Both the position numbers and the translations under genes were made by a program. 64,000 bases of DNA, from the NCBI GenBank assembly GCA_937141405.1, contig CAKZQQ010000008.1, forward strand, positions 1 through 64,000. Direction: 5' to 3'. Positions within the stretch are counted from its first letter, which is position 1. Each line of letters starts with the position of its first letter. The notes under the pieces are model-generated. The model had not been told where the DNA came from, made no database searches, and saw only the letters and a list, made by a program, of their open reading frames with translations. This DNA comes from an uncultured Campylobacterota bacterium. GTDB lineage: Bacteria > Campylobacterota > Campylobacteria > Campylobacterales > Sulfurovaceae. This document shows positions 1-64,000 of this stretch, in pieces.

Positions 1-172
1 ACAGCGTATGGACTTAAGTCTCTTATCTCAAGCGACCGGATTTTTCAAATGGACCATCAAAAGAGATTTTAATCCAAAAAAATTTATGCGGATAAAAACC
101 TGTAGACTTTTAACATACTGTGATGTGCTCGGAATAGATGAGCAAGAGATAAAAAGGCTTCCTTGTGAATAA
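1..172 (+). CDS. 3' end of an unidentified gene of the aryl polyene-type cluster
   Basis: The frame starting at base 2 is open from the window edge to a TAA at 170-172 and gives about 56 residues ending in IDEQEIKRLPCE. An in-frame ATG at base 8 would allow a separate small protein, but there is no ribosome binding site in view, so I read it as the C-terminus of a longer gene. It overlaps the GTG start of the next gene by 8 bases, the same overlap style used along this cluster, so it belongs to the same operon. The visible part (basic and aromatic, with TGFFKWTIKRDF) has no motif I can assign. Confidence 0.5.
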   Translation, partial: QRMDLSLLSQATGFFKWTIKRDFNPKKFMRIKTCRLLTYCDVLGIDEQEIKRLPCE

Positions 173-1157
173 ATTTCAGCATAAACATCACGCCCACTGT
201 GAGAGCGGTGTTATCTCTTCTATGCTAACATACAATGGCTTACCGATAAGCGAACCTATGGTTTTTGGGGTATCAAATACACTCAATTTTGCTTATATTC
301 CTTTTGTAAAAATGGGAGGTATGCCTTTAATCGCTTATCGAAGCATGCCAAAATCTATTGTCAAAAATTTGAAAAAAAACCTTCGTGTAGAGATGAAAAT
401 GGAAACATTTAAATCTCAAAAAAGGGGGGAAGAAAGGGTAGATGAGCTTCTAAAAGAAGGCAAAATATTGGGTGCGCAAGGCTCTATGTATTGGCTTGAA
501 TATGTTCCTGAAGAACTGAGCTTCCATTTCAATGCGCACAATTTTATAATTTTTGGCAAAAAAAAGGACACCTATCTCATCAGTGACCCTGTCTTTCAAG
601 ATCCTATGGAGTGCTCTAAAAAATCTTTAACAAAAGCAAGGTTTTCAAAAGGTGTCATGGCACCAAAGGGCTTATTGTATTATCCTACTTTTGTTCCAAA
701 AGAGCTTGACCTTAAAAGTGCAATCACCAAAAATATAAAAAAATTATCTAAAAGGATGTTAAGTAAAGCTGTTCCTATTGCAGGAATCAGCGGGATGAAA
801 TATTTAGCACATGCGATTGTAAAATTAGATAAAAGAGATAAAAAATATGCAAAACTTTTCTTGGGTAATATCGTTCGAATGCAAGAAGAGATAGGGACCG
901 GAGGAGCAGGATTTCGATTTATGTATGCCTCTTTTTTGCAAGAAGCAAGTGAGATATTTGGACAAGATGCCATTTTAAATGAAGCTGCACAGATGATGCT
1001 ACAAGTTGGAGACGAATGGAGAGAGTTCGCTTTGATGATTGCAAAAGCTATCAAATCAAATCAAGAAATTGATTTTAGGAGCATATCTAGTATGCTTTTA
1101 CACATCGCTTCAAATGAAACAAAAGTTTATAAAAAACTTTTAGAATTTGGAAAGTAA
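165..1157 (+). CDS. BtrH N-terminal domain / DUF4872-like protein
   Basis: 330 residues from a GTG start. The N-terminus has the Cys/His arrangement of the BtrH family (HKHHAHCESGVISSML, with Cys around residue 12 and the 'HFNAHNFIIFG' and 'YLISDP' segments near 120-150), a papain-like fold related to the butirosin acyltransferase BtrH. The C-terminal half is helical and resembles DUF4872. BtrH itself transfers an acyl group from a carrier protein to an amine, so a role in moving an acyl chain off a carrier is possible here, but this is inference. It sits 2 bases before the ABC exporter genes of the cluster and is probably co-translated with them. Confidence 0.65.
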   Translation: MNKFQHKHHAHCESGVISSMLTYNGLPISEPMVFGVSNTLNFAYIPFVKMGGMPLIAYRSMPKSIVKNLKKNLRVEMKMETFKSQKRGEERVDELLKEGKILGAQGSMYWLEYVPEELSFHFNAHNFIIFGKKKDTYLISDPVFQDPMECSKKSLTKARFSKGVMAPKGLLYYPTFVPKELDLKSAITKNIKKLSKRMLSKAVPIAGISGMKYLAHAIVKLDKRDKKYAKLFLGNIVRMQEEIGTGGAGFRFMYASFLQEASEIFGQDAILNEAAQMMLQVGDEWREFALMIAKAIKSNQEIDFRSISSMLLHIASNETKVYKKLLEFGK

Positions 1158-1159
1158 CA

Positions 1160-1846
1160 ATGATACAAGTGCACGATGTTCATAAAAGCTATGGGGATGT
1201 AAAAGCACTTGATGGGCTCTCTTTTCACGTTCAAAAAGGCTCTATTTTTGGCTTACTTGGAGCTAATGGAGCCGGAAAAAGTACGATACTCTCTATTTTA
1301 AATGGATTAAGCACTTATGAAAATGGTTATATTGAAATTGCTAATCTTGATTTAAAAACTCATCAAAGAGATATCAGAAAGATATCTTCTCTTGTTCCTC
1401 AAAATCTAGCCTTTTACGAGCGACTAAGCGTAAGAGAAAATTTAGATTTTTTTTCAAAAGTACAAAAAACCAATAAAGAGCAGTATCAAAAAGCTATAGA
1501 GGTTAATAATCTAGAGAATTTTTTGGATAAAAGAGCTGCTTTTCTCTCAGGCGGACAAAAAAGAAGACTCAATATTGCTATAGGGCTTTTGAACAATCCG
1601 AAAATTATCTATTTTGATGAACCAACCGTTGGAGTTGACCCCAAGAGCCGTAGTGAAATCCTAGAGTCTATCAAAAGTTATAAAGATTTTGGAATTACAG
1701 TCTTATATACAAGTCATCAACTCGATGAAGTGAGTATGCTCTGTGACGAAGTTGCTATTATTGATTTTGGTAAATGTGCCATTCAAACAAAAATTACCCC
1801 TAAAACGAATTTAAAGAAATACTTTTGGGAGCAAACAAATGTTTAG
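1160..1846 (+). CDS. ABC exporter ATPase subunit
   Basis: 228 residues, a complete ABC ATPase. Walker A is GANGAGKST (34-42), the signature LSGGQ is at 129-133, Walker B IIYFDEP at 149-155, and the switch His is in TSHQLDE near 186. It resembles the CcmA/NatA group of ATPases that pair with ABC-2 permeases. The next gene overlaps its end by 8 bases (ATGTTTAG) and encodes that permease, so the two form one exporter in the inner membrane. Context suggests it serves the aryl polyene-type product or its lipid carrier; the substrate cannot be read from sequence. Confidence 0.9.
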   Translation: MIQVHDVHKSYGDVKALDGLSFHVQKGSIFGLLGANGAGKSTILSILNGLSTYENGYIEIANLDLKTHQRDIRKISSLVPQNLAFYERLSVRENLDFFSKVQKTNKEQYQKAIEVNNLENFLDKRAAFLSGGQKRRLNIAIGLLNNPKIIYFDEPTVGVDPKSRSEILESIKSYKDFGITVLYTSHQLDEVSMLCDEVAIIDFGKCAIQTKITPKTNLKKYFWEQTNV

Positions 1847-2969
1847 TGCCTTGGTAAAAAAAGAATTTTTATTAGTTTTAAGAGATAAGCATGCGTTGAT
1901 GGCACTTTTTATAATGCCGGCAATTTTTATCTTGATTATGTCTGTTGCGATGCGAGATGTTTTTTCCCAAGAGAGTGTGAGCTTCAAAATTGCTATTGAA
2001 AATCATGACAAGAGCCCTACTGCAAAGAAACTCATGTATAATTTATTTAAAGATAAAAACTTTATCAATACGCCCAAAGAAGACGCAGATATCCTTCTCA
2101 TTTTACCAAAAGATTACGTCAAAGCAAACAAAAAAATAGAAATTGATATTAAAAACTCCCTCAAGATAGAAGAGATAGATCTTTTAAAAGCAAAGTTGCT
2201 AAAACATGTGCTTACACTAAAACTTGATGTGATACAAGAAAAATTAAGTGATTTTTCCGACGAAGCTGCTGCAGCCGTTAGATCTGTTGCTCTTGATGAA
2301 GATAAGCTTTTGCAAATAAAGTATAATGAACAAGAAAAAATACCAAATTCTACCCAGCAGAGCGTGCCTACGTGGATAGTTTTTGGAATGTTCTTTATTA
2401 TCATCCCTATGTCAACAATCTATATACACGAACGTGAACAAAATACTCTATCTAGACTTTTTTCCATGAATGTTCCTGCATCTTTACTTGTCTTTTCAAA
2501 AATAGTGCCCTATCTTCTAATCGCACAGTTGCAAATGGTTTGCATGGTACTTGTAGGTATCTATCTTGTTCCTATATTTAATACGCCCGCATTGGAAATT
2601 AACGGGACTTTATCTGCTCTGTTTTTCATCTCTTTTGCCTTAAGTTTATCTGCAATTGGCTTTTCTTCTTTGATTGCCGTTAGTGCAAAAACAACCGAAC
2701 AAGCAACAACCATAGGTGGGATCTCAAATATCTTGTTGGGTGCCATTGGCGGAGTTATGGTGCCAAAGTTTATCATGCCTCAGTTTATGCAAACTTTAGC
2801 AAATATATCGCCGATGTCTTGGGGATTGGATGGATTTTTAAAGATTTTTCTTCAATCGGCATCCGTGGCAAATATTATAAGTGAATCTTTGATGCTAATT
2901 ACCTTTGGCATAGTAACGCTATTGATTTCTGTTGTAATTTTAAAAATAAAGGCAAATAATGGGCTATGA
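1839..2969 (+). CDS. ABC-2 type permease
   Basis: 376 residues. One membrane segment lies near residues 20-40, followed by a hydrophilic extracytoplasmic region of roughly 130 residues (about 45-175) and then five or six hydrophobic segments to the C-terminus. This is the topology of ABC-2 membrane subunits of the ABC2_membrane_3 type (YhhJ/NatB-like). It overlaps the upstream ATPase by 8 bases and the downstream carrier-protein gene by 11 bases, so translation is likely coupled. It is the membrane half of the cluster's dedicated exporter, in addition to the MMPL protein further downstream. Confidence 0.85.
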   Translation: MFSALVKKEFLLVLRDKHALMALFIMPAIFILIMSVAMRDVFSQESVSFKIAIENHDKSPTAKKLMYNLFKDKNFINTPKEDADILLILPKDYVKANKKIEIDIKNSLKIEEIDLLKAKLLKHVLTLKLDVIQEKLSDFSDEAAAAVRSVALDEDKLLQIKYNEQEKIPNSTQQSVPTWIVFGMFFIIIPMSTIYIHEREQNTLSRLFSMNVPASLLVFSKIVPYLLIAQLQMVCMVLVGIYLVPIFNTPALEINGTLSALFFISFALSLSAIGFSSLIAVSAKTTEQATTIGGISNILLGAIGGVMVPKFIMPQFMQTLANISPMSWGLDGFLKIFLQSASVANIISESLMLITFGIVTLLISVVILKIKANNGL

Positions 2970-3228
2970 AGCATTAAAACTTCAAATTAAAAAAATGATT
3001 ATCGAGGTGTGTGAAAAAGATGATATCAGTCCAGCAGATATTGCTGATGATGTAGAACTTTTTTCTCAAGCATCAAAATTGGATTTAGATTCACTTGATG
3101 CTCTAGAGATCTCTATGGGGCTAAAAAGGGATTATGGAGTCAGGATGGGTGATTCTAAAGATTTTCGAAGAACAGTGACCACCATCAATGAGTTGGCAAA
3201 ATTTATACAAAAAGAAACCAATGGTTAA
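2959..3228 (+). CDS. acyl carrier protein (first of two)
   Basis: 89 residues with the carrier-protein attachment motif LDLDSLDALE; Ser45 is the expected phosphopantetheine site. The rest has the usual four-helix acidic pattern. It lies directly before a ketosynthase and overlaps the permease gene. In aryl polyene and flexirubin clusters, carrier proteins of this size hold the growing polyene chain. A second carrier protein is at 13930-14193. No phosphopantetheinyl transferase is seen in the window, so the activating enzyme must be upstream or elsewhere. Confidence 0.9.
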   Translation: MGYEALKLQIKKMIIEVCEKDDISPADIADDVELFSQASKLDLDSLDALEISMGLKRDYGVRMGDSKDFRRTVTTINELAKFIQKETNG

Positions 3229-4267
3229 TATCTTAGATCATGCAGCAACTTTTGCACAGCCATGCATGTCACAAAAAAAATTGGATGAGGGGAATCTTAT
3301 ACCCTATTTTTCTTTGGAAAAAGAGTGCAAACAAGATCAAAATGAAATTTATAATGCCATAAAAGAAGTTGTTGTGAAAATTTTACCTACACAGAGAGAT
3401 AAAACAGCTTTAATTATCGGCACTTCACTTATCGATTGGAATATAGTGAATGCTATCAATGCTGGAGCCTACGAAGAGAAAACACCTTACCGTTCACTTA
3501 AACGAAGTATTGATAGCTATGCAAAAGATTTGGCCCTTGAACTTGGGTTAAATGAATTTACGATGACAATCAACACAGCTTGTACTTCAAGCGCCAATGC
3601 CATCTTAGAAGCAAGAAATATTATAAATGCAGGATTTGTAGAGTATGCCATTGTCGTCGGTATTGAGATTTTTTCTCCTGTTATGAGTAGCGGATTTTAT
3701 TCTATGGGATTACTTTCTCAAACACTGCCTAAACCTTTTAGTAAAGACAGAGACGGTTTGGTTTTAGGAGAAGGTGTAGGCGCTATGCTTTTGGGGAAAC
3801 ACGCTTCATCATGGGAATTGCTCGGAGGATTTAGCAATTGCAATTCAGCGACAATAGCCTCTGTTAGTGAAGAGGGAGATGAGTGCGTAGAGGTGATGGA
3901 GAATGCGCTTCAGGTTTGTTCTTTACAACCAAAAGATATTACCGCCATAAAAGCTCATGCTACAGGCTCCTTGGCAAATGACGAAGCAGAGATGAATGCC
4001 TTAAAAAAAGTATTTAAGGAGGAGCCGCTCATCACCACACTCAAACCGTATATTGGACATACTATTGGGGCTTCTGGAGTATTAGAATTAATTTTTTTAA
4101 TTGAGTGTATCAATGGCGGGTATTTACCAAAAACTTTAAATTGTAGTGACTCCATAGGATATAAACCGATTCAAGAAGATACAGCTTGCAGTAGAGGAGT
4201 TTTTATGTGTAATTTTTTTGGATTTGGAGGAAATAACATCTCTTTGCTCCTTGGGAAAACCGTATGA
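3221..4267 (+). CDS. beta-ketoacyl-ACP synthase (active, first of two)
   Basis: 348 residues from ATG 3221. A longer frame begins at ATG 3188 but would lie well inside the carrier gene; 3221 gives the ATGGTTAA 8-base overlap seen elsewhere in the operon. The catalytic Cys-His-His set is complete: INTACTSS (Cys about 121), KAHATGS, and GHTIGASG; the C-terminal GFGGNN loop is present. It is shorter than FabF (about 410). The family condenses malonyl-ACP with an acyl chain. The next gene is a Cys-less relative overlapping by 4 bases, suggesting a KS/chain-length-factor pair. Confidence 0.88.
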   Translation: MVNILDHAATFAQPCMSQKKLDEGNLIPYFSLEKECKQDQNEIYNAIKEVVVKILPTQRDKTALIIGTSLIDWNIVNAINAGAYEEKTPYRSLKRSIDSYAKDLALELGLNEFTMTINTACTSSANAILEARNIINAGFVEYAIVVGIEIFSPVMSSGFYSMGLLSQTLPKPFSKDRDGLVLGEGVGAMLLGKHASSWELLGGFSNCNSATIASVSEEGDECVEVMENALQVCSLQPKDITAIKAHATGSLANDEAEMNALKKVFKEEPLITTLKPYIGHTIGASGVLELIFLIECINGGYLPKTLNCSDSIGYKPIQEDTACSRGVFMCNFFGFGGNNISLLLGKTV

Positions 4268-4998
4268 AGCTTTATGTTCATGGATATAGTTCATTTTTGT
4301 CTGAAGAGACAAAAGATATAAAAAAGATTCTTAAAAACAAGTACAAGGTAGAAACAAGAAGACAAGATGCTTTTATCCATTTAGCTTTGTATGGGGCTGA
4401 GCTCTTAAAAGAGCAAATACAGATCAAAGAAGAGGATGAGTTGTATATCACTAGTGGCGTTGGAGATATAGATGTGATTTATAAAACAAACACTTGTATA
4501 TACAAAGAAAATAAACCTTTACAATTATTTGATTTTATAAATTTTTTAGGCAATACAACGAGTTATTATGTGGCAAAATCTTTGGGGCTCAAAAGCAAAA
4601 ATATATTTCAAATTTCTGATAATTTTACATATTATTATACTTTGATGAGTGCGTACGCTTCAATTTGTAATAATAAAAATGATGTTATTATAGGTTCAGT
4701 GGATTTAGTAAGCACTCCCCCCAATGTTATTAAAAGAGTTTTAGGTGTAGATGAGTCAACAAAGGTGGTCAGTAGCGTAAATTTTCAAAAATTTTCACTC
4801 CAAAAACAAGGAGCAATTGCTAGCGTGGAATTCAACATAGACGATGTTGATGAAAGCGTAAATTGTAAAGATGGAGCGTTTTATTTTGAAACAAAGATGA
4901 GCTACATGCTGAACCAAGCAATTCAAAAGGGAAGCAACAGCATTTTGAGTGAAAAAAATGGAGATCAGATCAAGTTTCTAAAGGTTGAAATGATATGA
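4264..4998 (+). CDS. ketosynthase-like protein without catalytic Cys
   Basis: 244 residues, aligning by eye with the N-terminal and middle part of ketosynthases but with the nucleophile loop changed: where its neighbours read TACTSS, this one reads SDNFTY, placing Asn120 at the Cys position. The two catalytic His loops are also absent and the protein stops early. It starts 4 bases inside the preceding active ketosynthase gene. Such partners act as chain-length factors or scaffolds in KS heterodimers, and that is the likely role. A strongly degenerate KS is also possible, but the intact frame and tight coupling argue against a pseudogene. Confidence 0.65.
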   Translation: MKLYVHGYSSFLSEETKDIKKILKNKYKVETRRQDAFIHLALYGAELLKEQIQIKEEDELYITSGVGDIDVIYKTNTCIYKENKPLQLFDFINFLGNTTSYYVAKSLGLKSKNIFQISDNFTYYYTLMSAYASICNNKNDVIIGSVDLVSTPPNVIKRVLGVDESTKVVSSVNFQKFSLQKQGAIASVEFNIDDVDESVNCKDGAFYFETKMSYMLNQAIQKGSNSILSEKNGDQIKFLKVEMI

Positions 4999-6089
4999 GA
5001 GCATATATAAATAACTATGAGCTACAATGTAATGCGGGGAATGTTTCTGAACTAATGGATGCAATTTATAAAAAAAAATCTGCCTTAGTAGAAAGTAGTG
5101 ATTATATCCAAGGAAGCACGGCTGGTTTAGGGATTATGAAATATGAGAACATATATGAAGTATTAGACAAAGTTGTCTCAAAGGTTTTAGAGGCTTCAAA
5201 TTTGAGCACTTTTGAAAATACTCTTTTAATCTTAGGCTCTTCTGTTGGGGGTATGCAAGAGTGCGAGACTATCTTTTATAGGGATAAAAACTATAAAAAT
5301 ATCAATCCCAATAAATATTCGATGAACGCATTGAGTGATTATCTTGCAAAAAAGTATAAATTTTATGATACTAGAGCCATATCAACAGCGTGTACCTCTA
5401 GTGCAAATGCTCTTCTGTTGGCGAAAAGACTTCTGGACGTAGAGGCATATGAAAATATTTTAGTTGTAGGTGCCGATGGCATTTGCAATTCAACAGTACA
5501 AGGTTTTCATGCGCTTGGAGTACTCTCTAGCAAGAAGTGTAAACCATTTGATATCAATAGGGATGGTATGAATGTCGCCGAAGCTGTAGCTGCGATTTTA
5601 CTTCAAAATAAAAAAACAGAAAATTCTATTGAATTAAAAGGTATAGGAGCAAGTAGCGATGCTTACCATATGACAAATCCGAATCCGGAAGGAATAGGTG
5701 CTATGGAGTCTATGAATCATGCGCTCAAAGATGCAAAATTGGAACCATGCGATATTGATTATATTAATGCACACGGAACCGCAACTTTAGCAAATGACCG
5801 TGTAGAAGCTTTGGCAATCGAAAATGTTTTTGGTGCAAGAGTAATTGCAAACTCAACAAAAGCTATCACAGGACATACTTTGGGGGCAGCTGGAGCTGTT
5901 GAAGCTATCATATCTTGCGAGGTTATAAAACACAAAAAAATTCCACCACAAACCAATTTAGATGAACAGGAAAATCAAAATATTACCATCTCACATGAGT
6001 CAAAAATACAAGAGGTCAGAAATGTTTTAAGCAACTCTTTTGCTTTTGGTGGAAATAACACTTCGCTGATTTTAGGAGCACAGAAATGA
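4995..6089 (+). CDS. beta-ketoacyl-ACP synthase (active, second of two)
   Basis: 364 residues of the FabF type. Catalytic residues are all visible: Cys133 in ISTACTSS, His in NAHGTATLAND, His in ITGHTLGAAG, and the C-terminal SFAFGGNN loop. It overlaps the Cys-less protein before it by 4 bases and the second Cys-less protein after it by 4 bases, so the cluster contains two KS-plus-partner pairs. In aryl polyene assembly the KS repeatedly extends an aryl starter with malonyl units on the carrier protein. Which of the two does chain extension and which makes a separate acyl chain cannot be decided from sequence. Confidence 0.88.
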   Translation: MRAYINNYELQCNAGNVSELMDAIYKKKSALVESSDYIQGSTAGLGIMKYENIYEVLDKVVSKVLEASNLSTFENTLLILGSSVGGMQECETIFYRDKNYKNINPNKYSMNALSDYLAKKYKFYDTRAISTACTSSANALLLAKRLLDVEAYENILVVGADGICNSTVQGFHALGVLSSKKCKPFDINRDGMNVAEAVAAILLQNKKTENSIELKGIGASSDAYHMTNPNPEGIGAMESMNHALKDAKLEPCDIDYINAHGTATLANDRVEALAIENVFGARVIANSTKAITGHTLGAAGAVEAIISCEVIKHKKIPPQTNLDEQENQNITISHESKIQEVRNVLSNSFAFGGNNTSLILGAQK

Positions 6090-6733
6090 AATCTGTAGTT
6101 CTCAATATTTGCAGCGCATCAAAAATTTACGACCAAACAAGAATAGATGATTTAGAAGAGAAAAGATTAGTCCCAAATATGATGCTCAGAAGAAGACTTA
6201 CTAGAAATGCTAAGGTGATGCTCTATCTAAGTGATAAGTGTGGATTTCAAAATGGTAAAGTAGTTTATGGAAGTTGTTTTGGAGAGCTTGAGGAGACAGT
6301 GAAGATAGCTGATTCAATAGCTTTTAAAACAACGCTTTCTCCCACTGCATTCCAAAATAGCGTTTACAATACGGCTTCCTCTTATTTTTCACTTATTAAT
6401 TCTGATACAGACGAAATCTTAACGATTTCAAATGGTATGAAAACATCTTTAGACGCACTCAAAATAGCTGCATTACAATCATTGGTTCATGGTGAAAAAG
6501 TCTTATGTGTAGCAGTTGAGTGTCTTAATATAAAAAATATAGAACAGATCAATAAATGTGCAAATTTTTTAGAAGCTGGAGCAGCAGTAGTCGTAGAGAT
6601 TGCTTCCGATGAAAAAGATGCACATGAGATCAAATCAGTCAAGTTTAAAGGAATTATAGATTCCCTGCAAGCTTTACTGAATGTTGTAGATATGTATGAA
6701 AATGGAATAACAAAAATAAGGATAGAGCTGTGA
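6086..6733 (+). CDS. ketosynthase-like chain-length-factor protein
   Basis: 215 residues, matching the N-terminal ketosynthase-like domain used by chain-length-factor proteins of aryl polyene clusters (Ketoacyl-synt_2 type). The nucleophile loop reads ISNGMKTSLDAL, putting Met118 where active KSs have Cys, so no condensation activity is expected. It starts 4 bases inside the preceding active ketosynthase gene and overlaps the lyase gene by 4 bases. I infer it pairs with the upstream KS to set chain length. The family identity is moderately sure because the flanking residues follow the KS pattern. Confidence 0.7.
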   Translation: MKSVVLNICSASKIYDQTRIDDLEEKRLVPNMMLRRRLTRNAKVMLYLSDKCGFQNGKVVYGSCFGELEETVKIADSIAFKTTLSPTAFQNSVYNTASSYFSLINSDTDEILTISNGMKTSLDALKIAALQSLVHGEKVLCVAVECLNIKNIEQINKCANFLEAGAAVVVEIASDEKDAHEIKSVKFKGIIDSLQALLNVVDMYENGITKIRIEL

Positions 6734-8247
6734 TGATAATTGATGATAAAAATGTTGAATATAAAAACTTTACATACAAAGAGGGAGTACGACTTCGTGA
6801 TGATAAAGAGTTTATAGATTTTATTGATGCAGGGCATAACTTTCTGATAAGCCAGATGCGATTAGGTATACCAATATATGGAATCACTACCGGATATGGA
6901 GAAGCCGGCTGTAATTACTCAGTCTTTGAGGAAGCAAAAGAGTTACAAGAAAACTTATACCGTTTTTGTGGTGTAGGTGTTGGAGAGTATCTTGACGGCG
7001 AAGTCTCTCGTCTCATGATGATAGCAAGACTTATAAGTTTGTCAAAAGGAAAAAGCGGTGTAAGCTATGAACTTTTAAAAAGATTTGAGCTTTTAATTAA
7101 CAAAGAGATATATCCGCTTATTCCTTCTCAGGGATCTGTTGGAGCTAGTGGAGACCTTGCACCTCTATCTTATATAGCAGCAGTAATTGCCGGTGAGCGA
7201 GAAGTTATATACAAAAATAAGATAAGAGATGTCATGGATGTTTATAATGAATTGGGCATTGAGCCATATGTTTTTAAAGCCAAAGAGGCTTTAGCGGTTA
7301 TCAATGGGACAGCCACGATGAGTGCTATTGCTATCAAAGCTCTCGAAGAGTTTGAGATTCTTTTAGAAACTATGGAAACTTTTGTAGCCGGAATTTATGA
7401 AGTATTATTATGCGATATTACTCCTCTTGAGCCATTTGTACATGAGAGTAAACCCTTTACGGGGCAAAAAACTACAGCCAACAATATTTTACAAAAGTGT
7501 ATCGATTCAAATCTCACACATAAAGCATTCACTAGATATGAAAATTTTTATTTAGAAAATGGACAAAATATTCAAGATAGATACTCTATACGATGTGCAC
7601 CACAAGTTTTAGGTGTCGCGAGAGATAATCTGGAAATTGCCAAAAAATGGATAGAAACAGAGATAAACGGAGTTAATGATAATCCTCTTATAGATCCTAT
7701 TGGAGAAAAAATTTATACTTCCGGAAATTTTTATGGTGGTTATATTGCTCATGCTATGGATACAATGAGAATTTGCGTTGGGAATATAGCAGATCTGCTA
7801 GATAAAGAGTTTGCTCTCTTGATAGACCATAAATTCAACAAAGGCTTAGGCGAGAGCTTAAAGCTCAATAAAAAAGCAACACACCATGGCTTCAAACTCA
7901 TTCAGGTGACACTAAGCTCATTGAGTGCTGATATCCTAATGAACACCAATGCAGCATCACTCTATTCCCGTTCTACAGAATCATTTAACCAAGATAAAGT
8001 AAGCATGGGAACGACTTCTGCTAGAAATTTTGCAAAACAGTTACCCGATCTAGCAAATATGCTTAGTATAGGTCTTATAGGCATAGCGCAAGCTGTAGAT
8101 ATCAGAGGATATGAAAAATGCTCAGAAAATTTACAAAATTTTTACAATTTGCTCAGAAAAGAAGTAACAAAATTAGAAAAAGATAGAAGACTCGATTTAG
8201 ATATAAAAGCAGTCAAACAGATGATATTAAATGGAAATTTTATATGA
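6730..8247 (+). CDS. aromatic amino acid ammonia lyase (HAL/PAL/TAL family)
   Basis: 505 residues. The MIO prosthetic group forms from Ala139-Ser140-Gly141 in GSVGASGDLAPLS, and the catalytic Tyr is Tyr50 in YGITTGYGE. The enzyme removes ammonia from an aromatic amino acid to give a cinnamate-type acid, the starter of flexirubin-like polyenes. The substrate-selecting pair after LQENLYR is Phe79-Cys80; known tyrosine lyases carry His there and phenylalanine lyases Phe-Leu, so phenylalanine (giving cinnamate) is the better guess. It sits within the ketosynthase operon and overlaps both neighbours by 4 bases. A histidine lyase is unlikely: no hut genes are present and the Ser-His pair is absent. 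Confidence 0.88.
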   Translation: MMIIDDKNVEYKNFTYKEGVRLRDDKEFIDFIDAGHNFLISQMRLGIPIYGITTGYGEAGCNYSVFEEAKELQENLYRFCGVGVGEYLDGEVSRLMMIARLISLSKGKSGVSYELLKRFELLINKEIYPLIPSQGSVGASGDLAPLSYIAAVIAGEREVIYKNKIRDVMDVYNELGIEPYVFKAKEALAVINGTATMSAIAIKALEEFEILLETMETFVAGIYEVLLCDITPLEPFVHESKPFTGQKTTANNILQKCIDSNLTHKAFTRYENFYLENGQNIQDRYSIRCAPQVLGVARDNLEIAKKWIETEINGVNDNPLIDPIGEKIYTSGNFYGGYIAHAMDTMRICVGNIADLLDKEFALLIDHKFNKGLGESLKLNKKATHHGFKLIQVTLSSLSADILMNTNAASLYSRSTESFNQDKVSMGTTSARNFAKQLPDLANMLSIGLIGIAQAVDIRGYEKCSENLQNFYNLLRKEVTKLEKDRRLDLDIKAVKQMILNGNFI

Positions 8248-8936
8248 AAAGTGTGTTGATAACAGGAGCGACCGGAGCCATAGGAGAAGCATGCGCAAGG
8301 TATTTTCATGAAAATGGATATTTTATATATTTACACTATAAGGGCAATAAACAAAAAGCTGCTTCTCTAGCAAATGAGTTAGAAAATTCAAAGGTCATAC
8401 AGTTTGATATATGTAATCAAGAAGAGCTAAAAGAGAAACTTGAAGGAATTGAAGTTGATGTTTTGATAAATAATGCCGGTATTACGAAAGACAAACTCTT
8501 TTTTTGGATGGAAGATGCGGATTGGAAAAGCGTGATAGATACAACCGTGAACGGAACATACTATGTCACAAGAGCTTTACTCGATAATATGATAAGCCGC
8601 AGAGGTGGCTCAATCGTCAATGTTGCTTCTGTTTCCGGACTTGTAGGAAATATGGGGCAGACAAACTATGCAGCTGCCAAAGGAGCTATGATAGCTTTTA
8701 CAAAATCTTTAGCTATAGAATTAGCCCGCTATAAAATTCGAGTCAATGCTGTAGCCCCCGGCCTTATAGAATCAGAAATGACAAAAGATTTAGACTTAAA
8801 AAAATTGAAAAAAGATATCCCTATGCAACGCTTTGGAAAACCAAAAGAAGTTGCTGAGTGCATTTTCTTCTTAGCCGATAGCGCAAACTATGTTTCAGGG
8901 GAGGTTCTTAACATAAGTGGGGGTATGGTGAGGTGA
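8244..8936 (+). CDS. 3-oxoacyl-ACP reductase, FabG-like
   Basis: 230-residue short-chain dehydrogenase/reductase. The NADP-binding TGATGAIG is at residues 7-14, NNAG follows the fourth strand, and the catalytic Ser (ASVSG) and Tyr-x3-Lys (NYAAAKG) are present. It should reduce the beta-keto group after each condensation, so that the dehydratase at 14197 can form the double bonds of the polyene. Start and stop overlap the neighbouring genes by 4 bases. A second, housekeeping fabG is expected elsewhere in the genome; this copy is pathway-specific by position. Confidence 0.88.
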   Translation: MKSVLITGATGAIGEACARYFHENGYFIYLHYKGNKQKAASLANELENSKVIQFDICNQEELKEKLEGIEVDVLINNAGITKDKLFFWMEDADWKSVIDTTVNGTYYVTRALLDNMISRRGGSIVNVASVSGLVGNMGQTNYAAAKGAMIAFTKSLAIELARYKIRVNAVAPGLIESEMTKDLDLKKLKKDIPMQRFGKPKEVAECIFFLADSANYVSGEVLNISGGMVR

Positions 8937-9460
8937 TGAAAATTTCAAACATTGTCTTTGCCCCTTTGTTTGTCATTCTCATCCATTACTTTGCATTTAA
9001 AGATGTTGTTTTCGCATATCTTTGTATAGCATTTTTATACCTACTTTGGTTTTTAATTAAAAAAAAGCCCGTCACTGATGTAGTCATTGTGTCAACTTAT
9101 ATTGTTATACTGGCGATCGCCTACTATTTCTCATCGATAAAGATAGTAAAATTTATTCCGGCAATATTGTCACTAATCTTTGCGGTACTCTTTCTAGATT
9201 CATATCTCAATGGAAGGCATATGGTTCTTGGATTTACGAAACTATTTTATAAAAAAGAGCTCTCGCAAGAACAAAAAGTATTTCTAGAAAGAGGAGATCT
9301 TTACTGGGTTTTTGTAATGCTAATTAATACGGTCGTGCATCTCATTGTTGTCTATAGCTGTGATGATAATTTTTGGGCGTTTTACGCCTCAATAGGTTGG
9401 TATGGACTTTTTTTTAGCGCCCTAGCTATACAAATAATTTACGGAAAGGTTAGATATTAG
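8933..9460 (+). CDS. small polytopic membrane protein (COG4648-like)
   Basis: 175 residues, with five or six hydrophobic segments and a conserved-looking hydrophilic loop LGFTKLFYKKELSQEQ around residues 97-115. Membrane proteins of this size and pattern (COG4648) are regular members of aryl polyene clusters, normally next to the acyltransferase and LolA-like genes as here. Their job is not known; a role in handing the polyene to its lipid anchor or exporter is a fair guess. The start overlaps fabG by 4 bases, and the next gene begins at the base after its stop. Confidence 0.7.
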   Translation: MMKISNIVFAPLFVILIHYFAFKDVVFAYLCIAFLYLLWFLIKKKPVTDVVIVSTYIVILAIAYYFSSIKIVKFIPAILSLIFAVLFLDSYLNGRHMVLGFTKLFYKKELSQEQKVFLERGDLYWVFVMLINTVVHLIVVYSCDDNFWAFYASIGWYGLFFSALAIQIIYGKVRY

Positions 9461-10198
9461 ATGTTACGATGTTTTTTTGGTGCATTAGGTCACTTTATAT
9501 TTTTTGGATTGTTGGTTGGGCTAATAGTGCCCGGATATCTCTTCTATTTTATTTTCCGACCCTTTATTAACCGTCCAAGAGAGTTTTTTCAACGAGGTGC
9601 TGCCTTTGTTTATAGGATTTTTTTTGCGATAACTCCAAAAATTATTTTAGAGAAAGATTTATTGCCAACCATTCCTCAGGGAGTTATTTTTATATCCACG
9701 CATCAATCTATCCTTGACTTCCCGGCAATAGCCACCATTGTTGATAATTTTTTGATTTTTGCCAATGTTAATTTGGGTAAATATAAAATAGTAGAGAAGA
9801 TTACGGATTCTGTTGGAGTAAGATATATAAAAGGGAAAAAAATAGAAGAATTAAGCACTATGTATAAAGAGATTGAAGATCAACTCAACGCAAACGGTAA
9901 TGTCATCTATTTTCCTGAGGGCTCAAGGCATAGAGGCAACAAACTCTTGCCTTTCAAAAGAGGAGCATTTAAGATGGCAAAAAAGAAAAATAAGCCCATA
10001 GCCCCTATCATCATCGAAGGTGCATATAAGCTTCTTCCAAAAAAAACTTTTTGTTTTGCAAGCAACAAAACAGTCACTATCCATTTGAAAATGTTGTCAC
10101 CACTCAATCCAGGTGACTATACGAGTGAAGTTGAAATGATGCAACATGCGCAAAAAATCATGCAAGAAGAGAAGGATAGATTATGCGAATTATTGTAA
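9461..10198 (+). CDS. lysophospholipid-type acyltransferase (PlsC family)
   Basis: 245 residues with an N-terminal membrane anchor (about 5-30). The PlsC catalytic HX4D appears as STHQSILDFPAI near residues 81-92, and the substrate motif as FPEGSRHRG near 151-159. In aryl polyene clusters an acyltransferase of this family is thought to link the polyene or a fatty acid to the lipid anchor that holds the pigment in the outer membrane. It directly follows the COG4648-like gene and overlaps the LolA-like gene by 16 bases. A general phospholipid role is possible but less likely given the neighbours. Confidence 0.85.
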   Translation: MLRCFFGALGHFIFFGLLVGLIVPGYLFYFIFRPFINRPREFFQRGAAFVYRIFFAITPKIILEKDLLPTIPQGVIFISTHQSILDFPAIATIVDNFLIFANVNLGKYKIVEKITDSVGVRYIKGKKIEELSTMYKEIEDQLNANGNVIYFPEGSRHRGNKLLPFKRGAFKMAKKKNKPIAPIIIEGAYKLLPKKTFCFASNKTVTIHLKMLSPLNPGDYTSEVEMMQHAQKIMQEEKDRLCELL

Positions 10199-10662
10199 TC
10201 TTTATTCTCTGTATCAAATTTTCATTTTCAGCCGGTTATGATTTTGATGAGGTTCGCTTTATAAAAGCAATTGATGATAAAATATATAAAAGTGGGCATA
10301 TAGACATAGATGACTTCGTCGTAACGGTCACTTATAAAACGCCCTCTTATAAGAAAATTCTCAAAAAAGAAAATAATGTAACTATTGAGGGTTCTAGCGG
10401 GAATGTATATGGTTTGAAAGGAAAGGCTCTTTGGTACACAGATATGTATATTGATATCATGAGTAGGCTAGGAGAATATAAATCATTAAAGACAAATAAA
10501 GACTTTTATGTAGACAAAGAAGGTGAAGAGCTCCGAGTAACATTTTTGGAAGATGTCGGTGATGTTATCAAGAGTGCACTCGTTTTTGTAAAAAATCAAA
10601 AAGTAGTAAGCTTTAAGCTTTATATGCATAATGGCGATACCATAGAAATTATAAAAAAATGA
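10183..10662 (+). CDS. exported LolA-like carrier protein
   Basis: 159 residues with a signal peptide of about 17 residues (MRIIVIFILCIKFSFSA). The mature part is rich in short alternating strands with charged turns, as in LolA-type lipoprotein carriers, though I see no single diagnostic residue. Aryl polyene clusters usually carry a LolA-like gene just before the MMPL exporter, which is exactly the arrangement here (4-base overlap with the next gene). The likely role is periplasmic transfer of the lipidated polyene to the outer membrane. Confidence 0.6.
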   Translation: MRIIVIFILCIKFSFSAGYDFDEVRFIKAIDDKIYKSGHIDIDDFVVTVTYKTPSYKKILKKENNVTIEGSSGNVYGLKGKALWYTDMYIDIMSRLGEYKSLKTNKDFYVDKEGEELRVTFLEDVGDVIKSALVFVKNQKVVSFKLYMHNGDTIEIIKK

Positions 10663-12737
10663 GATATAGCAATCTACTTATTTTTATTGGTTTAGCTATA
10701 GTCTATTCTCTTTTTTTCTCTCATATCAGATATAGCACAAACTTTTTAGAGATATTTTTTACTAAAAAAAGTGTTAAAGTCTTAAATATTGCTAAGAAAA
10801 TAGGGAGTAATGAAGAGATATTGATAGCCAAAAAAGATTTTACACAAGAGAGCAAAAATGAACTTCGCAAGATAGCCTCTGAACTACAAAATATACCGGA
10901 GATACAAGAAGTATATTTTCAAAACACTCTATCCCCAAAGCTCAAAGAATACATGGTAAAAAATTATTATCTTCTAGCAGATTTCAAAAATGAGCGCCTT
11001 AGCTCAAAACAAATAGAGCAAAAATTTCAAGCATTGTATCAGCGACTTCACGACTCTGTCTTATATGAACCCGTTAATCCCTATGATCCCCTTGCCCTTT
11101 TTACATTAAAGGAGGAAGGGGAACGAGAGGATGTTTTTAAACTCAATGGTTTTGGCTATCTCATAAAGGCAACAACAAATATTGACACCTCAAGTGCCGA
11201 TTTATCACAGCGGCTCTATGATAAAGTAAATCATATATTAAGCGGGCATAAAGATGTCATTGCGATAGCTCCGTTCTTTTATCTTGTTGAGAATTCCAAC
11301 CATATAAAAAGTGATGCGCAACGTATTATGCTCATCGCAACTATTTTGCTACTTATTTTATACTTTTTTATCCTCAAGAATAGTAAGCTTTTTATAAACT
11401 CTATCCTCGCTATAGGCAGCTCAATCCTTGGTGCCGTTATGATAAGTTCGCTTTTTTATGAAAGCATCAATCTCCTCACTCTTGCTTTTGGGGTGAGCAT
11501 TACAACCATCTCTATAGATTATATGTTTCACTACTATTTTCACAATAATTTTACGCCTAAAACAAGTCATTTTCAAAAAAATGTTTTTTATGGTTTCTTA
11601 ACAACATTTGGTGTCTTTATAATTTTTAGCTTTATTGATATAGAATTTTTTTCCCAACTTGCTCTTTTTGGGGCAGTCTCCATAAGTATCGCCTTTCTAA
11701 TATTTAGTTTCATCTTTGTTCATCTAGGCATAAAAGAGCCAAATATCATAAAAGAAGAAAGAGAGAGAAAAGGGTTGCATCCTCTTTATGTGGTGATATT
11801 CTCTATCGTCTTGCTTGCTATAAGTTTTCAAAACTTAGAATTTGATTATGAACTAAAAAATTTAGACTATCAAAATAAAAAACTTATCGACACATCAAAA
11901 AGATTCAATGAGGGGTTTAATCAAAAGGGATACCAAAAGCTTCTTATAAGCGGCAAAACAAAAGAGCAACTTCTAGAAAATTATGAAGCAATATCAGACG
12001 AACACCCTTCGATGCTAGGAATAGGGAGATTTGTCTTAAGTCAAAAAAAATGTATGCAAAAACTTTTAACACTACGGCAATATAATTTTAGAACATTAAG
12101 AGATAATATAAAAAATATCTCTAAAAAGGTGGGCTTTTCAGAGAGTTTTGAAAAAGCTTACAATGGAACAGAAAAGCTAAACTGCGATCCTCCTATTTTT
12201 GATGATTTCAAATTTAAAATCATCAAAGAAGAGAACCTCTACTATACTTTAGCACTAATAGACCAAAAAGAGAAGATAAAAGAGAAGTCATATCTTCAGG
12301 TCATCGATATTGGAAAGATGTTAAAACAGGACATGAAAGAAATACGAGAAAGATTAATTACTTTTGTCTATATCTCTATGGCTTTTATACTATTGCTATT
12401 GCTATTTATTGCAAAAAAAGACTTTTATTACCCTTTGATGTACTTTCTCTTCCCGGTAAGTATAGTTTTGTTTACCATATCACTATTTTTCAAAATCAAC
12501 ATAATGCATATTTTCGCACTTATCATATTGTTAGCAATTAGTGTTGATTATGGATTTTATCTCTATGAAAAGAAGAATACTTCTGCAGTAAAAATAGCTA
12601 TAAAATATGCTCTATTGAGTACTTTTTGCGGATTTGGTTCATTGGTGCTCAGCAACACTGTAGCACTTTTTTCCATAGGCATGGTGATAACATTAGGCAT
12701 AAGCGCTATTTTTCTTTTACTTTATGTTAGTTTATGA
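10659..12737 (+). CDS. MMPL/RND family exporter
   Basis: 692 residues. One N-terminal membrane segment (about 5-22), a large periplasmic region (25-220), a block of five or six segments (about 222-360), a second periplasmic region (about 390-560), and a second block of segments to the C-terminus. This duplicated layout is that of MMPL 'predicted exporters' (COG4258), a standard part of aryl polyene clusters. Gly/Asp-containing segments such as ITTISIDYMFHYYF and AISVDYGFYLY would carry the proton relay. It likely extracts the polyene lipid from the inner membrane and hands it to the LolA-like protein. Confidence 0.85.
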   Translation: MRYSNLLIFIGLAIVYSLFFSHIRYSTNFLEIFFTKKSVKVLNIAKKIGSNEEILIAKKDFTQESKNELRKIASELQNIPEIQEVYFQNTLSPKLKEYMVKNYYLLADFKNERLSSKQIEQKFQALYQRLHDSVLYEPVNPYDPLALFTLKEEGEREDVFKLNGFGYLIKATTNIDTSSADLSQRLYDKVNHILSGHKDVIAIAPFFYLVENSNHIKSDAQRIMLIATILLLILYFFILKNSKLFINSILAIGSSILGAVMISSLFYESINLLTLAFGVSITTISIDYMFHYYFHNNFTPKTSHFQKNVFYGFLTTFGVFIIFSFIDIEFFSQLALFGAVSISIAFLIFSFIFVHLGIKEPNIIKEERERKGLHPLYVVIFSIVLLAISFQNLEFDYELKNLDYQNKKLIDTSKRFNEGFNQKGYQKLLISGKTKEQLLENYEAISDEHPSMLGIGRFVLSQKKCMQKLLTLRQYNFRTLRDNIKNISKKVGFSESFEKAYNGTEKLNCDPPIFDDFKFKIIKEENLYYTLALIDQKEKIKEKSYLQVIDIGKMLKQDMKEIRERLITFVYISMAFILLLLLFIAKKDFYYPLMYFLFPVSIVLFTISLFFKINIMHIFALIILLAISVDYGFYLYEKKNTSAVKIAIKYALLSTFCGFGSLVLSNTVALFSIGMVITLGISAIFLLLYVSL

Positions 12738-12773
12738 TAAAATTGCAAAAAAATTAATATCTTTGGGGAAAAG

Positions 12774-13928
12774 ATGCGCATATATGATATGGATAAAAAG
12801 TGCTATGTTGCTATTCAAAAGATAGATGAAGCTTGTAAAAAAATAGAGCAATTAAGCGATGCTCTCTATTGCTACAAAAATGAAATTTTTACCACAGTCT
12901 ACGACAAATCTCAGCCTGCACTTAAGTCCCATGTTGCATCTTTCAAAAAAGAGTATCTGGAACAAACTAATATGCAGTTTCTCTATTTTACCTCAGGAAC
13001 AACCGGATTGCCAACCGGCGTCTATAAAACAAAACAAAACTCTAGACAACAAGCATTGTCTATGATAAGTACTCTCCCGAAAAATATCAAATTTACAAGA
13101 GTTATTACAACCGTTCCTTTTGTCCATATTTACGGAGTTGATATAGGCGGAGTTGTTCCATTTGAGATGGACATAGACGTTTGGGCAAAAGAAAACTTTT
13201 TACCCGAAGAGTTAGCTTTAGAAGCAGCAATACCAAATACACTCATAATTACAACCCCGCTTTTTATCAAAGCACTCAATAGAATCAAAAAGCCTGTGCA
13301 TTTCGAAAAATCTTTTTTTATAACTTCTACTGCACCTCTTTCTCAAAAAGATGCCAAAGAGTTTAAAGAACACTATAGAAGTTCGGTAATGCAGCTTTTT
13401 GCTTCCACTGAAGCAGGAATTATGGGCTATAAGATTGATGACGAAGAGACATTTAAAACTTATAATTGTGTTCAAATTGGAGAAAACGACAGCAAGCTTA
13501 ACATATCTTCCCCTTTTGTTACACAAAAAGTTTTAAACAAGACCATTAAAGATGTTGTTTTACCTTTTCAAACAGAAGATATCGTTGAGATACTTGGAGA
13601 ACATGAATTTAAATTGCTTGGCAGAAGTTCAAATTTAGCAAAAATAGCCGGTAAAAGAATCTCTACTATCCAAATAGAAAATATTATTGAAAGTTTAGGG
13701 GAGGTAAAATGTGCACTTGTAAAAGTAAGAAAAGACGAAAAAGCATTGAGAGATGAAATTTTAGATATTTATATAGAATCAGATATTGAAATTAAACATA
13801 AAGATATAAGAGATATGTTTAAAGAAGTTTTTGGTCCTATAAACATTATTTTTAAAGTATATAATGGAATGGAGATAATAAAAAGTTCAGTCGGAAAAAA
13901 GATTGGATTTAAAGAAAAAACTAATTAG
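12774..13928 (+). CDS. AMP-ligase (acyl/aryl-ACP synthetase) of the cluster
   Basis: 384 residues, an adenylate-forming enzyme with the P-loop YFTSGTTGLPTG at 71-82 and the C-terminal hinge LLGRSSNLAKIAGKRIS. It is shorter than typical acyl-CoA synthetases (about 500) because the region before the P-loop is reduced. In aryl polyene pathways this enzyme activates the aromatic starter acid and loads it on the carrier protein. Here it would act on the product of the ammonia lyase, with the carrier-protein gene immediately after it. A 36-base gap with the sequence GGGGAAAAG provides its ribosome binding site. Confidence 0.8.
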   Translation: MRIYDMDKKCYVAIQKIDEACKKIEQLSDALYCYKNEIFTTVYDKSQPALKSHVASFKKEYLEQTNMQFLYFTSGTTGLPTGVYKTKQNSRQQALSMISTLPKNIKFTRVITTVPFVHIYGVDIGGVVPFEMDIDVWAKENFLPEELALEAAIPNTLIITTPLFIKALNRIKKPVHFEKSFFITSTAPLSQKDAKEFKEHYRSSVMQLFASTEAGIMGYKIDDEETFKTYNCVQIGENDSKLNISSPFVTQKVLNKTIKDVVLPFQTEDIVEILGEHEFKLLGRSSNLAKIAGKRISTIQIENIIESLGEVKCALVKVRKDEKALRDEILDIYIESDIEIKHKDIRDMFKEVFGPINIIFKVYNGMEIIKSSVGKKIGFKEKTN

Positions 13929-13929
13929 A

Positions 13930-14193
13930 ATGGAGAATATTTTGATAACTACTACAGATTTGAAATTAAAGCTTATTAGCGGATTAGGGCTTGAAGATAT
14001 AAGTGTTGACGATATAGGTGATGAGATGCCTCTTTTTGGAGAAGAGGGGCTTGGTTTGGATAGCGTTGATGCTATTGAGATAACACTTCTTGTAGAAAAA
14101 GAGTTTGGAGTTAAGATAAAAGATCTTGAAGAGAACAGTACAGTTTTTTCTACTCCAGAGACACTAACTCAATATATCAACAAAAACAGATAA
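13930..14193 (+). CDS. acyl carrier protein (second of two)
   Basis: 87 residues from ATG 13930. An in-frame ATG at 13903 lies inside the AMP-ligase gene, and a TTG at 13942 has a GGAG 6 bases upstream, so the exact start is open. The attachment motif GLGLDSVDAIE puts the phosphopantetheine on the Ser at about residue 45. Position directly after the AMP-ligase suggests it accepts the activated aryl starter, whereas the carrier at 2959 sits next to the extending ketosynthases; that division of labour is inference. Confidence 0.88.
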   Translation: MENILITTTDLKLKLISGLGLEDISVDDIGDEMPLFGEEGLGLDSVDAIEITLLVEKEFGVKIKDLEENSTVFSTPETLTQYINKNR

Positions 14194-14196
14194 AAG

Positions 14197-14559
14197 ATGG
14201 GTGAATTTCATATTCCTCACCAACCTCCCATTAGATTTGCTAGAGATATCATTAGCGCAAACACTCAAGAATGTCTTGTTAACGCTTCTTTCGATGAGAT
14301 TCCAACTCTAGGAATGCTATTGGAAGCAGCTGCACAAGGCAGTTTAGCTATGGCGGAAAATAACGACACCAATAAAATGGGTTTTTTAGTAAGTTTAAAA
14401 AATATAAAACTCTTAAAAGAGCCTGCAACAAAAAACTATATTGTGAAAGTGAAACTTGTAAGCAATCTTGATATTTTTAGAAGTAAAAAATTTGAAATTT
14501 TTGAGCATGAAAAATGCTTAGTGGCAACCGGAGATTTTTCTGTAATGTTACACAACTAA
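14197..14559 (+). CDS. 3-hydroxyacyl-ACP dehydratase, hot-dog fold (ApeP-like)
   Basis: 120 residues. The N-terminal HIPHQPPIRFARDII matches the 'PHRPPM' pattern of ApeP/FabZ-like dehydratases, and LLEAAAQGSLAMAE is the hot-dog helix. It should dehydrate the beta-hydroxyacyl-ACP left by the FabG-like reductase, building the conjugated double bonds. It starts 3 bases after the second carrier gene and is the last gene of the cluster; the next gene is an unrelated outer-membrane protein with its own start signals. Confidence 0.75.
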   Translation: MGEFHIPHQPPIRFARDIISANTQECLVNASFDEIPTLGMLLEAAAQGSLAMAENNDTNKMGFLVSLKNIKLLKEPATKNYIVKVKLVSNLDIFRSKKFEIFEHEKCLVATGDFSVMLHN

Positions 14560-14599
14560 AGATTTTACTTGCTTCTAAGAATGATATCATTATCAAAAA

Positions 14600-14621
14600 T
14601 AGCGTGTAAGCCCTTACGCTA
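14600..14621. other. bulged hairpin after the polyene cluster
   Basis: TAGCG pairs with CGCTA and, after a 2-base bulge, TAAG pairs with CTTA around a CC loop. On the plus strand it is not followed by a T-run, so it is a poor intrinsic terminator for the cluster. On the minus strand five Ts follow it, but no minus-strand gene reads into it. It may still stabilise the 3' end of the cluster transcript. Confidence 0.3.
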
Positions 14622-14769
14622 ATAATAAATTGGCTCATACTAAAACCTTCCCCCCCTTTGCTTAGTCTTGTCTCTTTCTATAAGTAATTCTCAATTTATA
14701 AGGCAGGAAGCATCAAACCATATTAAGCATACTTTTGATAGTATCTTTTAAGATTTGAGAGGAGCATCT

Positions 14770-15537
14770 ATGCTAAAAAAAATCATTCTATTTATCTTGG
14801 TGTCTTCATTTCTATTTTCCGAAGATTATACTCTTGAATATGGAATAGGAACAGGAGTTTTAAGTTATCCTAATTATATAGGGTCAAATTCACAAAGTAT
14901 TCTTGTATTTCCACACCCTTTCATCTCATTTAAATACAAAGATCTCACTATAGACAAAAATGGTATTCGGCAAAAGCTTTTCAATATAGATGGTCTTCGC
15001 GCAAAGCTGAGTGCTGGAGGTATGCTGCCGAGTAAAAGTACCGGAGCCAGAGAAGGAATGAAGGATTTTGATGTTACTTTTGAACTTGGACCTACCATAG
15101 AATATATGATCTATAATCAAGATAATTTCAATTTCTATTTTTCTCTACCTCTTCGTGGTGTTTTTAGCACTGATTTCAAAAGTATAGACTATGTAGGGAT
15201 TATAAGTGATCCTAAGCTTGCGTTAAATTGGAATATAAACGGTTATGATTTTGACCTCACCACAGGGCCTGTTTTTGCCAATTCACAATACCACGAATAC
15301 TATTATGGCGTTGCAACCGAATACACTACTCCTTTAAGATCTTATTATAAAGCCAAAAGCGGGTATAGCGGGTATGCAACCTCTTTTGGTTTCTCAAAAA
15401 GAATAGACTCATCTTTTTGGGTAGGCGCTTATATAAAATATTATGATCTTCACGGTGTTGTGTATGATGATAGTCCGCTCCTAGAAAACAATCATGCACT
15501 TTTTAGTGGATTTTCTATAGCCTATATATTTAATTAA
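14770..15537 (+). CDS. MipA/OmpV family outer-membrane protein
   Basis: 255 residues from ATG 14770, chosen because AGGAG lies 5 bases upstream; an upstream TTG at 14755 is in frame but has no such site. A signal peptide (MLKKIILFILVSSFLFS) is followed by alternating strands and a C-terminal IAYIFN ending in an aromatic/Asn pattern typical of outer-membrane barrels. The family (MltA-interacting protein/OmpV) forms small barrels of uncertain function. The 210-base gap before it separates it from the polyene cluster; convergent Fe-S gene starts one base after its stop. Confidence 0.85.
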   Translation: MLKKIILFILVSSFLFSEDYTLEYGIGTGVLSYPNYIGSNSQSILVFPHPFISFKYKDLTIDKNGIRQKLFNIDGLRAKLSAGGMLPSKSTGAREGMKDFDVTFELGPTIEYMIYNQDNFNFYFSLPLRGVFSTDFKSIDYVGIISDPKLALNWNINGYDFDLTTGPVFANSQYHEYYYGVATEYTTPLRSYYKAKSGYSGYATSFGFSKRIDSSFWVGAYIKYYDLHGVVYDDSPLLENNHALFSGFSIAYIFN

Positions 15538-15538
15538 T

Positions 15539-16825
15539 TTAACCCTTTAAAGCCTCAGCTATAAGCTCGAGTGGATTTTTAAATATCGTCTCAACGCCTG
15601 CACTATGCATCGCTTCACTCAGTTGCACTCTACACGCAGAGCACTCGGCACTTACATACGTTGCGCCTGTATCTCTTATCATGGCTGCTTTTGGTTTTCC
15701 GGCAAGCTCGGCAAATTTAAATTTTTCACTCTGCATCGTCACACCGCCAAACCCGCAACAGCGATTTGGATCACTCATCTCCACCATATTATAATTTTGG
15801 CTCAAAAGTTCTCGTGGCTCTTGGTAGATACCTTGTACTTTTCTTGCATGACAAGGATCATGATAGGCAACTATGCTATCAAATTTTTTCCCTTTTTTTG
15901 CCAAAAGTGATTTCAATTCGCTATTTTTATAGAGCCAATCTGTTGCCATATGAATCTTAGGTAAAAGCTTCTCGATACGAGGGATAAGCTCACTTTTTGA
16001 GTGATTTTTACAAAAAGTTATCCAATCGTGCTTAATCATAGCACTACAAGTTGCCTCCGGGATAATCATCGCATCATACTCATCCATAAATGTCTCAAAA
16101 TAGGCTACATTTTTCTCAATGAGATACTCCACAGAATTTACATCACCGGTAAAATACGCCGGAGCACCGCAACAAAGTTGATCTTTTGGGATAAATATCT
16201 CAACTTCAAGCGCTTGGAGTATCTCCACGAGACTATCACCAATGGTTGTGTAGTTATAGTTTGCCAAACAGCCGATAAAGATAGCCACCTTCTGTTTTGG
16301 TTTGCTTGAGGTGATATGCTCAGGGTAAGTGTTTAAAAAACTTTTGCTTGCCATAGAGGGCAATAGCCTTCCTTTTTTAATCATAGGGAGTGAAAATCTA
16401 GCCTTCAACCCTCGCCCTTGCGGATCCTCGCTAAGCGCACAGGTTCGCACCATATAGCCAAGCTTCATAGCAATATCCATCACAAATCGATACTTCAAAA
16501 GCCAAAAAAATGCCCGCTTGAACCAGCTAATGCCATAACGCTTGGCTATATCGGCTCTTACCTCTTCTATGACCGTATCGGTAGGGAGTGTATTTGGGCA
16601 AACATCGACACAGTTTGTACATAAAAAGCAACTCTCAAAGATATTTTTTGCGTTGCTATCAAGCTCCAAATCTCCTCTTTTGTAAGCGCCTAAAAGGTCT
16701 ATAAATCCTCTTGGGCTCGTAACCTCATCGGGGTTTATCTGATGGATGGTACAAACGGGGATACATTTCCCACACTTGATGCACTCATCGCTCACAGAAG
16801 TAAAATCAAAGATTTCTTTGCTCAT
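15539..16825 (-). CDS. (Fe-S)-binding oxidoreductase subunit, GlcF-like
   Basis: 428 residues. Two 4Fe-4S clusters are indicated by CIKCGKCIPVC (from residue 15) and CFLCTNCVDVCP. Two CCG domains follow (CCGAPAYFTGD and CCGFGGVTMQ), the heterodisulfide reductase-like pattern of glycolate/lactate oxidase iron-sulfur subunits. A GlcD-type flavoprotein is encoded far away at 56066-57448 and could be its partner. The gene lies one base downstream of hemN on the same strand, so the two are probably co-transcribed. The natural substrate (glycolate, lactate or another 2-hydroxy acid) is not readable. Confidence 0.85.
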   Translation of the reverse strand: MSKEIFDFTSVSDECIKCGKCIPVCTIHQINPDEVTSPRGFIDLLGAYKRGDLELDSNAKNIFESCFLCTNCVDVCPNTLPTDTVIEEVRADIAKRYGISWFKRAFFWLLKYRFVMDIAMKLGYMVRTCALSEDPQGRGLKARFSLPMIKKGRLLPSMASKSFLNTYPEHITSSKPKQKVAIFIGCLANYNYTTIGDSLVEILQALEVEIFIPKDQLCCGAPAYFTGDVNSVEYLIEKNVAYFETFMDEYDAMIIPEATCSAMIKHDWITFCKNHSKSELIPRIEKLLPKIHMATDWLYKNSELKSLLAKKGKKFDSIVAYHDPCHARKVQGIYQEPRELLSQNYNMVEMSDPNRCCGFGGVTMQSEKFKFAELAGKPKAAMIRDTGATYVSAECSACRVQLSEAMHSAGVETIFKNPLELIAEALKG

Positions 16826-16826
16826 A

Positions 16827-18197
16827 TCAAACCGTTTTAGAAAAGCTTTTTTTGTTCGCTTTATACTTGTTCATATAGGCATCAAAAGGCATGGCGATAT
16901 TGCGAATGAGCATTGCTCCCGTCTTATTTGCTTGTATCTTCTCTTGCGTTATCTCTATCAAATCAGCATCACTAAATGCTACAAGCTCACGCATCGCATC
17001 ATCAAAATAGTCACTAAAATCTATCTCAAACTTATCTTCTACACGCTTGATGTCGATAGAGAAATTTGCCATAAGCTCCATGATAACAGCTTTCCTGACA
17101 AGATCATCCATGCTCAGCTCAAGCCCACGCTCAAAAGGGAGCTTGCCACTATCAATGGCTGCTTCATAGAGTTTCATATCTTTTGTGTTTTGTGCATAAT
17201 GTCTCTCACCCTCACCTATACTCGTTAATCCTATACCAACAAGCATTGCACCGCCTTTGGTTGTATAGCCTTGAAAGTTTCTATGCAGTTCGCCCTTTGC
17301 TATGGCTGTAAAAAGTTCATCTTGTGGTTTTGCGAAATGATCCATCCCGACCATATTGAAACCATTGCTCTCAAAAAAATCAATCGTATATTTAAATATC
17401 TCAAGCTTCACACTCGGGTGGGGTAAGGTCGTCTCATCAAACTTTCGCATCGTCTTTTTGAGCCATGGCACATGCGCATAGTTAAAAACTGCAAGTCTAT
17501 CCGGGTCAAGACTCAAAACAAGATCAAGCGTCTTTTGAAAACTCTCTAAGCTCTGAAACGGTAATCCATAGATAAGATCGATATTGATAGAGCCGATATT
17601 ATACTCTCTCGCAAGTTTTACAGCATTAAGTGTTGTCTCATAAGGTTGTACTCTATGGATCTCCTCTTGGACTTTTGGATCAAAATCTTGTACACCAAAG
17701 CTGATTCTATTGAAACCGTGTTTTTGAAAAACTTGCATCTGCTCTTCATTAAAAAATCTTGGATCAATCTCGCAACTTATCTCGGCGTCTTTACTCCAAT
17801 TTGGAAAAACACTCTTCAGATAACTGACAATTTCATCCAAATTCTTTGCACTATAGTAAGTAGGTGTCCCACCGCCAAAATGGAATTGGATAATCTCTCT
17901 TTTTGTATCAAGATGTTTTGCCAAGATATCAATCTCTTTTTTGAGATATGCCACATACCGCTCAAGCTTCTCCTCCTTGGAGGTAAAAACGACATTGCAT
18001 CCGCAAAAATAACAAGCACTCCTGCAAAATGGGAGGTGAATATAGATTGAAAGTTTTTGATCACTAGGCTTACTCAAAAGCTCTATATACTTCTCATAAT
18101 TAAATGCATCACTAAACTCAAGTGCGGTCGGATAACTTGTATATCTCGGGCCTGGTTTAGAATATTTGCCGAATTTTTCAAAATCTATATTGCTCAT
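16827..18197 (-). CDS. hemN: oxygen-independent coproporphyrinogen III oxidase
   Basis: 456 residues, radical SAM enzyme. The cluster-binding cysteines are Cys58, Cys62 and Cys65 in FCRSACYFCGC, with an additional Cys67 typical of true HemN. HFGGGTP and the C-terminal HemN domain (from about residue 350) are present and length is normal. It decarboxylates coproporphyrinogen III to protoporphyrinogen IX in haem synthesis without oxygen. It is transcribed just before the GlcF-like gene; hemB is nearby at 21156-22127 on the same strand. Confidence 0.95.
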   Translation of the reverse strand: MSNIDFEKFGKYSKPGPRYTSYPTALEFSDAFNYEKYIELLSKPSDQKLSIYIHLPFCRSACYFCGCNVVFTSKEEKLERYVAYLKKEIDILAKHLDTKREIIQFHFGGGTPTYYSAKNLDEIVSYLKSVFPNWSKDAEISCEIDPRFFNEEQMQVFQKHGFNRISFGVQDFDPKVQEEIHRVQPYETTLNAVKLAREYNIGSINIDLIYGLPFQSLESFQKTLDLVLSLDPDRLAVFNYAHVPWLKKTMRKFDETTLPHPSVKLEIFKYTIDFFESNGFNMVGMDHFAKPQDELFTAIAKGELHRNFQGYTTKGGAMLVGIGLTSIGEGERHYAQNTKDMKLYEAAIDSGKLPFERGLELSMDDLVRKAVIMELMANFSIDIKRVEDKFEIDFSDYFDDAMRELVAFSDADLIEITQEKIQANKTGAMLIRNIAMPFDAYMNKYKANKKSFSKTV

Positions 18198-18277
18198 TGC
18201 TCTTCTTTGTTTCGTTTTATTATTTTAGCTGTCATTATTGGAACTATCTAGACGCCGTTGCATCTAAATGCTCTTTA

Positions 18278-19198
18278 CTATCTGCGAGCATCTAGCCAGA
18301 CCATGATCCCTTTTTGCATATGCAAACGATTCTCAGCCTCACTAAATACGGCATCGGCATGTGCCTCTAGCACTTCATCACTCACTTCATACCCTCTATA
18401 AGCAGGCAAGCAGTGTAAAAATATCGCATCACTTTTTGCTAGTTGCATCATATCCGAATCTACCATATATCCCTTAAAATCTGCAACTCTTTTACTTTTT
18501 TCATCCTCTTTCCCCATAGATATCCAAGTATCGGTCGTCACCACATCAGCACCCTTGATTGCTGCACTAGGATCATTGGAGATGATGATTTTTGCTCCGC
18601 TCTCTTTGGCAAAATCGAGTGCTTTTTGAACTACCTTAGCATCACATTCATACCCTTTTGGTGTAGCAACTCTAAGTTCAAACCCCATGATAGAAGCGAG
18701 CATTAACCAAGATGCCGCCATATTGTTTCCATCACCAACATACGCAACGATTGGATCAACCCCTTTGCCAAACTCTATCATCGTAAGATAGTCGGTAAGA
18801 AGTTGCACGGGATGGTATGCATCGGTCAACCCATTGATCACGGGCACTTTTGAAAATGCTGCAAACTCTTCAATCTTTGACTGCTCAAAAGTGCGTATCA
18901 TAACCATATCAACCATTCTTGAGATTACCCTTGCGGTATCTTTCATCGGCTCACCACGACCGAGCTGAATATCATTTTTTGAAAGAAAGAGTCCGATGCC
19001 GCCAAGTTGATAAATACCTGTCTCGAAGCTTACTCTCGTTCTTGTAGAGCTCTTTTCAAATATCATTCCTAGAGTTTTATGTTGCATATAAGGTACATAT
19101 TTTCGCTCTAGTGTCTGTTTTTTTATCTTTTGTGCAAGCGATATCATCTCTAAAAGCTCTTGCTTTGTAAAATCCGCCAGCGTTAAGAAGTGTCTCAT
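18278..19198 (-). CDS. argF: ornithine carbamoyltransferase
   Basis: 306 residues, normal length. The carbamoyl-phosphate motif is SSTRTR near residues 50-55, the second carbamoyl-phosphate segment reads HPVQLLTD, and the ornithine-binding motif is [10 protein letters not shown] near the C-terminus, which separates it from aspartate carbamoyltransferase. It makes citrulline from ornithine in arginine synthesis. It is followed by hemN after an 80-base gap, which shows no clear terminator. Confidence 0.95.
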
Positions 19199-19269
19199 TT
19201 TCCTATCCTCATTGAACTAAAAGAAGATATTGTATCATAAAAGGGTTGAAGATTTTAGGGTGAGCTTAT

Positions 19270-19301
19270 GAATAGCCAATGCCCGTAAGGCAAAGCTATT
19301 C
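19270..19301 (-). terminator. hairpin at the 3' end of the exported-protein gene
   Basis: A strong stem starts at the stop codon of the gene ending at 19296: GAATAGC pairs with GCTATTC, and inside it TGCC pairs with GGCA around a TTACG loop. No T-run follows on the minus strand, so it may act as an RNA-stabilising 3' hairpin rather than a classic terminator. On the plus strand four Ts follow. Confidence 0.45.
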
Positions 19302-20012
19302 TTTTGGGTTTGAAAAGTTTTTCATTGCCTCTTGGAGTTGCTGCATCTCTTCAGGACTCATCTGAGGTGCACCGTCTGCTCCCATAGTAGAACTTGCTGT
19401 AGCCTCTTTTATAGAAAAATCCGGCATTTGGAGCTGATCATCAGAAACAGAGGCGTCTAGATCAACTTCAACGGCTGCGGTAGTATATTTTATCCCCATC
19501 ATAGAAGCTTCACTTTTTAGCATCACACCTTTATGTATCCATATTTTTACGGGAGTTAGCTCCCATATCTCACAGTCATACCCCATAAACTCCTCTTCTC
19601 CCACCTTTTTACCACCCATGGCGATAAGCATATCTTTACCTTGTTGCATCATGTCACTATACTCTGAATTTGTAAGTACTTGACCGGAATAATCTAAGAT
19701 TATCTTATTTGCAAAATCAACGATATACGCTTTGCCATCAACAAGTTTACTCATCTGATGCTCTTGCGTTTTTTGTCCCATTGTCACAGATGAAGTCTGC
19801 TCCTCATACAACTCTTCGCTACCCCAGTTTCTAAAAGCACTTGTAGCATCTCCATTCACTTCTATGGAGACACCCATCACATTGCCACTGCCGGTTATTT
19901 TATATTTGACGATGCCTGATTCTACATCATAACGTTTTTTTGTATCAGCACTTAGGAGTGTTGCAAAGCCCATAAGCAAAAGCAACACGGCCAATCTCTT
20001 CATCTGTCTCAT
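19296..20012 (-). CDS. exported protein of unknown function
   Basis: 238 residues with a signal peptide (MKRLAVLLLLMGFATLLSA). The mature part starts KKRYDVESGIVKYKITGSGN and contains alternating strands, a segment DGKAYIVDFANKIILDYSG, and a low-complexity Met/Gln-rich C-terminus (MSPEEMQQLQEAMKNF). The pattern is similar to DUF4412-type periplasmic proteins, but I cannot name it. It is expressed alone: argF follows after about 100 bases and the upstream FAD gene is 70 bases away. Confidence 0.7.
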   Translation of the reverse strand: MRQMKRLAVLLLLMGFATLLSADTKKRYDVESGIVKYKITGSGNVMGVSIEVNGDATSAFRNWGSEELYEEQTSSVTMGQKTQEHQMSKLVDGKAYIVDFANKIILDYSGQVLTNSEYSDMMQQGKDMLIAMGGKKVGEEEFMGYDCEIWELTPVKIWIHKGVMLKSEASMMGIKYTTAAVEVDLDASVSDDQLQMPDFSIKEATASSTMGADGAPQMSPEEMQQLQEAMKNFSNPKE

Positions 20013-20080
20013 TCTCTCTCCTTGCTTAATAGAATATACTAAAGCTATTATAGCTTTATAAAATTAGTAAAAACAGAAGA

Positions 20081-21163
20081 TTATCTTTGATTGGTATCTA
20101 ATGCACCGATACCTATTTGAAATATTATTTTTCTAACTATTTTGTTATACATAAAAGGGTATTTCAATATTTTTTTTGTGATATTAAAACGCAACGATGC
20201 CGTATTCTCTTTATATATCGCCGCAAAATGCTCTCTATCCTCATTGAGTGCGTGAGCCAATTTAGCTCCTGAGATCATAGCGTAGCTTATCCCTTCAGCA
20301 GAAGTTGGGCTGATAAACCCTGCCGCCTCTCCAATCAATGCAACATCATCAATGCCCAAAGAGATATCTTTGGAAGATTTTGGACGCAATATATAAGAAC
20401 CCGATTTTTTTATGGGTTTATTAAGACTATAACCATACCTTGCTAATTTCTTTTTTTGAAGCTCATGAAGCCTCATGACATCATCGCCCTCTTTTATCGC
20501 ACTGCCAAAGATGATGTACTGCTCTTTGGGTATAATCCATGAGTAAAAATCACTAATTTCACTATCAAAAATAGCAACATATCTATTGAGATCGGTCTCG
20601 TTCTTAAACCACTCCTGTATAGAGACATAGCGAAGGGGTTCGTTCTCTTTTCTTGCACCTACAAGATCTTTTTTGACCTTTGAGTTGGCACCATCTGCAC
20701 CGACTATGATAGGCGCAAACACATCTTGTTGCTGCTTCTCTTTTCTTAACGTCACTACATAGCCCTCCGCACTCTTTTTAGCACTGATAAAGTGTGAAGA
20801 AAATGATTTTTTTATGTTTTTTGTATCACACAAAGATAAAAGCCATCTATCAAAAAGCTCTCTGTCAACATTCATATAATGTCTTTGATAACTTTTGATC
20901 ATATCATTATCAAAGTCTAGCGTCTCTACAGCAAATGTTTGCGGGGTTACTAAGATGTTTACAGGAAGGCTCAGCCCAAAACTAGCCAATGCTTTTTGTG
21001 CATCAGGAGCGATGAGTCCTCCACAATTTTTTATGACTTTTTGTGCCGACTTATGGAGTGGTCTTCTATCTACTAATAAAATACGATATCTATCATCTAA
21101 CAAACGGGCAAAAGTGGCACCTGCCGGACCCGACCCGATGATGATAATATCGTATCTATCCAT
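20081..21163 (-). CDS. FAD-dependent geranylgeranyl reductase-family oxidoreductase
   Basis: 360 residues from ATG 21163, which overlaps the hemB stop by 8 bases (ATGGATAG); a start 27 bases further upstream is possible but lacks support. The FAD-binding [17 protein letters not shown] is at the N-terminus, [13 protein letters not shown] is the second FAD motif, and [18 protein letters not shown] the third. This is the layout of the geranylgeranyl reductase/UbiH-like group. In bacteria the family reduces isoprenoid chains or hydroxylates aromatics; the substrate is not clear here. Co-transcribed with hemB. Confidence 0.75.
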
Positions 21164-22127
21164 TGAGGATTTTAGCTGCCTCTTTTGCATGGTAAGTGAT
21201 GATAATATCAGCGCCTGCGCGCTTCATCCCAAGAAGTGTCTCCATCATAACACCTTCATAGTCTATCACACCTGCTTTTGCAGCGGCTTTGAGCATCGCA
21301 TACTCTCCGCTCACATTATAAACAGCCAAAGGTAACAGCGTAGTCTCTTTGATATCTCTTACGATATCAAGATATGCCAATGTAGGTTTCACCATTAAGA
21401 TATCAGCACCTTGCATCTCATCTTCTACGCTCTCTCTTATCGCTTCTTTACGATTTGCGGGATTCATCTGATAAGTACGGCGATCACCAAAACTTGGAGC
21501 TGATTCTGCCACATCACGAAATGGCCCATAATAAGATGAAGCAAATTTTGTACTATAGCTCATGATAGGAAGATTTATAAACCCCTCACCATCAAGCCCA
21601 CTTCTAATAGCACTGATCATACCATCCATCATACCGCTTGGAGCAATCATATCAACGCCTGCTTTTGCATGAATGACTGCTTGTATAGCAAGATTTTCTA
21701 ATGTGATATCATTCTCTACACTTTGTGTTTTTGGATCGATGACTCCACAATGTCCATGATCTGTATATTCACAAAAACAGAGATCACTAACGATAAAGAT
21801 ATCAGGGTACTTCTCTTTGATTGCTCTTATTGCTTGAGGAACAATGCCATGCTCACACATAGCTTCACTCCCCACACTATCTTTTACATCAGGAATCCCG
21901 AAAAGAATGATTGAGCGTATTCCTAATGCTTGCAACTCTTTACACTCTTTAAGTACCTCATCGATACTCATCTGAAAAACACCCGGCAGTGATGCAACCT
22001 CTTTTTTTATCTTCTCTCCGCTTCGCACAAAGAGTGGATAGATAAAATCATCAACTCTTAGATGTGTTTCACACAGCATATCTCTGAGTGCTGCATGCAT
22101 ACGATTTCTTCTAAAACGCGCAAACAT
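21156..22127 (-). CDS. hemB: delta-aminolevulinic acid dehydratase
   Basis: 323 residues, normal length. Active-site lysine lies in [12 protein letters not shown], and the zinc-site cysteines in [15 protein letters not shown], so this is the Zn-dependent form. It condenses two 5-aminolevulinate molecules to porphobilinogen. The downstream flavoprotein gene overlaps its stop by 8 bases. The upstream gap to pilT is 45 bases. Confidence 0.97.
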
Positions 22128-22172
22128 TACTTCCCTTTTTGTTGTATTTATTGAATATCAAGAAGGAGGAGA

Positions 22173-23312
22173 CTACGCCCCTTGTTCCTCTTCGTCTTCT
22201 TTGAAGTCAACGATATCACTTCCGGAAGATGCTACTTTATCACTAATTTTTGATATATTAAGCTTCATGTCCGACCTACTTGTAGCATATTCAAGTGCTG
22301 TATTCTCTGTTATTTTACCTTTTAAAAAAAGGTCAAGTATTGACTGGTCGAAACTTTGCATACCATATATCCTGCCCCCCTCTTCGATAGCATCAAGTAT
22401 CTCGCTATCTCTTGCAGTGGCTATAAGATCGGCTATCCTAGCACTCTTTTTCATCACCTCAACAGCAGGTATTCTAATACTGCCGTCCATGGTTGGCAAA
22501 AGTCTTTGTGAGATAACTCCTTCTAAAACAGCTGCGAGAGAAAGCCTCACTCTGTTTTGCTCATCATTTGGAAACATCCCTATGATTCTATCGATCGTAT
22601 CTTTAGCGCTGAGTGTATGGAGTGTTGAAAAGACCAAATGCCCTGTATTTGCCGCATTGATTGCTATCTCTATAGTCTCAAGATCTCGCATCTCACCGAC
22701 AAGTATAACATCTGGATCTTCTCTCAGGGCTGATCTTAGCGCACCTTTAAAAGAGTTAGCGTCTATACCAATCGCTCTTTGATTGATAAAAGAGTTTTTA
22801 TCTTTGTGGACAAACTCTATGGGGTCTTCTATGGTGATAATGTGTCTTTTTTGCTTCTGGTTAATTATATCCACAAGAGAAGCAAGTGTTGTTGATTTAC
22901 CGCTACCAGTAACTCCGGTTACCAACACAAGACCTCTTGGAATATCTGTAAAAGTCTCTATAGATTTTGGAAGATTCAAATGCACAATTTGAGGAATCTC
23001 TTCCGGAATTGCTCTAAATACTGCGCTCAATCCATCAATTTGATGGAATATATTAACACGAAACCGACTCTCATTATCTTCAATCTTATAAGAGAAGTCA
23101 ATTGATTTGTCTCTTTGAAGTGTTTCAAATTGAGATGCATCTGTAATCTCCTCAACAAGTCGTTCCATCTGGGTCTTAGAAAACTTCTCTTCTCCAAAAT
23201 TAGTTAACACACCATCAATACGAACTCTAATGCCTGAGAGTGCTTTGATATGAAGGTCACTTGCATTTTTTTGCAACATAAATTTAAGGTACTGATCTAA
23301 CTTTTTCTTCAT
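22173..23312 (-). CDS. pilT: type IV pilus retraction ATPase, PilT family
   Basis: 379 residues. An N-terminal PAS-like domain (KNASDLHIK) is followed by Walker [11 protein letters not shown] near residues 132-141, the Asp box, Walker B DVILVGEMRD and the His box HTLSAKDT. These are the features of PilT/PilU secretion ATPases that power pilus retraction or DNA uptake. The C-terminus extends into an acidic tail (KEDEEEQGA). ComEC, encoded at 58232-59494, would be the membrane channel if the pilus serves competence. Confidence 0.92.
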   Translation of the reverse strand: MKKKLDQYLKFMLQKNASDLHIKALSGIRVRIDGVLTNFGEEKFSKTQMERLVEEITDASQFETLQRDKSIDFSYKIEDNESRFRVNIFHQIDGLSAVFRAIPEEIPQIVHLNLPKSIETFTDIPRGLVLVTGVTGSGKSTTLASLVDIINQKQKRHIITIEDPIEFVHKDKNSFINQRAIGIDANSFKGALRSALREDPDVILVGEMRDLETIEIAINAANTGHLVFSTLHTLSAKDTIDRIIGMFPNDEQNRVRLSLAAVLEGVISQRLLPTMDGSIRIPAVEVMKKSARIADLIATARDSEILDAIEEGGRIYGMQSFDQSILDLFLKGKITENTALEYATSRSDMKLNISKISDKVASSGSDIVDFKEDEEEQGA

Positions 23313-23342
23313 AAATAACCCCTTTACATATTCAAAGAAAGA

Positions 23343-24344
23343 CTAATCTTTTAACGCGTTCAATATCTCCTGGAAAGAGTCCTCAAATGCCTTTAGTCCG
23401 TCTTCTAAAAGTTTACCATAAACTTCATTCATATCTATACCGCTCTTTTTTAATGTCACAAAATAGCTCTCTATCTCTTCATCCGCAAGCGGGAGTTTAA
23501 AGCTATCTTGAGATCTTGAAGCATAGGCTTTTATGGTCTCAAGTGGGGCTGTATTGACACTATGCGTTGCAAAAAGTTCACAGATGTAATAATCAGAAGG
23601 CAGAGCCACCCCCTCTTTGACTCCCGTACTTGCGAAAAGCGTTCTCACCATAGGTGTGTTACTCTCTTCTATGATGTTATAAATTTTAGCAGCATTATAG
23701 ATACCTGTTTTGGAGAGATCCAAGCCAAGCTCTTTTAATTTTTGATCCAAAAGTCTATCAAATCTACTCACGAACACAGATATAACAGCCTGCACTCTTC
23801 GACCACCACTATTTTCAAATATACTCATACCTTCTTTCATCGCTTTAACGCATCTCTTGGCTTGCTCCGGGGAAAAGATAAGTGTTGCATTGACAGAAAT
23901 TCCCGTAGCCAAAAGTTGTCTCATGGCACTATAGCCGGCTTCTGTCGCAGGAATTTTGATCATAACATTAGGCTCGCCTATTGCTTTAAAGAGTCTTTTT
24001 GCCTCTTTAACGGTCGCTTTTGTATCGTTTGAAAGAAAAGGGTCAACCTCCAAGCTTATATAGCCGTCATTGCCCTCTTGATATGATTCTTTGAGTGCCT
24101 GTGCTGCCAATTTTATATCTTCGATAGCAAGAGCCTCATATTTCTCTTTTGGTTTCAAACCTTTAAGGTTTTCTAATTGATTTTTATATGCGGGGGATTT
24201 TCTTATCGCATCTGCGAATATTGAAGGGTTACTTGTGGCGCCGTTGATGATCTCGTCTTGAATCAGTTTTGGAAATTCATTTTTCAAAAAGTCTCTCTCT
24301 ATAAAATCCAACCATAAAGAGAATGACCTATCTCTGTCAATCAT
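23343..24344 (-). CDS. tal: transaldolase
   Basis: 333 residues. The Schiff-base lysine is in NVMIKIPATEAG, and SNPSIFADAI and VNATLIFSPEQAKR are further family segments. It moves a dihydroxyacetone unit between sugar phosphates in the non-oxidative pentose phosphate pathway. The start overlaps the stop of aat by 8 bases, so it is translated with the aat-clpA-clpS operon. Confidence 0.93.
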   Translation of the reverse strand: MIDRDRSFSLWLDFIERDFLKNEFPKLIQDEIINGATSNPSIFADAIRKSPAYKNQLENLKGLKPKEKYEALAIEDIKLAAQALKESYQEGNDGYISLEVDPFLSNDTKATVKEAKRLFKAIGEPNVMIKIPATEAGYSAMRQLLATGISVNATLIFSPEQAKRCVKAMKEGMSIFENSGGRRVQAVISVFVSRFDRLLDQKLKELGLDLSKTGIYNAAKIYNIIEESNTPMVRTLFASTGVKEGVALPSDYYICELFATHSVNTAPLETIKAYASRSQDSFKLPLADEEIESYFVTLKKSGIDMNEVYGKLLEDGLKAFEDSFQEILNALKD

Positions 24345-25065
24345 TTTTATACTCCCAGAAAAATTGTTGCCATGAGCCTCTATCGCTCGGTTTTTTTAGC
24401 ACGCTTTTTAAAGAATCAAGAAACAAATCTCTCTCAATCTCACGAGCACCCATCCGAACTAAATGATCGGTTTTAACCTGACAATCTATAAAATCATATC
24501 CTCTCTCTCCTAAAACATCACTGAGTGCTTTTAAACAAACTTTTGAGGCATCATTTTTGTGAGAAAACATCGATTCTCCAAAGAAAGCTTTTCCCATTGC
24601 CACACCGTACAACCCTCCAACAAGCTCACCATCAAGATAGCTCTCTACACTATGGGCAAATCCCATTTTAAAAAGCTCGCTATATGCTTTTTGCATTTGA
24701 GGGAGTATCCATGTCCCCGCTTGCCCGGCTCTTGGGGTCTTGGCACACGCTTGCATCACACCCTCAAAATCATTGTCAAACTTCACTTCAAAAACTCTTT
24801 TCTTAAGAACTTTATGTAAAGACTTTGAAACTTTAAGCTCCTCAGGATAAAGGATAAATCGTGGATTCGGAGACCACCATAGCAGTGGCTCGCCCTCACT
24901 AAACCACGGGAATATGCCTGCTTCATATGCGCAGAGTATTCTTTGTGGATGTAAATCGCCGCCATAAGCAAGCAGACCCTCATCGCATGCTTCTTTTGGG
25001 TTCGGAAAGGTGTAGTCTGCCCCTAGAGGTGGGATGATATATTCATCTTCATATAAAGAGCCCAA
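24337..25065 (-). CDS. aat: leucyl/phenylalanyl-tRNA-protein transferase
   Basis: 242 residues. Family motifs include FPWFSEGEPLLWWSPNPRF near residues 53-71, the Gly-rich GGLYGVAMGKAFFGESMF and FIDCQ. It attaches Leu or Phe to proteins with N-terminal Lys/Arg, making them N-degrons. Placement directly after clpS and clpA is meaningful: Aat creates the signal, ClpS recognises it and ClpA unfolds the substrate. The gap to clpA is 3 bases. Confidence 0.95.
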   Translation of the reverse strand: MGSLYEDEYIIPPLGADYTFPNPKEACDEGLLAYGGDLHPQRILCAYEAGIFPWFSEGEPLLWWSPNPRFILYPEELKVSKSLHKVLKKRVFEVKFDNDFEGVMQACAKTPRAGQAGTWILPQMQKAYSELFKMGFAHSVESYLDGELVGGLYGVAMGKAFFGESMFSHKNDASKVCLKALSDVLGERGYDFIDCQVKTDHLVRMGAREIERDLFLDSLKSVLKKPSDRGSWQQFFWEYKND

Positions 25066-25068
25066 AGT

Positions 25069-27276
25069 TTACTCACCTACCTGAAAAGTTAAATTTTCTC
25101 CTTTGAAATCGACTTTGACTTTACCACCCTTTTTCAGTTTACCAAAGAGTATCTCATCACTTAATTGCTCCTTGATCTTCTCATCAATCACTCTTGCGAT
25201 ATGTCTTGCGCCGTATCGTTCATCGTAGCTCTTATCGGCGATGTATTTTCTAGCTTTTGCACCCAGGGTAATCGATATTTTCTTCTCTTTTAGTATGCTA
25301 TTGAGTTTTTCTATCTCCAAAGAGACAATCTGCTCCAACGCATCTTGAGTGAGTGATCTAAACTTGACAACTGCATTGATTCTATTTAGAAATTCAAGAG
25401 AGAAAAATCCTTTGAGTGCATTCTCTTCTTTAATTCCCGTGTCACGATTGAAACCCATTATATTTGCCTCTTTGGTGCCCAAATTGGATGTCATAATCAA
25501 AATCACATGACTAAAATCACTCACTATTCCATTGTTGTCGGTAAGCTTTGCATCATCCATAATTTGAAGGAGTATATTCATCACATCAGGATGTGCCTTT
25601 TCAACCTCATCAAGCAATAAGACACTATGGGGATGCTTTTTAACAATCTCGGTAAGCAGTCCCCCTTGCTCAAATCCAACATATCCCGGAGGTGCGCCGA
25701 TGAGACGACTTACAGAGTGTTTCTCCATATACTCACTCATGTCAATACGCGTAAAGTTAATATCCATCGCATTTGCAAGCTCTTTTGCAAGGGCTGTTTT
25801 CCCAACTCCTGTGGGTCCTATGAAGAGAAAATTTCCTATTGTTTTGTTCTCTCCGCTGATACCTGCATAGGAGCGTTTAATCGCTGTAACCAGAGAGCTT
25901 ACCGCTTCATCTTGCTCTATGATTTTGGATTGTATCGCTTTTTGAAGAGATTTTAATTTTGAGATATCATCTTTACCCACAGAAGTTGCAGGAAGGGAGA
26001 GATTTTTAGCCACGAGTGCCTCTATCTCTTTAGTGCCGACTTTGACATCTTTTTTACCTCTAAGCATAAAACTTGCACCAACCTCATCAATGAGATCAAG
26101 CGCTTTATCAGGAAGAAATCTATCGTGGATATATCTTTGCGATAACTCTATAGCACGCTTAAGAGCCGCGTCACTAAACTTGATATGATGGTAGGTCTCA
26201 TACTTCTCTTTCGCACCTTGAAGAATCTTGAGCGTATCATCAAAGCTCGGCTCAAGCACATCAATCTTTGTAAATCTTCTTGAGAGCGCTTTGTCCTTAT
26301 CGAAAAAGTTTCTAAACTCAGCATATGTGGTCGCACCTATACATTTAAGCTCCCCTTTTGCAAGTGCCGGCTTTAAAAGATTTGAAGCATCCATGCTCCC
26401 GCCACTTGTTGCTCCGGCACCTACAAGCATATGAATCTCATCTATAAAAAGTATCGCATTATCGATCAAGACAATCTCTTTAAGAATGCCTTTGAGTCGC
26501 TTTTCAAAATCACCTCTATATTTTGTTCCTGCAACAAGCGAACCCATATCAAGCGCATAAAGCTTTGCATCTTTAAGAATATCGGGCACATCTTTTTTGA
26601 CGATTTTAAGAGCGAGTCCTTCGGCTATAGCAGTCTTTCCAACTCCTGCTTCGCCGACTAAAAGAGGGTTGTTCTTTTTGCGACGACAGAGTGTTTGCAT
26701 AACTCTATCTATCTCATTGATTCTGCCTATAACATCATCTATCTTCCCCTCTTGTGCAAGCTTTGTAAGGTTGATAGTGTACGAACTCAGCATTGACTCC
26801 TCTTCTGCTTCACTTTTCTCTTGCATGCCGATATCTTCACCCTCTTCGTCATAGCCATAGTGTGAAACAACTTCTAAGATATCTACTCTTTGTATCCCCT
26901 CTTCTTGAAGCAAAGAGACGCCAAAAGACTCCTCTTGTAAAAAAATGGCCGCGAGCATATCACCTATGCCAGCTGTGTTTCTCCCGGAGCTATCAAGGTG
27001 TTGCATCATATCTTTCATAGAACGCTCCAAAGAGATGCTTTGAAGCGGGTCGCTTTCTCTTTGGATTTTTGGAGTAAACTTTTCTATATACTCTCCCAAC
27101 CTCTCTACATAATTTGCCACATCAACATCTAAAGCTCTAAGTATCTCTTGGCCCTCTTTGCTGTTAGCAATAAAGAGCATCACATGCTCGACGGTCAAAT
27201 ACTCATGATGATTTGATTTTGCATAGCTATGAGAATATCCAAGAACATCTCTAAGGGATTCTGTTGTATAGATCAT
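25069..27276 (-). CDS. clpA: ATP-dependent Clp protease ATPase subunit ClpA
   Basis: 735 residues. An N-terminal repeat domain (1-145) is followed by the first AAA+ module with Walker A GEAGVGKTA and ILFIDEIHML, and the second module with GPTGVGKTALAKEL and a C-terminal D2-small domain. There is no ClpB-type coiled-coil insertion, and clpS lies 2 bases upstream, so ClpA rather than ClpB or ClpC. It unfolds substrates for ClpP. Confidence 0.95.
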   Translation of the reverse strand: MIYTTESLRDVLGYSHSYAKSNHHEYLTVEHVMLFIANSKEGQEILRALDVDVANYVERLGEYIEKFTPKIQRESDPLQSISLERSMKDMMQHLDSSGRNTAGIGDMLAAIFLQEESFGVSLLQEEGIQRVDILEVVSHYGYDEEGEDIGMQEKSEAEEESMLSSYTINLTKLAQEGKIDDVIGRINEIDRVMQTLCRRKKNNPLLVGEAGVGKTAIAEGLALKIVKKDVPDILKDAKLYALDMGSLVAGTKYRGDFEKRLKGILKEIVLIDNAILFIDEIHMLVGAGATSGGSMDASNLLKPALAKGELKCIGATTYAEFRNFFDKDKALSRRFTKIDVLEPSFDDTLKILQGAKEKYETYHHIKFSDAALKRAIELSQRYIHDRFLPDKALDLIDEVGASFMLRGKKDVKVGTKEIEALVAKNLSLPATSVGKDDISKLKSLQKAIQSKIIEQDEAVSSLVTAIKRSYAGISGENKTIGNFLFIGPTGVGKTALAKELANAMDINFTRIDMSEYMEKHSVSRLIGAPPGYVGFEQGGLLTEIVKKHPHSVLLLDEVEKAHPDVMNILLQIMDDAKLTDNNGIVSDFSHVILIMTSNLGTKEANIMGFNRDTGIKEENALKGFFSLEFLNRINAVVKFRSLTQDALEQIVSLEIEKLNSILKEKKISITLGAKARKYIADKSYDERYGARHIARVIDEKIKEQLSDEILFGKLKKGGKVKVDFKGENLTFQVGE

Positions 27277-27278
27277 GC

Positions 27279-27575
27279 TTACTCCTCTTCCAAAGTAGCC
27301 AGCAATGGAAATTCATGGGCTCTTGCTAACTTTGTTACCTGCTCGACTTTTGTAGCAGCTATCTCATAGGTGTATATACCACATAACCCTTTGCCTTTTT
27401 CATGGATATTGATCATGATTCTTTGCGCCTCCAAATTATTTTTGTGAAATATCTCGATAAGCACTTTGATAACAAAATCCATAGAGGTATAGTGATCATT
27501 ATGGAGTATCACTTTATACATTCTAGGCGTATCAAGTAGTGTATCTGTCTGGGTCGATGTGTTGAACTGTGGCAA
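27279..27575 (-). CDS. clpS: ClpA adaptor ClpS
   Basis: 98 residues from a TTG start; AGGAG lies 5 bases upstream, which supports this codon. Core motifs MYKVILHNDHYTSMDFV and the HEKGKG/YEIA segments that bind N-end residues are visible. It delivers N-degron proteins to ClpAP. First gene of the clpS-clpA-aat-tal operon. Confidence 0.95.
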   Translation of the reverse strand: MPQFNTSTQTDTLLDTPRMYKVILHNDHYTSMDFVIKVLIEIFHKNNLEAQRIMINIHEKGKGLCGIYTYEIAATKVEQVTKLARAHEFPLLATLEEE

Positions 27576-27680
27576 AATAGCTCCTGACGACTTTTATTTT
27601 GTTATAATATTTATACTAAAATTGTCTGAAAAAAGCAAGTGCAATTCTATCATCATGTATAATTCATCAAAGGATATTTT

Positions 27681-28340
27681 ATGAAGACTCTCTTTATCGT
27701 CGCTACCAATACTGATGTAGGCAAAAGCTATGGCTCGCAAAAACTCATAGAAGCGCTCTCCAAAAAGGGGCTTCGCATCGGTGCATTTAAACCCATCGAA
27801 ACGGGGGTAGAAAATGACGAACCTTCAGATGCCACAGCACTTTTAAACAGTGTCAAGCTATACAATAAAGCGTTTACAGATCTGTCTCCCAAGGATATCA
27901 CTGCTTATACATTTAAGCTGCCTGCAGCGCCTTTTGTAGCTGATGTCAACAAAGAGATTGACATTGAGCTGATATTGACAAAAAAAGCGCAGCTACAAGA
28001 ACTCTGTGACATTCTCATCATAGAGAGCGCAGGTGGATTGATGACGCCAATCAATGAAGAGTACAAAATGATAGATCTTATCAAAACTCTAGGAGCCAAA
28101 ACACTCCTTGTTACCCCCTCGAAGCTCGGATGCATCAACGATACCCTCCTTGCAATGGAAGCACTCAAAAGAAGAGAGATAGAGTATGATTGGTGTGTCA
28201 ATCTCTACAAAGACAAAGAGCATTTTGATACGATTACAAAACCCTACTATGATGCACTCTTTCCTCACTGGTGGAGCCTGCAAGAAGGGCTTGTGATCTA
28301 TGTAAACAAAATAGTAGCATCTCATAAGAGTACACACTAA
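27681..28340 (+). CDS. bioD: ATP-dependent dethiobiotin synthetase
   Basis: 219 residues. The P-loop reads ATNTDVGKSYGS near residues 8-19 (family: GTDTxVGKT), with KPIETG following and the VEGAGG-like loop as IESAGGLMTP. It closes the ureido ring in biotin synthesis. AAAGGA lies 7 bases before the ATG. It stands alone; other bio genes are not in the window. The P-loop deviates slightly (Ser for the usual second Thr), which still suits Mg-ATP binding. Confidence 0.9.
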   Translation: MKTLFIVATNTDVGKSYGSQKLIEALSKKGLRIGAFKPIETGVENDEPSDATALLNSVKLYNKAFTDLSPKDITAYTFKLPAAPFVADVNKEIDIELILTKKAQLQELCDILIIESAGGLMTPINEEYKMIDLIKTLGAKTLLVTPSKLGCINDTLLAMEALKRREIEYDWCVNLYKDKEHFDTITKPYYDALFPHWWSLQEGLVIYVNKIVASHKSTH

Positions 28341-28368
28341 ATATATTTATTATTAACTCCATATCTGT

Positions 28369-28374
28369 TATAAT
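28369..28374 (+). promoter_or_regulatory. probable -10 box of pyrB
   Basis: TGTTATAAT contains a consensus TATAAT 25 bases before the pyrB ATG, preceded by an AT-rich stretch without an obvious -35 box, as common in Campylobacterota sigma-70 promoters. An AAAGGA ribosome binding site follows. Confidence 0.5.
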
Positions 28375-28398
28375 CTTATAAACAAAAAAGGATGCACA

Positions 28399-29283
28399 AT
28401 GCAACATCTCATAGAAACAGATGATTTTGAGCTTAAAGAGATACTCTCAATCTTAGATGATGCAAAGAGATTCAAAAAAGAGCGGGTTAATCCCGTAGCA
28501 CTCCTTAGAGATAAACTTCTCTTTACTCTTTTTTTTGAAAACTCCACAAGAACACGAAGCTCTTTTGAGGTGGCTGCTAAAAAATTGGGCGCTGCTGTTG
28601 TCCATTTGGATCCTACGAGAAGCTCAACAAATAAAGGCGAAAGTATAGAAGATACCTTTGCCAACTTAGGAGCAATGGATCCTGACGGGATCATTATCCG
28701 CCATGAAGATAATGATATCGCTAGAAAGCTTGCCGATATGAACCTTGCTTCTGTCATCAACGCAGGTGCAGGCAACAGAGCACACCCAACCCAAGCACTC
28801 CTTGATCTCTTTACGCTTAAAGAGCATTTTGGAGAATTAGAAGGCAAAAAAGTAGCTATTATAGGTGATATAGCTAACTCCCGCGTGGCGAGCTCACTTC
28901 TTTTGCTGCTGCCTCGATTTGGAGTTGAACTTAAACTAGTAGCTCCTAAACCTTTTATGCCGCAGGAAGCTTCATGTGAAAAATATGAAAACATAGCTGA
29001 TATTATCGACGATATCGATGCAATCATATCACTAAGAGCACAGCTAGAACGACACAAAAAACCTATCTTTGATGACTATAGCACCTATGCGTCCCACTAC
29101 TGCATCACCGAGGAGATATTGGACAACAGAGATATCATAGTGATGCACCCGGGACCCGTGATGAGAAACATCGATATCTCCGATGAAGTGCTAAGTGATA
29201 GTAGATGCAAAGTGCTCACGCAAGTCAATAACGGTGTTTACGTCAGGATGGCTGTACTTAAAAAGCTTCTCATAGACTCATAA
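28399..29283 (+). CDS. pyrB: aspartate carbamoyltransferase catalytic chain
   Basis: 294 residues. Motifs ENSTRTRSSFE (carbamoyl phosphate), HPTQALLD and HPGPVMRN are all present, and the ornithine-type HCLP is absent, which separates it from argF. It starts pyrimidine synthesis. pabB begins on its last base, so translation is coupled. No pyrI regulatory chain is present. Confidence 0.96.
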   Translation: MQHLIETDDFELKEILSILDDAKRFKKERVNPVALLRDKLLFTLFFENSTRTRSSFEVAAKKLGAAVVHLDPTRSSTNKGESIEDTFANLGAMDPDGIIIRHEDNDIARKLADMNLASVINAGAGNRAHPTQALLDLFTLKEHFGELEGKKVAIIGDIANSRVASSLLLLLPRFGVELKLVAPKPFMPQEASCEKYENIADIIDDIDAIISLRAQLERHKKPIFDDYSTYASHYCITEEILDNRDIIVMHPGPVMRNIDISDEVLSDSRCKVLTQVNNGVYVRMAVLKKLLIDS

Positions 29284-30251
29284 TGCTCTATAATCACAAA
29301 GAGGGTATCGCGGAACTCAACCGATTGGGCGCTGAGCGAATACCTTTTTTATTTATCCTCTCTTTTGATAAAAAGCAGATATTCATCTCACCGCTAGATG
29401 AGCTTGATGATGATATATTTTACAAAGTGGACACAATACGCAATTTTGATCCTGAGCCACTTACAAAAAAGTATGACTTTAAAACATACCCTATACCATA
29501 TTTACGCTACAAAAAAAGCTTTGAAGCTATCTTAGAAGAGATACGATCAGGCAACACCTACTTGCTCAATCTCACTTTTCAAACTCCAATCGAAACTGAC
29601 CTCAACCTCTATGAGATATTTGCGGGCGCAAAAGCAAAATATAAACTCTATTTTAAAAATCAATTTATCTGCTACTCGCCTGAAAAATTTATCGAGATAG
29701 AAGATGAGACTATCTCGACCTATCCGATGAAAGGTACAATCGATGCCTCCTTAAAAGATGCACAAAAAAAGATGCTCGAAGATAAAAAAGAGCTTGCTGA
29801 ACATACGATGATTGTTGATCTGATGCGCAACGATCTTGGTATCATCGCAAACGATATACAAGTCAAACGTTTTCGCTATATTGATACCATCACGGCAGGT
29901 GAAAAAAAGTTGCTTCAAGTCAGCTCCCATATCGAAGGTCATCTTGAGCTTAATTGGCAAGAGAGGATAGGTGAAATCCTTGATAAACTCACTCCCGCAG
30001 GCTCCATTAGCGGCACACCAAAAAGAAGCACTCTAAATATCATAGAAAAAACAGAAGATTATGAAAGAGGTTTTTATACGGGTGTGTTTGGCATTTTTGA
30101 GGGTAGCTCCTTGCACTCAGGAGTGATGATTCGGTTTATTGAAAAGATAGGCGATACACTCACCTATAAAAGCGGGGGTGGTATCACAGTAGATAGTGAC
30201 ATCAAAAGCGAATATGAAGAGCTTAATCAGAAGATATATCTCCCTTTTTAG
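29283..30251 (+). CDS. pabB: aminodeoxychorismate synthase component I
   Basis: 322 residues, chorismate-binding domain only, without the N-terminal lobe of longer homologues. The catalytic lysine is present in YPMKGTID (anthranilate synthases have PIAGT), and PAGSISGTPK and VFGIFEG match the family. It makes 4-amino-4-deoxychorismate for folate. It overlaps pyrB at the start and the convergent lipoprotein gene by 4 bases at the end. Confidence 0.88.
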   Translation: MLYNHKEGIAELNRLGAERIPFLFILSFDKKQIFISPLDELDDDIFYKVDTIRNFDPEPLTKKYDFKTYPIPYLRYKKSFEAILEEIRSGNTYLLNLTFQTPIETDLNLYEIFAGAKAKYKLYFKNQFICYSPEKFIEIEDETISTYPMKGTIDASLKDAQKKMLEDKKELAEHTMIVDLMRNDLGIIANDIQVKRFRYIDTITAGEKKLLQVSSHIEGHLELNWQERIGEILDKLTPAGSISGTPKRSTLNIIEKTEDYERGFYTGVFGIFEGSSLHSGVMIRFIEKIGDTLTYKSGGGITVDSDIKSEYEELNQKIYLPF

Positions 30252-30775
30252 TCACTATAAACACATCTAGCATTACTAAAACTTATCGACCACTTATACT
30301 TTCTATCATCGCTAACTTTTATGATATAAGGCTCGCCGCTTTTTCTCCATAGATCAACCAAAAGTGTGTCTTGAAATTTTGTGTCTTTTGATGCAATTAT
30401 CACTGCGTTATGCTCATTGAGTTTATCTATATTGGCGACTACCGGCAAAAGTGTGAGCGGTGCAACTTTTGGCTTTAGCTTCAAAAGAAGTGCATCTCTA
30501 TACTCCCAACAGAGCCCTTTCTCTTTGAGCCCAATATTGACTAAGAAATTATTGAACCAAGGAAGCGGCAAGGGGTCAAACTCCTCTTTTATCTCTTGTG
30601 ATACAGTTAAAATATTTTGAGAAATCAATTGTGCCCGTTTGGTATCGAGTTTTTTATCAAGGGTTTGAAGTTGAATCGCTAAAGAATCAGAACTGATAGC
30701 AGGTTGATTGCCACACGCACTCAATAGAAGTGCTAAAAGAAAAAAGAGAGTAAACCTAATGGATACTTTGAGCAA
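30248..30775 (-). CDS. predicted lipoprotein, unknown function
   Basis: 175 residues from a TTG start inside the preceding gene (20-base overlap). The signal peptide ends in the lipobox LLSAC, so Cys21 should be lipidated. The mature part is helical, has GLCWEYRDALLLKLKP near the middle and two further Cys. Its neighbours upstream are the small genes at 30756 and 31130, with which it seems co-expressed. No family recognised. Confidence 0.75.
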   Translation of the reverse strand: MLKVSIRFTLFFLLALLLSACGNQPAISSDSLAIQLQTLDKKLDTKRAQLISQNILTVSQEIKEEFDPLPLPWFNNFLVNIGLKEKGLCWEYRDALLLKLKPKVAPLTLLPVVANIDKLNEHNAVIIASKDTKFQDTLLVDLWRKSGEPYIIKVSDDRKYKWSISFSNARCVYSD

Positions 30776-31130
30776 AAATCACTCCATCGATACCTATTTT
30801 TGCTATAACTTCGAGTTCGCTCTCATCTTCTATCATGGTGATTACTTTTGCACTCCAAAGATACTCATTGGCGATTGCTTGTATCTCTTTTGCAACATCT
30901 TGAGCACAAAACAGATAAGAAGCGCCAAGCGCACTTGCTATAAGTGCCTCTTTGATGCTCTTTACTTCAAGTGCACAATCAACATTTTGCTCTTTGCAAT
31001 AAGTTACGATATCCAAAGAGTTCAAGTCCAATAAAATAATAGTGCTTGAAGGGGTGCTCGCTATCTCTTGTTGAGTGCTTACCTTACACCAAGGTCTGCT
31101 TGGGATAAGATCATATCCAAATATCAGCAT
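30756..31130 (-). CDS. small cytoplasmic protein of unknown function
   Basis: 124 residues from ATG 31130, chosen because GGAGG lies 5 bases upstream; a longer reading frame adds 5 residues without support. Sequence MLIFGYDLIPSRPW is followed by a Rossmann-like alternation (TIILLDLNSLDIV, VITMIEDE, GIDGVIF). It looks like a small alpha/beta fold, possibly a degenerate TIM-barrel or receiver-like domain. Its start codon overlaps the stop of the upstream PP0621-like gene by one base. Confidence 0.65.
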   Translation of the reverse strand: MLIFGYDLIPSRPWCKVSTQQEIASTPSSTIILLDLNSLDIVTYCKEQNVDCALEVKSIKEALIASALGASYLFCAQDVAKEIQAIANEYLWSAKVITMIEDESELEVIAKIGIDGVIFAQSIH

Positions 31131-31333
31131 CACTTCCTCCTGCAATCACTACAATAGACTTTATCATCTAACACTTTTGTTTCATCTTCGCTTACAAATG
31201 CCCCACACTCGTCACACTGAACCATCGTCTTTGAATCATCTTTTGATCTTGGCAATGTAAATTTACCGCCAAACATTTTATACAGAGCAAATCCAATGAT
31301 TAAAAAAAGTATAATTTTAAGCAACATCAACAC
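31130..31333 (-). CDS. PP0621-like small membrane protein with zinc ribbon
   Basis: 67 residues. An N-terminal membrane helix (about 3-20) is followed by a basic linker and the pair CDECGAF...YCSDC, a treble-clef or rubredoxin-like zinc ribbon at the C-terminus. Proteins of this form (PP0621 family) are common next to housekeeping genes and of unknown role. It overlaps rsmG by 17 bases, showing co-translation. Confidence 0.75.
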   Translation of the reverse strand: MLMLLKIILFLIIGFALYKMFGGKFTLPRSKDDSKTMVQCDECGAFVSEDETKVLDDKVYCSDCRRK

Positions 31334-31916
31334 TCTTTATGTACAGATAGTTTCTTCTGTTTTTTTGTAATATATCATAAGATAGCTGATAGCTTGATAT
31401 CCCCTCAAGCTCATCAAAAACCCTGCTGCCTTTGTAGAGCAGATACTGTGTCTTTGCTCCTCGCACATCTTTTGTGAGTGAGAGCATCATGCCGACATCA
31501 CTCACTGCTCTTGAGGTTATGAGATCAAACTGCTCTTTGAGCTCCTCTACTCTTTTTTGCTCAAAAGTGACATTATTCATCCCCAAATCCAAAGCAACAA
31601 AACGCATAAATCCGACTCTTTTTTTGATAGGCTCACAGAGTGTAAAGTGCGAATCTTTGAGAGCAATAGCCAGCACAAGACCCGGGAAACCCGAACCTGT
31701 GCCGACATCTAAGATGTTTTTTGGAAAGTCTATCTTTGTTATTGGGTAGAGTGAATCAAGGATATACTCATAGACACCTACTCTATCTTTTGCGCCTGTG
31801 AGGTTATGAACTTTATTCCATTCAAGGAGGATATCTGCAAATCGCTCAAGTGCTTGAATGCTCGCTTTTTGAAGCTGCAGCCCCTCATCTTCTAAGATGC
31901 TTTTTAGATCCGGCAT
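31317..31916 (-). CDS. rsmG: 16S rRNA (guanine527-N7)-methyltransferase
   Basis: 199 residues. The SAM-binding motif is DVGTGSGFPGLVLAI near residues 67-81, with HNLTGAKD before it and ITSRAVSDV as the catalytic-loop region. It methylates G527 of 16S rRNA. It lies 4 bases downstream of ribA on the same strand, so they are transcribed together. Confidence 0.94.
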   Translation of the reverse strand: MPDLKSILEDEGLQLQKASIQALERFADILLEWNKVHNLTGAKDRVGVYEYILDSLYPITKIDFPKNILDVGTGSGFPGLVLAIALKDSHFTLCEPIKKRVGFMRFVALDLGMNNVTFEQKRVEELKEQFDLITSRAVSDVGMMLSLTKDVRGAKTQYLLYKGSRVFDELEGISSYQLSYDILQKNRRNYLYIKSVDVA

Positions 31917-31920
31917 CGCT

Positions 31921-32490
31921 TTAGAGCAGATGCCCCATCTGCTCTTTTTTTACCTTCAAATACCCCTCATTTTGTTCTGTAGGATTGGTAATAAGAGGCA
32001 CTCTCTCGACAATCTTCGCACTCTTTAAACTACTTATTTTTGAAGGGTTATTGGTAATCAGTTTGATCTCTTTGATGCCAAAATACTCCAAGATAAAATC
32101 AACAACATCATAGGTACGCTCATCAGCCTTGAAGCCAAGCTTCAAGTTTGCCTCTACGGTATTGAGTCCTTGATCTTGTAGGGCATAGGCATTGACTTTG
32201 TTGAAGAGTCCTATGTTTCTGCCTTCTTGACGATGATAGATGACCATACCACCCTCTTTGTGGATGAGTTTCATGGCTGCGTCAAGCTGTGCACCACAAT
32301 CACATTTACTTGACCCAAGAACATCACCTGTTAAGCACTCGGAGTGCACTCTTACAAGCGGTGTTTCAGGCATAGATTCTGTATATATAGCTAGATGTTC
32401 TTGTTCTCCCTCCTTGAATGACCGGATGATAAAATCACCGTGTCTTGTGGGGAGTTTTGCTTTTTCTGATACTTTAATCTCATTTTTCAT
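31921..32490 (-). CDS. ribA: GTP cyclohydrolase II
   Basis: 189 residues, the RibA domain alone. The zinc site is HSECLTGDVLGSSKCDCG, and YHRQEGRNIGL and TNNPSKI are family hallmarks. First step of riboflavin synthesis from GTP. The -10 box is only 7 bases before the ATG and no Shine-Dalgarno is visible at normal spacing, so the mRNA may be leaderless. Its promoter and first codons are duplicated at 33905-34040. Confidence 0.96.
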   Translation of the reverse strand: MKNEIKVSEKAKLPTRHGDFIIRSFKEGEQEHLAIYTESMPETPLVRVHSECLTGDVLGSSKCDCGAQLDAAMKLIHKEGGMVIYHRQEGRNIGLFNKVNAYALQDQGLNTVEANLKLGFKADERTYDVVDFILEYFGIKEIKLITNNPSKISSLKSAKIVERVPLITNPTEQNEGYLKVKKEQMGHLL

Positions 32491-32548
32491 AATCGGGATT
32501 ATACCTTAAATGTCATAAATCTAGAAGTTTTTTAGGAGAATTTTTATC
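32412..32548. repeat. ribA 5'-end/promoter direct repeat, copy 1
   Basis: This segment holds about the first 26 codons of ribA, its start codon (32488-32490) and about 58 bases of upstream DNA. The same sequence recurs in the same orientation at 33905-34040 with only two or three base changes in the well-conserved part and one T-run indel. This is the functional copy, attached to intact ribA. Confidence 0.9.
32498..32503 (-). promoter_or_regulatory. -10 box of ribA
   Basis: Read on the minus strand, GGTATAAT is followed by CCCGATT and then ATG. Transcription would start at or within one or two bases of the start codon, implying a leaderless transcript. An identical box exists in the duplicated copy at 33991-33996. 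Confidence 0.6.
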
Positions 32549-32600
32549 TCTTTTTCAACTAATGCTTTATGAAGCAGGTATCGGACGATAAAATGAAGAT

Positions 32601-33233
32601 TTAAATAAAATTTATCTTGGCCTTTATCTCATCATCTATTTTCAGATCATCTGTAGTCAATTTCGTACCATAAGAGAAGTTAGCTTTTTTTGTTCCCATC
32701 ATTTGCCACGATCCAACACCATTACTGTTTGCACTGCTTACGCTATAATGAGAACCAACGATACCGAGTGCCTGCATCAACTCATCTGTAAATTCAATAG
32801 TAGCTTCATATCCTACCGTTTGTATATGCCCATTGGTTTCAAAATCCTCTTTTTGGCATTGTCCATCTTTTGAAACATACATGGCGATATTTTCAGGAAT
32901 CTGCTCTAGGTTTTCTGCGCCCAATGTAATCGTACAACTATCATTTATGCAACTATATCCGGATGATAAACCATCGGGTGCAACTACGGATTTGAAGAAC
33001 ATATCATCTTCACTTCCTGCCGGCTTACATAGATTAATCCCTTCATATTGAAGACCTTTTTTCTCTTTCAGCGGAACCGTAATGCTCACATGTCCATCTT
33101 GTATTTCTATCTTTTGATTTATAGACTGCTCAGTTTGCCCAAAAAATGATTCATCCGCCATTGCCGTACCATATTGAAATCCTCCAACGACACCTACGGC
33201 TATCGGTATAACTATTATTTTTAAAAGTCTCAT
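32601..33233 (-). CDS. exported protein of unknown function
   Basis: 210 residues with an N-terminal hydrophobic signal or anchor (LLKIIVIPIAVGVVGGF, cleavage likely near MADE). The mature part has two close cysteine pairs (GYSCINDSCTI and DGQCQKEDF), many Ser/Thr/Gly, and reads like a beta-rich periplasmic or surface domain. No relative recognised. It lies between the two ribA direct repeats together with the next gene, on the opposite strand, an unusual placement for orphan genes. Confidence 0.65.
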   Translation of the reverse strand: MRLLKIIVIPIAVGVVGGFQYGTAMADESFFGQTEQSINQKIEIQDGHVSITVPLKEKKGLQYEGINLCKPAGSEDDMFFKSVVAPDGLSSGYSCINDSCTITLGAENLEQIPENIAMYVSKDGQCQKEDFETNGHIQTVGYEATIEFTDELMQALGIVGSHYSVSSANSNGVGSWQMMGTKKANFSYGTKLTTDDLKIDDEIKAKINFI

Positions 33234-33364
33234 CTCTTTTCCCTATTGGGTGTTTATGTGTTTAGAGTATTTTATCTAAAAAAATATTATACAATCAATA
33301 AAAAATATTTTGCTAGACATCAAAGTTTTCTTGGCTACAATGATAAATAAAATAAAGGTTACCA

Positions 33365-33790
33365 ATGTATCGTTTTCTTTTTAACATGACTGCTTCTGTC
33401 GTAGTTTTTTTTAGTTTTTTAGCTTGCTCCAACTCGGAAAACAATTCTTATGTGGATGCTGAGGAAACAAGGTCTGGGCAAAGTCTTTTTGACTTGTCGT
33501 GCTCTAGTTCTACATCATGCACCCAAACCGCTAACACATATCTAGTTCAAGTTGATGGTTTATATATTGAACCGAATCAAGAATTTATCGATAAATGCCT
33601 CACAGATAGAGCCATCAATGCTCCAATAAGTATCTATTGCAAACAGATGATTTTACCAGGAGATAGTGAAAGCTTTAACGCCTCTGCCGAAGTGATTGAA
33701 CATCTAAAAAAGAATGGACTTAATCCAACGGATGATGATGTAAGTAGAAGAATCAAAATAGCAGAAGATAAAATTTATAACAATCAATAG
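33365..33790 (+). CDS. predicted lipoprotein, unknown function
   Basis: 141 residues. The signal peptide ends at FSFLACSN, a fair lipobox with Cys21. Mature part: SLFDLSCSSSTSCTQTAN (a close Cys pair that may form a disulfide), then helices to the end. Divergently transcribed from 32601-33233 with a 131-base shared promoter region. Both lie within the segment bounded by ribA repeats, so they may have arrived together. Function unknown. Confidence 0.65.
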   Translation: MYRFLFNMTASVVVFFSFLACSNSENNSYVDAEETRSGQSLFDLSCSSSTSCTQTANTYLVQVDGLYIEPNQEFIDKCLTDRAINAPISIYCKQMILPGDSESFNASAEVIEHLKKNGLNPTDDDVSRRIKIAEDKIYNNQ

Positions 33791-33815
33791 TCATAGTTAT
33801 GCCTTATAAGCCTAG

Positions 33816-33899
33816 TTATTTCTCCTTTATCGGGGAAAAGATAGGTGTATCCAAAAAATCTTTGGATCTAAAGTTACGAACTATTGTCTACGCTTCTTC
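33816..33899 (-). pseudogene. 3'-end remnant of a TupA-like substrate-binding protein gene
   Basis: The minus strand encodes TIVRNFRSKDFLDTPIFSP then IKEK and a stop. This lines up without gaps to the C-terminus of the intact protein encoded at 39865-40677 (TMIRSFRLKGFSDTPVFFP). An internal TAG stands where the intact gene has CAG. Nothing of the rest of the gene remains; upstream it is fused to a ribA fragment at a short shared GAAGAAG-type sequence. This is a dead fragment left by recombination. Confidence 0.85.
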
Positions 33900-33983
33900 T
33901 CGCCCTTTGAATGACTGGATGATAAAATCACCGTGTCTTGTAGGGAGTTTTGCTTTTTCTGATACTTTAATCTCATTTTTCAT
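33900..33983 (-). pseudogene. ribA 5' fragment
   Basis: The minus strand starts MKNEIKVSEKAKLPTRHGDF, identical to the start of ribA, continues IIQSFKGREEA and stops in the fused remnant. It has the ribA promoter with it, so a short useless transcript running antisense to the end of the lipoprotein gene at 33365-33790 is possible. Confidence 0.85.
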
Positions 33984-34040
33984 AATCGGGATTATACCTT
34001 AAATGTCATAAATCTAGAAGTTTTTTAGGAGAATTTTATC
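33905..34040. repeat. ribA 5'-end/promoter direct repeat, copy 2
   Basis: Nearly identical to 32412-32548, same orientation, about 1.49 kb apart. The high identity, including non-coding bases, points to a recent event. The two copies bracket the two orphan exported-protein genes. Confidence 0.9.
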
Positions 34041-34054
34041 TTTTATTTATTTTA

Positions 34055-35359
34055 TCAATAAATGCTCAATATCTTCAACTCCTCAAACTCTTTTTTCGCC
34101 TTAACTGCAAAAGCAAGCATATATAAAAAACTTGTTGTAATATGTGCGCCAATGATACCATATATCCCAAAATAGTAAGTCAAAATAACACCCGATACAA
34201 ACAAAATGGACAGTAAAATAAAGAGTGTTTTATTGATATAGTTTTCATATCCGCCATAAAGCAAGAATCTCATAGAGAGATTGCCTATTTCTAGCAATAT
34301 TTGAGAAAAGGCTAAAGCTATCAGCCCATAGTAAATAACTACATATCCTCCGTTTTCTCCGAAATGCGCAAGTATCGCTTTACCAAAGAAGATGAAAATC
34401 AAAAATAACAGAGCAAAAAGGATAAATACACTTTTATTTGCTTTATAGATCAAGCTTTGCAAAGCAGGAAAATTTACCTTATCTTTGATAAATTTACTAA
34501 TGTTGGGTGATAAAAATATGCCTGATGATTGAGAAATGAGACTAAATAGCCCAATCAAAATCACCACGAGCGAATAATGCCCTATGATATCTTCATCTTC
34601 ATGCACTATATCTAAAATGATTTTATCGATATATAAAAAAAGTAAAAATATCAAATTTGAGAGCATATACTTTATGGAGCTTTTCTTCCACTCTCTGTGC
34701 TCGTCAAACTGAGATAATTCTTTTGAAAAAAAGAGACTAAACGGCAAATCAATTCCGCTTTTTTGGCTATACAAGATGGCTGTAAAAACAGTCAATATAA
34801 AAAATACTGCCATATATACTACGACCAAAGCAAAATCATTCTCTTTGATAGATGCAAGACCAAATAGGAAGAAAAATGTCACGATCAGTAAAAGATATCT
34901 TAATACATTATCTATAAATGCCGAAATAAAAGTATAGTTATGGCTACGAAGATAGACGATAATCAAAGCATATATTGCCGCGATAGGTGTTGCTATGAGC
35001 ATCAAAAAAGAAGTATGAATAGCCTCTATGTTTCTAAATATCAAAACAAACAAAGAAGCAAAAATCAGAAAAACAATAAAAAGTAAAAGAATTTTTTTTA
35101 TAAAGTAGAAATTCCACCTTATAAAATCCATCGAACTATTCTCTTTCTCCAATAGAGGGATATATCTCATGGCGCTTATTTCTGTCCCTAAAAGTAAAAA
35201 AGTTGATACGATCATCAAAACATTGAGCCCGATACAAAAATCCCCATAAGCTGCGGGTGTTAGATTATGCGTTAAATAACGATGCAATAAAAGATTCAAT
35301 AGATATCCTACCGTTGAGACAAGTATGATGTAAAAGGCGGAATTTTTAATTATTTTCAT
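34055..35359 (-). CDS. Wzx/MATE-like flippase, last gene of the orphan biosynthetic operon
   Basis: 434 residues with 12 or more hydrophobic segments from the very N-terminus (IIKNSAFYIILVSTVGYLLNLL). The pattern, with polar residues in the first helix (YGDFCIGLNVLM, MRYIPLL), fits the oligosaccharide flippase group of the MOP superfamily. It overlaps the ATP-grasp gene by 4 bases. In this operon it is the only obvious transporter and would carry the product, or a lipid-linked form of it, across the inner membrane. A polysaccharide role is possible, but no glycosyltransferases are nearby. Confidence 0.75.
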   Translation of the reverse strand: MKIIKNSAFYIILVSTVGYLLNLLLHRYLTHNLTPAAYGDFCIGLNVLMIVSTFLLLGTEISAMRYIPLLEKENSSMDFIRWNFYFIKKILLLFIVFLIFASLFVLIFRNIEAIHTSFLMLIATPIAAIYALIIVYLRSHNYTFISAFIDNVLRYLLLIVTFFFLFGLASIKENDFALVVVYMAVFFILTVFTAILYSQKSGIDLPFSLFFSKELSQFDEHREWKKSSIKYMLSNLIFLLFLYIDKIILDIVHEDEDIIGHYSLVVILIGLFSLISQSSGIFLSPNISKFIKDKVNFPALQSLIYKANKSVFILFALLFLIFIFFGKAILAHFGENGGYVVIYYGLIALAFSQILLEIGNLSMRFLLYGGYENYINKTLFILLSILFVSGVILTYYFGIYGIIGAHITTSFLYMLAFAVKAKKEFEELKILSIY

Positions 35360-36561
35360 CTGATTGCAACCGGCATCATCGGACTAAGTCCGAAAGGATT
35401 ACTAAAGCCATATGTTCTAAAATTTAAAAATTCACCATTAAAAAATTCCACTCGAAGCTGCCCCTTGTATGGTTCAATTTGCTTTCCATTTTCGTCTTCA
35501 TAATATATACTTTCCGCTTCAAAATACTCTTGTGCGATATAAAAATCCGCCTCTTCTTTTATAATTTTTTCAATGATTTCGACAGAAGGCTTTATATAAA
35601 CTCCTTCGGTATGATAATTGTCTATGGGCTTGAGAACAAAATTTTTCGAATTTCCGAAAAAAGAGTACAACTCTTGTGCATTTGTAAAATTATTGACCAT
35701 AGCAGATTTTAATGTTATACTTTTTAGGGCAGCCTCATCATCTTTACTTAAACCATAGTCTAGATTATCTAAATTGGCAAGAGTATTTAAAAATCTTTTA
35801 TCACCAATCGTCCAGCACCAAGGATTTGGGAAAAAGTATTCCGGTATCTTTTCAAAAAGTGTTGTGTAATTTAAAAATTCATCTTTGTTATGTTCCCAAT
35901 TTCTTGGAATCACTATATTGAACACTCCATCATACTCTTCATTATCCCACATTGGTCTGTTGTTATCTGAAATGCCTGCATCTTTTGCATATACAACTTT
36001 GGCATTCAACCCATTTTTATTTAAAAAATTCTCTATATATCTATAGTGATCAAGATAGTGCTCACTTCGACCTAGATGATTAACACATAATGCTATTTTA
36101 TCACCATCAAATCTCTCTTTTAAAAAATCTGCCAATCTTCTCTCAAAGCCATCAGTAAAAATTTCAAGTTCAAAATTAAAACTTTTTGCAAAAAGTTTTA
36201 GGAAAAGTTCTATCAATCCAAAATGCCCCGGCATAAAGAAATTTAATTCTATCAATCGTATCTCGTCGCCATCTATATGAAAATCAGCACTTCCAAAAAA
36301 ATCAGATTTTTTAACTTCTATTTTAGGCAAAAACCAGCCTCTTTGATATACACTTTCTTGATACTTTTTAGAGCTTAGAAGATGCATGATTGAAGGCAAA
36401 ATAGCCTCTTTTATTTTTGTGGCATTTGTTTTTTTCAAAAAATATGGACCCGTAGAAAGCGCATAAAGCTTTCCTACCTCTTTTTTAAAATCATTTTGGT
36501 ATTGTCTATACCTCTGCGGCGTATATTTTTCATGGTAATATCTTTTATACTCTTGTATCAC
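35356..36561 (-). CDS. ATP-grasp-type ligase
   Basis: 401 residues from GTG 36561, with AAGGA 5 bases upstream. Segments EIRLIELNFFMPGHFG (compare 'E-N-P-G' loop), FFPNPWCWTIGDKRFLNTL ('NP...DK' loop) and NFVLKPIDNYHTEGVYI (ATP-binding 'LKP...G.GV') match circularly permuted ATP-grasp or glutathionylspermidine-synthase-like enzymes. The C-terminal GQLRVEFFNGEFLNFRTYG resembles the catalytic strands. Such enzymes join a carboxylate and an amine with ATP. It overlaps the AMP-ligase gene by 17 bases. Substrates unknown. Confidence 0.65.
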   Translation of the reverse strand: MIQEYKRYYHEKYTPQRYRQYQNDFKKEVGKLYALSTGPYFLKKTNATKIKEAILPSIMHLLSSKKYQESVYQRGWFLPKIEVKKSDFFGSADFHIDGDEIRLIELNFFMPGHFGLIELFLKLFAKSFNFELEIFTDGFERRLADFLKERFDGDKIALCVNHLGRSEHYLDHYRYIENFLNKNGLNAKVVYAKDAGISDNNRPMWDNEEYDGVFNIVIPRNWEHNKDEFLNYTTLFEKIPEYFFPNPWCWTIGDKRFLNTLANLDNLDYGLSKDDEAALKSITLKSAMVNNFTNAQELYSFFGNSKNFVLKPIDNYHTEGVYIKPSVEIIEKIIKEEADFYIAQEYFEAESIYYEDENGKQIEPYKGQLRVEFFNGEFLNFRTYGFSNPFGLSPMMPVAIR

Positions 36562-38050
36562 ATCTATCCTTTGTGGAGATAAAATCTTTTTGCGTCAATA
36601 ATATTTTCTTAAGTTCGCCTCTTTTTATTTTCCCCAAGTCAGTTCTAGGAATTAATTTTACAAAATATATTCTTGAGGGAATTTTGTAGCTATAAAGATT
36701 AGTTTTATCTATTTTAAAATGCTTTTTTAGCATAGTAACTATTTCTTCAACGAGTTTGACTTGATTTGTCAAATCATCAATAACAATTGCCATACATAAC
36801 TCATCTGCCCCAATTTCTGTTTCAACAGAAGAGACTCCCACATCATAAACTAGTTTATGCGTAGCGATAATGGTTTCTACCTCGCGAGGGAAAACTTTAA
36901 GTCCATCCAAATTAATGGTCTCTTTTGCTCTGCCAAGCACGGTAATATATCCTTGCTTATCGACGAATCCAATGTCTCCCGTTTGAAACCAGCCATCTTG
37001 CAATGATTTATCTTCTTCATACAAATACCCCGCCATGACATTCTCACCTCGTATAAATATCTCACTCTGATTATCTATCCTTATCTCAATTCCTTTTGCA
37101 GGTCTTCCTGTTGTGTGTTCAAAGCCTATATTTTCCCTACATACATTAACAATGCTTCTACTTGCTTCTGTTGAACCATAATATGTGCAAAACCGAAGAT
37201 CGGGCAAGAGATCAAGAAGTTCTTTTATAGTCTCTTTTTTCATCGGCATAACATTAGCCAAGGCATACTTTAGGGTTGTTGCTGAATTTTTAAATTTATC
37301 TTTATGGGTTTTAAGTATCTTACCTATAATACCGGGAGTCAAAAGAACACCTGTTATATTTTCTTGCACAAGAGTGTCTAAAAAAACAGTAATGCTCTGC
37401 TCATCTAAATTTGCGTAGAGCCCGGGATACAGTCGTGCATAATTTCCTAAAAACATGCATGCATGAAAATGCCCAAGTCCTCCTGTTGAACCAAGCGGAA
37501 GCAGTATAATCTCCCTTTCTCTCTCTTCTTGCATCTGTGCTAGCTCAATCAATGTCTTAGTAACAAAAATAACATTTTTTTGAGTTGTAACTACCGCTTT
37601 TGGCGAAGATGTCGTCCCACTCGTAAACATGATATAGGCTATTTCATTTACATCTTCTTTGTATGTAGGCTCAAGTGTATCATCAGATACAAACCCAAAT
37701 ACCTTTGCCTTGAGATGATTGCCTGCAAATTTATTGCTAATTACTGCTTTTGCTTTAGTGTGCTTGATAGCAAACTTTATATATTCATCTTCACGCTCCG
37801 GATATGTATGTACACTAATCGCACCGATATTGAGTAAAGCGATATAGGTGATGAGATGTTCAATTTTTTTATCTAGATGAATTATGACAAAATCTCCATT
37901 TTGTATCCCATGGTTTAGTAAACAAGTTGAAAATCTTGCTGTTTCATCATAAAAATCTTGAAAACTCCATGCTCTATCTTCGTCTTTTAGAAAGATTTTA
38001 TCAGGACTGCTTTGAACTCTTTTTTTGAGATAAGACACAATAGTGTTCAT
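36545..38050 (-). CDS. adenylate-forming ligase (acyl/aryl-CoA synthetase family)
   Basis: 501 residues. Core motifs: IMFTSGTTSSPKAV (about 140-152), YYGSTEAS, GDIGFVDKQGYI and GRAKETINLDG, with the catalytic lysine motif IPRTDLGKIKRGELKK at the C-terminus. No carrier domain is fused and no carrier gene is in the operon, so the product is either a CoA thioester or a free adenylate passed to an amine. It follows the racemase with a 4-base overlap. Substrate is not predictable by eye. Confidence 0.85.
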   Translation of the reverse strand: MNTIVSYLKKRVQSSPDKIFLKDEDRAWSFQDFYDETARFSTCLLNHGIQNGDFVIIHLDKKIEHLITYIALLNIGAISVHTYPEREDEYIKFAIKHTKAKAVISNKFAGNHLKAKVFGFVSDDTLEPTYKEDVNEIAYIMFTSGTTSSPKAVVTTQKNVIFVTKTLIELAQMQEEREREIILLPLGSTGGLGHFHACMFLGNYARLYPGLYANLDEQSITVFLDTLVQENITGVLLTPGIIGKILKTHKDKFKNSATTLKYALANVMPMKKETIKELLDLLPDLRFCTYYGSTEASRSIVNVCRENIGFEHTTGRPAKGIEIRIDNQSEIFIRGENVMAGYLYEEDKSLQDGWFQTGDIGFVDKQGYITVLGRAKETINLDGLKVFPREVETIIATHKLVYDVGVSSVETEIGADELCMAIVIDDLTNQVKLVEEIVTMLKKHFKIDKTNLYSYKIPSRIYFVKLIPRTDLGKIKRGELKKILLTQKDFISTKDRCDTRV

Positions 38051-38943
38051 CCTGTCTTCTCCTTGGGCTGTTCCAATTGTTGCAAAACCAAATGAAGCGG
38101 ATTGACAAATTCAAATGCATCAAGAAGGTTTATTGTCTCTTTGTCTGCATATGTCTTAATGCACTCTATTGCAACCGGAAGCTCAGTGCAACCGAGCAAT
38201 ACTTTTTTTATTTCATAATCTTTAAGTGCTTTAAACAAAGGTGTACTATTTTTTAGAATTTTATCTTTATCAAAAGTTTTAACACCATCAATTATTGATG
38301 ATAAATATTTTTTTTGTGTTGTTGGAGCAAAGATATCATCAAGAAAAAAGAGATTTTCTACTCCATTATAGAGCCTATTTTTGGCAGTAAAATCAGTCTG
38401 CAAAACGATACTTTTTTTATCAAAAAATATATCAGAATATTTTTTTACCCCATCAATAAAAGAATAAAAAATAAGTTTGTTTTGAAAATTACTACGAGAA
38501 ATAATATCTTGTATATATTTATGAGCACTATTGCATAAAACAATGAGTTCTATTTTCTTGTTTTCGGGACACAATTTAATAGCACTGTTAAGTGCAGATA
38601 GAAGATATTGAGGCACCTCGGTATCCATTCTTCGCTCAGGAATTCCGCAAGCTTGAAAGAGCGTGATAGAGGCACTATTGCCTATCATATTGATTACATC
38701 TTTTGCTCCATGAACTCCTGCTAATGGGCCCATACCCCCAAGAAGAAGAACATGCTTATCTTGTGTGTTATTTGAAACCATGGAAAAAGCACAACACTCA
38801 AAAACTTGATCTCGAACCTTCACTCCTTGGGATTGAAACTTTTTGGCACTACTCTTTAACAGCATTTCATACTCATCAAGATAACACATCATCTCATTAG
38901 TATCTGTAGCTTTTTTAAAGAATGTCGGCTTAAAATCAATCAT
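38047..38943 (-). CDS. aspartate/glutamate racemase family protein
   Basis: 298 residues. The two catalytic cysteines are visible: Cys137 in IVLCNSAHKY and Cys252 in VLLGCTELPVA; LLGGMGPLAGVHGA is the N-terminal family motif. Sequence is nearer to the AspR/YgeA group (LLGGMGP) than to MurI (FDSG), so it is probably not the murein glutamate racemase. A D-amino acid, most likely D-Asp or D-Glu, could be a building block for the two ligases in the operon. The N-terminus carries about 60 extra residues compared with AspR. Confidence 0.8.
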   Translation of the reverse strand: MIDFKPTFFKKATDTNEMMCYLDEYEMLLKSSAKKFQSQGVKVRDQVFECCAFSMVSNNTQDKHVLLLGGMGPLAGVHGAKDVINMIGNSASITLFQACGIPERRMDTEVPQYLLSALNSAIKLCPENKKIELIVLCNSAHKYIQDIISRSNFQNKLIFYSFIDGVKKYSDIFFDKKSIVLQTDFTAKNRLYNGVENLFFLDDIFAPTTQKKYLSSIIDGVKTFDKDKILKNSTPLFKALKDYEIKKVLLGCTELPVAIECIKTYADKETINLLDAFEFVNPLHLVLQQLEQPKEKTG

Positions 38944-38946
38944 CAG

Positions 38947-39768
38947 TTAGTCAAACTTTTTTGCTATTGTCTCTATTGCCTCACATACTCTATCTATATA
39001 TATTGAAATAACTTCACTCATAATCTCGGTTGATACTTTTTCTTTTGATGCTTTTTCATATTTTTCTATCGCATTAATTACTGCCATAAAGTGATGAATC
39101 TCTGTTTCATATTGGTTATGCACATCTATGTATCTTATAGCATCTTCCAGCTCTTCTCCTTTTATGCCATAAAAATTCTCCATGCTATATTTAAAAGTCA
39201 GAAAAGAGTAGGCGTACTCTGCATGATTATAGAATTCCGAGAACATATTGATGCAAAGTGCATATGGTATAGACTCAAGTAGCATACTTTTATACACCCA
39301 ACTAGCAAAATCATTTGCCTCTTTTGTATCATATTTAGCAAGTTTCCATTCATCACTTTTTACCATCGAGAAAGCAAATTCATCATACAGTTGTCCATGA
39401 GAGATAGCATCAAAACCCATGCCCAAATCCTCATGACTGGTTTTTGCATTATAAGCAGATGACTCTAAAAAAGCTAACTTTTGCTCTTTATCTTCGCTCG
39501 CCATTCCAAGCTGATTCAATCTGCAAGAAAGTCCATATATCGGTAACATTTTCAAATGTGTTGCTTTCCATCCATTAAGAAAAAGATTCATAGTTTCATC
39601 TGAGTATTTTTTACTGCACATTTTTTCAAATGCTCTCTCTAAAGATGAAAATTTATCAGCTTTGTTTTGTACTGATTGTTTAATAGTTTTCTTTATATCA
39701 CCCTCGGGTAACATATCCAAAACTTCCCCCATAGTTGCAATCATTGTTTTTTGTATGTTGAGTTCCAT
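38947..39768 (-). CDS. haem-oxygenase-like diiron oxidase (TenA/Haem_oxygenas_2 type), first gene of the operon
   Basis: 273 residues from ATG 39768, with AAAGGAGAAAAT before it; a longer frame adds 25 unlikely residues. All-helical with SHEDLGMGFDAISHGQLYDE (111-130), where Glu113 and His124 match the 'E..lG.G...SH..LY' metal-ligand pattern of haem-oxygenase-like oxidases; Glu178/His182 and His217/Glu221/His225 are further candidate ligands. Enzymes of this group perform N-oxygenation, C-C cleavage, decarboxylation or alkene formation on amino or fatty acids. Family placement is by motif only. Confidence 0.6.
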   Translation of the reverse strand: MELNIQKTMIATMGEVLDMLPEGDIKKTIKQSVQNKADKFSSLERAFEKMCSKKYSDETMNLFLNGWKATHLKMLPIYGLSCRLNQLGMASEDKEQKLAFLESSAYNAKTSHEDLGMGFDAISHGQLYDEFAFSMVKSDEWKLAKYDTKEANDFASWVYKSMLLESIPYALCINMFSEFYNHAEYAYSFLTFKYSMENFYGIKGEELEDAIRYIDVHNQYETEIHHFMAVINAIEKYEKASKEKVSTEIMSEVISIYIDRVCEAIETIAKKFD

Positions 39769-39813
39769 ATTTTCTCCTTTTTGTTCTATTAGTTTATTAC
39801 AATTATTTTGAAT

Positions 39814-39843
39814 ATTATATAAAGATAATTGTTTTATAATCAA
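39814..39843 (-). promoter_or_regulatory. promoter of the orphan biosynthetic operon
   Basis: On the minus strand TTGATT (39838-39843), an 18-base spacer, and TATAAT (39814-39819) form a good sigma-70 promoter about 46 bases before the ATG at 39768. It lies in the 96-base gap after the binding-protein gene, so the operon can be expressed on its own or by read-through from the TonB operon. No ModE-like box is seen here. Confidence 0.6.
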
Positions 39844-39864
39844 TTTATAAAATAAAATGACAAC

Positions 39865-40677
39865 TTATAGAGCTATTCTATTTACTTTTATCGGGAAAAA
39901 GACGGGTGTATCTGAGAAACCTTTGAGTCTAAAGCTACGAATCATTGTCTGTACTTCTGATGAAGTTAAAAATTGTAGTAAAAGTTGCGCATTATCATAA
40001 CGCTCTTTACTAATCCTCTTAGGTGTTCCAACAGCTGCAAGATAGGGTCTTTGAAGTGATTCATCCTCTATGATAAATCCCGTAACATTCGGATCATAAT
40101 GTTTTTGCATCAAAAAAGGGATCACACCAAACAGGGTATAGGCGTCATTGGCAACAACTTGATCTAAAAAACCGTTTGCCTTTTGCGTGAAAATAATCTT
40201 TGGCTGAAATGCATACCGCATGCTTATCGCATGAAATACCTCAAAAGTCCCGCCACTCGCATGGATTAAAAAATTACTTTTTGAATCAGCTATCTTTTGA
40301 AGTGCGCTTTGAAGAGTATCGCCTTGTTCCAATTTGGCTGGATTTGTTTTAGGCGCGATGAGCATCTGTGAGTTATGCATCCAAGGAGTCAAATCCTCTA
40401 TGATACCCTCAGCCGCTAGATTTGCTATGGTATCGCTCGAGTGCATCGTCACAAGATCAACATCATGACTTTTGCAATATGGGCCTATGATCCTTTTTGG
40501 TCCGGTGATAACAAGTTCTGTCTTTATCCCATATTTTTTCTCAAAAGCCGTAGATATCTGATCCCACAACCCGCTCATGGTGATCCCACCGATAACAGCA
40601 ACCCGTATAGGTTGCGTTTGAGCAAAGAGAGCGGTAGAAAACAGAAGGGCGATAAAGAGAAATATCTTTTTGATCAA
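39865..40677 (-). CDS. TupA-like periplasmic oxyanion (tungstate/molybdate) binding protein
   Basis: 270 residues with a signal peptide (MIKKIFLFIALLFSTALFA). VAVIGGITMSGLWDQISTAF and EKKYGIKTELVITGP, then DVDLVTMHSSDTIANLAAEG, follow the TupA/PBP-like pattern of tungstate-binding proteins (compare 'TTTS..DSGLLD...F.K..GI', 'GDVDVLLVH....E..F...G'). No ABC permease or ATPase is next to it. It overlaps the TonB receptor gene by 4 bases, an unusual partnership, and the pair has ModE-like boxes upstream. A phosphate/sulfate-type ligand is an alternative. Confidence 0.7.
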   Translation of the reverse strand: MIKKIFLFIALLFSTALFAQTQPIRVAVIGGITMSGLWDQISTAFEKKYGIKTELVITGPKRIIGPYCKSHDVDLVTMHSSDTIANLAAEGIIEDLTPWMHNSQMLIAPKTNPAKLEQGDTLQSALQKIADSKSNFLIHASGGTFEVFHAISMRYAFQPKIIFTQKANGFLDQVVANDAYTLFGVIPFLMQKHYDPNVTGFIIEDESLQRPYLAAVGTPKRISKERYDNAQLLLQFLTSSEVQTMIRSFRLKGFSDTPVFFPIKVNRIAL

Positions 40678-42665
40678 AACATATATTCCATCGATACAAA
40701 AAACTCTCTTCCTGGCATCGGGAAGGCTCTGTCATAACCGTAATTTTTATCAGTGATATTTTTCACTCCAATCTCTGCTGTGAGTGCTTCTGTCGGAGTA
40801 TAGATCAACTTAGTATCAAAAGTAGCAAATGTTTGTGCTTTTACATAAGTTCTATCCATCTTTTGCTCATACCCTCCTTCTCTAAATTTCATATTTCCAT
40901 ACAATGAAAGATGAGGATAAATCTCAGCTTGTGCATAGAAAAAGAGTTGGTGCTCCGGCACATCGGTCATTTTTGCTTCACTGTCACTTTTATCTTTAAG
41001 AGAGATGTAGGTGTAATTACCGCCTACTTCATAGATATCTTTTGTATAACTCACATCAAACTCAACACCTCTATGTTCAAAATCACCTATATTTTGATTT
41101 TGCGAGATATCATTTACAGAATCAATAATGACACTTTGAATCGCATCATCGATTCTTGTCACAAATCCTGCGATACCCAATTTAAGATTTTCAAAATTTT
41201 TACTATAGTTGAGCTCGTAATGAGTTGATTTCTCAGCTTTAAGATCAGGATTTGGCTCAGCTGAACCGAGTCTTCTGCTATATCTATCTTTCATTGAAGT
41301 AAGATATGTTTTTCGAGAAATACTTGCCCTTAGAGCGCTTGTAACATCAGGCTTATAGACAAGTGCAACCTGTGGATTGAAACTATCCGATGAGCCAAGA
41401 GGGATCGCCTCTGTTGCAGAAGACTCATCCCAAGCGTAATCGCCTTCTTTTCTATCATAACTTATACCTCCCAAAAGCTGCCACTTATCTGCGATCTCAT
41501 AGACATCTTCTATACCAAGCGAGAGTGTGGTGTCCTCGTATCGATCTACTAGCTCTTCACTCGAATCTGTCTTACTGATATCATACCCTCTATGCACATC
41601 TTTTTTATAATTAGCAGAAAGTGTGAGATCATTTTTGTCAAAATTCATCACATACTCTAAACGCGTGCCATAACTATAATCATCATATCTGCTTTTAAAG
41701 GTAAAGCCTTTAGTATTAAATGTACTGTAAGTATCATCGGCATATGAGTAGAGAGAATTTTTGATTTTGTCATAGTAAGCTAAGGCTTTAAAGGTGCTAT
41801 GCGCAAACCTCTTCTCCCCTGCTACATACATCGTCTCCTTATCCCAATAAGGCCAATCCCAATATTTCGTCTTGCTATACTCAGTATCTGTTGCAGGCGG
41901 CTGCTCTTTCTCGCCTTTTTGATTGATATACCCAAATGCTATCTCGCTTGTCTCATCGATAAAATACCCCACCTTGAGATTGATCTTTTGATCTTTTGTT
42001 TTTGAACGCAAGCGATCCCCCTCGGGTTGAGATGCAGTTGCCTCATAATCATCACTCAATCTAAAGTGATCTTGATTGGCATAGGTTGCCCCTAATTGGA
42101 TATAGTATTTATCTTGTTTTGTGCCGACATTGAGCGAGGTAACCTGTTTTGCAAACTCTCCACTGCTGTCAAAAACAAGTTCGCTTTTTACATTTCCCTC
42201 AAAAGCTTTTGTCGGTTTCTTGGAAATCACATTGATGACACCACCCATTGCATTGGCTCCATATGCAACCGATGAATACCCTTTTGATACATCTATCTGC
42301 TCGATATCTGTTGTGAGAAATCTAGCATAATCAAAATTACCGTCATAAGGCACATAGACAGGAATACCGTCTATAAAAAATCCTACTCTTTTGGCATCAA
42401 ATCCCCTGACATAGAGTGTAGACTCTGCTCTACCTCCCTGTTCTTGCTGTGTCACGCCACTCATAGTATCTAGTGCTTCACTGACTGTTAAAGCATTACT
42501 TTTTTGTATTGAGCTTGCCGTAATCGTCTCTTCAAATGCTCCATTACCCGATCTATTATCATCCAATGAATCGATAACATTGATCCTCCCAAGATCAAAT
42601 GCCTCCCCATGAACATTTTGTATCAATAACCCCGCAACCACTACCGATAGAACTATTTTTTTCAT
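40674..42665 (-). CDS. TonB-dependent outer-membrane receptor
   Basis: 663 residues from ATG 42665, chosen for the GAGGAG ribosome binding site 5 bases upstream and the signal peptide starting MKKIVLSVVVAGLLIQ. A plug domain (about 45-160) with LYVRGFDAKRVGFFIDGIPV and GANAMGGVINVISK is followed by a 22-strand barrel ending in Phe (FVSMEYMF). Substrate class cannot be read from the barrel. The two ModE-like boxes upstream and the TupA-like partner point to molybdate/tungstate, alone or complexed, rather than iron. Confidence 0.92.
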   Translation of the reverse strand: MKKIVLSVVVAGLLIQNVHGEAFDLGRINVIDSLDDNRSGNGAFEETITASSIQKSNALTVSEALDTMSGVTQQEQGGRAESTLYVRGFDAKRVGFFIDGIPVYVPYDGNFDYARFLTTDIEQIDVSKGYSSVAYGANAMGGVINVISKKPTKAFEGNVKSELVFDSSGEFAKQVTSLNVGTKQDKYYIQLGATYANQDHFRLSDDYEATASQPEGDRLRSKTKDQKINLKVGYFIDETSEIAFGYINQKGEKEQPPATDTEYSKTKYWDWPYWDKETMYVAGEKRFAHSTFKALAYYDKIKNSLYSYADDTYSTFNTKGFTFKSRYDDYSYGTRLEYVMNFDKNDLTLSANYKKDVHRGYDISKTDSSEELVDRYEDTTLSLGIEDVYEIADKWQLLGGISYDRKEGDYAWDESSATEAIPLGSSDSFNPQVALVYKPDVTSALRASISRKTYLTSMKDRYSRRLGSAEPNPDLKAEKSTHYELNYSKNFENLKLGIAGFVTRIDDAIQSVIIDSVNDISQNQNIGDFEHRGVEFDVSYTKDIYEVGGNYTYISLKDKSDSEAKMTDVPEHQLFFYAQAEIYPHLSLYGNMKFREGGYEQKMDRTYVKAQTFATFDTKLIYTPTEALTAEIGVKNITDKNYGYDRAFPMPGREFFVSMEYMF

Positions 42666-42684
42666 ATGAACTCCTCTATTAAAT

Positions 42685-42712
42685 TTCATTATATATATTT
42701 TTATATAACGAT
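42685..42712 (-). promoter_or_regulatory. ModE-like box 1
   Basis: TTCATTATATA, six bases, TATATAACGAT. The proteobacterial ModE consensus is ATCGNTATATA-N6-TATATNNCGAT: the right arm fits perfectly, the left arm differs at two positions, and the spacer is exactly six. It overlaps a TATAAT on the minus strand (42689-42694), so bound ModE would block the promoter of the TonB receptor. Confidence 0.65.
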
Positions 42713-42750
42713 ATGTAAAACAATCCCTAAAAGAATTATGCAAAAATCAT

Positions 42751-42778
42751 ACCGTTATATACTTAAATATATAATGAT
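42751..42778 (-). promoter_or_regulatory. ModE-like box 2
   Basis: ACCGTTATATA, six bases, TATATAATGAT. One mismatch per arm to the ModE consensus and again an exact six-base spacer. Its centre is 66 bases from that of box 1, about six helical turns, which would allow two dimers to interact on the same face. Confidence 0.65.
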
Positions 42779-42782
42779 ACAT

Positions 42783-42808
42783 AAAAAAATTGCCGTTTTC
42801 TATGGCAA
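42783..42808 (-). terminator. intrinsic terminator of the DUF2339 gene
   Basis: On the minus strand TTGCC, a nine-base loop, GGCAA and then seven Ts. It directly follows the DUF2339 stop codon at 42817 and separates that gene from the TonB operon. A second small stem (AAAGGC/GCCTTT) overlaps the stop codon itself. Confidence 0.8.
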
Positions 42809-42816
42809 CAAAGGCT

Positions 42817-45444
42817 TTAAGCGCCTTTATTGTCTTCTATTGACTCTTCGCCCTTTGGAGGAATTGGGGCGATATAGCCGATAAGCAGCATAAGTGCGCC
42901 GACCACAAGGAAAGAGATAACTCGCTCAAGCGTACCGCTATTTGAGAGCTCCACAAAGAAGAGTTTGAGAACCACAAGGATAAGGAGTGTCATGCCCGAT
43001 ATCCAAAGAAGTCTATTTTTTCTATATTTTGATAGGAACATAACACTCATCGCCAAGATACTCCAAATGATAGAGATGCCGGCCTGGAAGTAGATATTGG
43101 CATAAAGTGCATCAAATGTATAAAATACTCCTTGATAATAACTCACACTTCTCGCAAAGATCACGGAGATGAGCACAACAACAAGCAACGCAAACACTCC
43201 GGCAATCGGCCTAAGACTCCCTTTTGAGAGTATCTCATTTTTATATATCCATAGTCCCATCACTGCTACACCTATGATCTGGATGATATCGAGAGGATTG
43301 ATCACAGGCAGGTAAGAAGGGAGATACAGAAAATCATTTATGAAAAATCCGCCAATCTCCCAAAGCAATAAAAACACCAAGATGCCCCCAACACCCACAA
43401 AACGATAACCCTCTTGATATTTTTTAAATCTTGCAGGCACAAGCGTAAATATCAAAAGCACACAAGAGAAAATTATAGGCACAAGAGCCAAATCTATATA
43501 GTTATATATCTGCGGAGCAAAGGATTCTCCTTTTGTTATCGATGTCAATTGATACAGCACTTCAAGCGTCATCAAGAGAGTAATCATCCACAACTGCGCG
43601 ATATGAATGATGATATTTTTTATCCACTTCTCATCAAATATATATAAAAGATAATACCCAACAGCGAAAAAGAGTGGCAGAGCCGCATAACCGATATCTG
43701 CAAAAGGATGTGCATAGATATAGAGTTTACTCAAAGAAAAAATCACAATACCGCCGGCAACGATGTAGAGTTGTAAAAAAGCGATAAGCTTATCCCATGC
43801 GAGTGCTCTGCCGATAAAAGAGAAAAGAAGCCCGCCTAGAGTGATATAGAGAAGCAGACCATAACCCATTTCACAACTTACCAATCGTTCACTCTGGGTT
43901 GTACCGGCTATAAACCATGCGACAAATCCCAAAAGCAAAAATACAAAAGACATATCGTGATCAAAGCTGTTTGGCCCTTTTTTCCACAAGAGATATGCTG
44001 TTATAAAAAATGAAGTAATGACCAACAAATATTCAAAAAATAGTATGTTCACAAATGGTGTTGCAAATGTTTTTTCATAACTTATCAGTAAAAATGCTAG
44101 AGCAGCACCTGTTTGTAAAAACATAGCAAAGTATTTTGCATACTCGCGATTTTGTTTGAGTGATGCCCATATGATCGCTGAAGCCTCAAGTGTCCAAAGT
44201 ACGACAGAGATATCTTTATCAAATGTATATGGAATCGCCATTGTAAGGAAAAGTGTGCCTATGGCCAAAAAAGACTCGGCAAGCAAGCGCATCTTCTCGA
44301 CACCAAAAAGAAATTTTGAAAGCGATAGATAGATGACTCCTGCCGCAACGGCACTCAAAGCAACTCCATCTTCAAAGTTGTGCACTAAAGAAGATTGTAA
44401 CCCAAAGGCAACAAGAGGCAATCCAAAGACAAGTGTGGAGTCCATATAGCTATCGATTTTAAACGGCTTTCTCCATGTAAAAAGGATAGAGATAACCAAG
44501 AAAAAAACAAAAAAGAGCAATAAAAATGGCTCTGTAGTCGCAAAAAATGCAGGGTCATACCGCAATACACCCCAGATGGTTGCGATCCCAAAGGTAAAGA
44601 TAAACCCTGTGAGATTGAGCACACGCCAAGAGCGATACCAAGCTATGATGACTATCCCCGCATCAAGCATCGCATAGTAGCTAAAGAGTGCGACATGAGA
44701 GCCACTATTATTTGAAGTTAAAATCGGCACTAAAAACCCACCGGTGATTGCAAAAAGTGCGAGAGCAAGAGAGTTTTGATAGACTGCTAAAAACGTACCC
44801 ATCGCTACAAGCAAGAACATGATGCCAAAAGCAACTTCGAGATCAATAAGCAGATAGATTTTTGCTGCAACAAAAACGACGAGATAGAGTGTCGCTATAC
44901 CAATCCCTTGGAGTATAAGCCCATAGCTCCCTTCTCTTTCTCTAAACTTCCAGCCAAGCCCAAGTAAGACCATGCCCACTAACGCGATAGCACCAAGACG
45001 CATCTCGATAGTCACGACATTGTGCTCGATGGCATAATTTGCCAAAAATGCCAATCCAAAGAAGAAGACAATCCCACCAATCTTTACAGGGACATTTCCT
45101 TGCGTAAAGAAATTTTTGATAGCACCAAAGAGATCAAAAGAAGGCGTTTGAACTTTTGGGACATAAGGCTGTTCAGCTTTTGTGGCAACCACATCTTCTT
45201 TGACGGCAAGCACCTCTTCTTGAGGTATGCTTATCTGTTGTGGGCTCTCTTGCTCTTGTGCAACATTTTTTGTCTCTTCGATAGCATCTGAGCTTATCGT
45301 TTGTGGACTCTTAGCCCCATCTTCGATAGCATACTTCGATCTTTTTAGCTTGTAGATATCGCTTTGTAGTAAAGTGAGTTTTTTGTTAATATTGATGATG
45401 TAGATAAATACTATAACAAACAATATTATGGAGATTGCGGTCAT
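42817..45444 (-). CDS. DUF2339-type giant polytopic membrane protein
   Basis: 875 residues. One N-terminal helix (3-22) followed by a short coiled-coil (LTLLQSDIYKLKRSKYAI), a Gln/Glu-rich linker to about residue 105, and then more than twenty membrane segments to the end. This is the layout of DUF2339 proteins. Function is unknown; some are thought to be lipid or polymer handling proteins. It is monocistronic with its own terminator. The 5' leader of about 295 bases before the small gene at 45740 contains a long stem-loop. Confidence 0.85.
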   Translation of the reverse strand: MTAISIILFVIVFIYIININKKLTLLQSDIYKLKRSKYAIEDGAKSPQTISSDAIEETKNVAQEQESPQQISIPQEEVLAVKEDVVATKAEQPYVPKVQTPSFDLFGAIKNFFTQGNVPVKIGGIVFFFGLAFLANYAIEHNVVTIEMRLGAIALVGMVLLGLGWKFREREGSYGLILQGIGIATLYLVVFVAAKIYLLIDLEVAFGIMFLLVAMGTFLAVYQNSLALALFAITGGFLVPILTSNNSGSHVALFSYYAMLDAGIVIIAWYRSWRVLNLTGFIFTFGIATIWGVLRYDPAFFATTEPFLLLFFVFFLVISILFTWRKPFKIDSYMDSTLVFGLPLVAFGLQSSLVHNFEDGVALSAVAAGVIYLSLSKFLFGVEKMRLLAESFLAIGTLFLTMAIPYTFDKDISVVLWTLEASAIIWASLKQNREYAKYFAMFLQTGAALAFLLISYEKTFATPFVNILFFEYLLVITSFFITAYLLWKKGPNSFDHDMSFVFLLLGFVAWFIAGTTQSERLVSCEMGYGLLLYITLGGLLFSFIGRALAWDKLIAFLQLYIVAGGIVIFSLSKLYIYAHPFADIGYAALPLFFAVGYYLLYIFDEKWIKNIIIHIAQLWMITLLMTLEVLYQLTSITKGESFAPQIYNYIDLALVPIIFSCVLLIFTLVPARFKKYQEGYRFVGVGGILVFLLLWEIGGFFINDFLYLPSYLPVINPLDIIQIIGVAVMGLWIYKNEILSKGSLRPIAGVFALLVVVLISVIFARSVSYYQGVFYTFDALYANIYFQAGISIIWSILAMSVMFLSKYRKNRLLWISGMTLLILVVLKLFFVELSNSGTLERVISFLVVGALMLLIGYIAPIPPKGEESIEDNKGA

Positions 45445-45739
45445 ATAGAGCTCCTAGCAAGATGGTGTTGAAATTAAAGTTTTTTAGTGAATTAAATGTT
45501 TATTATAACAATATTTTTTGATTATTGTTATTTTCATTCGTTTCTACGCAAAGGACGTCTCTTGTCTATACATTAATCCATTCCCACCAAGACAATCGAG
45601 AACAAGAGAAGTTCCTTTTTTAGGTTATTATCACCACCACCTTTATTCTTGATTTATTGTAAATTATGCTTTAGATTAGCAACTGACCCCTCTATATTTA
45701 TCTCCATTATTTGAGTACATACATAGATGATTTAAAAAA
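45445..45739. other. intergenic leader with a long stem-loop at 45550-45618
   Basis: Arms 45550-45565 and 45602-45618 pair as AAAGGA/TCCTTT and TCTCTTGT/ACAAGAGA with a small internal loop and a 36-base hairpin loop; Ts continue after the right arm on the plus strand to 45621. Inside it TTGTCT (45563-45568) can instead pair with AGACAA (45590-45595), so two mutually exclusive folds exist. It lies about 105 bases before the DUF2339 start. No gene is seen here. Confidence 0.5.
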
Positions 45740-45895
45740 TCATAAACTGTTTTTTCCAAACCAATTAACCCTTGATGCATCTGCGCTATTTTCAAGATAA
45801 AGTTTTATTTTTTTCTTTGCCATAATAAATTTGCCCGTAAAAAATCCACTAAAAAATAAAGCTACTCCAACAAATACAAAAAATCCTATTCTCAC
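45740..45895 (-). CDS. 51-residue single-TM small protein
   Basis: GTG start at 45895 overlaps the TGA of the upstream membrane-protein gene by 4 bases (GTGA), suggesting translational coupling. Residues 3-20 (IGFFVFVGVALFFSGFFT) form one membrane helix, followed by the basic FIMAKKKIKLYLE and a polar tail. An overlapping plus-one frame continues as MHQGLIGLEKTVYDFLNHLC to a TAA further on, so a natural frameshift or a longer ancestral protein is possible. No family recognised. Confidence 0.45.
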   Translation of the reverse strand: MRIGFFVFVGVALFFSGFFTGKFIMAKKKIKLYLENSADASRVNWFGKNSL

Positions 45896-46299
45896 ATTAC
45901 ACTAGTGCTTTTAAAATATATTTTCTTTGCGAAAACAAACATAAAAAAATAAATGAGGGTAAAATAAATGAGGGTAAAAAGTACTGCATACATATTTGAT
46001 ACAAAAAATGATACAAATGATAATAAACCGATATAAAAAATAGTCGGATATAGATAATTATCGTTATTTTTGTATTTTAAGTAAAGATATAAAGGTAATG
46101 CCAAGATCAAATTAAGAACAAAAAACAATAAAGATGCTATGAGGCTTGCAACTAGCTTTTCTGAGCCCATCATCTTTAAAAGATCAATATCTTGCATGTA
46201 AAATTCATAGTTCAGATTATTGAAATTTACCATTTGTAAAATCTGCACCAAAACTGCCAATACTATAAAATAAACTAAAATGGTTTTCATTTTAAGCAT
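45892..46299 (-). CDS. four-TM membrane protein of unknown function
   Basis: 135 residues with hydrophobic segments near 7-24, 43-73, 84-104 and 107-128 and almost no polar domains. No family recognised. AAAGGAT precedes the ATG. A Fur-like box lies 27-45 bases upstream. It overlaps the 51-residue small membrane protein by 4 bases, so both probably act together in the inner membrane. Confidence 0.65.
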   Translation of the reverse strand: MLKMKTILVYFIVLAVLVQILQMVNFNNLNYEFYMQDIDLLKMMGSEKLVASLIASLLFFVLNLILALPLYLYLKYKNNDNYLYPTIFYIGLLSFVSFFVSNMYAVLFTLIYFTLIYFFMFVFAKKIYFKSTSVM

Positions 46300-46325
46300 A
46301 AAAATCCTTTATTTATTATAATTTT

Positions 46326-46344
46326 AATAACGATTATCAAAATT
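46326..46344 (-). promoter_or_regulatory. Fur-like box
   Basis: On the minus strand AATTTTGATAATCGTTATT matches the 19-base Fur consensus at 14 positions, with the half-site TGATAAT intact. It precedes the small membrane-protein pair, which could therefore be iron-regulated. AT-rich background raises the chance-match risk. Confidence 0.35.
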
Positions 46345-46461
46345 ATAATGTAACCAAGCTGAGGAATTTCTTAACTATAGTGATTTTCTTTTCTTAGCAC
46401 CTTTTTGGGTTATCGTTATTTGTTTATTTTGGGGTGTGGGCAACAGTAAAATATAACGCTT

Positions 46462-46490
46462 CCCTAAAATCCCTATAATTCCCTATTTTA
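46462..46490. repeat. three phased CCCTA repeats next to tmRNA
   Basis: CCCTAAAAT, CCCTATAATT and CCCTATTTTA follow each other with a 9-10 base period, i.e. once per helical turn. They lie 54-82 bases beyond the tmRNA 3' end, where integrative elements often insert. No integrase is present, so this may be a remnant arm-type site, or another protein-binding array. Confidence 0.4.
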
Positions 46491-46543
46491 CGGTGTTTAA
46501 TGAGATTGTATGAGAGGAAATGATTGTGTTTGAAAGTGGTTAT

Positions 46544-46909
46544 TGGTGGAGGTGTGGGGGATCGAACCCCAGTCCTAAAATAGCCTAGAAATTGACTCTA
46601 CATGCTTAGTTGGTGTCGTTTATTCTCATCTTGCTTCACACAACACCCGGAGCTACACAAGACCAGCCTTAGATTTCTCTCAAAAGTCAGGCGCGCTTTC
46701 AAGATAAGTCATCAGATATGATACCTCAAGATCTCTCTAAGATGACACTCGAGAGAGAGGCAGTCCAAAGTTTGTTAAACTTACGCTACTGCGTAAGCTG
46801 GACGATAATCTGTATTGTTTGCGTTTATTCGCGTTGGGCCGCGTAACGGAATTGCCCAGTCCGACATGCACAAGATCCGAACTACTCCAGTCGATACCAA
46901 GTCACCCCC
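46544..46909 (-). ncRNA. ssrA: transfer-messenger RNA (tmRNA)
   Basis: 366 bases, one-piece. 5' GGGGGTG pairs with CACCTCC before the encoded ACCA end, and the T-arm GGTTCGATCC is intact. The reading frame at 46781-46822 encodes ANNTDYRPAYAVA then TAA, a tag with the usual 'YA-small-A' degron. It rescues stalled ribosomes; the tagged proteins go to Clp proteases. Downstream DNA shows no clear terminator. Confidence 0.95.
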
Positions 46910-46942
46910 ATTGGGAGTTTTCTTTATCGTCTAGAAAACCAG

Positions 46943-47209
46943 TACCAACCCGATACATAATCTGAATTTTTGATGAAGTGGTTTCGTTCATAGGAAAGGA
47001 GGTTTTTGTAGGACTAGCCAAAGCTAATTCAAAAAAACCTAACGCACTTCTATGGGCGAAAACACCGCGCCCTTCGGGGAGAGCGATAAGAGGCAAACTG
47101 CAAGCAGATAAATCTTCAAGTTAACTATAAGTTAGCCCTTCAGATTTCTTTACTCACATTTTATCTCATCTTGCTCTCTCAAAAGCTCAGATTATGTATC
47201 GGGCTGGTA
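46943..47209. repeat. structured repeat element, copy A (possible structured RNA)
   Basis: Arms 46943-46965 and 47187-47209 are inverted repeats matching at 22 of 23 positions and enclose 221 bases. Inside, AGGTTTTT (47000-47007) pairs with AAAAACCT (47033-47040), and within it TAGC pairs with GCTA. The 3' part (47131-47176) matches copy B (61263-61309) at about 70%. The terminal arms of the two copies differ in sequence, which favours RNA pairing over transposon ends. A 64-codon minus-strand frame (46902-47096) crosses it; I do not think it is a gene. It fills most of the 340 bases between tmRNA and alr. Confidence 0.6.
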
Positions 47210-47251
47210 ATAGGGCGATTGTATCCATTTTTTATAGCAAAGTCAATATCT

Positions 47252-48259
47252 CTAATCAACAATTTTACGAGGTATATCAGCGTGCAAAGCACAAGTAATT
47301 TCATAGGTAATCGTCTGAAAATGCCGTGCCGCACTCATCGCACCTTCCATCACACACACCTCCTCTTTATCACCCTCTAAAGAGATAAAGTCCATCGACA
47401 CTCTGCCCAGTATCGCTCCGCTATCAGCTGTTATAAATGGATTCAGCGCATTGCCTCTCCTCCAACCGTCTCCATAACCGACATCGTAGGTCGAAACAAG
47501 CATATCTTTAGGCGCAACAAACTCACCGCCATACCCTACTCTCTGCCCTTTTTCAAGCGCTCTTGTGGCTACTCTTTTTGCATAGAGATTAAGCACCGGC
47601 TTAAGAGCAAAATCATCAAACGAGTCATCCATATGATTGTATCCATACGCGCCGATACCAAGTCTAACAAGATCAAACTCAAACGCACTGCATCGTATAG
47701 CGCCTGCACTATTGTCTATGTGAAATCGCACATTTTTAAAGCCGGCTTCAAGGGTCTTTGCTTTTGCTGCTCTAAAGTTTTGCAATTGATAAAAATATTC
47801 GCTTCCAAGTTCATCGGCAGAAGCATAATGACTCATAATGCCGCTTAGATTGATCTCTTTTTGTTTGATAATCTCTAGTGCTTCATCAAGCTCACCCATA
47901 GTAATGCCATTACGATGCATACCTGTATCAATCTTGAGCTCTATCTTCACATCTTGAGGGAGTGCTTTGAGCTGCTCCAGGGAGTTGATAGCATAAGAGT
48001 ATTTTGGATTTGGCTCTACTTCGCCCCCTAAGATGATGATATCTTCAAAAAGTGTATCGATAAGCTTTGCTTCGCTTACTTTCCTCACAACGGCTCTTTT
48101 AAGACCAAACTCACTTGATAGTTTTGCCATCTCTAAAATCCCATGCCCATAAGCATTGTCTTTAAGAACGATTGCAATCTTATCTTTTGAGCCGGTTTTT
48201 AGTGCAAATTGGCTAAGATTGTGATAATAATTTGAACGATTGAGTGTTATAGTTGCCAT
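47252..48259 (-). CDS. alr: alanine racemase
   Basis: 335 residues from ATG 48259; a TTG two codons earlier is possible. The PLP lysine is in IVLKDNAYGHG (near residue 35), IDTGMHRNG and GYGDGWRRGN follow, with the C-terminal catalytic Tyr in VGYGGEF. It supplies D-alanine for peptidoglycan. TGTATAAT ends only five bases before the ATG, so the transcript may be leaderless. Protein is slightly shorter than the usual 355-370. Confidence 0.93.
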   Translation of the reverse strand: MATITLNRSNYYHNLSQFALKTGSKDKIAIVLKDNAYGHGILEMAKLSSEFGLKRAVVRKVSEAKLIDTLFEDIIILGGEVEPNPKYSYAINSLEQLKALPQDVKIELKIDTGMHRNGITMGELDEALEIIKQKEINLSGIMSHYASADELGSEYFYQLQNFRAAKAKTLEAGFKNVRFHIDNSAGAIRCSAFEFDLVRLGIGAYGYNHMDDSFDDFALKPVLNLYAKRVATRALEKGQRVGYGGEFVAPKDMLVSTYDVGYGDGWRRGNALNPFITADSGAILGRVSMDFISLEGDKEEVCVMEGAMSAARHFQTITYEITCALHADIPRKIVD

Positions 48260-48298
48260 ACGCAATTATACACTTTTGAGTTAATAAAAAGGTATGCA

Positions 48299-48436
48299 GT
48301 GAGTTTGTTTGAGATTGGCACGACATTGGGTATGATAGCAACACTTTTTATCACTTTTTTGATCGCAAAAGAGATACTAAAAAGTATACAAGAGAGTAAA
48401 GAGGGTAAGCAAAGCAAGAGGTGTGACCTTGACTAA
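48299..48436 (+). CDS. 45-residue single-TM small protein
   Basis: GTG start at 48299 behind AAAAAGG, TAA at 434-436. Sequence begins MSLFEIGTTLGMIATLFITF; one membrane helix (about 8-23), then a basic tail (KEILKSIQESKEGKQSKR). It ends 9 bases before aguA, whose ribosome binding site (AAGGA) overlaps its stop, which suggests one transcript. Short, so coding status is uncertain. Confidence 0.45.
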   Translation: MSLFEIGTTLGMIATLFITFLIAKEILKSIQESKEGKQSKRCDLD

Positions 48437-48445
48437 GGATAATCT

Positions 48446-49441
48446 ATGAAAAGATTTGCAGCAGAGTGGGAAGCCCAAAGAGCCGTGCTTCTCTCCTTTC
48501 CACATAAAGATAGCGACTGGAGCGATGATCTAAATTCTGCGCTAAGTGTTTTTGTGCGATTGGCTCAAGCTATTGCCTATAAAGAGCTTGTTTATATCGT
48601 TTGCGATGATAAAGAGGCTATCAGGGAACTCTTTTGTTCAACTGATAATATGATTTTTATAGAAGTGCCTACCAACGATACATGGTGCAGAGATTATGGT
48701 CCGCTTAGCATCTATGATGAGGGCTCGCTTCGTTTACTTGATTTTATATTTGATGGATGGGGTGGCAAATTTGAAGCCTTTCTTGACAATGGTGTAAATA
48801 GTGCACTTGCCGATCTTAGCATCTGGGGGAAAACTCCACTGCAAAAGATAGATATGGTTCTTGAGGGTGGCTCTTTGGAGAGTGATGGCAAAGGGACGAT
48901 ACTCACAACAACTGCTTGTTTATGTAATGCAAACCGTAATGGTGGATTGACAAAAGAAGAAGTCGAAACAAGACTTCGACAACACCTAGGAGCAAACAGA
49001 TTTTTATGGCTTGATCACGGCTATCTCGCAGGAGATGATACCGATAGTCATGTCGATACACTTGCAAGATTTGTCAATGAAGATACCATCACCTATGTCA
49101 AATGTGATGACAAGGATGATGAGCATTATGATGCGCTCCTTGCTATGGAGTCGCAACTTAAAGAGTTTGTAACGATTGACAATAAGCCTTACAACCTTAT
49201 TGCTCTACCATTTACAAAAGCGATCTACAAAGATGGAGTAAGGCTCGCAGCAACTTATGCTAACTTTCTCATCACCAACCATGCACTCATCTACCCGACC
49301 TATGATGATCCAAATGACAAGAAAGCAGGAGAGATATTTGCCTCTATATTTCCGGATAGAGAGATCATCCCTATCAATGCCTTGAGGCTCATAGAGCAAG
49401 GGGGGAGCCTGCACTGCTCAAGTATGCAGATTGGTGCGTAA
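48446..49441 (+). CDS. aguA: agmatine deiminase
   Basis: 331 residues of the peptidyl-arginine-deiminase-like family. Catalytic Cys lies in the C-terminal GGSLHCSSMQ, with NDTWCRDYGP and the LEGGSLESDGKGT segment contributing Asp/Glu, and HVDTLARF the His. It converts agmatine to N-carbamoylputrescine. Its normal partner aguB is 1.3 kb away at 50758-51630, the two being separated by a retron on the other strand. Confidence 0.94.
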   Translation: MKRFAAEWEAQRAVLLSFPHKDSDWSDDLNSALSVFVRLAQAIAYKELVYIVCDDKEAIRELFCSTDNMIFIEVPTNDTWCRDYGPLSIYDEGSLRLLDFIFDGWGGKFEAFLDNGVNSALADLSIWGKTPLQKIDMVLEGGSLESDGKGTILTTTACLCNANRNGGLTKEEVETRLRQHLGANRFLWLDHGYLAGDDTDSHVDTLARFVNEDTITYVKCDDKDDEHYDALLAMESQLKEFVTIDNKPYNLIALPFTKAIYKDGVRLAATYANFLITNHALIYPTYDDPNDKKAGEIFASIFPDREIIPINALRLIEQGGSLHCSSMQIGA

Positions 49442-49442
49442 T

Positions 49443-50354
49443 CTACTTATTTGATTTGCAATTTTTATTATAAATTTTTGAATATTTTTCTAAGTAATAT
49501 TCCCTATTAACTTGTAAAGCATATTGAATTAACCCACAAAGTCTCTTTATATTTCTAGAATCACCTCTTCCCTCTAATATACTTAAAATTTTATCTTTAT
49601 GTTTATTTAATATCCTAAACCCATCTTTTGTAAGCTTTACGCCAGTTATGTTTGATTTTTTACCTATCTTTCCTCTGTATATTTTTCCTTGATGTATTTT
49701 ATATCCATACTTTTTAAGAATATTATATATCTTTGTATAAAACTTATAAGAAATAATTTTCTTTGAAGAAAAAGTCATATCATCAACATATAATGAAAAT
49801 TTAATTCCATTTTTTTTAGAAATATCATCTATCTCATCAAACATCTTTTTATTAATCAAAAAAGCAAATCTCTGGCTAAAAAGACTTCCTGTTATTAATG
49901 CTCTTTTATTTTCAGATTTTTCTTGTGGTGCAGTAATAGAATTTACAATGAACTCCGCAACATTACTAGAAAGCTTATAATCCAATATGAGTCTCTTTTT
50001 GATTTTTGATTTTGTTGTTGAAGGATAAAAACCTCTTATATCAACCAATAATACAAAACTTGCGTCCTGATGATATTGAGCATTTGTAATATTTGATCGC
50101 CCCCTTACGCTCGATTTTAAATAATCGGGTATATCAACGTTAAATATCTTAAAATATCTTTTATGTATTTTATTTACAATTAATGAGCATTTAAACAGCT
50201 CTCTGCCATCTTTAAAAAATTTATGAAAAAACTTGGATGGGTTGTTTGAAAAATCATTTGATAAACTTTTTATATTATTAGAAGAAATTAAAAGATAATT
50301 TGATAATTTTTTTAATGATTTGCAATTAAAAAGAGTGCAATCGAAGTTGTTCAT
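49443..50354 (-). CDS. retron-type reverse transcriptase
   Basis: 303 residues, the size of retron RTs. Retron-specific region X is seen as NAQYH (91-95, family NAxxH) and region Y as ITG (236-238, family VTG). Catalytic motif A is LLVDIRGFYPS (Asp105) and motif C is YVDD (189-192). The C-terminal thumb NIKRLCGLIQYALQVN fits. It would copy the msd part of the RNA encoded just upstream into multicopy DNA; retrons are anti-phage systems. Start codon lies inside a small upstream gene (29-base overlap). Visibly AT-richer than aguA and aguB, suggesting transfer. Confidence 0.88.
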   Translation of the reverse strand: MNNFDCTLFNCKSLKKLSNYLLISSNNIKSLSNDFSNNPSKFFHKFFKDGRELFKCSLIVNKIHKRYFKIFNVDIPDYLKSSVRGRSNITNAQYHQDASFVLLVDIRGFYPSTTKSKIKKRLILDYKLSSNVAEFIVNSITAPQEKSENKRALITGSLFSQRFAFLINKKMFDEIDDISKKNGIKFSLYVDDMTFSSKKIISYKFYTKIYNILKKYGYKIHQGKIYRGKIGKKSNITGVKLTKDGFRILNKHKDKILSILEGRGDSRNIKRLCGLIQYALQVNREYYLEKYSKIYNKNCKSNK

Positions 50355-50469
50355 TATTAGACCTAAAATACGAGAGAATTGCTACTAAGATTTTTGTGAT
50401 TAACAATAATATGTTACCGTTACATTCACAATCAAATTTGAAATTTTTAAATTTAAAATTTATCTTCAT
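50326..50469 (-). CDS. 47-residue single-TM protein of the retron operon
   Basis: ATG at 50469 is preceded by a perfect Shine-Dalgarno (AAAGGAGGTGA, 5 bases before the ATG), far better than any site for the RT itself. Basic N-terminus MKINFKFKNFKFDCEC, then a membrane helix (about 20-35, ILLLITKILVAILSYF). The stop lies 29 bases inside the RT gene in another frame, so RT translation is probably coupled to it. It is the only candidate accessory or effector protein of this retron. A mere leader peptide is the alternative. Confidence 0.6.
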   Translation of the reverse strand: MKINFKFKNFKFDCECNGNILLLITKILVAILSYFRSNNEQLRLHSF

Positions 50470-50508
50470 TTTGTCACCTCCTTTATAAAATCTACCAAGA
50501 AAAATTTC

Positions 50509-50701
50509 TTAGTAGTGTGTCGCACTTTTATAAAATCATTTTGACAAAAAATAACAATTCTCGTAAGTGTCGCTAAATTAGTAACACTATTATTACAAGA
50601 TATATATAATACTTTTATCTTGCAAAAAAGTTGAATGATAATCATTCCGACTTTACAGTTAGTAAAGTACTGGAGCAGAACTCCGCTATTTGTACGACTA
50701 A
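50509..50701 (-). ncRNA. predicted retron msr-msd RNA
   Basis: Read on the minus strand from about 50701: a1 TTAGTCGTAC pairs with GTGCG and ACTAA of the a2 end (50509-50525) with a bulge; then AAATAGCGGAG, where the G of TAGC (50686) has the context of the branching guanosine of known retrons. Three msr hairpins follow: GGAG/CTCC (50672-50684), ACTTTAC/GTAAAGT (50650-50668) and GAATGAT/ATCATTC (50633-50647). The AT-rich msd part has CAAGATA/TATCTTG and AGTGT/ACACT stems. TATAAT at 50706-50711 is the likely -10 box. Boundaries are approximate. Confidence 0.55.
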
Positions 50702-50757
50702 TGATATTATATCATAAATTCTATGCTAAAATATTCTAAAAAGACTAAAGGCATCAA

Positions 50758-51630
50758 ATGAAAGTTGCACTCATCCAACAAAAGTATTATGGTTCAAAAA
50801 AAGAAACTATAAAAGTAACTTTAGAAAATATAAAAGAAGCCGCGAAAAATGGTGCAAAACTTGTCGTGCTTCAAGAGCTTCATCAAGGTGAATATTTTTG
50901 CCAGAGTGAAGATACTGCTTTTTTTGAATATGCCGCAAACTTTGATGAAGATGTGCGATATTGGAGTAAAGTTGCAAAAGAGACAAATGTCGTTCTTGTC
51001 ACATCGCTTTTTGAGCGTCGCGCTCCGGGACTCTATCACAATACTGCAGTTGTATTTGAGCGTGATGGAAACATCGCAGGCAAATATAGAAAGATGCATA
51101 TCCCTGATGATCCTGGATTTTATGAGAAGTTCTATTTTACACCGGGTGATCTCGGCTTTGAGCCTATCCAAACAAGTGTTGGGAAATTGGGTGTACTTAT
51201 CTGCTGGGATCAATGGTACCCTGAAGCAGCAAGAATCATGACACTCAAGGGTGCAGAACTTCTTATCTATCCAACGGCTATCGGCTGGTTTGATGCTGAT
51301 GCTGATGCTGAAAAACAGAGACAACTTGATGCGTGGATAACAGTGCAACGCGCTCATGCTATTGCAAACGGAGTACCTGTGCTGAGCTGCAATCGGGTAG
51401 GATTTGAGAAAGATCCAAGCGGGACGATGGAGGGGATACGTTTTTGGGGCAATAGTTTTGTCACGGGTCCCCAAGGAGAGATGCTCACTCATGCCTCACA
51501 CCAAGATGAAACGATACTCTATGCTGATATCAACTTAGAGCAGACAAAAGCAGTGCGCAATATCTGGCCTTTCTTACGCGATAGACGAATCGATGCTTAC
51601 AAAGAGATTATTGAGCGATTTTGTGATTAA
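50758..51630 (+). CDS. aguB: N-carbamoylputrescine amidase
   Basis: 290-residue nitrilase-superfamily enzyme. The Glu-Lys-Cys triad is visible: Glu in LQELHQGEYF, Lys in KYRKMHIPDDP and Cys in VLICWDQWYPE. It hydrolyses N-carbamoylputrescine to putrescine, completing the agmatine pathway started by AguA. AAAGG precedes the ATG. Length is normal. Confidence 0.94.
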   Translation: MKVALIQQKYYGSKKETIKVTLENIKEAAKNGAKLVVLQELHQGEYFCQSEDTAFFEYAANFDEDVRYWSKVAKETNVVLVTSLFERRAPGLYHNTAVVFERDGNIAGKYRKMHIPDDPGFYEKFYFTPGDLGFEPIQTSVGKLGVLICWDQWYPEAARIMTLKGAELLIYPTAIGWFDADADAEKQRQLDAWITVQRAHAIANGVPVLSCNRVGFEKDPSGTMEGIRFWGNSFVTGPQGEMLTHASHQDETILYADINLEQTKAVRNIWPFLRDRRIDAYKEIIERFCD

Positions 51631-51680
51631 AAATAAACTTTTATAAAATTTGAGTAGAATCACAAAAATAAAAAATCCTA
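51627..51680 (+). repeat. promoter-region repeat, copy 1 (before the MFS gene)
   Basis: About 50 bases here and at 52911-52965 share the order TGATTAAAAATAAA, TTTTATA, AGTAGAAT (or AGTAAAAT) and CACAAAAATAA (or TACAAAAATAA). TAGAAT/TAAAAT are probable -10 boxes. The copies precede the MFS and the globin gene. Confidence 0.55.
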
Positions 51681-51689
51681 TTAAAGGAA

Positions 51690-52904
51690 ATGATGGACAA
51701 GCACTTGTTCAGCAAGCGGGGTAAAGAGATGTCTAAAAAATACAATAAAACTAGTGTGGCTACAATATCTTTAGCCCATTTAGCACACGATACTTACTCA
51801 GCTTTTTTAGCTCCTATTTTGCCGCTATTAATTGAAAAACTTGATATCACTTTATATATGGCAGCATTTTTAGATATAGCCAGAAAAGTTCCATCTCTTC
51901 TCAATCCATTTTTTGGACTTTTAGCAGAACGTACAGATGCTAGATATTTTGTTATCTTATCTCCGGCATTAACAGCTTTTGCCATGAGCTTGCTCGGTGT
52001 AGCAAATTCATATGCAATGCTTATAATTTTATTAATAATCTCAGGTATTAGTTCAACTCTATTTCATATTCCATCACCCGGAATTATTAAAGCCTCATCG
52101 GGAAATAAAATTGGAATGGGGATGAGTTTCTACATGGTCGGCGGGGAGTTAGCTAGAACATTAGGACCCCTACTTATCATGGCCGGGGTATCTCTTTGGG
52201 GTTTAGAGGGTACATGGCGTCTTATGCCATTTGGCTTTCTTGCATCACTAATACTTTATTATAAACTTAAAGATTTCAAATTAGAGCAGAGGTTTACTAA
52301 AAAACCTGAAAAAGGCGATGCATTAGCTGAAGCTAAACTTTTCTTACCACTATTTGGCATAATGAGTGGATATATGTTTTTTCAATCAGCTATGAAGATG
52401 GCTACAACTCTCTACTTGGCAGTATATTTAACAGAGCATGGTTTTTCTCTTTGGTATGCAAGTATTTCATTATCAGTTTTACAATTTTTTGGAGTAATAG
52501 GTACTTTTTTATCTGGCTCTATTTCAGATAAAATCGGCAGACAAAATATGCTTGTATTGACTAGTATAGGCTCAGCAATTAGTATGGGTCTGTTTCTCTT
52601 TTCTGACAATATATACACACTGTTTCCTATCTTAGCGTTACTTGGTATATTTATGTTTTCCGGTGGACCTATACTTTTAGCTGTTATTCATGAGATAGAT
52701 ACAAAAATGCCAATTTTTATGAATAGTTTATATATGAGCATAAACTTTAGTATTAGCTCTATCGTTGTTCTGCTGATGGGTTATTTTGGCGACGTGATAG
52801 GCTTAGACAAAACATATATGACAGCAACAATTTTAGCTTTTTTTGCTATTCCATTTGCACTATTGTTAAACCTAATGATAAAACCTAAAATTATACAGCG
52901 TTAA
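51690..52904 (+). CDS. MFS transporter, fosmidomycin-resistance (Fsr)-like
   Basis: 404 residues, twelve membrane segments. N-terminal SLAHLAHDTYSAFLAPILP and LARKVPSLLNPFFGLLAERT-type loop (here DIARKVPSLLNPFFGLLAERT region) match Fsr-like drug exporters. The start may be ATG 51690 or, more in line with the family, ATG 51729 (MSKKYNKTSVATISLAH), 13 codons later. It stands between aguB and the globin gene and has a promoter-like repeat in front. Substrate unknown; polyamine or drug export are guesses. Confidence 0.82.
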   Translation: MMDKHLFSKRGKEMSKKYNKTSVATISLAHLAHDTYSAFLAPILPLLIEKLDITLYMAAFLDIARKVPSLLNPFFGLLAERTDARYFVILSPALTAFAMSLLGVANSYAMLIILLIISGISSTLFHIPSPGIIKASSGNKIGMGMSFYMVGGELARTLGPLLIMAGVSLWGLEGTWRLMPFGFLASLILYYKLKDFKLEQRFTKKPEKGDALAEAKLFLPLFGIMSGYMFFQSAMKMATTLYLAVYLTEHGFSLWYASISLSVLQFFGVIGTFLSGSISDKIGRQNMLVLTSIGSAISMGLFLFSDNIYTLFPILALLGIFMFSGGPILLAVIHEIDTKMPIFMNSLYMSINFSISSIVVLLMGYFGDVIGLDKTYMTATILAFFAIPFALLLNLMIKPKIIQR

Positions 52905-52910
52905 AATATT

Positions 52911-52965
52911 TTGTAATTAAAAATAAATTTTATATTATTCAAGTAAAATTACAAAAATAATAAGA
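52911..52965 (+). repeat. promoter-region repeat, copy 2 (before the globin gene)
   Basis: Partner of 51627-51680. It has TAATTAAAAATAAATTTTATA, AGTAAAAT and TACAAAAATAA in the same order. It supplies the likely promoter of the globin gene. Confidence 0.55.
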
Positions 52966-52981
52966 GTTATAAAGGAAGATT

Positions 52982-53449
52982 ATGTACAAAGTAACGCCAA
53001 CGGAATTGGGCAAAAAAGTAGACTTTAAACTACCTGATCCTGCATTTTTTGATGCCCTTGGCGAAGAAGGTATAAGAGCGCTCATGTATGATTTTTATGA
53101 TATCGTCTATGAAAGTGATATCGCCTCTTTTTTTCCACAAGATCCGGAAGAGTTTGCAGAAGTCAAAGAGAAAAATACAAAATTTTTTATCCAACTTTGT
53201 GGCGGACCAAAATACTATGAGGATATATCACAAGGGATGAATCTCAATGACTACATGATAAAGATTCATGATGATTTTTCTATCTATGAGAAATCTCGCC
53301 TAGAGTGGCTTGGAGCAATGAAAGAAGCATTGAGTAGAGTCAATATAGATCAAAAACTCAAAGATGATTTTTGGAGCTATGTAGAAGCATTTTCAAAACT
53401 AACAGTCAATACGAAAGTTGACGGAGTCAAATACTATCATGATTTATGA
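52982..53449 (+). CDS. truncated haemoglobin, group II-like
   Basis: 155 residues. The segment NTKFFIQLCGGPKYYED matches the CD/E region of group II truncated globins, MIKIHDDFSIYEKSRLEW carries the proximal His (in KIHDDF) and RLEWLGAMKEAL the H-helix start. A N-terminal extension of about 25 residues precedes the globin fold. Such globins bind O2 or NO and help against nitrosative or oxidative stress. AAAGGA precedes the ATG. It overlaps the convergent NUDIX gene by 13 bases. Confidence 0.88.
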   Translation: MYKVTPTELGKKVDFKLPDPAFFDALGEEGIRALMYDFYDIVYESDIASFFPQDPEEFAEVKEKNTKFFIQLCGGPKYYEDISQGMNLNDYMIKIHDDFSIYEKSRLEWLGAMKEALSRVNIDQKLKDDFWSYVEAFSKLTVNTKVDGVKYYHDL

Positions 53450-54003
53450 TTATTGAACCACCAGCTAAAGGCAAAAAGAAGTCCCGGCGTTTTGGCGATA
53501 TTTTCATCAAACATCAACTTCTTTGCTTCACTTTTTGATAAGTAGACAACCTCTATCAGTTCATCATCGATCCCACCACCCTTAGAGACACGCATCGACT
53601 CATCGATTGTAGCATAGTAGAGTGTCTGTTTAGAGCCTGCAAAACCGACTGAAGTATAAAACGATGTGATTTTTTGAATATCTTTTGGAGCAATCTTATA
53701 ACCACACTCCTCCTCTATCTCCTCTATGGCAATCTGCTCTAAGCTCAAAGGCTTATCAACAAGTCCTGCACACAATTCGATAGTCATACCATCTTTGTGC
53801 CCGTTTGCATAGACAGGAGGTCTAAACTGCTTCACTAATACAAAGGTATCTTTTTCTTGATGGTAAAGTAAAATCGCCACACTATCGCCTGCTTTTACTA
53901 TCTCCCATGTTTTTTGTTTACTCTCTTGAGTATAAGTTGCAAGATAAGGGAAAAGATACTCTGACTTCTCTAAAGGTTTAAGCTCAAAAGATGTCACTTT
54001 CAT
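53437..54003 (-). CDS. NUDIX hydrolase
   Basis: 188 residues. The NUDIX box is recognisable as GLVDKPLSLEQIAIEEIEEE followed by CGY, with the E..EE.GY core. N-terminal ECTSF-type strand and VLVKQFRPPVY precede it, as in ADP-ribose or UDP-sugar pyrophosphatases. It hydrolyses a nucleoside diphosphate linked to another moiety; exact substrate is open. It overlaps the upstream M23 peptidase gene by 4 bases. Confidence 0.86.
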   Translation of the reverse strand: MKVTSFELKPLEKSEYLFPYLATYTQESKQKTWEIVKAGDSVAILLYHQEKDTFVLVKQFRPPVYANGHKDGMTIELCAGLVDKPLSLEQIAIEEIEEECGYKIAPKDIQKITSFYTSVGFAGSKQTLYYATIDESMRVSKGGGIDDELIEVVYLSKSEAKKLMFDENIAKTPGLLFAFSWWFNNHKS

Positions 54004-55262
54004 GAGTTACCGGCATCCTCTTTTTTGGGAGGCTCTTGCATATCTTTCCAAACATAAGAACTCTCTTTGCTTTTGAGCATTTCAAGGAGTTTTGCTTTGT
54101 TCTCTTTTGCATTAGGAATGAGAACTTTCTTATAAAACACCTCTTCAACATCTTCGTATTTGACGATACTTTTAAGAACACTTTTCCCTTTGGAGTCGCG
54201 ACTTATCATATTCATAGGATTGACTGGTTTTCTGTTTTTATAGATTCCAAGATGGAGGTGTGGTCCGGAACTTATACCTGTATTGCCTACATAGCCTATC
54301 ACCTCTCCCGATTTTACAAATGCACCTTTTTTTGCTTTTATCTTACTTTGATGCGCATAGAGTGATACAACGCCTGCACCATGATCTATCTTGACAACAT
54401 TACCGTACCCTCGCATCCAGCCGGCATATATTACTCTACCGTCTCCAATCGCCATAATAGGCGTTCCTCTCTTCGCACCAAAATCAACACCATGGTGTGG
54501 TCTATATCTCTTCAAAACGGGGTGCCATCGTCTTAAACTAAAAGGGGATGTAATCCTGATGTATTTAAGAGGTAATGCAAATTTTCCTCCACCTATCGTG
54601 TAGTGCACTTTTTGCTTTGATGTCACGGTATAAGGTTCCAACATATGGATACCGTCATACCCTCTGCCGGTCTCTTCATCGATGCTAATGAACTTCTCTT
54701 TACCTCTATTTTTAATCATGATAGATTTGATATGCGGAGCGCCGTAAAATGTCCCCATGCGTGTATCTTGAGAATAATAAAATGCAACCTCATCGCCTAC
54801 TTTAAAATTTCGTGCATTAAAAGCTTTTTTGAGCGCATAAGAGACCCTAGCAGCCAACATTTTATGTCCGAGTTGTTCTACTATGTCATTATACAAAATG
54901 CTTGTTACTTGAACTTTCCCAAAATACTCTTTGGTATCAAACTCGATAGGAATAATGTCAAATTCAAACTCTTTACTTTTGGGATCTCTATAGAGCTGTA
55001 TCTGCATCTCAGAGTTGATAGCAATAAGTGTTTGCAGTATATTGCCCTGCTCATCCACAAGTTCATAAAACTTCTGTCCCGCATGTATCTCATTGAAAAA
55101 CTGGGAATCCCCTTCGTCCACTTTCTCTAAGATACTTTGCGGAATACCTTTATCAGCAAGATATTCGGAAAATGTTTCGCCTTTTTGCCATCTCTGCTCA
55201 ATAACTTTTGCGCTAAACGCATAAGTGCTGAGAAGCAAAAAAATTATTAGGATGCTTCTCAT
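54000..55262 (-). CDS. M23 family metallopeptidase (cell-shape/LytM type)
   Basis: 420 residues from ATG 55262, which gives a normal signal peptide (MRSILIIFLLLSTYAFSA); a frame 10 codons longer is less likely. A Csd3-like N-terminal region (20-260) precedes the LytM domain with zinc ligands in HHGVDFGAKRGTPI and GPHLHLGIY. In Campylobacterota such enzymes (Csd/Pgp) cut peptidoglycan crosslinks and set helical shape. Divergent from the PgbA-like gene, with a mirror-image promoter region between. Confidence 0.88.
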   Translation of the reverse strand: MRSILIIFLLLSTYAFSAKVIEQRWQKGETFSEYLADKGIPQSILEKVDEGDSQFFNEIHAGQKFYELVDEQGNILQTLIAINSEMQIQLYRDPKSKEFEFDIIPIEFDTKEYFGKVQVTSILYNDIVEQLGHKMLAARVSYALKKAFNARNFKVGDEVAFYYSQDTRMGTFYGAPHIKSIMIKNRGKEKFISIDEETGRGYDGIHMLEPYTVTSKQKVHYTIGGGKFALPLKYIRITSPFSLRRWHPVLKRYRPHHGVDFGAKRGTPIMAIGDGRVIYAGWMRGYGNVVKIDHGAGVVSLYAHQSKIKAKKGAFVKSGEVIGYVGNTGISSGPHLHLGIYKNRKPVNPMNMISRDSKGKSVLKSIVKYEDVEEVFYKKVLIPNAKENKAKLLEMLKSKESSYVWKDMQEPPKKEDAGNS

Positions 55263-55290
55263 CCAACCCCCACAATTATTTTTTAGATGC

Positions 55291-55352
55291 ATTATACCAA
55301 AAGATTATAAATCGCTTTATTATAGAGTTTTTTAATCTTTTGGGGGTATAAT
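55291..55352. promoter_or_regulatory. mirror-image divergent promoters
   Basis: Left arm 55291-55307 and right arm 55333-55352 are inverted copies (ATTATACC-AAAAGATTA, with three extra G/C bases in the right arm). Each carries GGTATAAT reading outward, giving one -10 box for the M23 gene (ATG 55262) and one for the PgbA-like gene (ATG 55389). The symmetry could also serve as an operator or a hairpin. Confidence 0.55.
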
Positions 55353-55388
55353 CTTAACAGAATATAAAAAGTAAGAAAAGGATTATAA

Positions 55389-56069
55389 ATGCGTTTTTTT
55401 ATCATAGCTGTTGGACTAAGTATAGCCCTTATGGCTGATTTCTTTCCAAGAACAATAAACACTACTGTCTCCGGGGTGAATGGCGATACGGTAACACTAA
55501 AATCTAAATTGCCTATCGGTATGAGTGGGATTGTAATACATGGATATGGTGGTGACCTTAAATCAATCACGGCTATCATCAAACAAACTTCAGCGAATGA
55601 AGCAAAAATAATCGGAAAAGGTCTCGTTGCTCATGAGAATCTTCCTGCACCAAAAACAAAGATAAAAGCAGGAGATAAGGTTATTGGCGGTTATCTGTAT
55701 GATAATGTATTGGTTCTTGCTCCCAATGCAGATGTTTACAATGAAATTACTTCGAGTTATGATAAAAATTGGATACACCCTGATGAGTTTGCACTCTTTC
55801 TCTCAACTATCAAAGAGCCTACCCCGACAAAAGAGAATCTCAAAGCATTTGCAAAAGAGTATCAAGCCGGTCTTATCTTAATCGTCAAAAAAGAGAGCGT
55901 GGTACTTTATGATCCATTGAGCGAAAAAGTTGTCTCAAAAAAAGCATATAATGCAAAGGTAACTTATGAACAAGCTCCATTTTATATGCGACTTAAAAAG
56001 ATTAGAACAGGACTATTTGGAAGTGAATATGAAGGGAATTATTATAAATTAATGGGGAACTTTCAGTGA
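55389..56069 (+). CDS. PgbA-type plasminogen-binding N-terminal domain protein
   Basis: 226 residues with a signal peptide (MRFFIIAVGLSIALMA). Sequence ADFFPRTINTTVSGVNGDTV and VIHGYGGDLKSITA, then GDKVIGGYLYDNVLVLAPN, match the N-terminal domain of Helicobacter plasminogen-binding proteins (PgbA_N), widespread in Campylobacterota and probably not plasminogen-specific here. It lacks the long C-terminal part of PgbA. AAAAGGA precedes the ATG; it overlaps glcD by 4 bases. Confidence 0.8.
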   Translation: MRFFIIAVGLSIALMADFFPRTINTTVSGVNGDTVTLKSKLPIGMSGIVIHGYGGDLKSITAIIKQTSANEAKIIGKGLVAHENLPAPKTKIKAGDKVIGGYLYDNVLVLAPNADVYNEITSSYDKNWIHPDEFALFLSTIKEPTPTKENLKAFAKEYQAGLILIVKKESVVLYDPLSEKVVSKKAYNAKVTYEQAPFYMRLKKIRTGLFGSEYEGNYYKLMGNFQ

Positions 56070-57448
56070 TCGAAAACACTCATCTTAAAGAGTTTGAAAA
56101 TATACTAGGCAAAGAGAATGTCTATAGCGATACAGCCCATCAAATAGCTTACAGCTATGATGCAACAAGACAAAGATACCAACCCGATGCTGTTCTCTTT
56201 CCAAGAGATGAAGAGGATGTATCTAAAATCCTGCGTTATTGCAATGAGCATGCAATCATCATCACCCCAAGGGGTGCAGGCAGTGGTTTTACCGGTGGTG
56301 CACTCCCAAAAAACGGTGGTGTGCTCCTTGCTTTTGAAAAACATATGAATAAAATCTTAGAAATCGATACAAAAAACCTTGTTGCGCTCGTCCAACCGGG
56401 AGTCATCAATAAAGAGCTCCAAAGAGCCGTAGAAGAGATAGGACTTTTTTATCCGCCTGATCCTGCAAGCGAAGAGTACTCGACACTTGGCGGTAATATC
56501 AATGAAAATGCCGGCGGAATGCGCGCTGCAAAATACGGCATCACCAAAGATTATGTGATGGCACTTCGTGCGGTTCTTCCAAATGGAGAGATCATAAGAG
56601 CAGGAAAAAGGACCATCAAAGATGTTGCAGGCTACAACATAGCCGGCATACTTATAGCAAGCGAGGGAACTCTTGCAGTGACTACGGAAATCACACTAAA
56701 ACTTATCCCAAAACCAAAATTTACAAAAGCCTATATGGGGATATTTCCTAGCGTTGAAGATGCCATGAATGCTGTTTTTAAATCATTAGCAAAAGGTGCT
56801 AATCCTGTAGCGATGGAGTTTTTGGATAGTTTAGTCGTAAGTGCACTCAAAAGGAAACTTGGCATTGAACTTCCCGAAGATGCAGGCGCACTTCTTATAG
56901 GTGATGTGGATGGCAATGTGCAAGAAGAGGTCGATCTCCAACTATCGATTTTAGAGCAATCCTTCAAAGAAAATAATGCGAGTGGTTTTAAGGTATCTAG
57001 CAATGAAGAGGAGCGTGTAAAACTTTGGTTTGCTAGAAGAAATGCCTCTCCTTCTATCACTATTTACGGCTCCAAAAAACTCAATGAGGATATCTCTGTT
57101 CCGAGAAGTAAACTACCCGAAGCGCTCAGTGCTATCTATGCCATCGGGGAGAAATACGGCTTTAAGATACCCTGCTTTGGACATGCAGGCGATGGCAATA
57201 TCCATGTCAATGTCATGGTAGATGGAAGCAATAAGGAGCAACTCGAACTTGGGCACAAAGCTATCGAAGAGATATTTCAACTTGTTGTCGATATGGGAGG
57301 AACGCTCAGCGGTGAACATGGCATAGGACTCAGCAAAGCCCCTTTTATGAATATCGCCTTTAGCGAATCGGAACTGGAACTCTTTAGAAGCATCAAGCAT
57401 GCTTTTGATCCAAACAACATCCTCAATCCGGGGAAAATGGGGCTCTAA
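56066..57448 (+). CDS. glcD: FAD-linked 2-hydroxyacid oxidase subunit, GlcD-like
   Basis: 460 residues. The FAD-binding PRGAGSGFTGGALP (p-cresol methylhydroxylase type), GGNINENAGGMRAAKYG, and C-terminal FGHAGDGNIHVNVMV and SGEHGIGLSK are hallmark segments. It oxidises a 2-hydroxy acid such as glycolate or D-lactate and passes electrons to an Fe-S partner, probably the GlcF-like protein encoded at 15539-16825. GTG start overlapping the previous gene by 4 bases. Confidence 0.9.
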   Translation: MIENTHLKEFENILGKENVYSDTAHQIAYSYDATRQRYQPDAVLFPRDEEDVSKILRYCNEHAIIITPRGAGSGFTGGALPKNGGVLLAFEKHMNKILEIDTKNLVALVQPGVINKELQRAVEEIGLFYPPDPASEEYSTLGGNINENAGGMRAAKYGITKDYVMALRAVLPNGEIIRAGKRTIKDVAGYNIAGILIASEGTLAVTTEITLKLIPKPKFTKAYMGIFPSVEDAMNAVFKSLAKGANPVAMEFLDSLVVSALKRKLGIELPEDAGALLIGDVDGNVQEEVDLQLSILEQSFKENNASGFKVSSNEEERVKLWFARRNASPSITIYGSKKLNEDISVPRSKLPEALSAIYAIGEKYGFKIPCFGHAGDGNIHVNVMVDGSNKEQLELGHKAIEEIFQLVVDMGGTLSGEHGIGLSKAPFMNIAFSESELELFRSIKHAFDPNNILNPGKMGL

Positions 57449-57451
57449 CAT

Positions 57452-58261
57452 TTGAAAGAGAACCCCACCTTATCACAAATCTCAAGAGACTATATTGTTT
57501 TTCTAAGAAAATTTATCAATGAACTTTTTGATGACAAAGTAAGCTTTTACGCATCAAGCCTCAGTTGGAATACCATCTTTTCAATCATTCCCCTTCTAGC
57601 AATTGCACTTGCTATCTTTACGGCATTACCTATATTTGAAGAGCTCTATGACGCACTGCAAAAGATTTTATTTGACGCGCTTGTGCCCACAAACTCAAAG
57701 ATCATCATCGATAGTCTCTCCTCGTTTTTACAAAATACTCAAAGTCTTGGCTTTGTTGGTTTTATCTATGTGATTATCGCAGTGACTCTTTTTTTTAAAA
57801 ACTATGATCATATTATCAACGATATCTACGAGACGCCTAAAAGAAGCTTTTTAAAAACATTGGGGATATATGCACTTTTTTTTCTGCTACTCCCTCTTGT
57901 CGTTTATCTCTCATTTTGGATATCGCTTGTAGGTGATTTTAGTCCACTCCTAGAGTATATCATCAGTTTTTTATTGACATGGCTTACATTTGCTATAGCT
58001 TTTTGGCTCTCTCCAAATAGACCCATCTCTCCCATTGCCGCACTTATTAGCTCATTTATAACGGCACTTCTTTGGTATGTCTCAAAGAGCCTCTTTCTAT
58101 TTTATATATTGCAAAATCAAACCTATACAACACTCTACGGATCCATAGCCACAATCCTCTTTTTCTTTTTGTGGATATATCTCTCTTGGGCGATCTTTTT
58201 GCACGGTGCGAGATTTTGTCATCTTTTAGATTTAGGTAAAGATATAGAGACTCAAAAGTAG
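57452..58261 (+). CDS. YihY/BrkB family membrane protein
   Basis: 269 residues from TTG 57452. YASSLSWNTIFSIIPLLAIA is the family's first-helix motif; six membrane segments in all, with the FLWIYLSWAIFLHGARF end. The family was once called RNase BN, which was wrong; it is a membrane protein of unknown function. It ends 30 bases inside the convergent comEC gene. Confidence 0.88.
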   Translation: MKENPTLSQISRDYIVFLRKFINELFDDKVSFYASSLSWNTIFSIIPLLAIALAIFTALPIFEELYDALQKILFDALVPTNSKIIIDSLSSFLQNTQSLGFVGFIYVIIAVTLFFKNYDHIINDIYETPKRSFLKTLGIYALFFLLLPLVVYLSFWISLVGDFSPLLEYIISFLLTWLTFAIAFWLSPNRPISPIAALISSFITALLWYVSKSLFLFYILQNQTYTTLYGSIATILFFFLWIYLSWAIFLHGARFCHLLDLGKDIETQK

Positions 58262-59494
58262 TGCGTACACTAAAAGTGCGAAAAAGAGGTAGCGGTATCG
58301 TATCGCTAGAATGGAGAGCACAATATACCCTAAAGCAAGATAGGGAGATACAAAAACCTCTTTTGTTACAGCTCTATTGGGAAGATCAAAAAGGGTAACC
58401 AAAAGAGGGTCAAAAAGTGCCCCAAATCCAATAAGATGTAAAAGTATCGAAAGTGGATAAAATGGGATAAAAAGCAAAGAGAGCAGAGGCGAACTTAACT
58501 GGTAGATATTTGTAACACCAAAAAATATGTGTGTAATGGGCAGCATCAAAAGAAATATCCCAAAGGGGATATAGAGTATTGCGATCATGATTTTAGAGCT
58601 CTTCTCAAACCATTTTAAAACTAAAAATATATAAAAGACGCCCGCAACCGAGAACCAAAATGAGAGTGAAACTAAAAAAGAGGGAAGGAGCACAAGTAAA
58701 AGAGCGATGATGAACGCCAAAAACTCAAAACTTAGAATCTCTAACCCAACAAGCAAAAAGATCCAACCTAAAAAAACCATAGTAAACGCTCGTGTTAACG
58801 AGGGTGGAAAACCGACATACCAGAGATAAAAAGCAAGTGTTAGCACAGCAACAGCCCCCACATCCAAAAGAGCATTTCTATAAGGGAAGAATCTTGCTTG
58901 TAGAGGTCTATAGAGCAAAAGGCTCAAAGCAAAAATCACACTCCATAGGATGCCAAGATGAAACCCGCTCAATGCAACAAGATGCGCAACACCGAGTTTT
59001 GTAACGACATCTCTTGTCTCTTGAGACAAAGGGGTGGCAAAAAATATCCCATTGTAAAAACTTGCAACCCTTGGATCTTGATGCACGGCTCTAACTTTTT
59101 TACTTAGAGAACCTTTCGATGTATCGGGGCTTATGATACTCTTTATCTTGCTATTAATAAAAAATGTACCGAGATAATCAAAAAATCCTATACTCTCATC
59201 CGGAAACAACTGTACTCTTATATCTGAATTTGGCACTATCATTTTATCATCAAAATAGACGGTAAAAAAGCTTAAACCGTCAGAACTTTTAGCTTTTATC
59301 ACACTATATTGCTTGTCATTTTTTGCCTTTGGCTTGCTAGAGATGACCTTTGCATGGGTAAAATAAAAAGGCTTAGTGATAAAATCTTTGTAATCAGTAT
59401 AGACGTATGTGATTCTGATACAAAAAAGTATAAATAGCGCTAAGATAGTATAGAAAAAAGATTGCTTTGATAAAAAGAGTGGAGGAGTTTGCAT
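58232..59494 (-). CDS. comEC: ComEC/Rec2 family competence protein, short form
   Basis: 420 residues with about ten membrane segments. The family motif VAHLVALSGFHLGILW lies near residue 170. It has the membrane competence domain but lacks the C-terminal metallo-beta-lactamase domain, normal in Campylobacterota. It is the channel for single-stranded DNA uptake. It lies one base downstream of dnaB on the same strand; the pilT at 22173 could power the pilus. Confidence 0.85.
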   Translation of the reverse strand: MQTPPLFLSKQSFFYTILALFILFCIRITYVYTDYKDFITKPFYFTHAKVISSKPKAKNDKQYSVIKAKSSDGLSFFTVYFDDKMIVPNSDIRVQLFPDESIGFFDYLGTFFINSKIKSIISPDTSKGSLSKKVRAVHQDPRVASFYNGIFFATPLSQETRDVVTKLGVAHLVALSGFHLGILWSVIFALSLLLYRPLQARFFPYRNALLDVGAVAVLTLAFYLWYVGFPPSLTRAFTMVFLGWIFLLVGLEILSFEFLAFIIALLLVLLPSFLVSLSFWFSVAGVFYIFLVLKWFEKSSKIMIAILYIPFGIFLLMLPITHIFFGVTNIYQLSSPLLSLLFIPFYPLSILLHLIGFGALFDPLLVTLFDLPNRAVTKEVFVSPYLALGYIVLSILAIRYRYLFFALLVYALLLSLYIFT

Positions 59495-60913
59495 CTATAC
59501 AGGCGGTATAAACTCCGTCTCTTTGACATAACTCTCTTCTACGACTTCATATTTTGGCTTATCAACAAAGCGTGTCAAATGTTTTTGGAATTTAAGCTCC
59601 ACGGTTCCTGTCGGCCCGTTTCTTTGTTTACCAATGATAAGCTCCGTATCCTCTTCTGCTTTTTTTGTATATTCACTCTTGTAAGGTTTGCCCTCACTTT
59701 TGGCTCTCATCTCTTTCTCTTTTTCCAATCGCTCCAAATAGACATCGTGTCTATAAACAAAGAGGATGATATCAGCATCTTGCTCTATGGCTCCTGACTC
59801 TCTTAGGTCACTCAACATTGGTCTTTTATTGTCTCTACTCTCAAGTGAACGGTTGAGCTGAGAAAGCGCAATGATAGGAATCTCAAGTTCACGAGCAAGC
59901 TGTTTGAGCCCTCTTGAGATATCTGAAATCTCCTGCTGTCTTCCCTCTGATCTATTATTACTCTCTCCACTCATAAGCTGAAGGTAATCGATTACAGCCA
60001 TGGTTATCTCAGGATGCTGCGCTTTTATCTTGCGAAGTTTACTTCTAACATGGTGGATAGTTGCATAACCACCATCATCGATAAATAGCTTACTCTTTGA
60101 GACATCATCGGTCGCTTGAGCAAGATTTTTCCACTCATCTTCGTTGAGATCGCCAACCCTCAAAGACTGCAGTGCAATACCTGTTTTGACCGATAAAAGT
60201 CGCATCATCAACTGTTCTGCAGGCATCTCCAAAGAGAAAAAGGCTACTCCCTCGCCTCTCTCAATCGCCTTTTGTGCCATATTGAGTACAAGTGCCGTTT
60301 TCCCCATAGAAGGACGTGCAGCGATGATGACCAAATCACCCTTTCCGAAGCCGCTCGTCTTTTCATTGAGATTAAAGAATCCCGTATCGGTACCTATAAG
60401 TCTAGTATTACCAAGTGCCTTGAGTCTCTCGATCTCCACCATCATGGCTTCTGTTACTTCAACCGATGTTCTAAAGTCATCGCTGATAGCCTCTTGCGTT
60501 ATCTCATAAAGCTTTTTCTCGACAAGATCCATAATCTCCTCGTTTGGAAGATCATCTTCTATCGTTATCTTTTTTATCTCAGTAGCGAGTTTAACCAAAG
60601 ACCTTTTGGCAGATTTTGCTTTGATATCGAGCACATATGCTCTTGTGTTGGTGATAGGATTAGCAGAGAGGATATCCATCATAGCTGATTCATCAAATTT
60701 ACCCATTGAGCGAAGCTTATTTTCTAAAAACTCTTCGACGATGGGCTTCTCTTCTTTACTCAGCTCATGCATGACATTAAAAAGATAGGCGTGAAAAGGG
60801 AGGTAAAAATCTTTTGCATGCAGCATACTTGCGACCTCTTCATAGGTCTCAGGGTCAAATATGACAGCTGAGAGAACAGCTCTTTCGATATTGAGATTGT
60901 ACATACTCTCCAT
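59495..60913 (-). CDS. dnaB: replicative DNA helicase
   Basis: 472 residues. The N-terminal DnaB domain is followed by Walker A ARPSMGKTALVL near residue 205, Walker B MAVIDYLQLM, and SQLNRSLESR. It unwinds DNA at the replication fork. Start may be Met1 or Met4 (GGAG precedes the latter). comEC follows immediately, so they share a transcript. No intein or insertion is visible. Confidence 0.96.
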   Translation of the reverse strand: MESMYNLNIERAVLSAVIFDPETYEEVASMLHAKDFYLPFHAYLFNVMHELSKEEKPIVEEFLENKLRSMGKFDESAMMDILSANPITNTRAYVLDIKAKSAKRSLVKLATEIKKITIEDDLPNEEIMDLVEKKLYEITQEAISDDFRTSVEVTEAMMVEIERLKALGNTRLIGTDTGFFNLNEKTSGFGKGDLVIIAARPSMGKTALVLNMAQKAIERGEGVAFFSLEMPAEQLMMRLLSVKTGIALQSLRVGDLNEDEWKNLAQATDDVSKSKLFIDDGGYATIHHVRSKLRKIKAQHPEITMAVIDYLQLMSGESNNRSEGRQQEISDISRGLKQLARELEIPIIALSQLNRSLESRDNKRPMLSDLRESGAIEQDADIILFVYRHDVYLERLEKEKEMRAKSEGKPYKSEYTKKAEEDTELIIGKQRNGPTGTVELKFQKHLTRFVDKPKYEVVEESYVKETEFIPPV

Positions 60914-61075
60914 GATTTCACTCTTTCAATAGTATTACCGCGCCAATAAAATATCTTATCAAAAGTTAAGATGCTTCGTTGATGTAGTAATGAATATTGT
61001 ACCAAAAGAAGAGGTAAGAGTCCTTGAATTTTTCAATATTTGAACTTTATTATGCTACAATCATTCCATATTACG

Positions 61076-61343
61076 ATTACTCCATCGAGCAAATATCTTA
61101 ACTTTTAATGTTATAATTTTGTTTGAAATCAAGGCAGATTTTGGTAGACTTGGCTTTTCCCAAGTTAAGAAAATCTAACATAGAGTTCGAGCAAAAATAT
61201 AACACCACAGGAAGGCACAATACGAAGTAATATACAAGAAAAAAATCCTTGAATTAGACACAAACTAGTCCTGCGAATTTTTTTACTCATATCTTGCCTC
61301 ATATTGTCCTTTTAAAATCAAGATATTTGCTCGATGAAGTAAT
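61076..61343. repeat. structured repeat element, copy B (possible structured RNA)
   Basis: Arms 61076-61099 and 61320-61343 are inverted repeats matching at 23 of 24 positions and enclose 220 bases, the same length as copy A. AGATTTT (61136-61142) pairs with AAAATCT (61170-61176) and, inside, ACTTGG with CCAAGT; both stems sit where copy A has its own stems with different bases. A plus-strand TATAAT lies at 61112-61117. It fills most of the 441 bases between dnaB and ispG and reaches to within 12 bases of the ispG ATG. Nothing else is recognisable in 60914-61075 except a small ATCTTA/TAAGAT hairpin. Confidence 0.6.
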
Positions 61344-61354
61344 AAAAGGCAACA

Positions 61355-62416
61355 ATGAAAGAGCGGTACCCTACCAAAAAGATATTTGTCGGTGATGTAG
61401 CCATAGGAGGCGATGCGCCTATCTCGGTACAATCGATGACTTTTAGTAACACAAAAGATGTTGAAGCAACCATAGAGCAGATCAACAGGCTTCACTTCGC
61501 AGGAGCTGACATCGTTCGTGTTGCCGTACCCGATATGGAAGATGCACTTGCTCTTCAGGCCATCAAAAAACAGATAAGTTTACCTCTTATCGCTGATATA
61601 CATTTTAATTACCGTTTAGCACTCGAGGCTGCCAAGTGGGTAGATGGAATCCGATTTAACCCCGGAAATATAGGAGAAAAAAGTCGTATCAAGGAGATTG
61701 TTAAGGCATGCAAAGAGAGAAATCTTCCTATCAGGATAGGTGTGAATGCAGGCTCTCTTGAAAAAGAGTTTGAAAACCGATACGGGACAACTGCTGAGGG
61801 TATGGTCGCTAGTGCTGAATATAATATCAAATTTTTAGAAGACCTCGGTTTTGATGATATCAAGATATCGCTCAAAGCAAGTGATGTCGATAGAACCGTC
61901 GAAGCCTACAGAATGCTAAGACCAAAAAACAACTATCCATTTCATATCGGTGTCACGGAAGCAGGTACACTTTTTCACGCTACGGTTAAATCATCCATCG
62001 GACTAGGCACGCTTTTACTTGATGGTATCGGCGATACGATGCGCGTCTCCATTACCGGAGAGCTTGAAGAGGAGATAAAAGTTGCAAAAGCGATACTCAA
62101 AGATAGCGGCAGGGCCAAAGAGGGAGTCAATATCATCTCTTGCCCGACATGCGGCAGGATAGAAGCTGATTTGGTCAGTGCCGTAGGTGAGATCGAGAGA
62201 CGATGTGCGCACATCAAAAAACCACTTGATATCTCTGTGATGGGGTGTGTCGTCAATGCTATAGGTGAAGCCAAACATGCTGATGTAGCAATTGCTTACG
62301 GTAAAAGAAGTGGTCTTGTGATGCTCAAAGGTGAAATCATCGCTAAACTCAGCGGGGACAAACTTGTTGAGCGTTTTATGGAAGAGGTTGAAAAACTCGC
62401 CTCAAGCAAAGATTAA
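61355..62416 (+). CDS. ispG: 4-hydroxy-3-methylbut-2-enyl diphosphate synthase
   Basis: 353 residues. [19 protein letters not shown] is the N-terminal motif; the 4Fe-4S cysteines are in SCPTCGR and [10 protein letters not shown]. Penultimate reductive step of the MEP isoprenoid pathway. AAAGG lies 7 bases before the ATG, just beyond the right arm of repeat copy B. Its end overlaps the convergent priA by 4 bases. Confidence 0.95.
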
Positions 62417-64000
62417 CTAAAATCAACAGGATCCATATCGATAGTAACGGCTCGCTCATTGATGCTATGCAAAGCTCTGAGGAGTTTTGATCTCTCTTGC
62501 GATCGAACTACGATATGATAACGATAACTATTGGCTATCCGCTCTATGGGTGCAACACCTGAATCCATAATCTCCACATCCTCAATCCTTTTGAGTTTCT
62601 CAGTAATCTTCTGCGTTATATCTTTAGCTTTTTGCACATCTTTTTGTGTTATCAATACTCTCGCGAGACTTGAAAAAGGTGGGTAGGATGCCATCTCTCT
62701 AAAACTAAGCTCATCTTTTAAAAATAGCTCATAATCTTCCAGATACCCTTCATAAGTCTCTTTTTGTGCACTCTGGATGATAACCTCAGCCTCTTTAGCC
62801 CTTCCACTTCTACCGGCCACTTGAAATAGGAGACTTAATGCTCGCTCTTTGGCTCTATAATCAGCAAGCGAGATGATATAATCAAGCCCCATGATGACGC
62901 TCAGCGTTATATTGCCGTAGTCGTGCCCTTTACTGAGCATCTGTGTTCCAAGCAATATTCTGCTCTCTCCACTTTCAAATCGCCCCAATGCCTCTGTAAG
63001 TTTTTTATGTGTTGTGATGCTATCTTTATCAAACTGCTCTATCGAGATATCTTCTATCGCTTCGTTGATAAGCTCTATCGCCTCAGCAGTCCCAAGACGC
63101 TCACTGCTTAGAGGTGCATATCCACAACTTGGGCACTCCTCTATGATAGGCTGCGTAAAGCCACAATAGTGACATCGCAAGTGCCTATGTCTTCGGTGTA
63201 GTGCCATGCCAACGGAGCAAAATGGGCACTTTACAGACTCGCCGCATGATTTGCAATAGAGATACTTAAAACTCCCTCTTGTGGGTAAAAATACAAGTAT
63301 CTGTCCGTCATTTTTATGATGCGTCTCGATAGCATTTGTAATATCTGTATTAATACTATCTCCGGCTACAAATCGATACTCTTTTTTGGTTTTGATAAAT
63401 GTTTTATCGAGCTTGACAACGGGATATTTATGATAACTATTTACCTGTGGGGTTGCGGAGCATAAGAGTACTTTTGCACCAATTTTCTTTGCGATAAAAA
63501 GTGCAACATCTCGTGCATTGTAGCGTGGTTTGCTCATCGATTTGTAGCTATCATCATGCTCCTCATCCACGACGATAAGTCCGATATCCTTGAGTGGGGT
63601 AAAGAGTGCGCTTCTCGCCCCTGCGACTACCCTAGCTTCGCCACTCAATATCTTAGCAAGAGCACGCTCTTTTTGTTTCTTGGTAAGTCTTGAGTGCCAT
63701 ATCACGACACTTGAGCCAAAATAGCTCTCAAGTCGCTGCTGCATCTGTGGTGTTAGTGAGATCTCAGGCATAAGCAAAAGCGCATTTTTGCCACTTTTAA
63801 GCGCTTCGCAAATGAGTGAGATAAATATCTCACTCTTCCCTGAACCGGTCACCCCAAAAAGCAGTGAAGTATCCTCTTCTTGTATGGCATCAAATGCGCT
63901 TTGCTGATATTTTGTAAGTTTTGGAGGTTGGGGGTCTATAGGTGTCTGAACACACTTTATCTCGCTATCATAAGGGACAAAAAGAGCCAATGCTTCACCG
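62413..64000 (-). CDS. priA: primosomal protein N' (replication restart helicase), N-terminus outside the window
   Basis: The frame is open to the window edge, giving 528 residues; PriA normally has about 100 more at the N-terminus, so the start is outside. Helicase motifs: [14 protein letters not shown] (Walker A), VVDEEHD, GSRSALF-type loop and SATPQVNSY. Four Cys pairs for two zinc ions are seen ([26 protein letters not shown]). It reloads DnaB at stalled forks. Confidence 0.95.

What the first reader, a model, noticed from the sequence alone, without database searches (positions are those of the whole stretch)
34055..39768. Five-gene orphan biosynthetic operon: haem-oxygenase-like oxidase, Asp/Glu racemase, adenylating ligase, ATP-grasp ligase, flippase
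Seen: five minus-strand genes with overlaps of 4, 17 and 4 bases and a 3-base gap, behind a good promoter (39814-39843). The set provides a D-amino acid (racemase with both Cys), two ways to activate a carboxylate (AMP and ATP-grasp), an oxidative tailoring enzyme and an exporter. There is no carrier protein, NRPS module or glycosyltransferase. Inference: it makes a small amide- or peptide-like metabolite, perhaps containing D-Asp/D-Glu and an N-oxygenated or cleaved group, that is exported. I cannot match it to a known cluster class.
Basis: partly seen in the sequence, partly recalled or inferred. Interest (0 to 1): 0.85.

Follow-up and report, generated by a model that had tools for sequence, protein, structure and literature searches.

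The report
Mobile operon for unknown small metabolite
Five neighbouring genes in a Sulfurovaceae-type bacterium, acquired as a 6.6-kb block from elsewhere, look like a compact kit that makes and exports an unknown amino-acid-derived compound, built without the usual giant peptide-making enzymes.

Summary
The five-gene operon is real at the stated coordinates. The order oxidase-racemase-AMP ligase-ATP-grasp ligase recurs in four other Campylobacterota genomes. The fifth gene is swapped: a flippase in three genomes, a GT9 glycosyltransferase in two. It is horizontally acquired: a close relative has the empty site, lacking 6.6 kb between window 33290 and 39878. Four operon proteins are 87-96% identical to those of a congener whose core proteins are only 61-68% identical. 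Profile comparisons support the oxidase as a haem-oxygenase-like dimetal oxidase (HDO) with proposed ligands D114, H124, E184, H217, E221, H226; the last three have MboA's published spacing. The racemase keeps both cysteines and the acid-gripping Arg/Lys of aspartate racemase. The ATP-grasp ligase is permuted, with the motif order of glutathionylspermidine synthetase. The AMP ligase lacks the alpha-amino anchor. HDO plus ATP-grasp clusters are a known kind (mangotoxin; at least 25 types reported). This gene set looks like a new variant with an unknown product. A Nostoc plasmid pairs a related HDO and GT9 with NRPS modules instead. AlphaFold models were too poor to use; no fold or chemistry is demonstrated.

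The parts
38947..39768 (-). HDO: haem-oxygenase-like dimetal oxidase, 273 aa
   Evidence: Pfam Haem_oxygenas_2 E 0.018; profile-profile match to canonical HDO/DUF3050 proteins over 188 columns, 0 of 150 column shuffles as good; conserved in 5 Campylobacterota genomes, Nostoc, Azospirillum
39397..39435 (-). HDO residues 112-124 (HEDLGMGFDAISH): proposed metal ligands D114 (or E113) and H124
   Evidence: [E/D]-x9-H as in canonical HDO L024; residues invariant in seven homologues
39091..39120 (-). HDO residues 217-226: H217-x3-E221-x4-H226 motif
   Evidence: invariant H217 and H226, acidic 221; same spacing as MboA H172/D176/H181 (PMC13185094)
38047..38943 (-). RAC: Asp/Glu racemase-family protein, 298 aa, with ~60-aa N-terminal extension
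   Evidence: CuyB cysteate racemase 46.7 bits; PDB aspartate racemases E 2e-10; C137, C252, R104, K222 invariant
36545..38050 (-). ANL: stand-alone AMP-forming ligase, 501 aa
   Evidence: PF00501 E 2e-48; pocket residues TGGLL-YRSK in GrsA numbering, no Asp235
35356..36561 (-). GRASP: permuted ATP-grasp ligase, GSP_synth-like motif order, 401 aa
   Evidence: D93, E105-x-N107, K255, K311-P, R382 conserved; collinear profile match to YgiC/YjfC/Gss, 0 of 150 shuffles as good
34055..35359 (-). FLIP: MOP-superfamily flippase/exporter, 434 aa
   Evidence: PF01943 E 3e-9; 68% and 49% homologues in L010 and L007; replaced by GT9 in L008/L009
39814..39843 (-). candidate sigma-70 promoter of the operon
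   Evidence: TTGATT-18-TATAAT, 10 of 12; not enriched over shuffles
33291..39877 (.). acquired block: empty in relative G004, where hyp32601 and SBP are adjacent
   Evidence: L046 1-278 matches window 32998-33290 and L046 291-1300 matches 39878-40886, 12 bp between
33817..33983 (-). recombination scar: remnant of the SBP 3' end (33817-33897) and of the ribA 5' end (~33901-33983)
   Evidence: BLAST match to SBP tail (79% over 72 bp) and translation EKAKLPTRHGDFII

Best explanation
A horizontally acquired, NRPS-independent biosynthetic operon for a small modified amino-acid amide or peptide. Proposed steps: RAC supplies a D-configured acidic amino acid (Asp, Glu or cysteate type) with two catalytic cysteines and an Arg/Lys pair that holds the side-chain acid. 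ANL adenylates a second carboxylic acid that is not an ordinary L-alpha-amino acid. GRASP makes an amide through an acyl phosphate, with the permuted ATP-grasp layout of peptide-spermidine ligases. HDO uses O2 and two metals to desaturate, cleave or N-oxygenate the amino-acid part. FLIP exports the product; in relatives a GT9 probably glycosylates it. Shown: gene order, conservation, horizontal acquisition, key residues, and GT9 co-occurrence. Inferred: the folds of HDO and GRASP, every substrate, the order of steps, the product and its export.
For: Same four-gene core in 5 genomes of 3 families, about 1% of those sampled. Empty site in G004, and 87-96% identity of four operon proteins to G010 against 61-68% for RibA, RsmG, PabB, PyrB. 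HDO profile match and ligands. RAC catalytic and side-chain-binding residues. ANL motifs without Asp235. GRASP motif order. The subfamily GT9 occurs in 3 of 397 genomes, all operon carriers, and in the Nostoc HDO locus. Mangotoxin shows that an HDO plus ATP-grasp operon can make a modified peptide.
Against: The AlphaFold models were unusable (pLDDT 45.6 and 35.5), so folds rest on motifs and weak profile scores (hhalign probability 35% and 17%). No homologue of HDO or GRASP with known function was found. FLIP and GT9 are families best known from glycan pathways.
Confidence: 0.6

Rival explanations
1. A glycan-decoration module: the racemase and ligases build an amino-acid or amide substituent that is attached to a surface or lipid-linked sugar, flipped by FLIP (Wzx-like) or transferred by GT9.
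For: FLIP belongs to PF01943 Polysacc_synt; the alternative fifth gene is GT9; the Nostoc locus carries three glycosyltransferase-like genes.
Against: In the window no sugar-nucleotide or other polysaccharide gene adjoins the operon, and none was recognised among the neighbours in the other four loci (their neighbours were read only from translations). GT9 is unlinked in G392 and absent from G000 and G010. A diiron oxidase has no obvious role. A related HDO in Azospirillum sits beside an MFS transporter.
Confidence: 0.15
2. A metallophore or metal/oxidative-stress metabolite (chalkophore- or thiol-like), perhaps taken up through the adjacent TonB receptor.
For: Distant GRASP relatives (about 22% identity) sit in copper- and mercury-resistance loci of several proteobacterial plasmids. 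HDOs take part in making metal-binding chalkophores (PMC13108848). A TonB receptor and a TupA-like binding protein lie upstream on the same strand.
Against: The TonB receptor and binding protein lie outside the acquired block and are also in G004, which lacks the operon at that site. They do not adjoin the operon in other carriers. The copper-associated GRASP branch is far from this one.
Confidence: 0.15
3. A short amino-acid adenylation/CoA pathway in catabolism rather than biosynthesis: the genes degrade an acidic D-amino-acid derivative.
For: ANL is closest to acyl-CoA ligases; RAC is closest to cysteate racemase CuyB of sulfonate metabolism.
Against: An ATP-grasp ligase and an exporter are hard to place in a catabolic route; the operon has no importer, lyase or transaminase.
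Confidence: 0.07

Closest known systems
Mangotoxin cluster mboABCDEF (PMC13185094)
   Same: An HDO with stand-alone ATP-grasp ligases and no NRPS; MboA has the same third-helix spacing H-x3-D-x4-H as H217-x3-E221-x4-H226
   Different: No racemase or AMP ligase described in mbo; two ATP-grasp ligases, an arginine deiminase and redox partner MboB; MboA's first motif is E86-x2-H89, here D114-x9-H124
E. coli glutathionylspermidine synthetase (Gss) and YgiC/YjfC peptide-spermidine ligases
   Same: Order and spacing of D...E-x-N, K, K-P, R motifs
   Different: Sequence identity near background; no amidase domain; substrates unknown
Archaeal aspartate racemase (PDB 1jfl, 5b19) and cysteate racemase CuyB
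   Same: Both Cys (C137, C252) and equivalents of R48 and K164
   Different: About 60-residue N-terminal extension; far below the CuyB curated cut-off (46.7 against 190 bits)
Nostoc sp. UHCC 0926 plasmid pn1 NRPS locus (L012)
   Same: HDO 34% and GT9 50% identical; an A-T protein starts with the beginning of a RAC-like domain
   Different: NRPS modules in place of ANL and GRASP; the catalytic part of the racemase is missing
D-cycloserine pathway (DcsC racemase, DcsG ATP-grasp)
   Same: Racemase, ATP-grasp and oxidation in one small non-NRPS pathway (from memory; DcsG appeared only as a weak PDB hit)
   Different: Different racemase family, no HDO, no AMP ligase (from memory)

Membership tests
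HDO (haem-oxygenase-like dimetal oxidase) | three-His/three-carboxylate ligand set in order | tested here: met
   D114, H124, E184, H217, E221 (D in Azospirillum), H226 align with canonical ligands; third motif matches MboA spacing
HDO (haem-oxygenase-like dimetal oxidase) | seven-helix haem-oxygenase fold | tested here: inconclusive
   Model all-helical but pLDDT 45.6; collinear profile match beats 150 shuffles; Pfam E 0.018, below the cut-off
HDO (haem-oxygenase-like dimetal oxidase) | dimetal cofactor, O2 activation | not testable with these tools
   needs purified enzyme
Asp/Glu racemase family | two catalytic Cys in CNxAH and GCTE | tested here: met
   C137 and C252 invariant, aligned with AspR C82/C194
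Aspartate/cysteate-type racemase | side-chain-acid-binding Arg and Lys (AspR R48, K164; role from memory) | tested here: met
   R104 and K222 invariant and aligned
CuyB cysteate racemase (equivalog) | curated score cut-off | tested here: not met
   46.7 against 190 bits
ANL superfamily | AMP-binding and C-terminal domains with catalytic Lys | tested here: met
   PF00501 and PF13193 over cut-off; K474 invariant
NRPS amino-acid adenylation domain | Asp235 alpha-amino anchor | tested here: not met
   Thr at position 235 in all five
ATP-grasp, GSP_synth layout | D...E-x-N before the K-P lysine (permuted order) | tested here: met
   D93, E105-x-N107, K255, K311-P, R382 match Gss D318, E330-x-N332, K498, K533, R598 in order
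ATP-grasp, GSP_synth layout | score over a curated family cut-off | tested here: not met
   only sub-threshold Pfam hits
HDO plus ATP-grasp cluster (mangotoxin kind) | HDO and stand-alone ATP-grasp ligase in one operon | tested here: met
   five genomes, given the HDO and ATP-grasp assignments above
HDO plus ATP-grasp cluster (mangotoxin kind) | is one of the ~25 types already listed | not testable with these tools
   supplement Figure S2C not readable here

The most novel reading that the evidence does not exclude
A new family of natural products shared by Campylobacterota and cyanobacteria, in which one oxidase/glycosyltransferase core is coupled either to NRPS modules or to a carrier-free pair (an AMP ligase and a permuted, spermidine-ligase-like ATP-grasp enzyme). 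This would be an interchange of assembly chemistry around the same HDO, carried by a mobile operon.
Probability: 0.3. Interest if true: 0.68.

Novelty: new variant of a known kind. Interest (0 to 1): 0.5.

Why it matters
Few HDO reactions are known (about a dozen, PMC13108848), and I know of no characterised HDO pathway in Campylobacterota. The operon is short, free of carrier proteins and perhaps complete enough to rebuild in E. coli, so an unknown oxidative amino-acid chemistry becomes directly testable. It would also put a permuted, Gss-like ATP-grasp ligase into natural-product assembly, for which a literature search here found no precedent.

Tried and rejected
AlphaFold2 of HDO and GRASP: only two-row alignments were allowed, confidence too low, so no Foldseek search was made. 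PDB sequence searches with HDO and GRASP: no credible relative. Viral contigs: none. The single genome-contig scan found only the near-identical congener. hhalign of HDO against single canonical HDOs was no better than shuffles; it worked only with a six-sequence profile. hhalign of GRASP against Gss alone failed; it worked with Gss, YgiC and YjfC together. Because those two comparisons were retried with better profiles, their significance is somewhat overstated. Low GC as proof of transfer: rejected as weak, since another stretch of the window is lower. TonB receptor and binding protein as part of the system: rejected, because G004 has them without the operon. Literature searches for this gene set found nothing.

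Full report
OBSERVATION. The five minus-strand genes, their overlaps (4, 17, 4 bases) and the 3-base gap are exactly as described. The oxidase most likely starts at the ATG at 39768: a GGAG site precedes it, and the homologues start at the same place. The promoter at 39843-39814 exists, but such sites are as common in shuffled sequence.

WHERE IT IS FOUND. The window is from a 1.75-Mb Campylobacterota genome. The closest named relative is a Sulfurovaceae MAG, JAQTLV010000001.1. The core HDO-RAC-ANL-GRASP occurs in the same order in G010 (same genus), G392 and two genomes of a third family, G304 and G223. Identities to the window range from 96% down to 65% (HDO), 87 to 37% (RAC), 88 to 51% (ANL) and 94 to 61% (GRASP). 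It is rare: 4 of 397 phylum-wide genomes, and 2 of 175 in the window's family.

THE FIFTH GENE IS INTERCHANGEABLE. It is a MOP-type flippase in three genomes and a GT9-family glycosyltransferase in the other two. That GT9 subfamily occurs in only 3 of 397 Campylobacterota genomes, and all three carry the operon. In G392 it is unlinked but 80% identical. By chance alone, 3 of 3 falling among 4 carriers of 397 has a probability of about 4e-7. Two of the three genomes share a genus, so the independent evidence is weaker (about 1e-3 by genus; my arithmetic).

MOBILITY. Congener G004 (TonB protein 95%, DUF2339 protein 93% identical) has an empty site. On one unbroken contig the gene at 32601 and the binding protein at 39865 are adjacent, and window 33291-39877 is missing with 12 bp in its place. 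The 3' end of the binding-protein gene is 68-84% identical to G004, while most of the following sequence is 90-99% identical. This suggests that a recombination tract ends inside that gene. At 33817-33983 lie remnants of the binding-protein 3' end and of the ribA 5' end, a scar of an earlier rearrangement. HDO, GRASP, ANL and RAC are 87-96% identical to G010, although RibA, RsmG, PabB and PyrB are only 61-68% identical. FLIP, at 68%, does not share this excess. The operon also sits at a different place in G010.

HDO. Pfam gives only E 0.018. A profile of seven homologues matches a profile of canonical HDO/DUF3050 proteins over 188 columns in one collinear alignment. The canonical profile was built from proteins fetched here (L024, L025, L042-L045), and 0 of 150 column shuffles score as well. 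The alignment pairs D114, H124, E184, H217, E221 and H226 with the canonical three-His/three-carboxylate ligands. H217-x3-E221-x4-H226 has the spacing of MboA H172/D176/H181 (PMC13185094). The fold itself is not shown.

RACEMASE. C137 and C252 align with C82 and C194 of P. horikoshii aspartate racemase. R104 and K222 align with R48 and K164, which hold the side-chain acid (alignment; the role of R48 and K164 is from memory). The family therefore suits Asp-, Glu- or cysteate-like substrates. It is not CuyB itself (46.7 against a 190-bit cut-off).

AMP LIGASE. The ANL motifs are present. The Nostoc A domain also lacks Asp235.

ATP-GRASP LIGASE. The invariant residues D93-F-H95, E105-x-N107, K255, K311-P and R382 are ordered as in Gss (R316, D318, E330, N332, K498, K533, R598; roles from memory, positions checked), not as in GshB. 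The match to YgiC/YjfC/Gss is collinear over 224 columns, with 0 of 150 shuffles as good. GshB matches only around the ATP-grasp lysine. Relatives at about 22% identity occur beside copper- or mercury-resistance genes on several proteobacterial plasmids, which leaves a metal-related rival open.

NOSTOC RELATIVE. Plasmid pn1 carries an HDO (34%), an A-T protein that begins with a RAC-like N-terminus ending in LLLLGGMGPLAG but lacks the catalytic part, an NRPS protein, and a GT9 50% identical to that of G304. The same oxidase/GT9 core thus appears with NRPS modules in place of the ANL/ATP-grasp pair. This is one locus only.

INTERPRETATION. The best reading is a mobile, carrier-free operon that joins an acidic D-amino acid to another acid or amine, oxidises the product with a dimetal enzyme and exports it. 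Gene order, residues and transfer are shown; folds, substrates, product and export are inferred.

NOVELTY. The kind is known: at least 25 HDO plus ATP-grasp cluster types are reported, and mangotoxin is largely solved. I could not read the list to see whether this set is in it. The combination with a racemase, an AMP ligase and a Gss-like ligase, and the NRPS counterpart in Nostoc, make it a new variant as far as I can test.

Noticed in passing
window 1160-14559: Looks like an aryl-polyene-type cluster: ketosynthases, a histidine/tyrosine ammonia-lyase-like protein (6730-8247), ketoreductase, acyltransferase, large exporter, AMP ligase, dehydratase; read from the translations only.
   Followed up: no
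window 49443-50354 (-): Reverse transcriptase with YVDD motif in a 30% GC stretch, possibly a retron or similar element.
   Followed up: no
window 39865-42743 (-): TonB-dependent receptor and TupA-like binding protein just upstream of the operon on the same strand; also present in G004, which lacks the operon there.
   Followed up: partly
window 33817-33983: Remnants of the binding-protein 3' end and of the ribA 5' end, joined, beside the operon: scar of a recombination.
   Followed up: partly
L014, L015, L019-L023: An uncharacterised permuted ATP-grasp family occurs repeatedly beside copper- or mercury-resistance genes on proteobacterial plasmids, annotated as hypothetical.
   Followed up: partly
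L012:12806-14965: Nostoc A-T protein with a truncated racemase domain at its N-terminus.
   Followed up: partly
L008:4634-5413 and L009:12286-13077: Divergent gene upstream of the operon in both GT9-type carriers; the L008 copy matches the FeeM-like N-acyl amino acid synthase family.
   Followed up: no
L042: Pantoea plasmid gene annotated as ectB transaminase with an HDO-like domain at its N-terminus.
   Followed up: no
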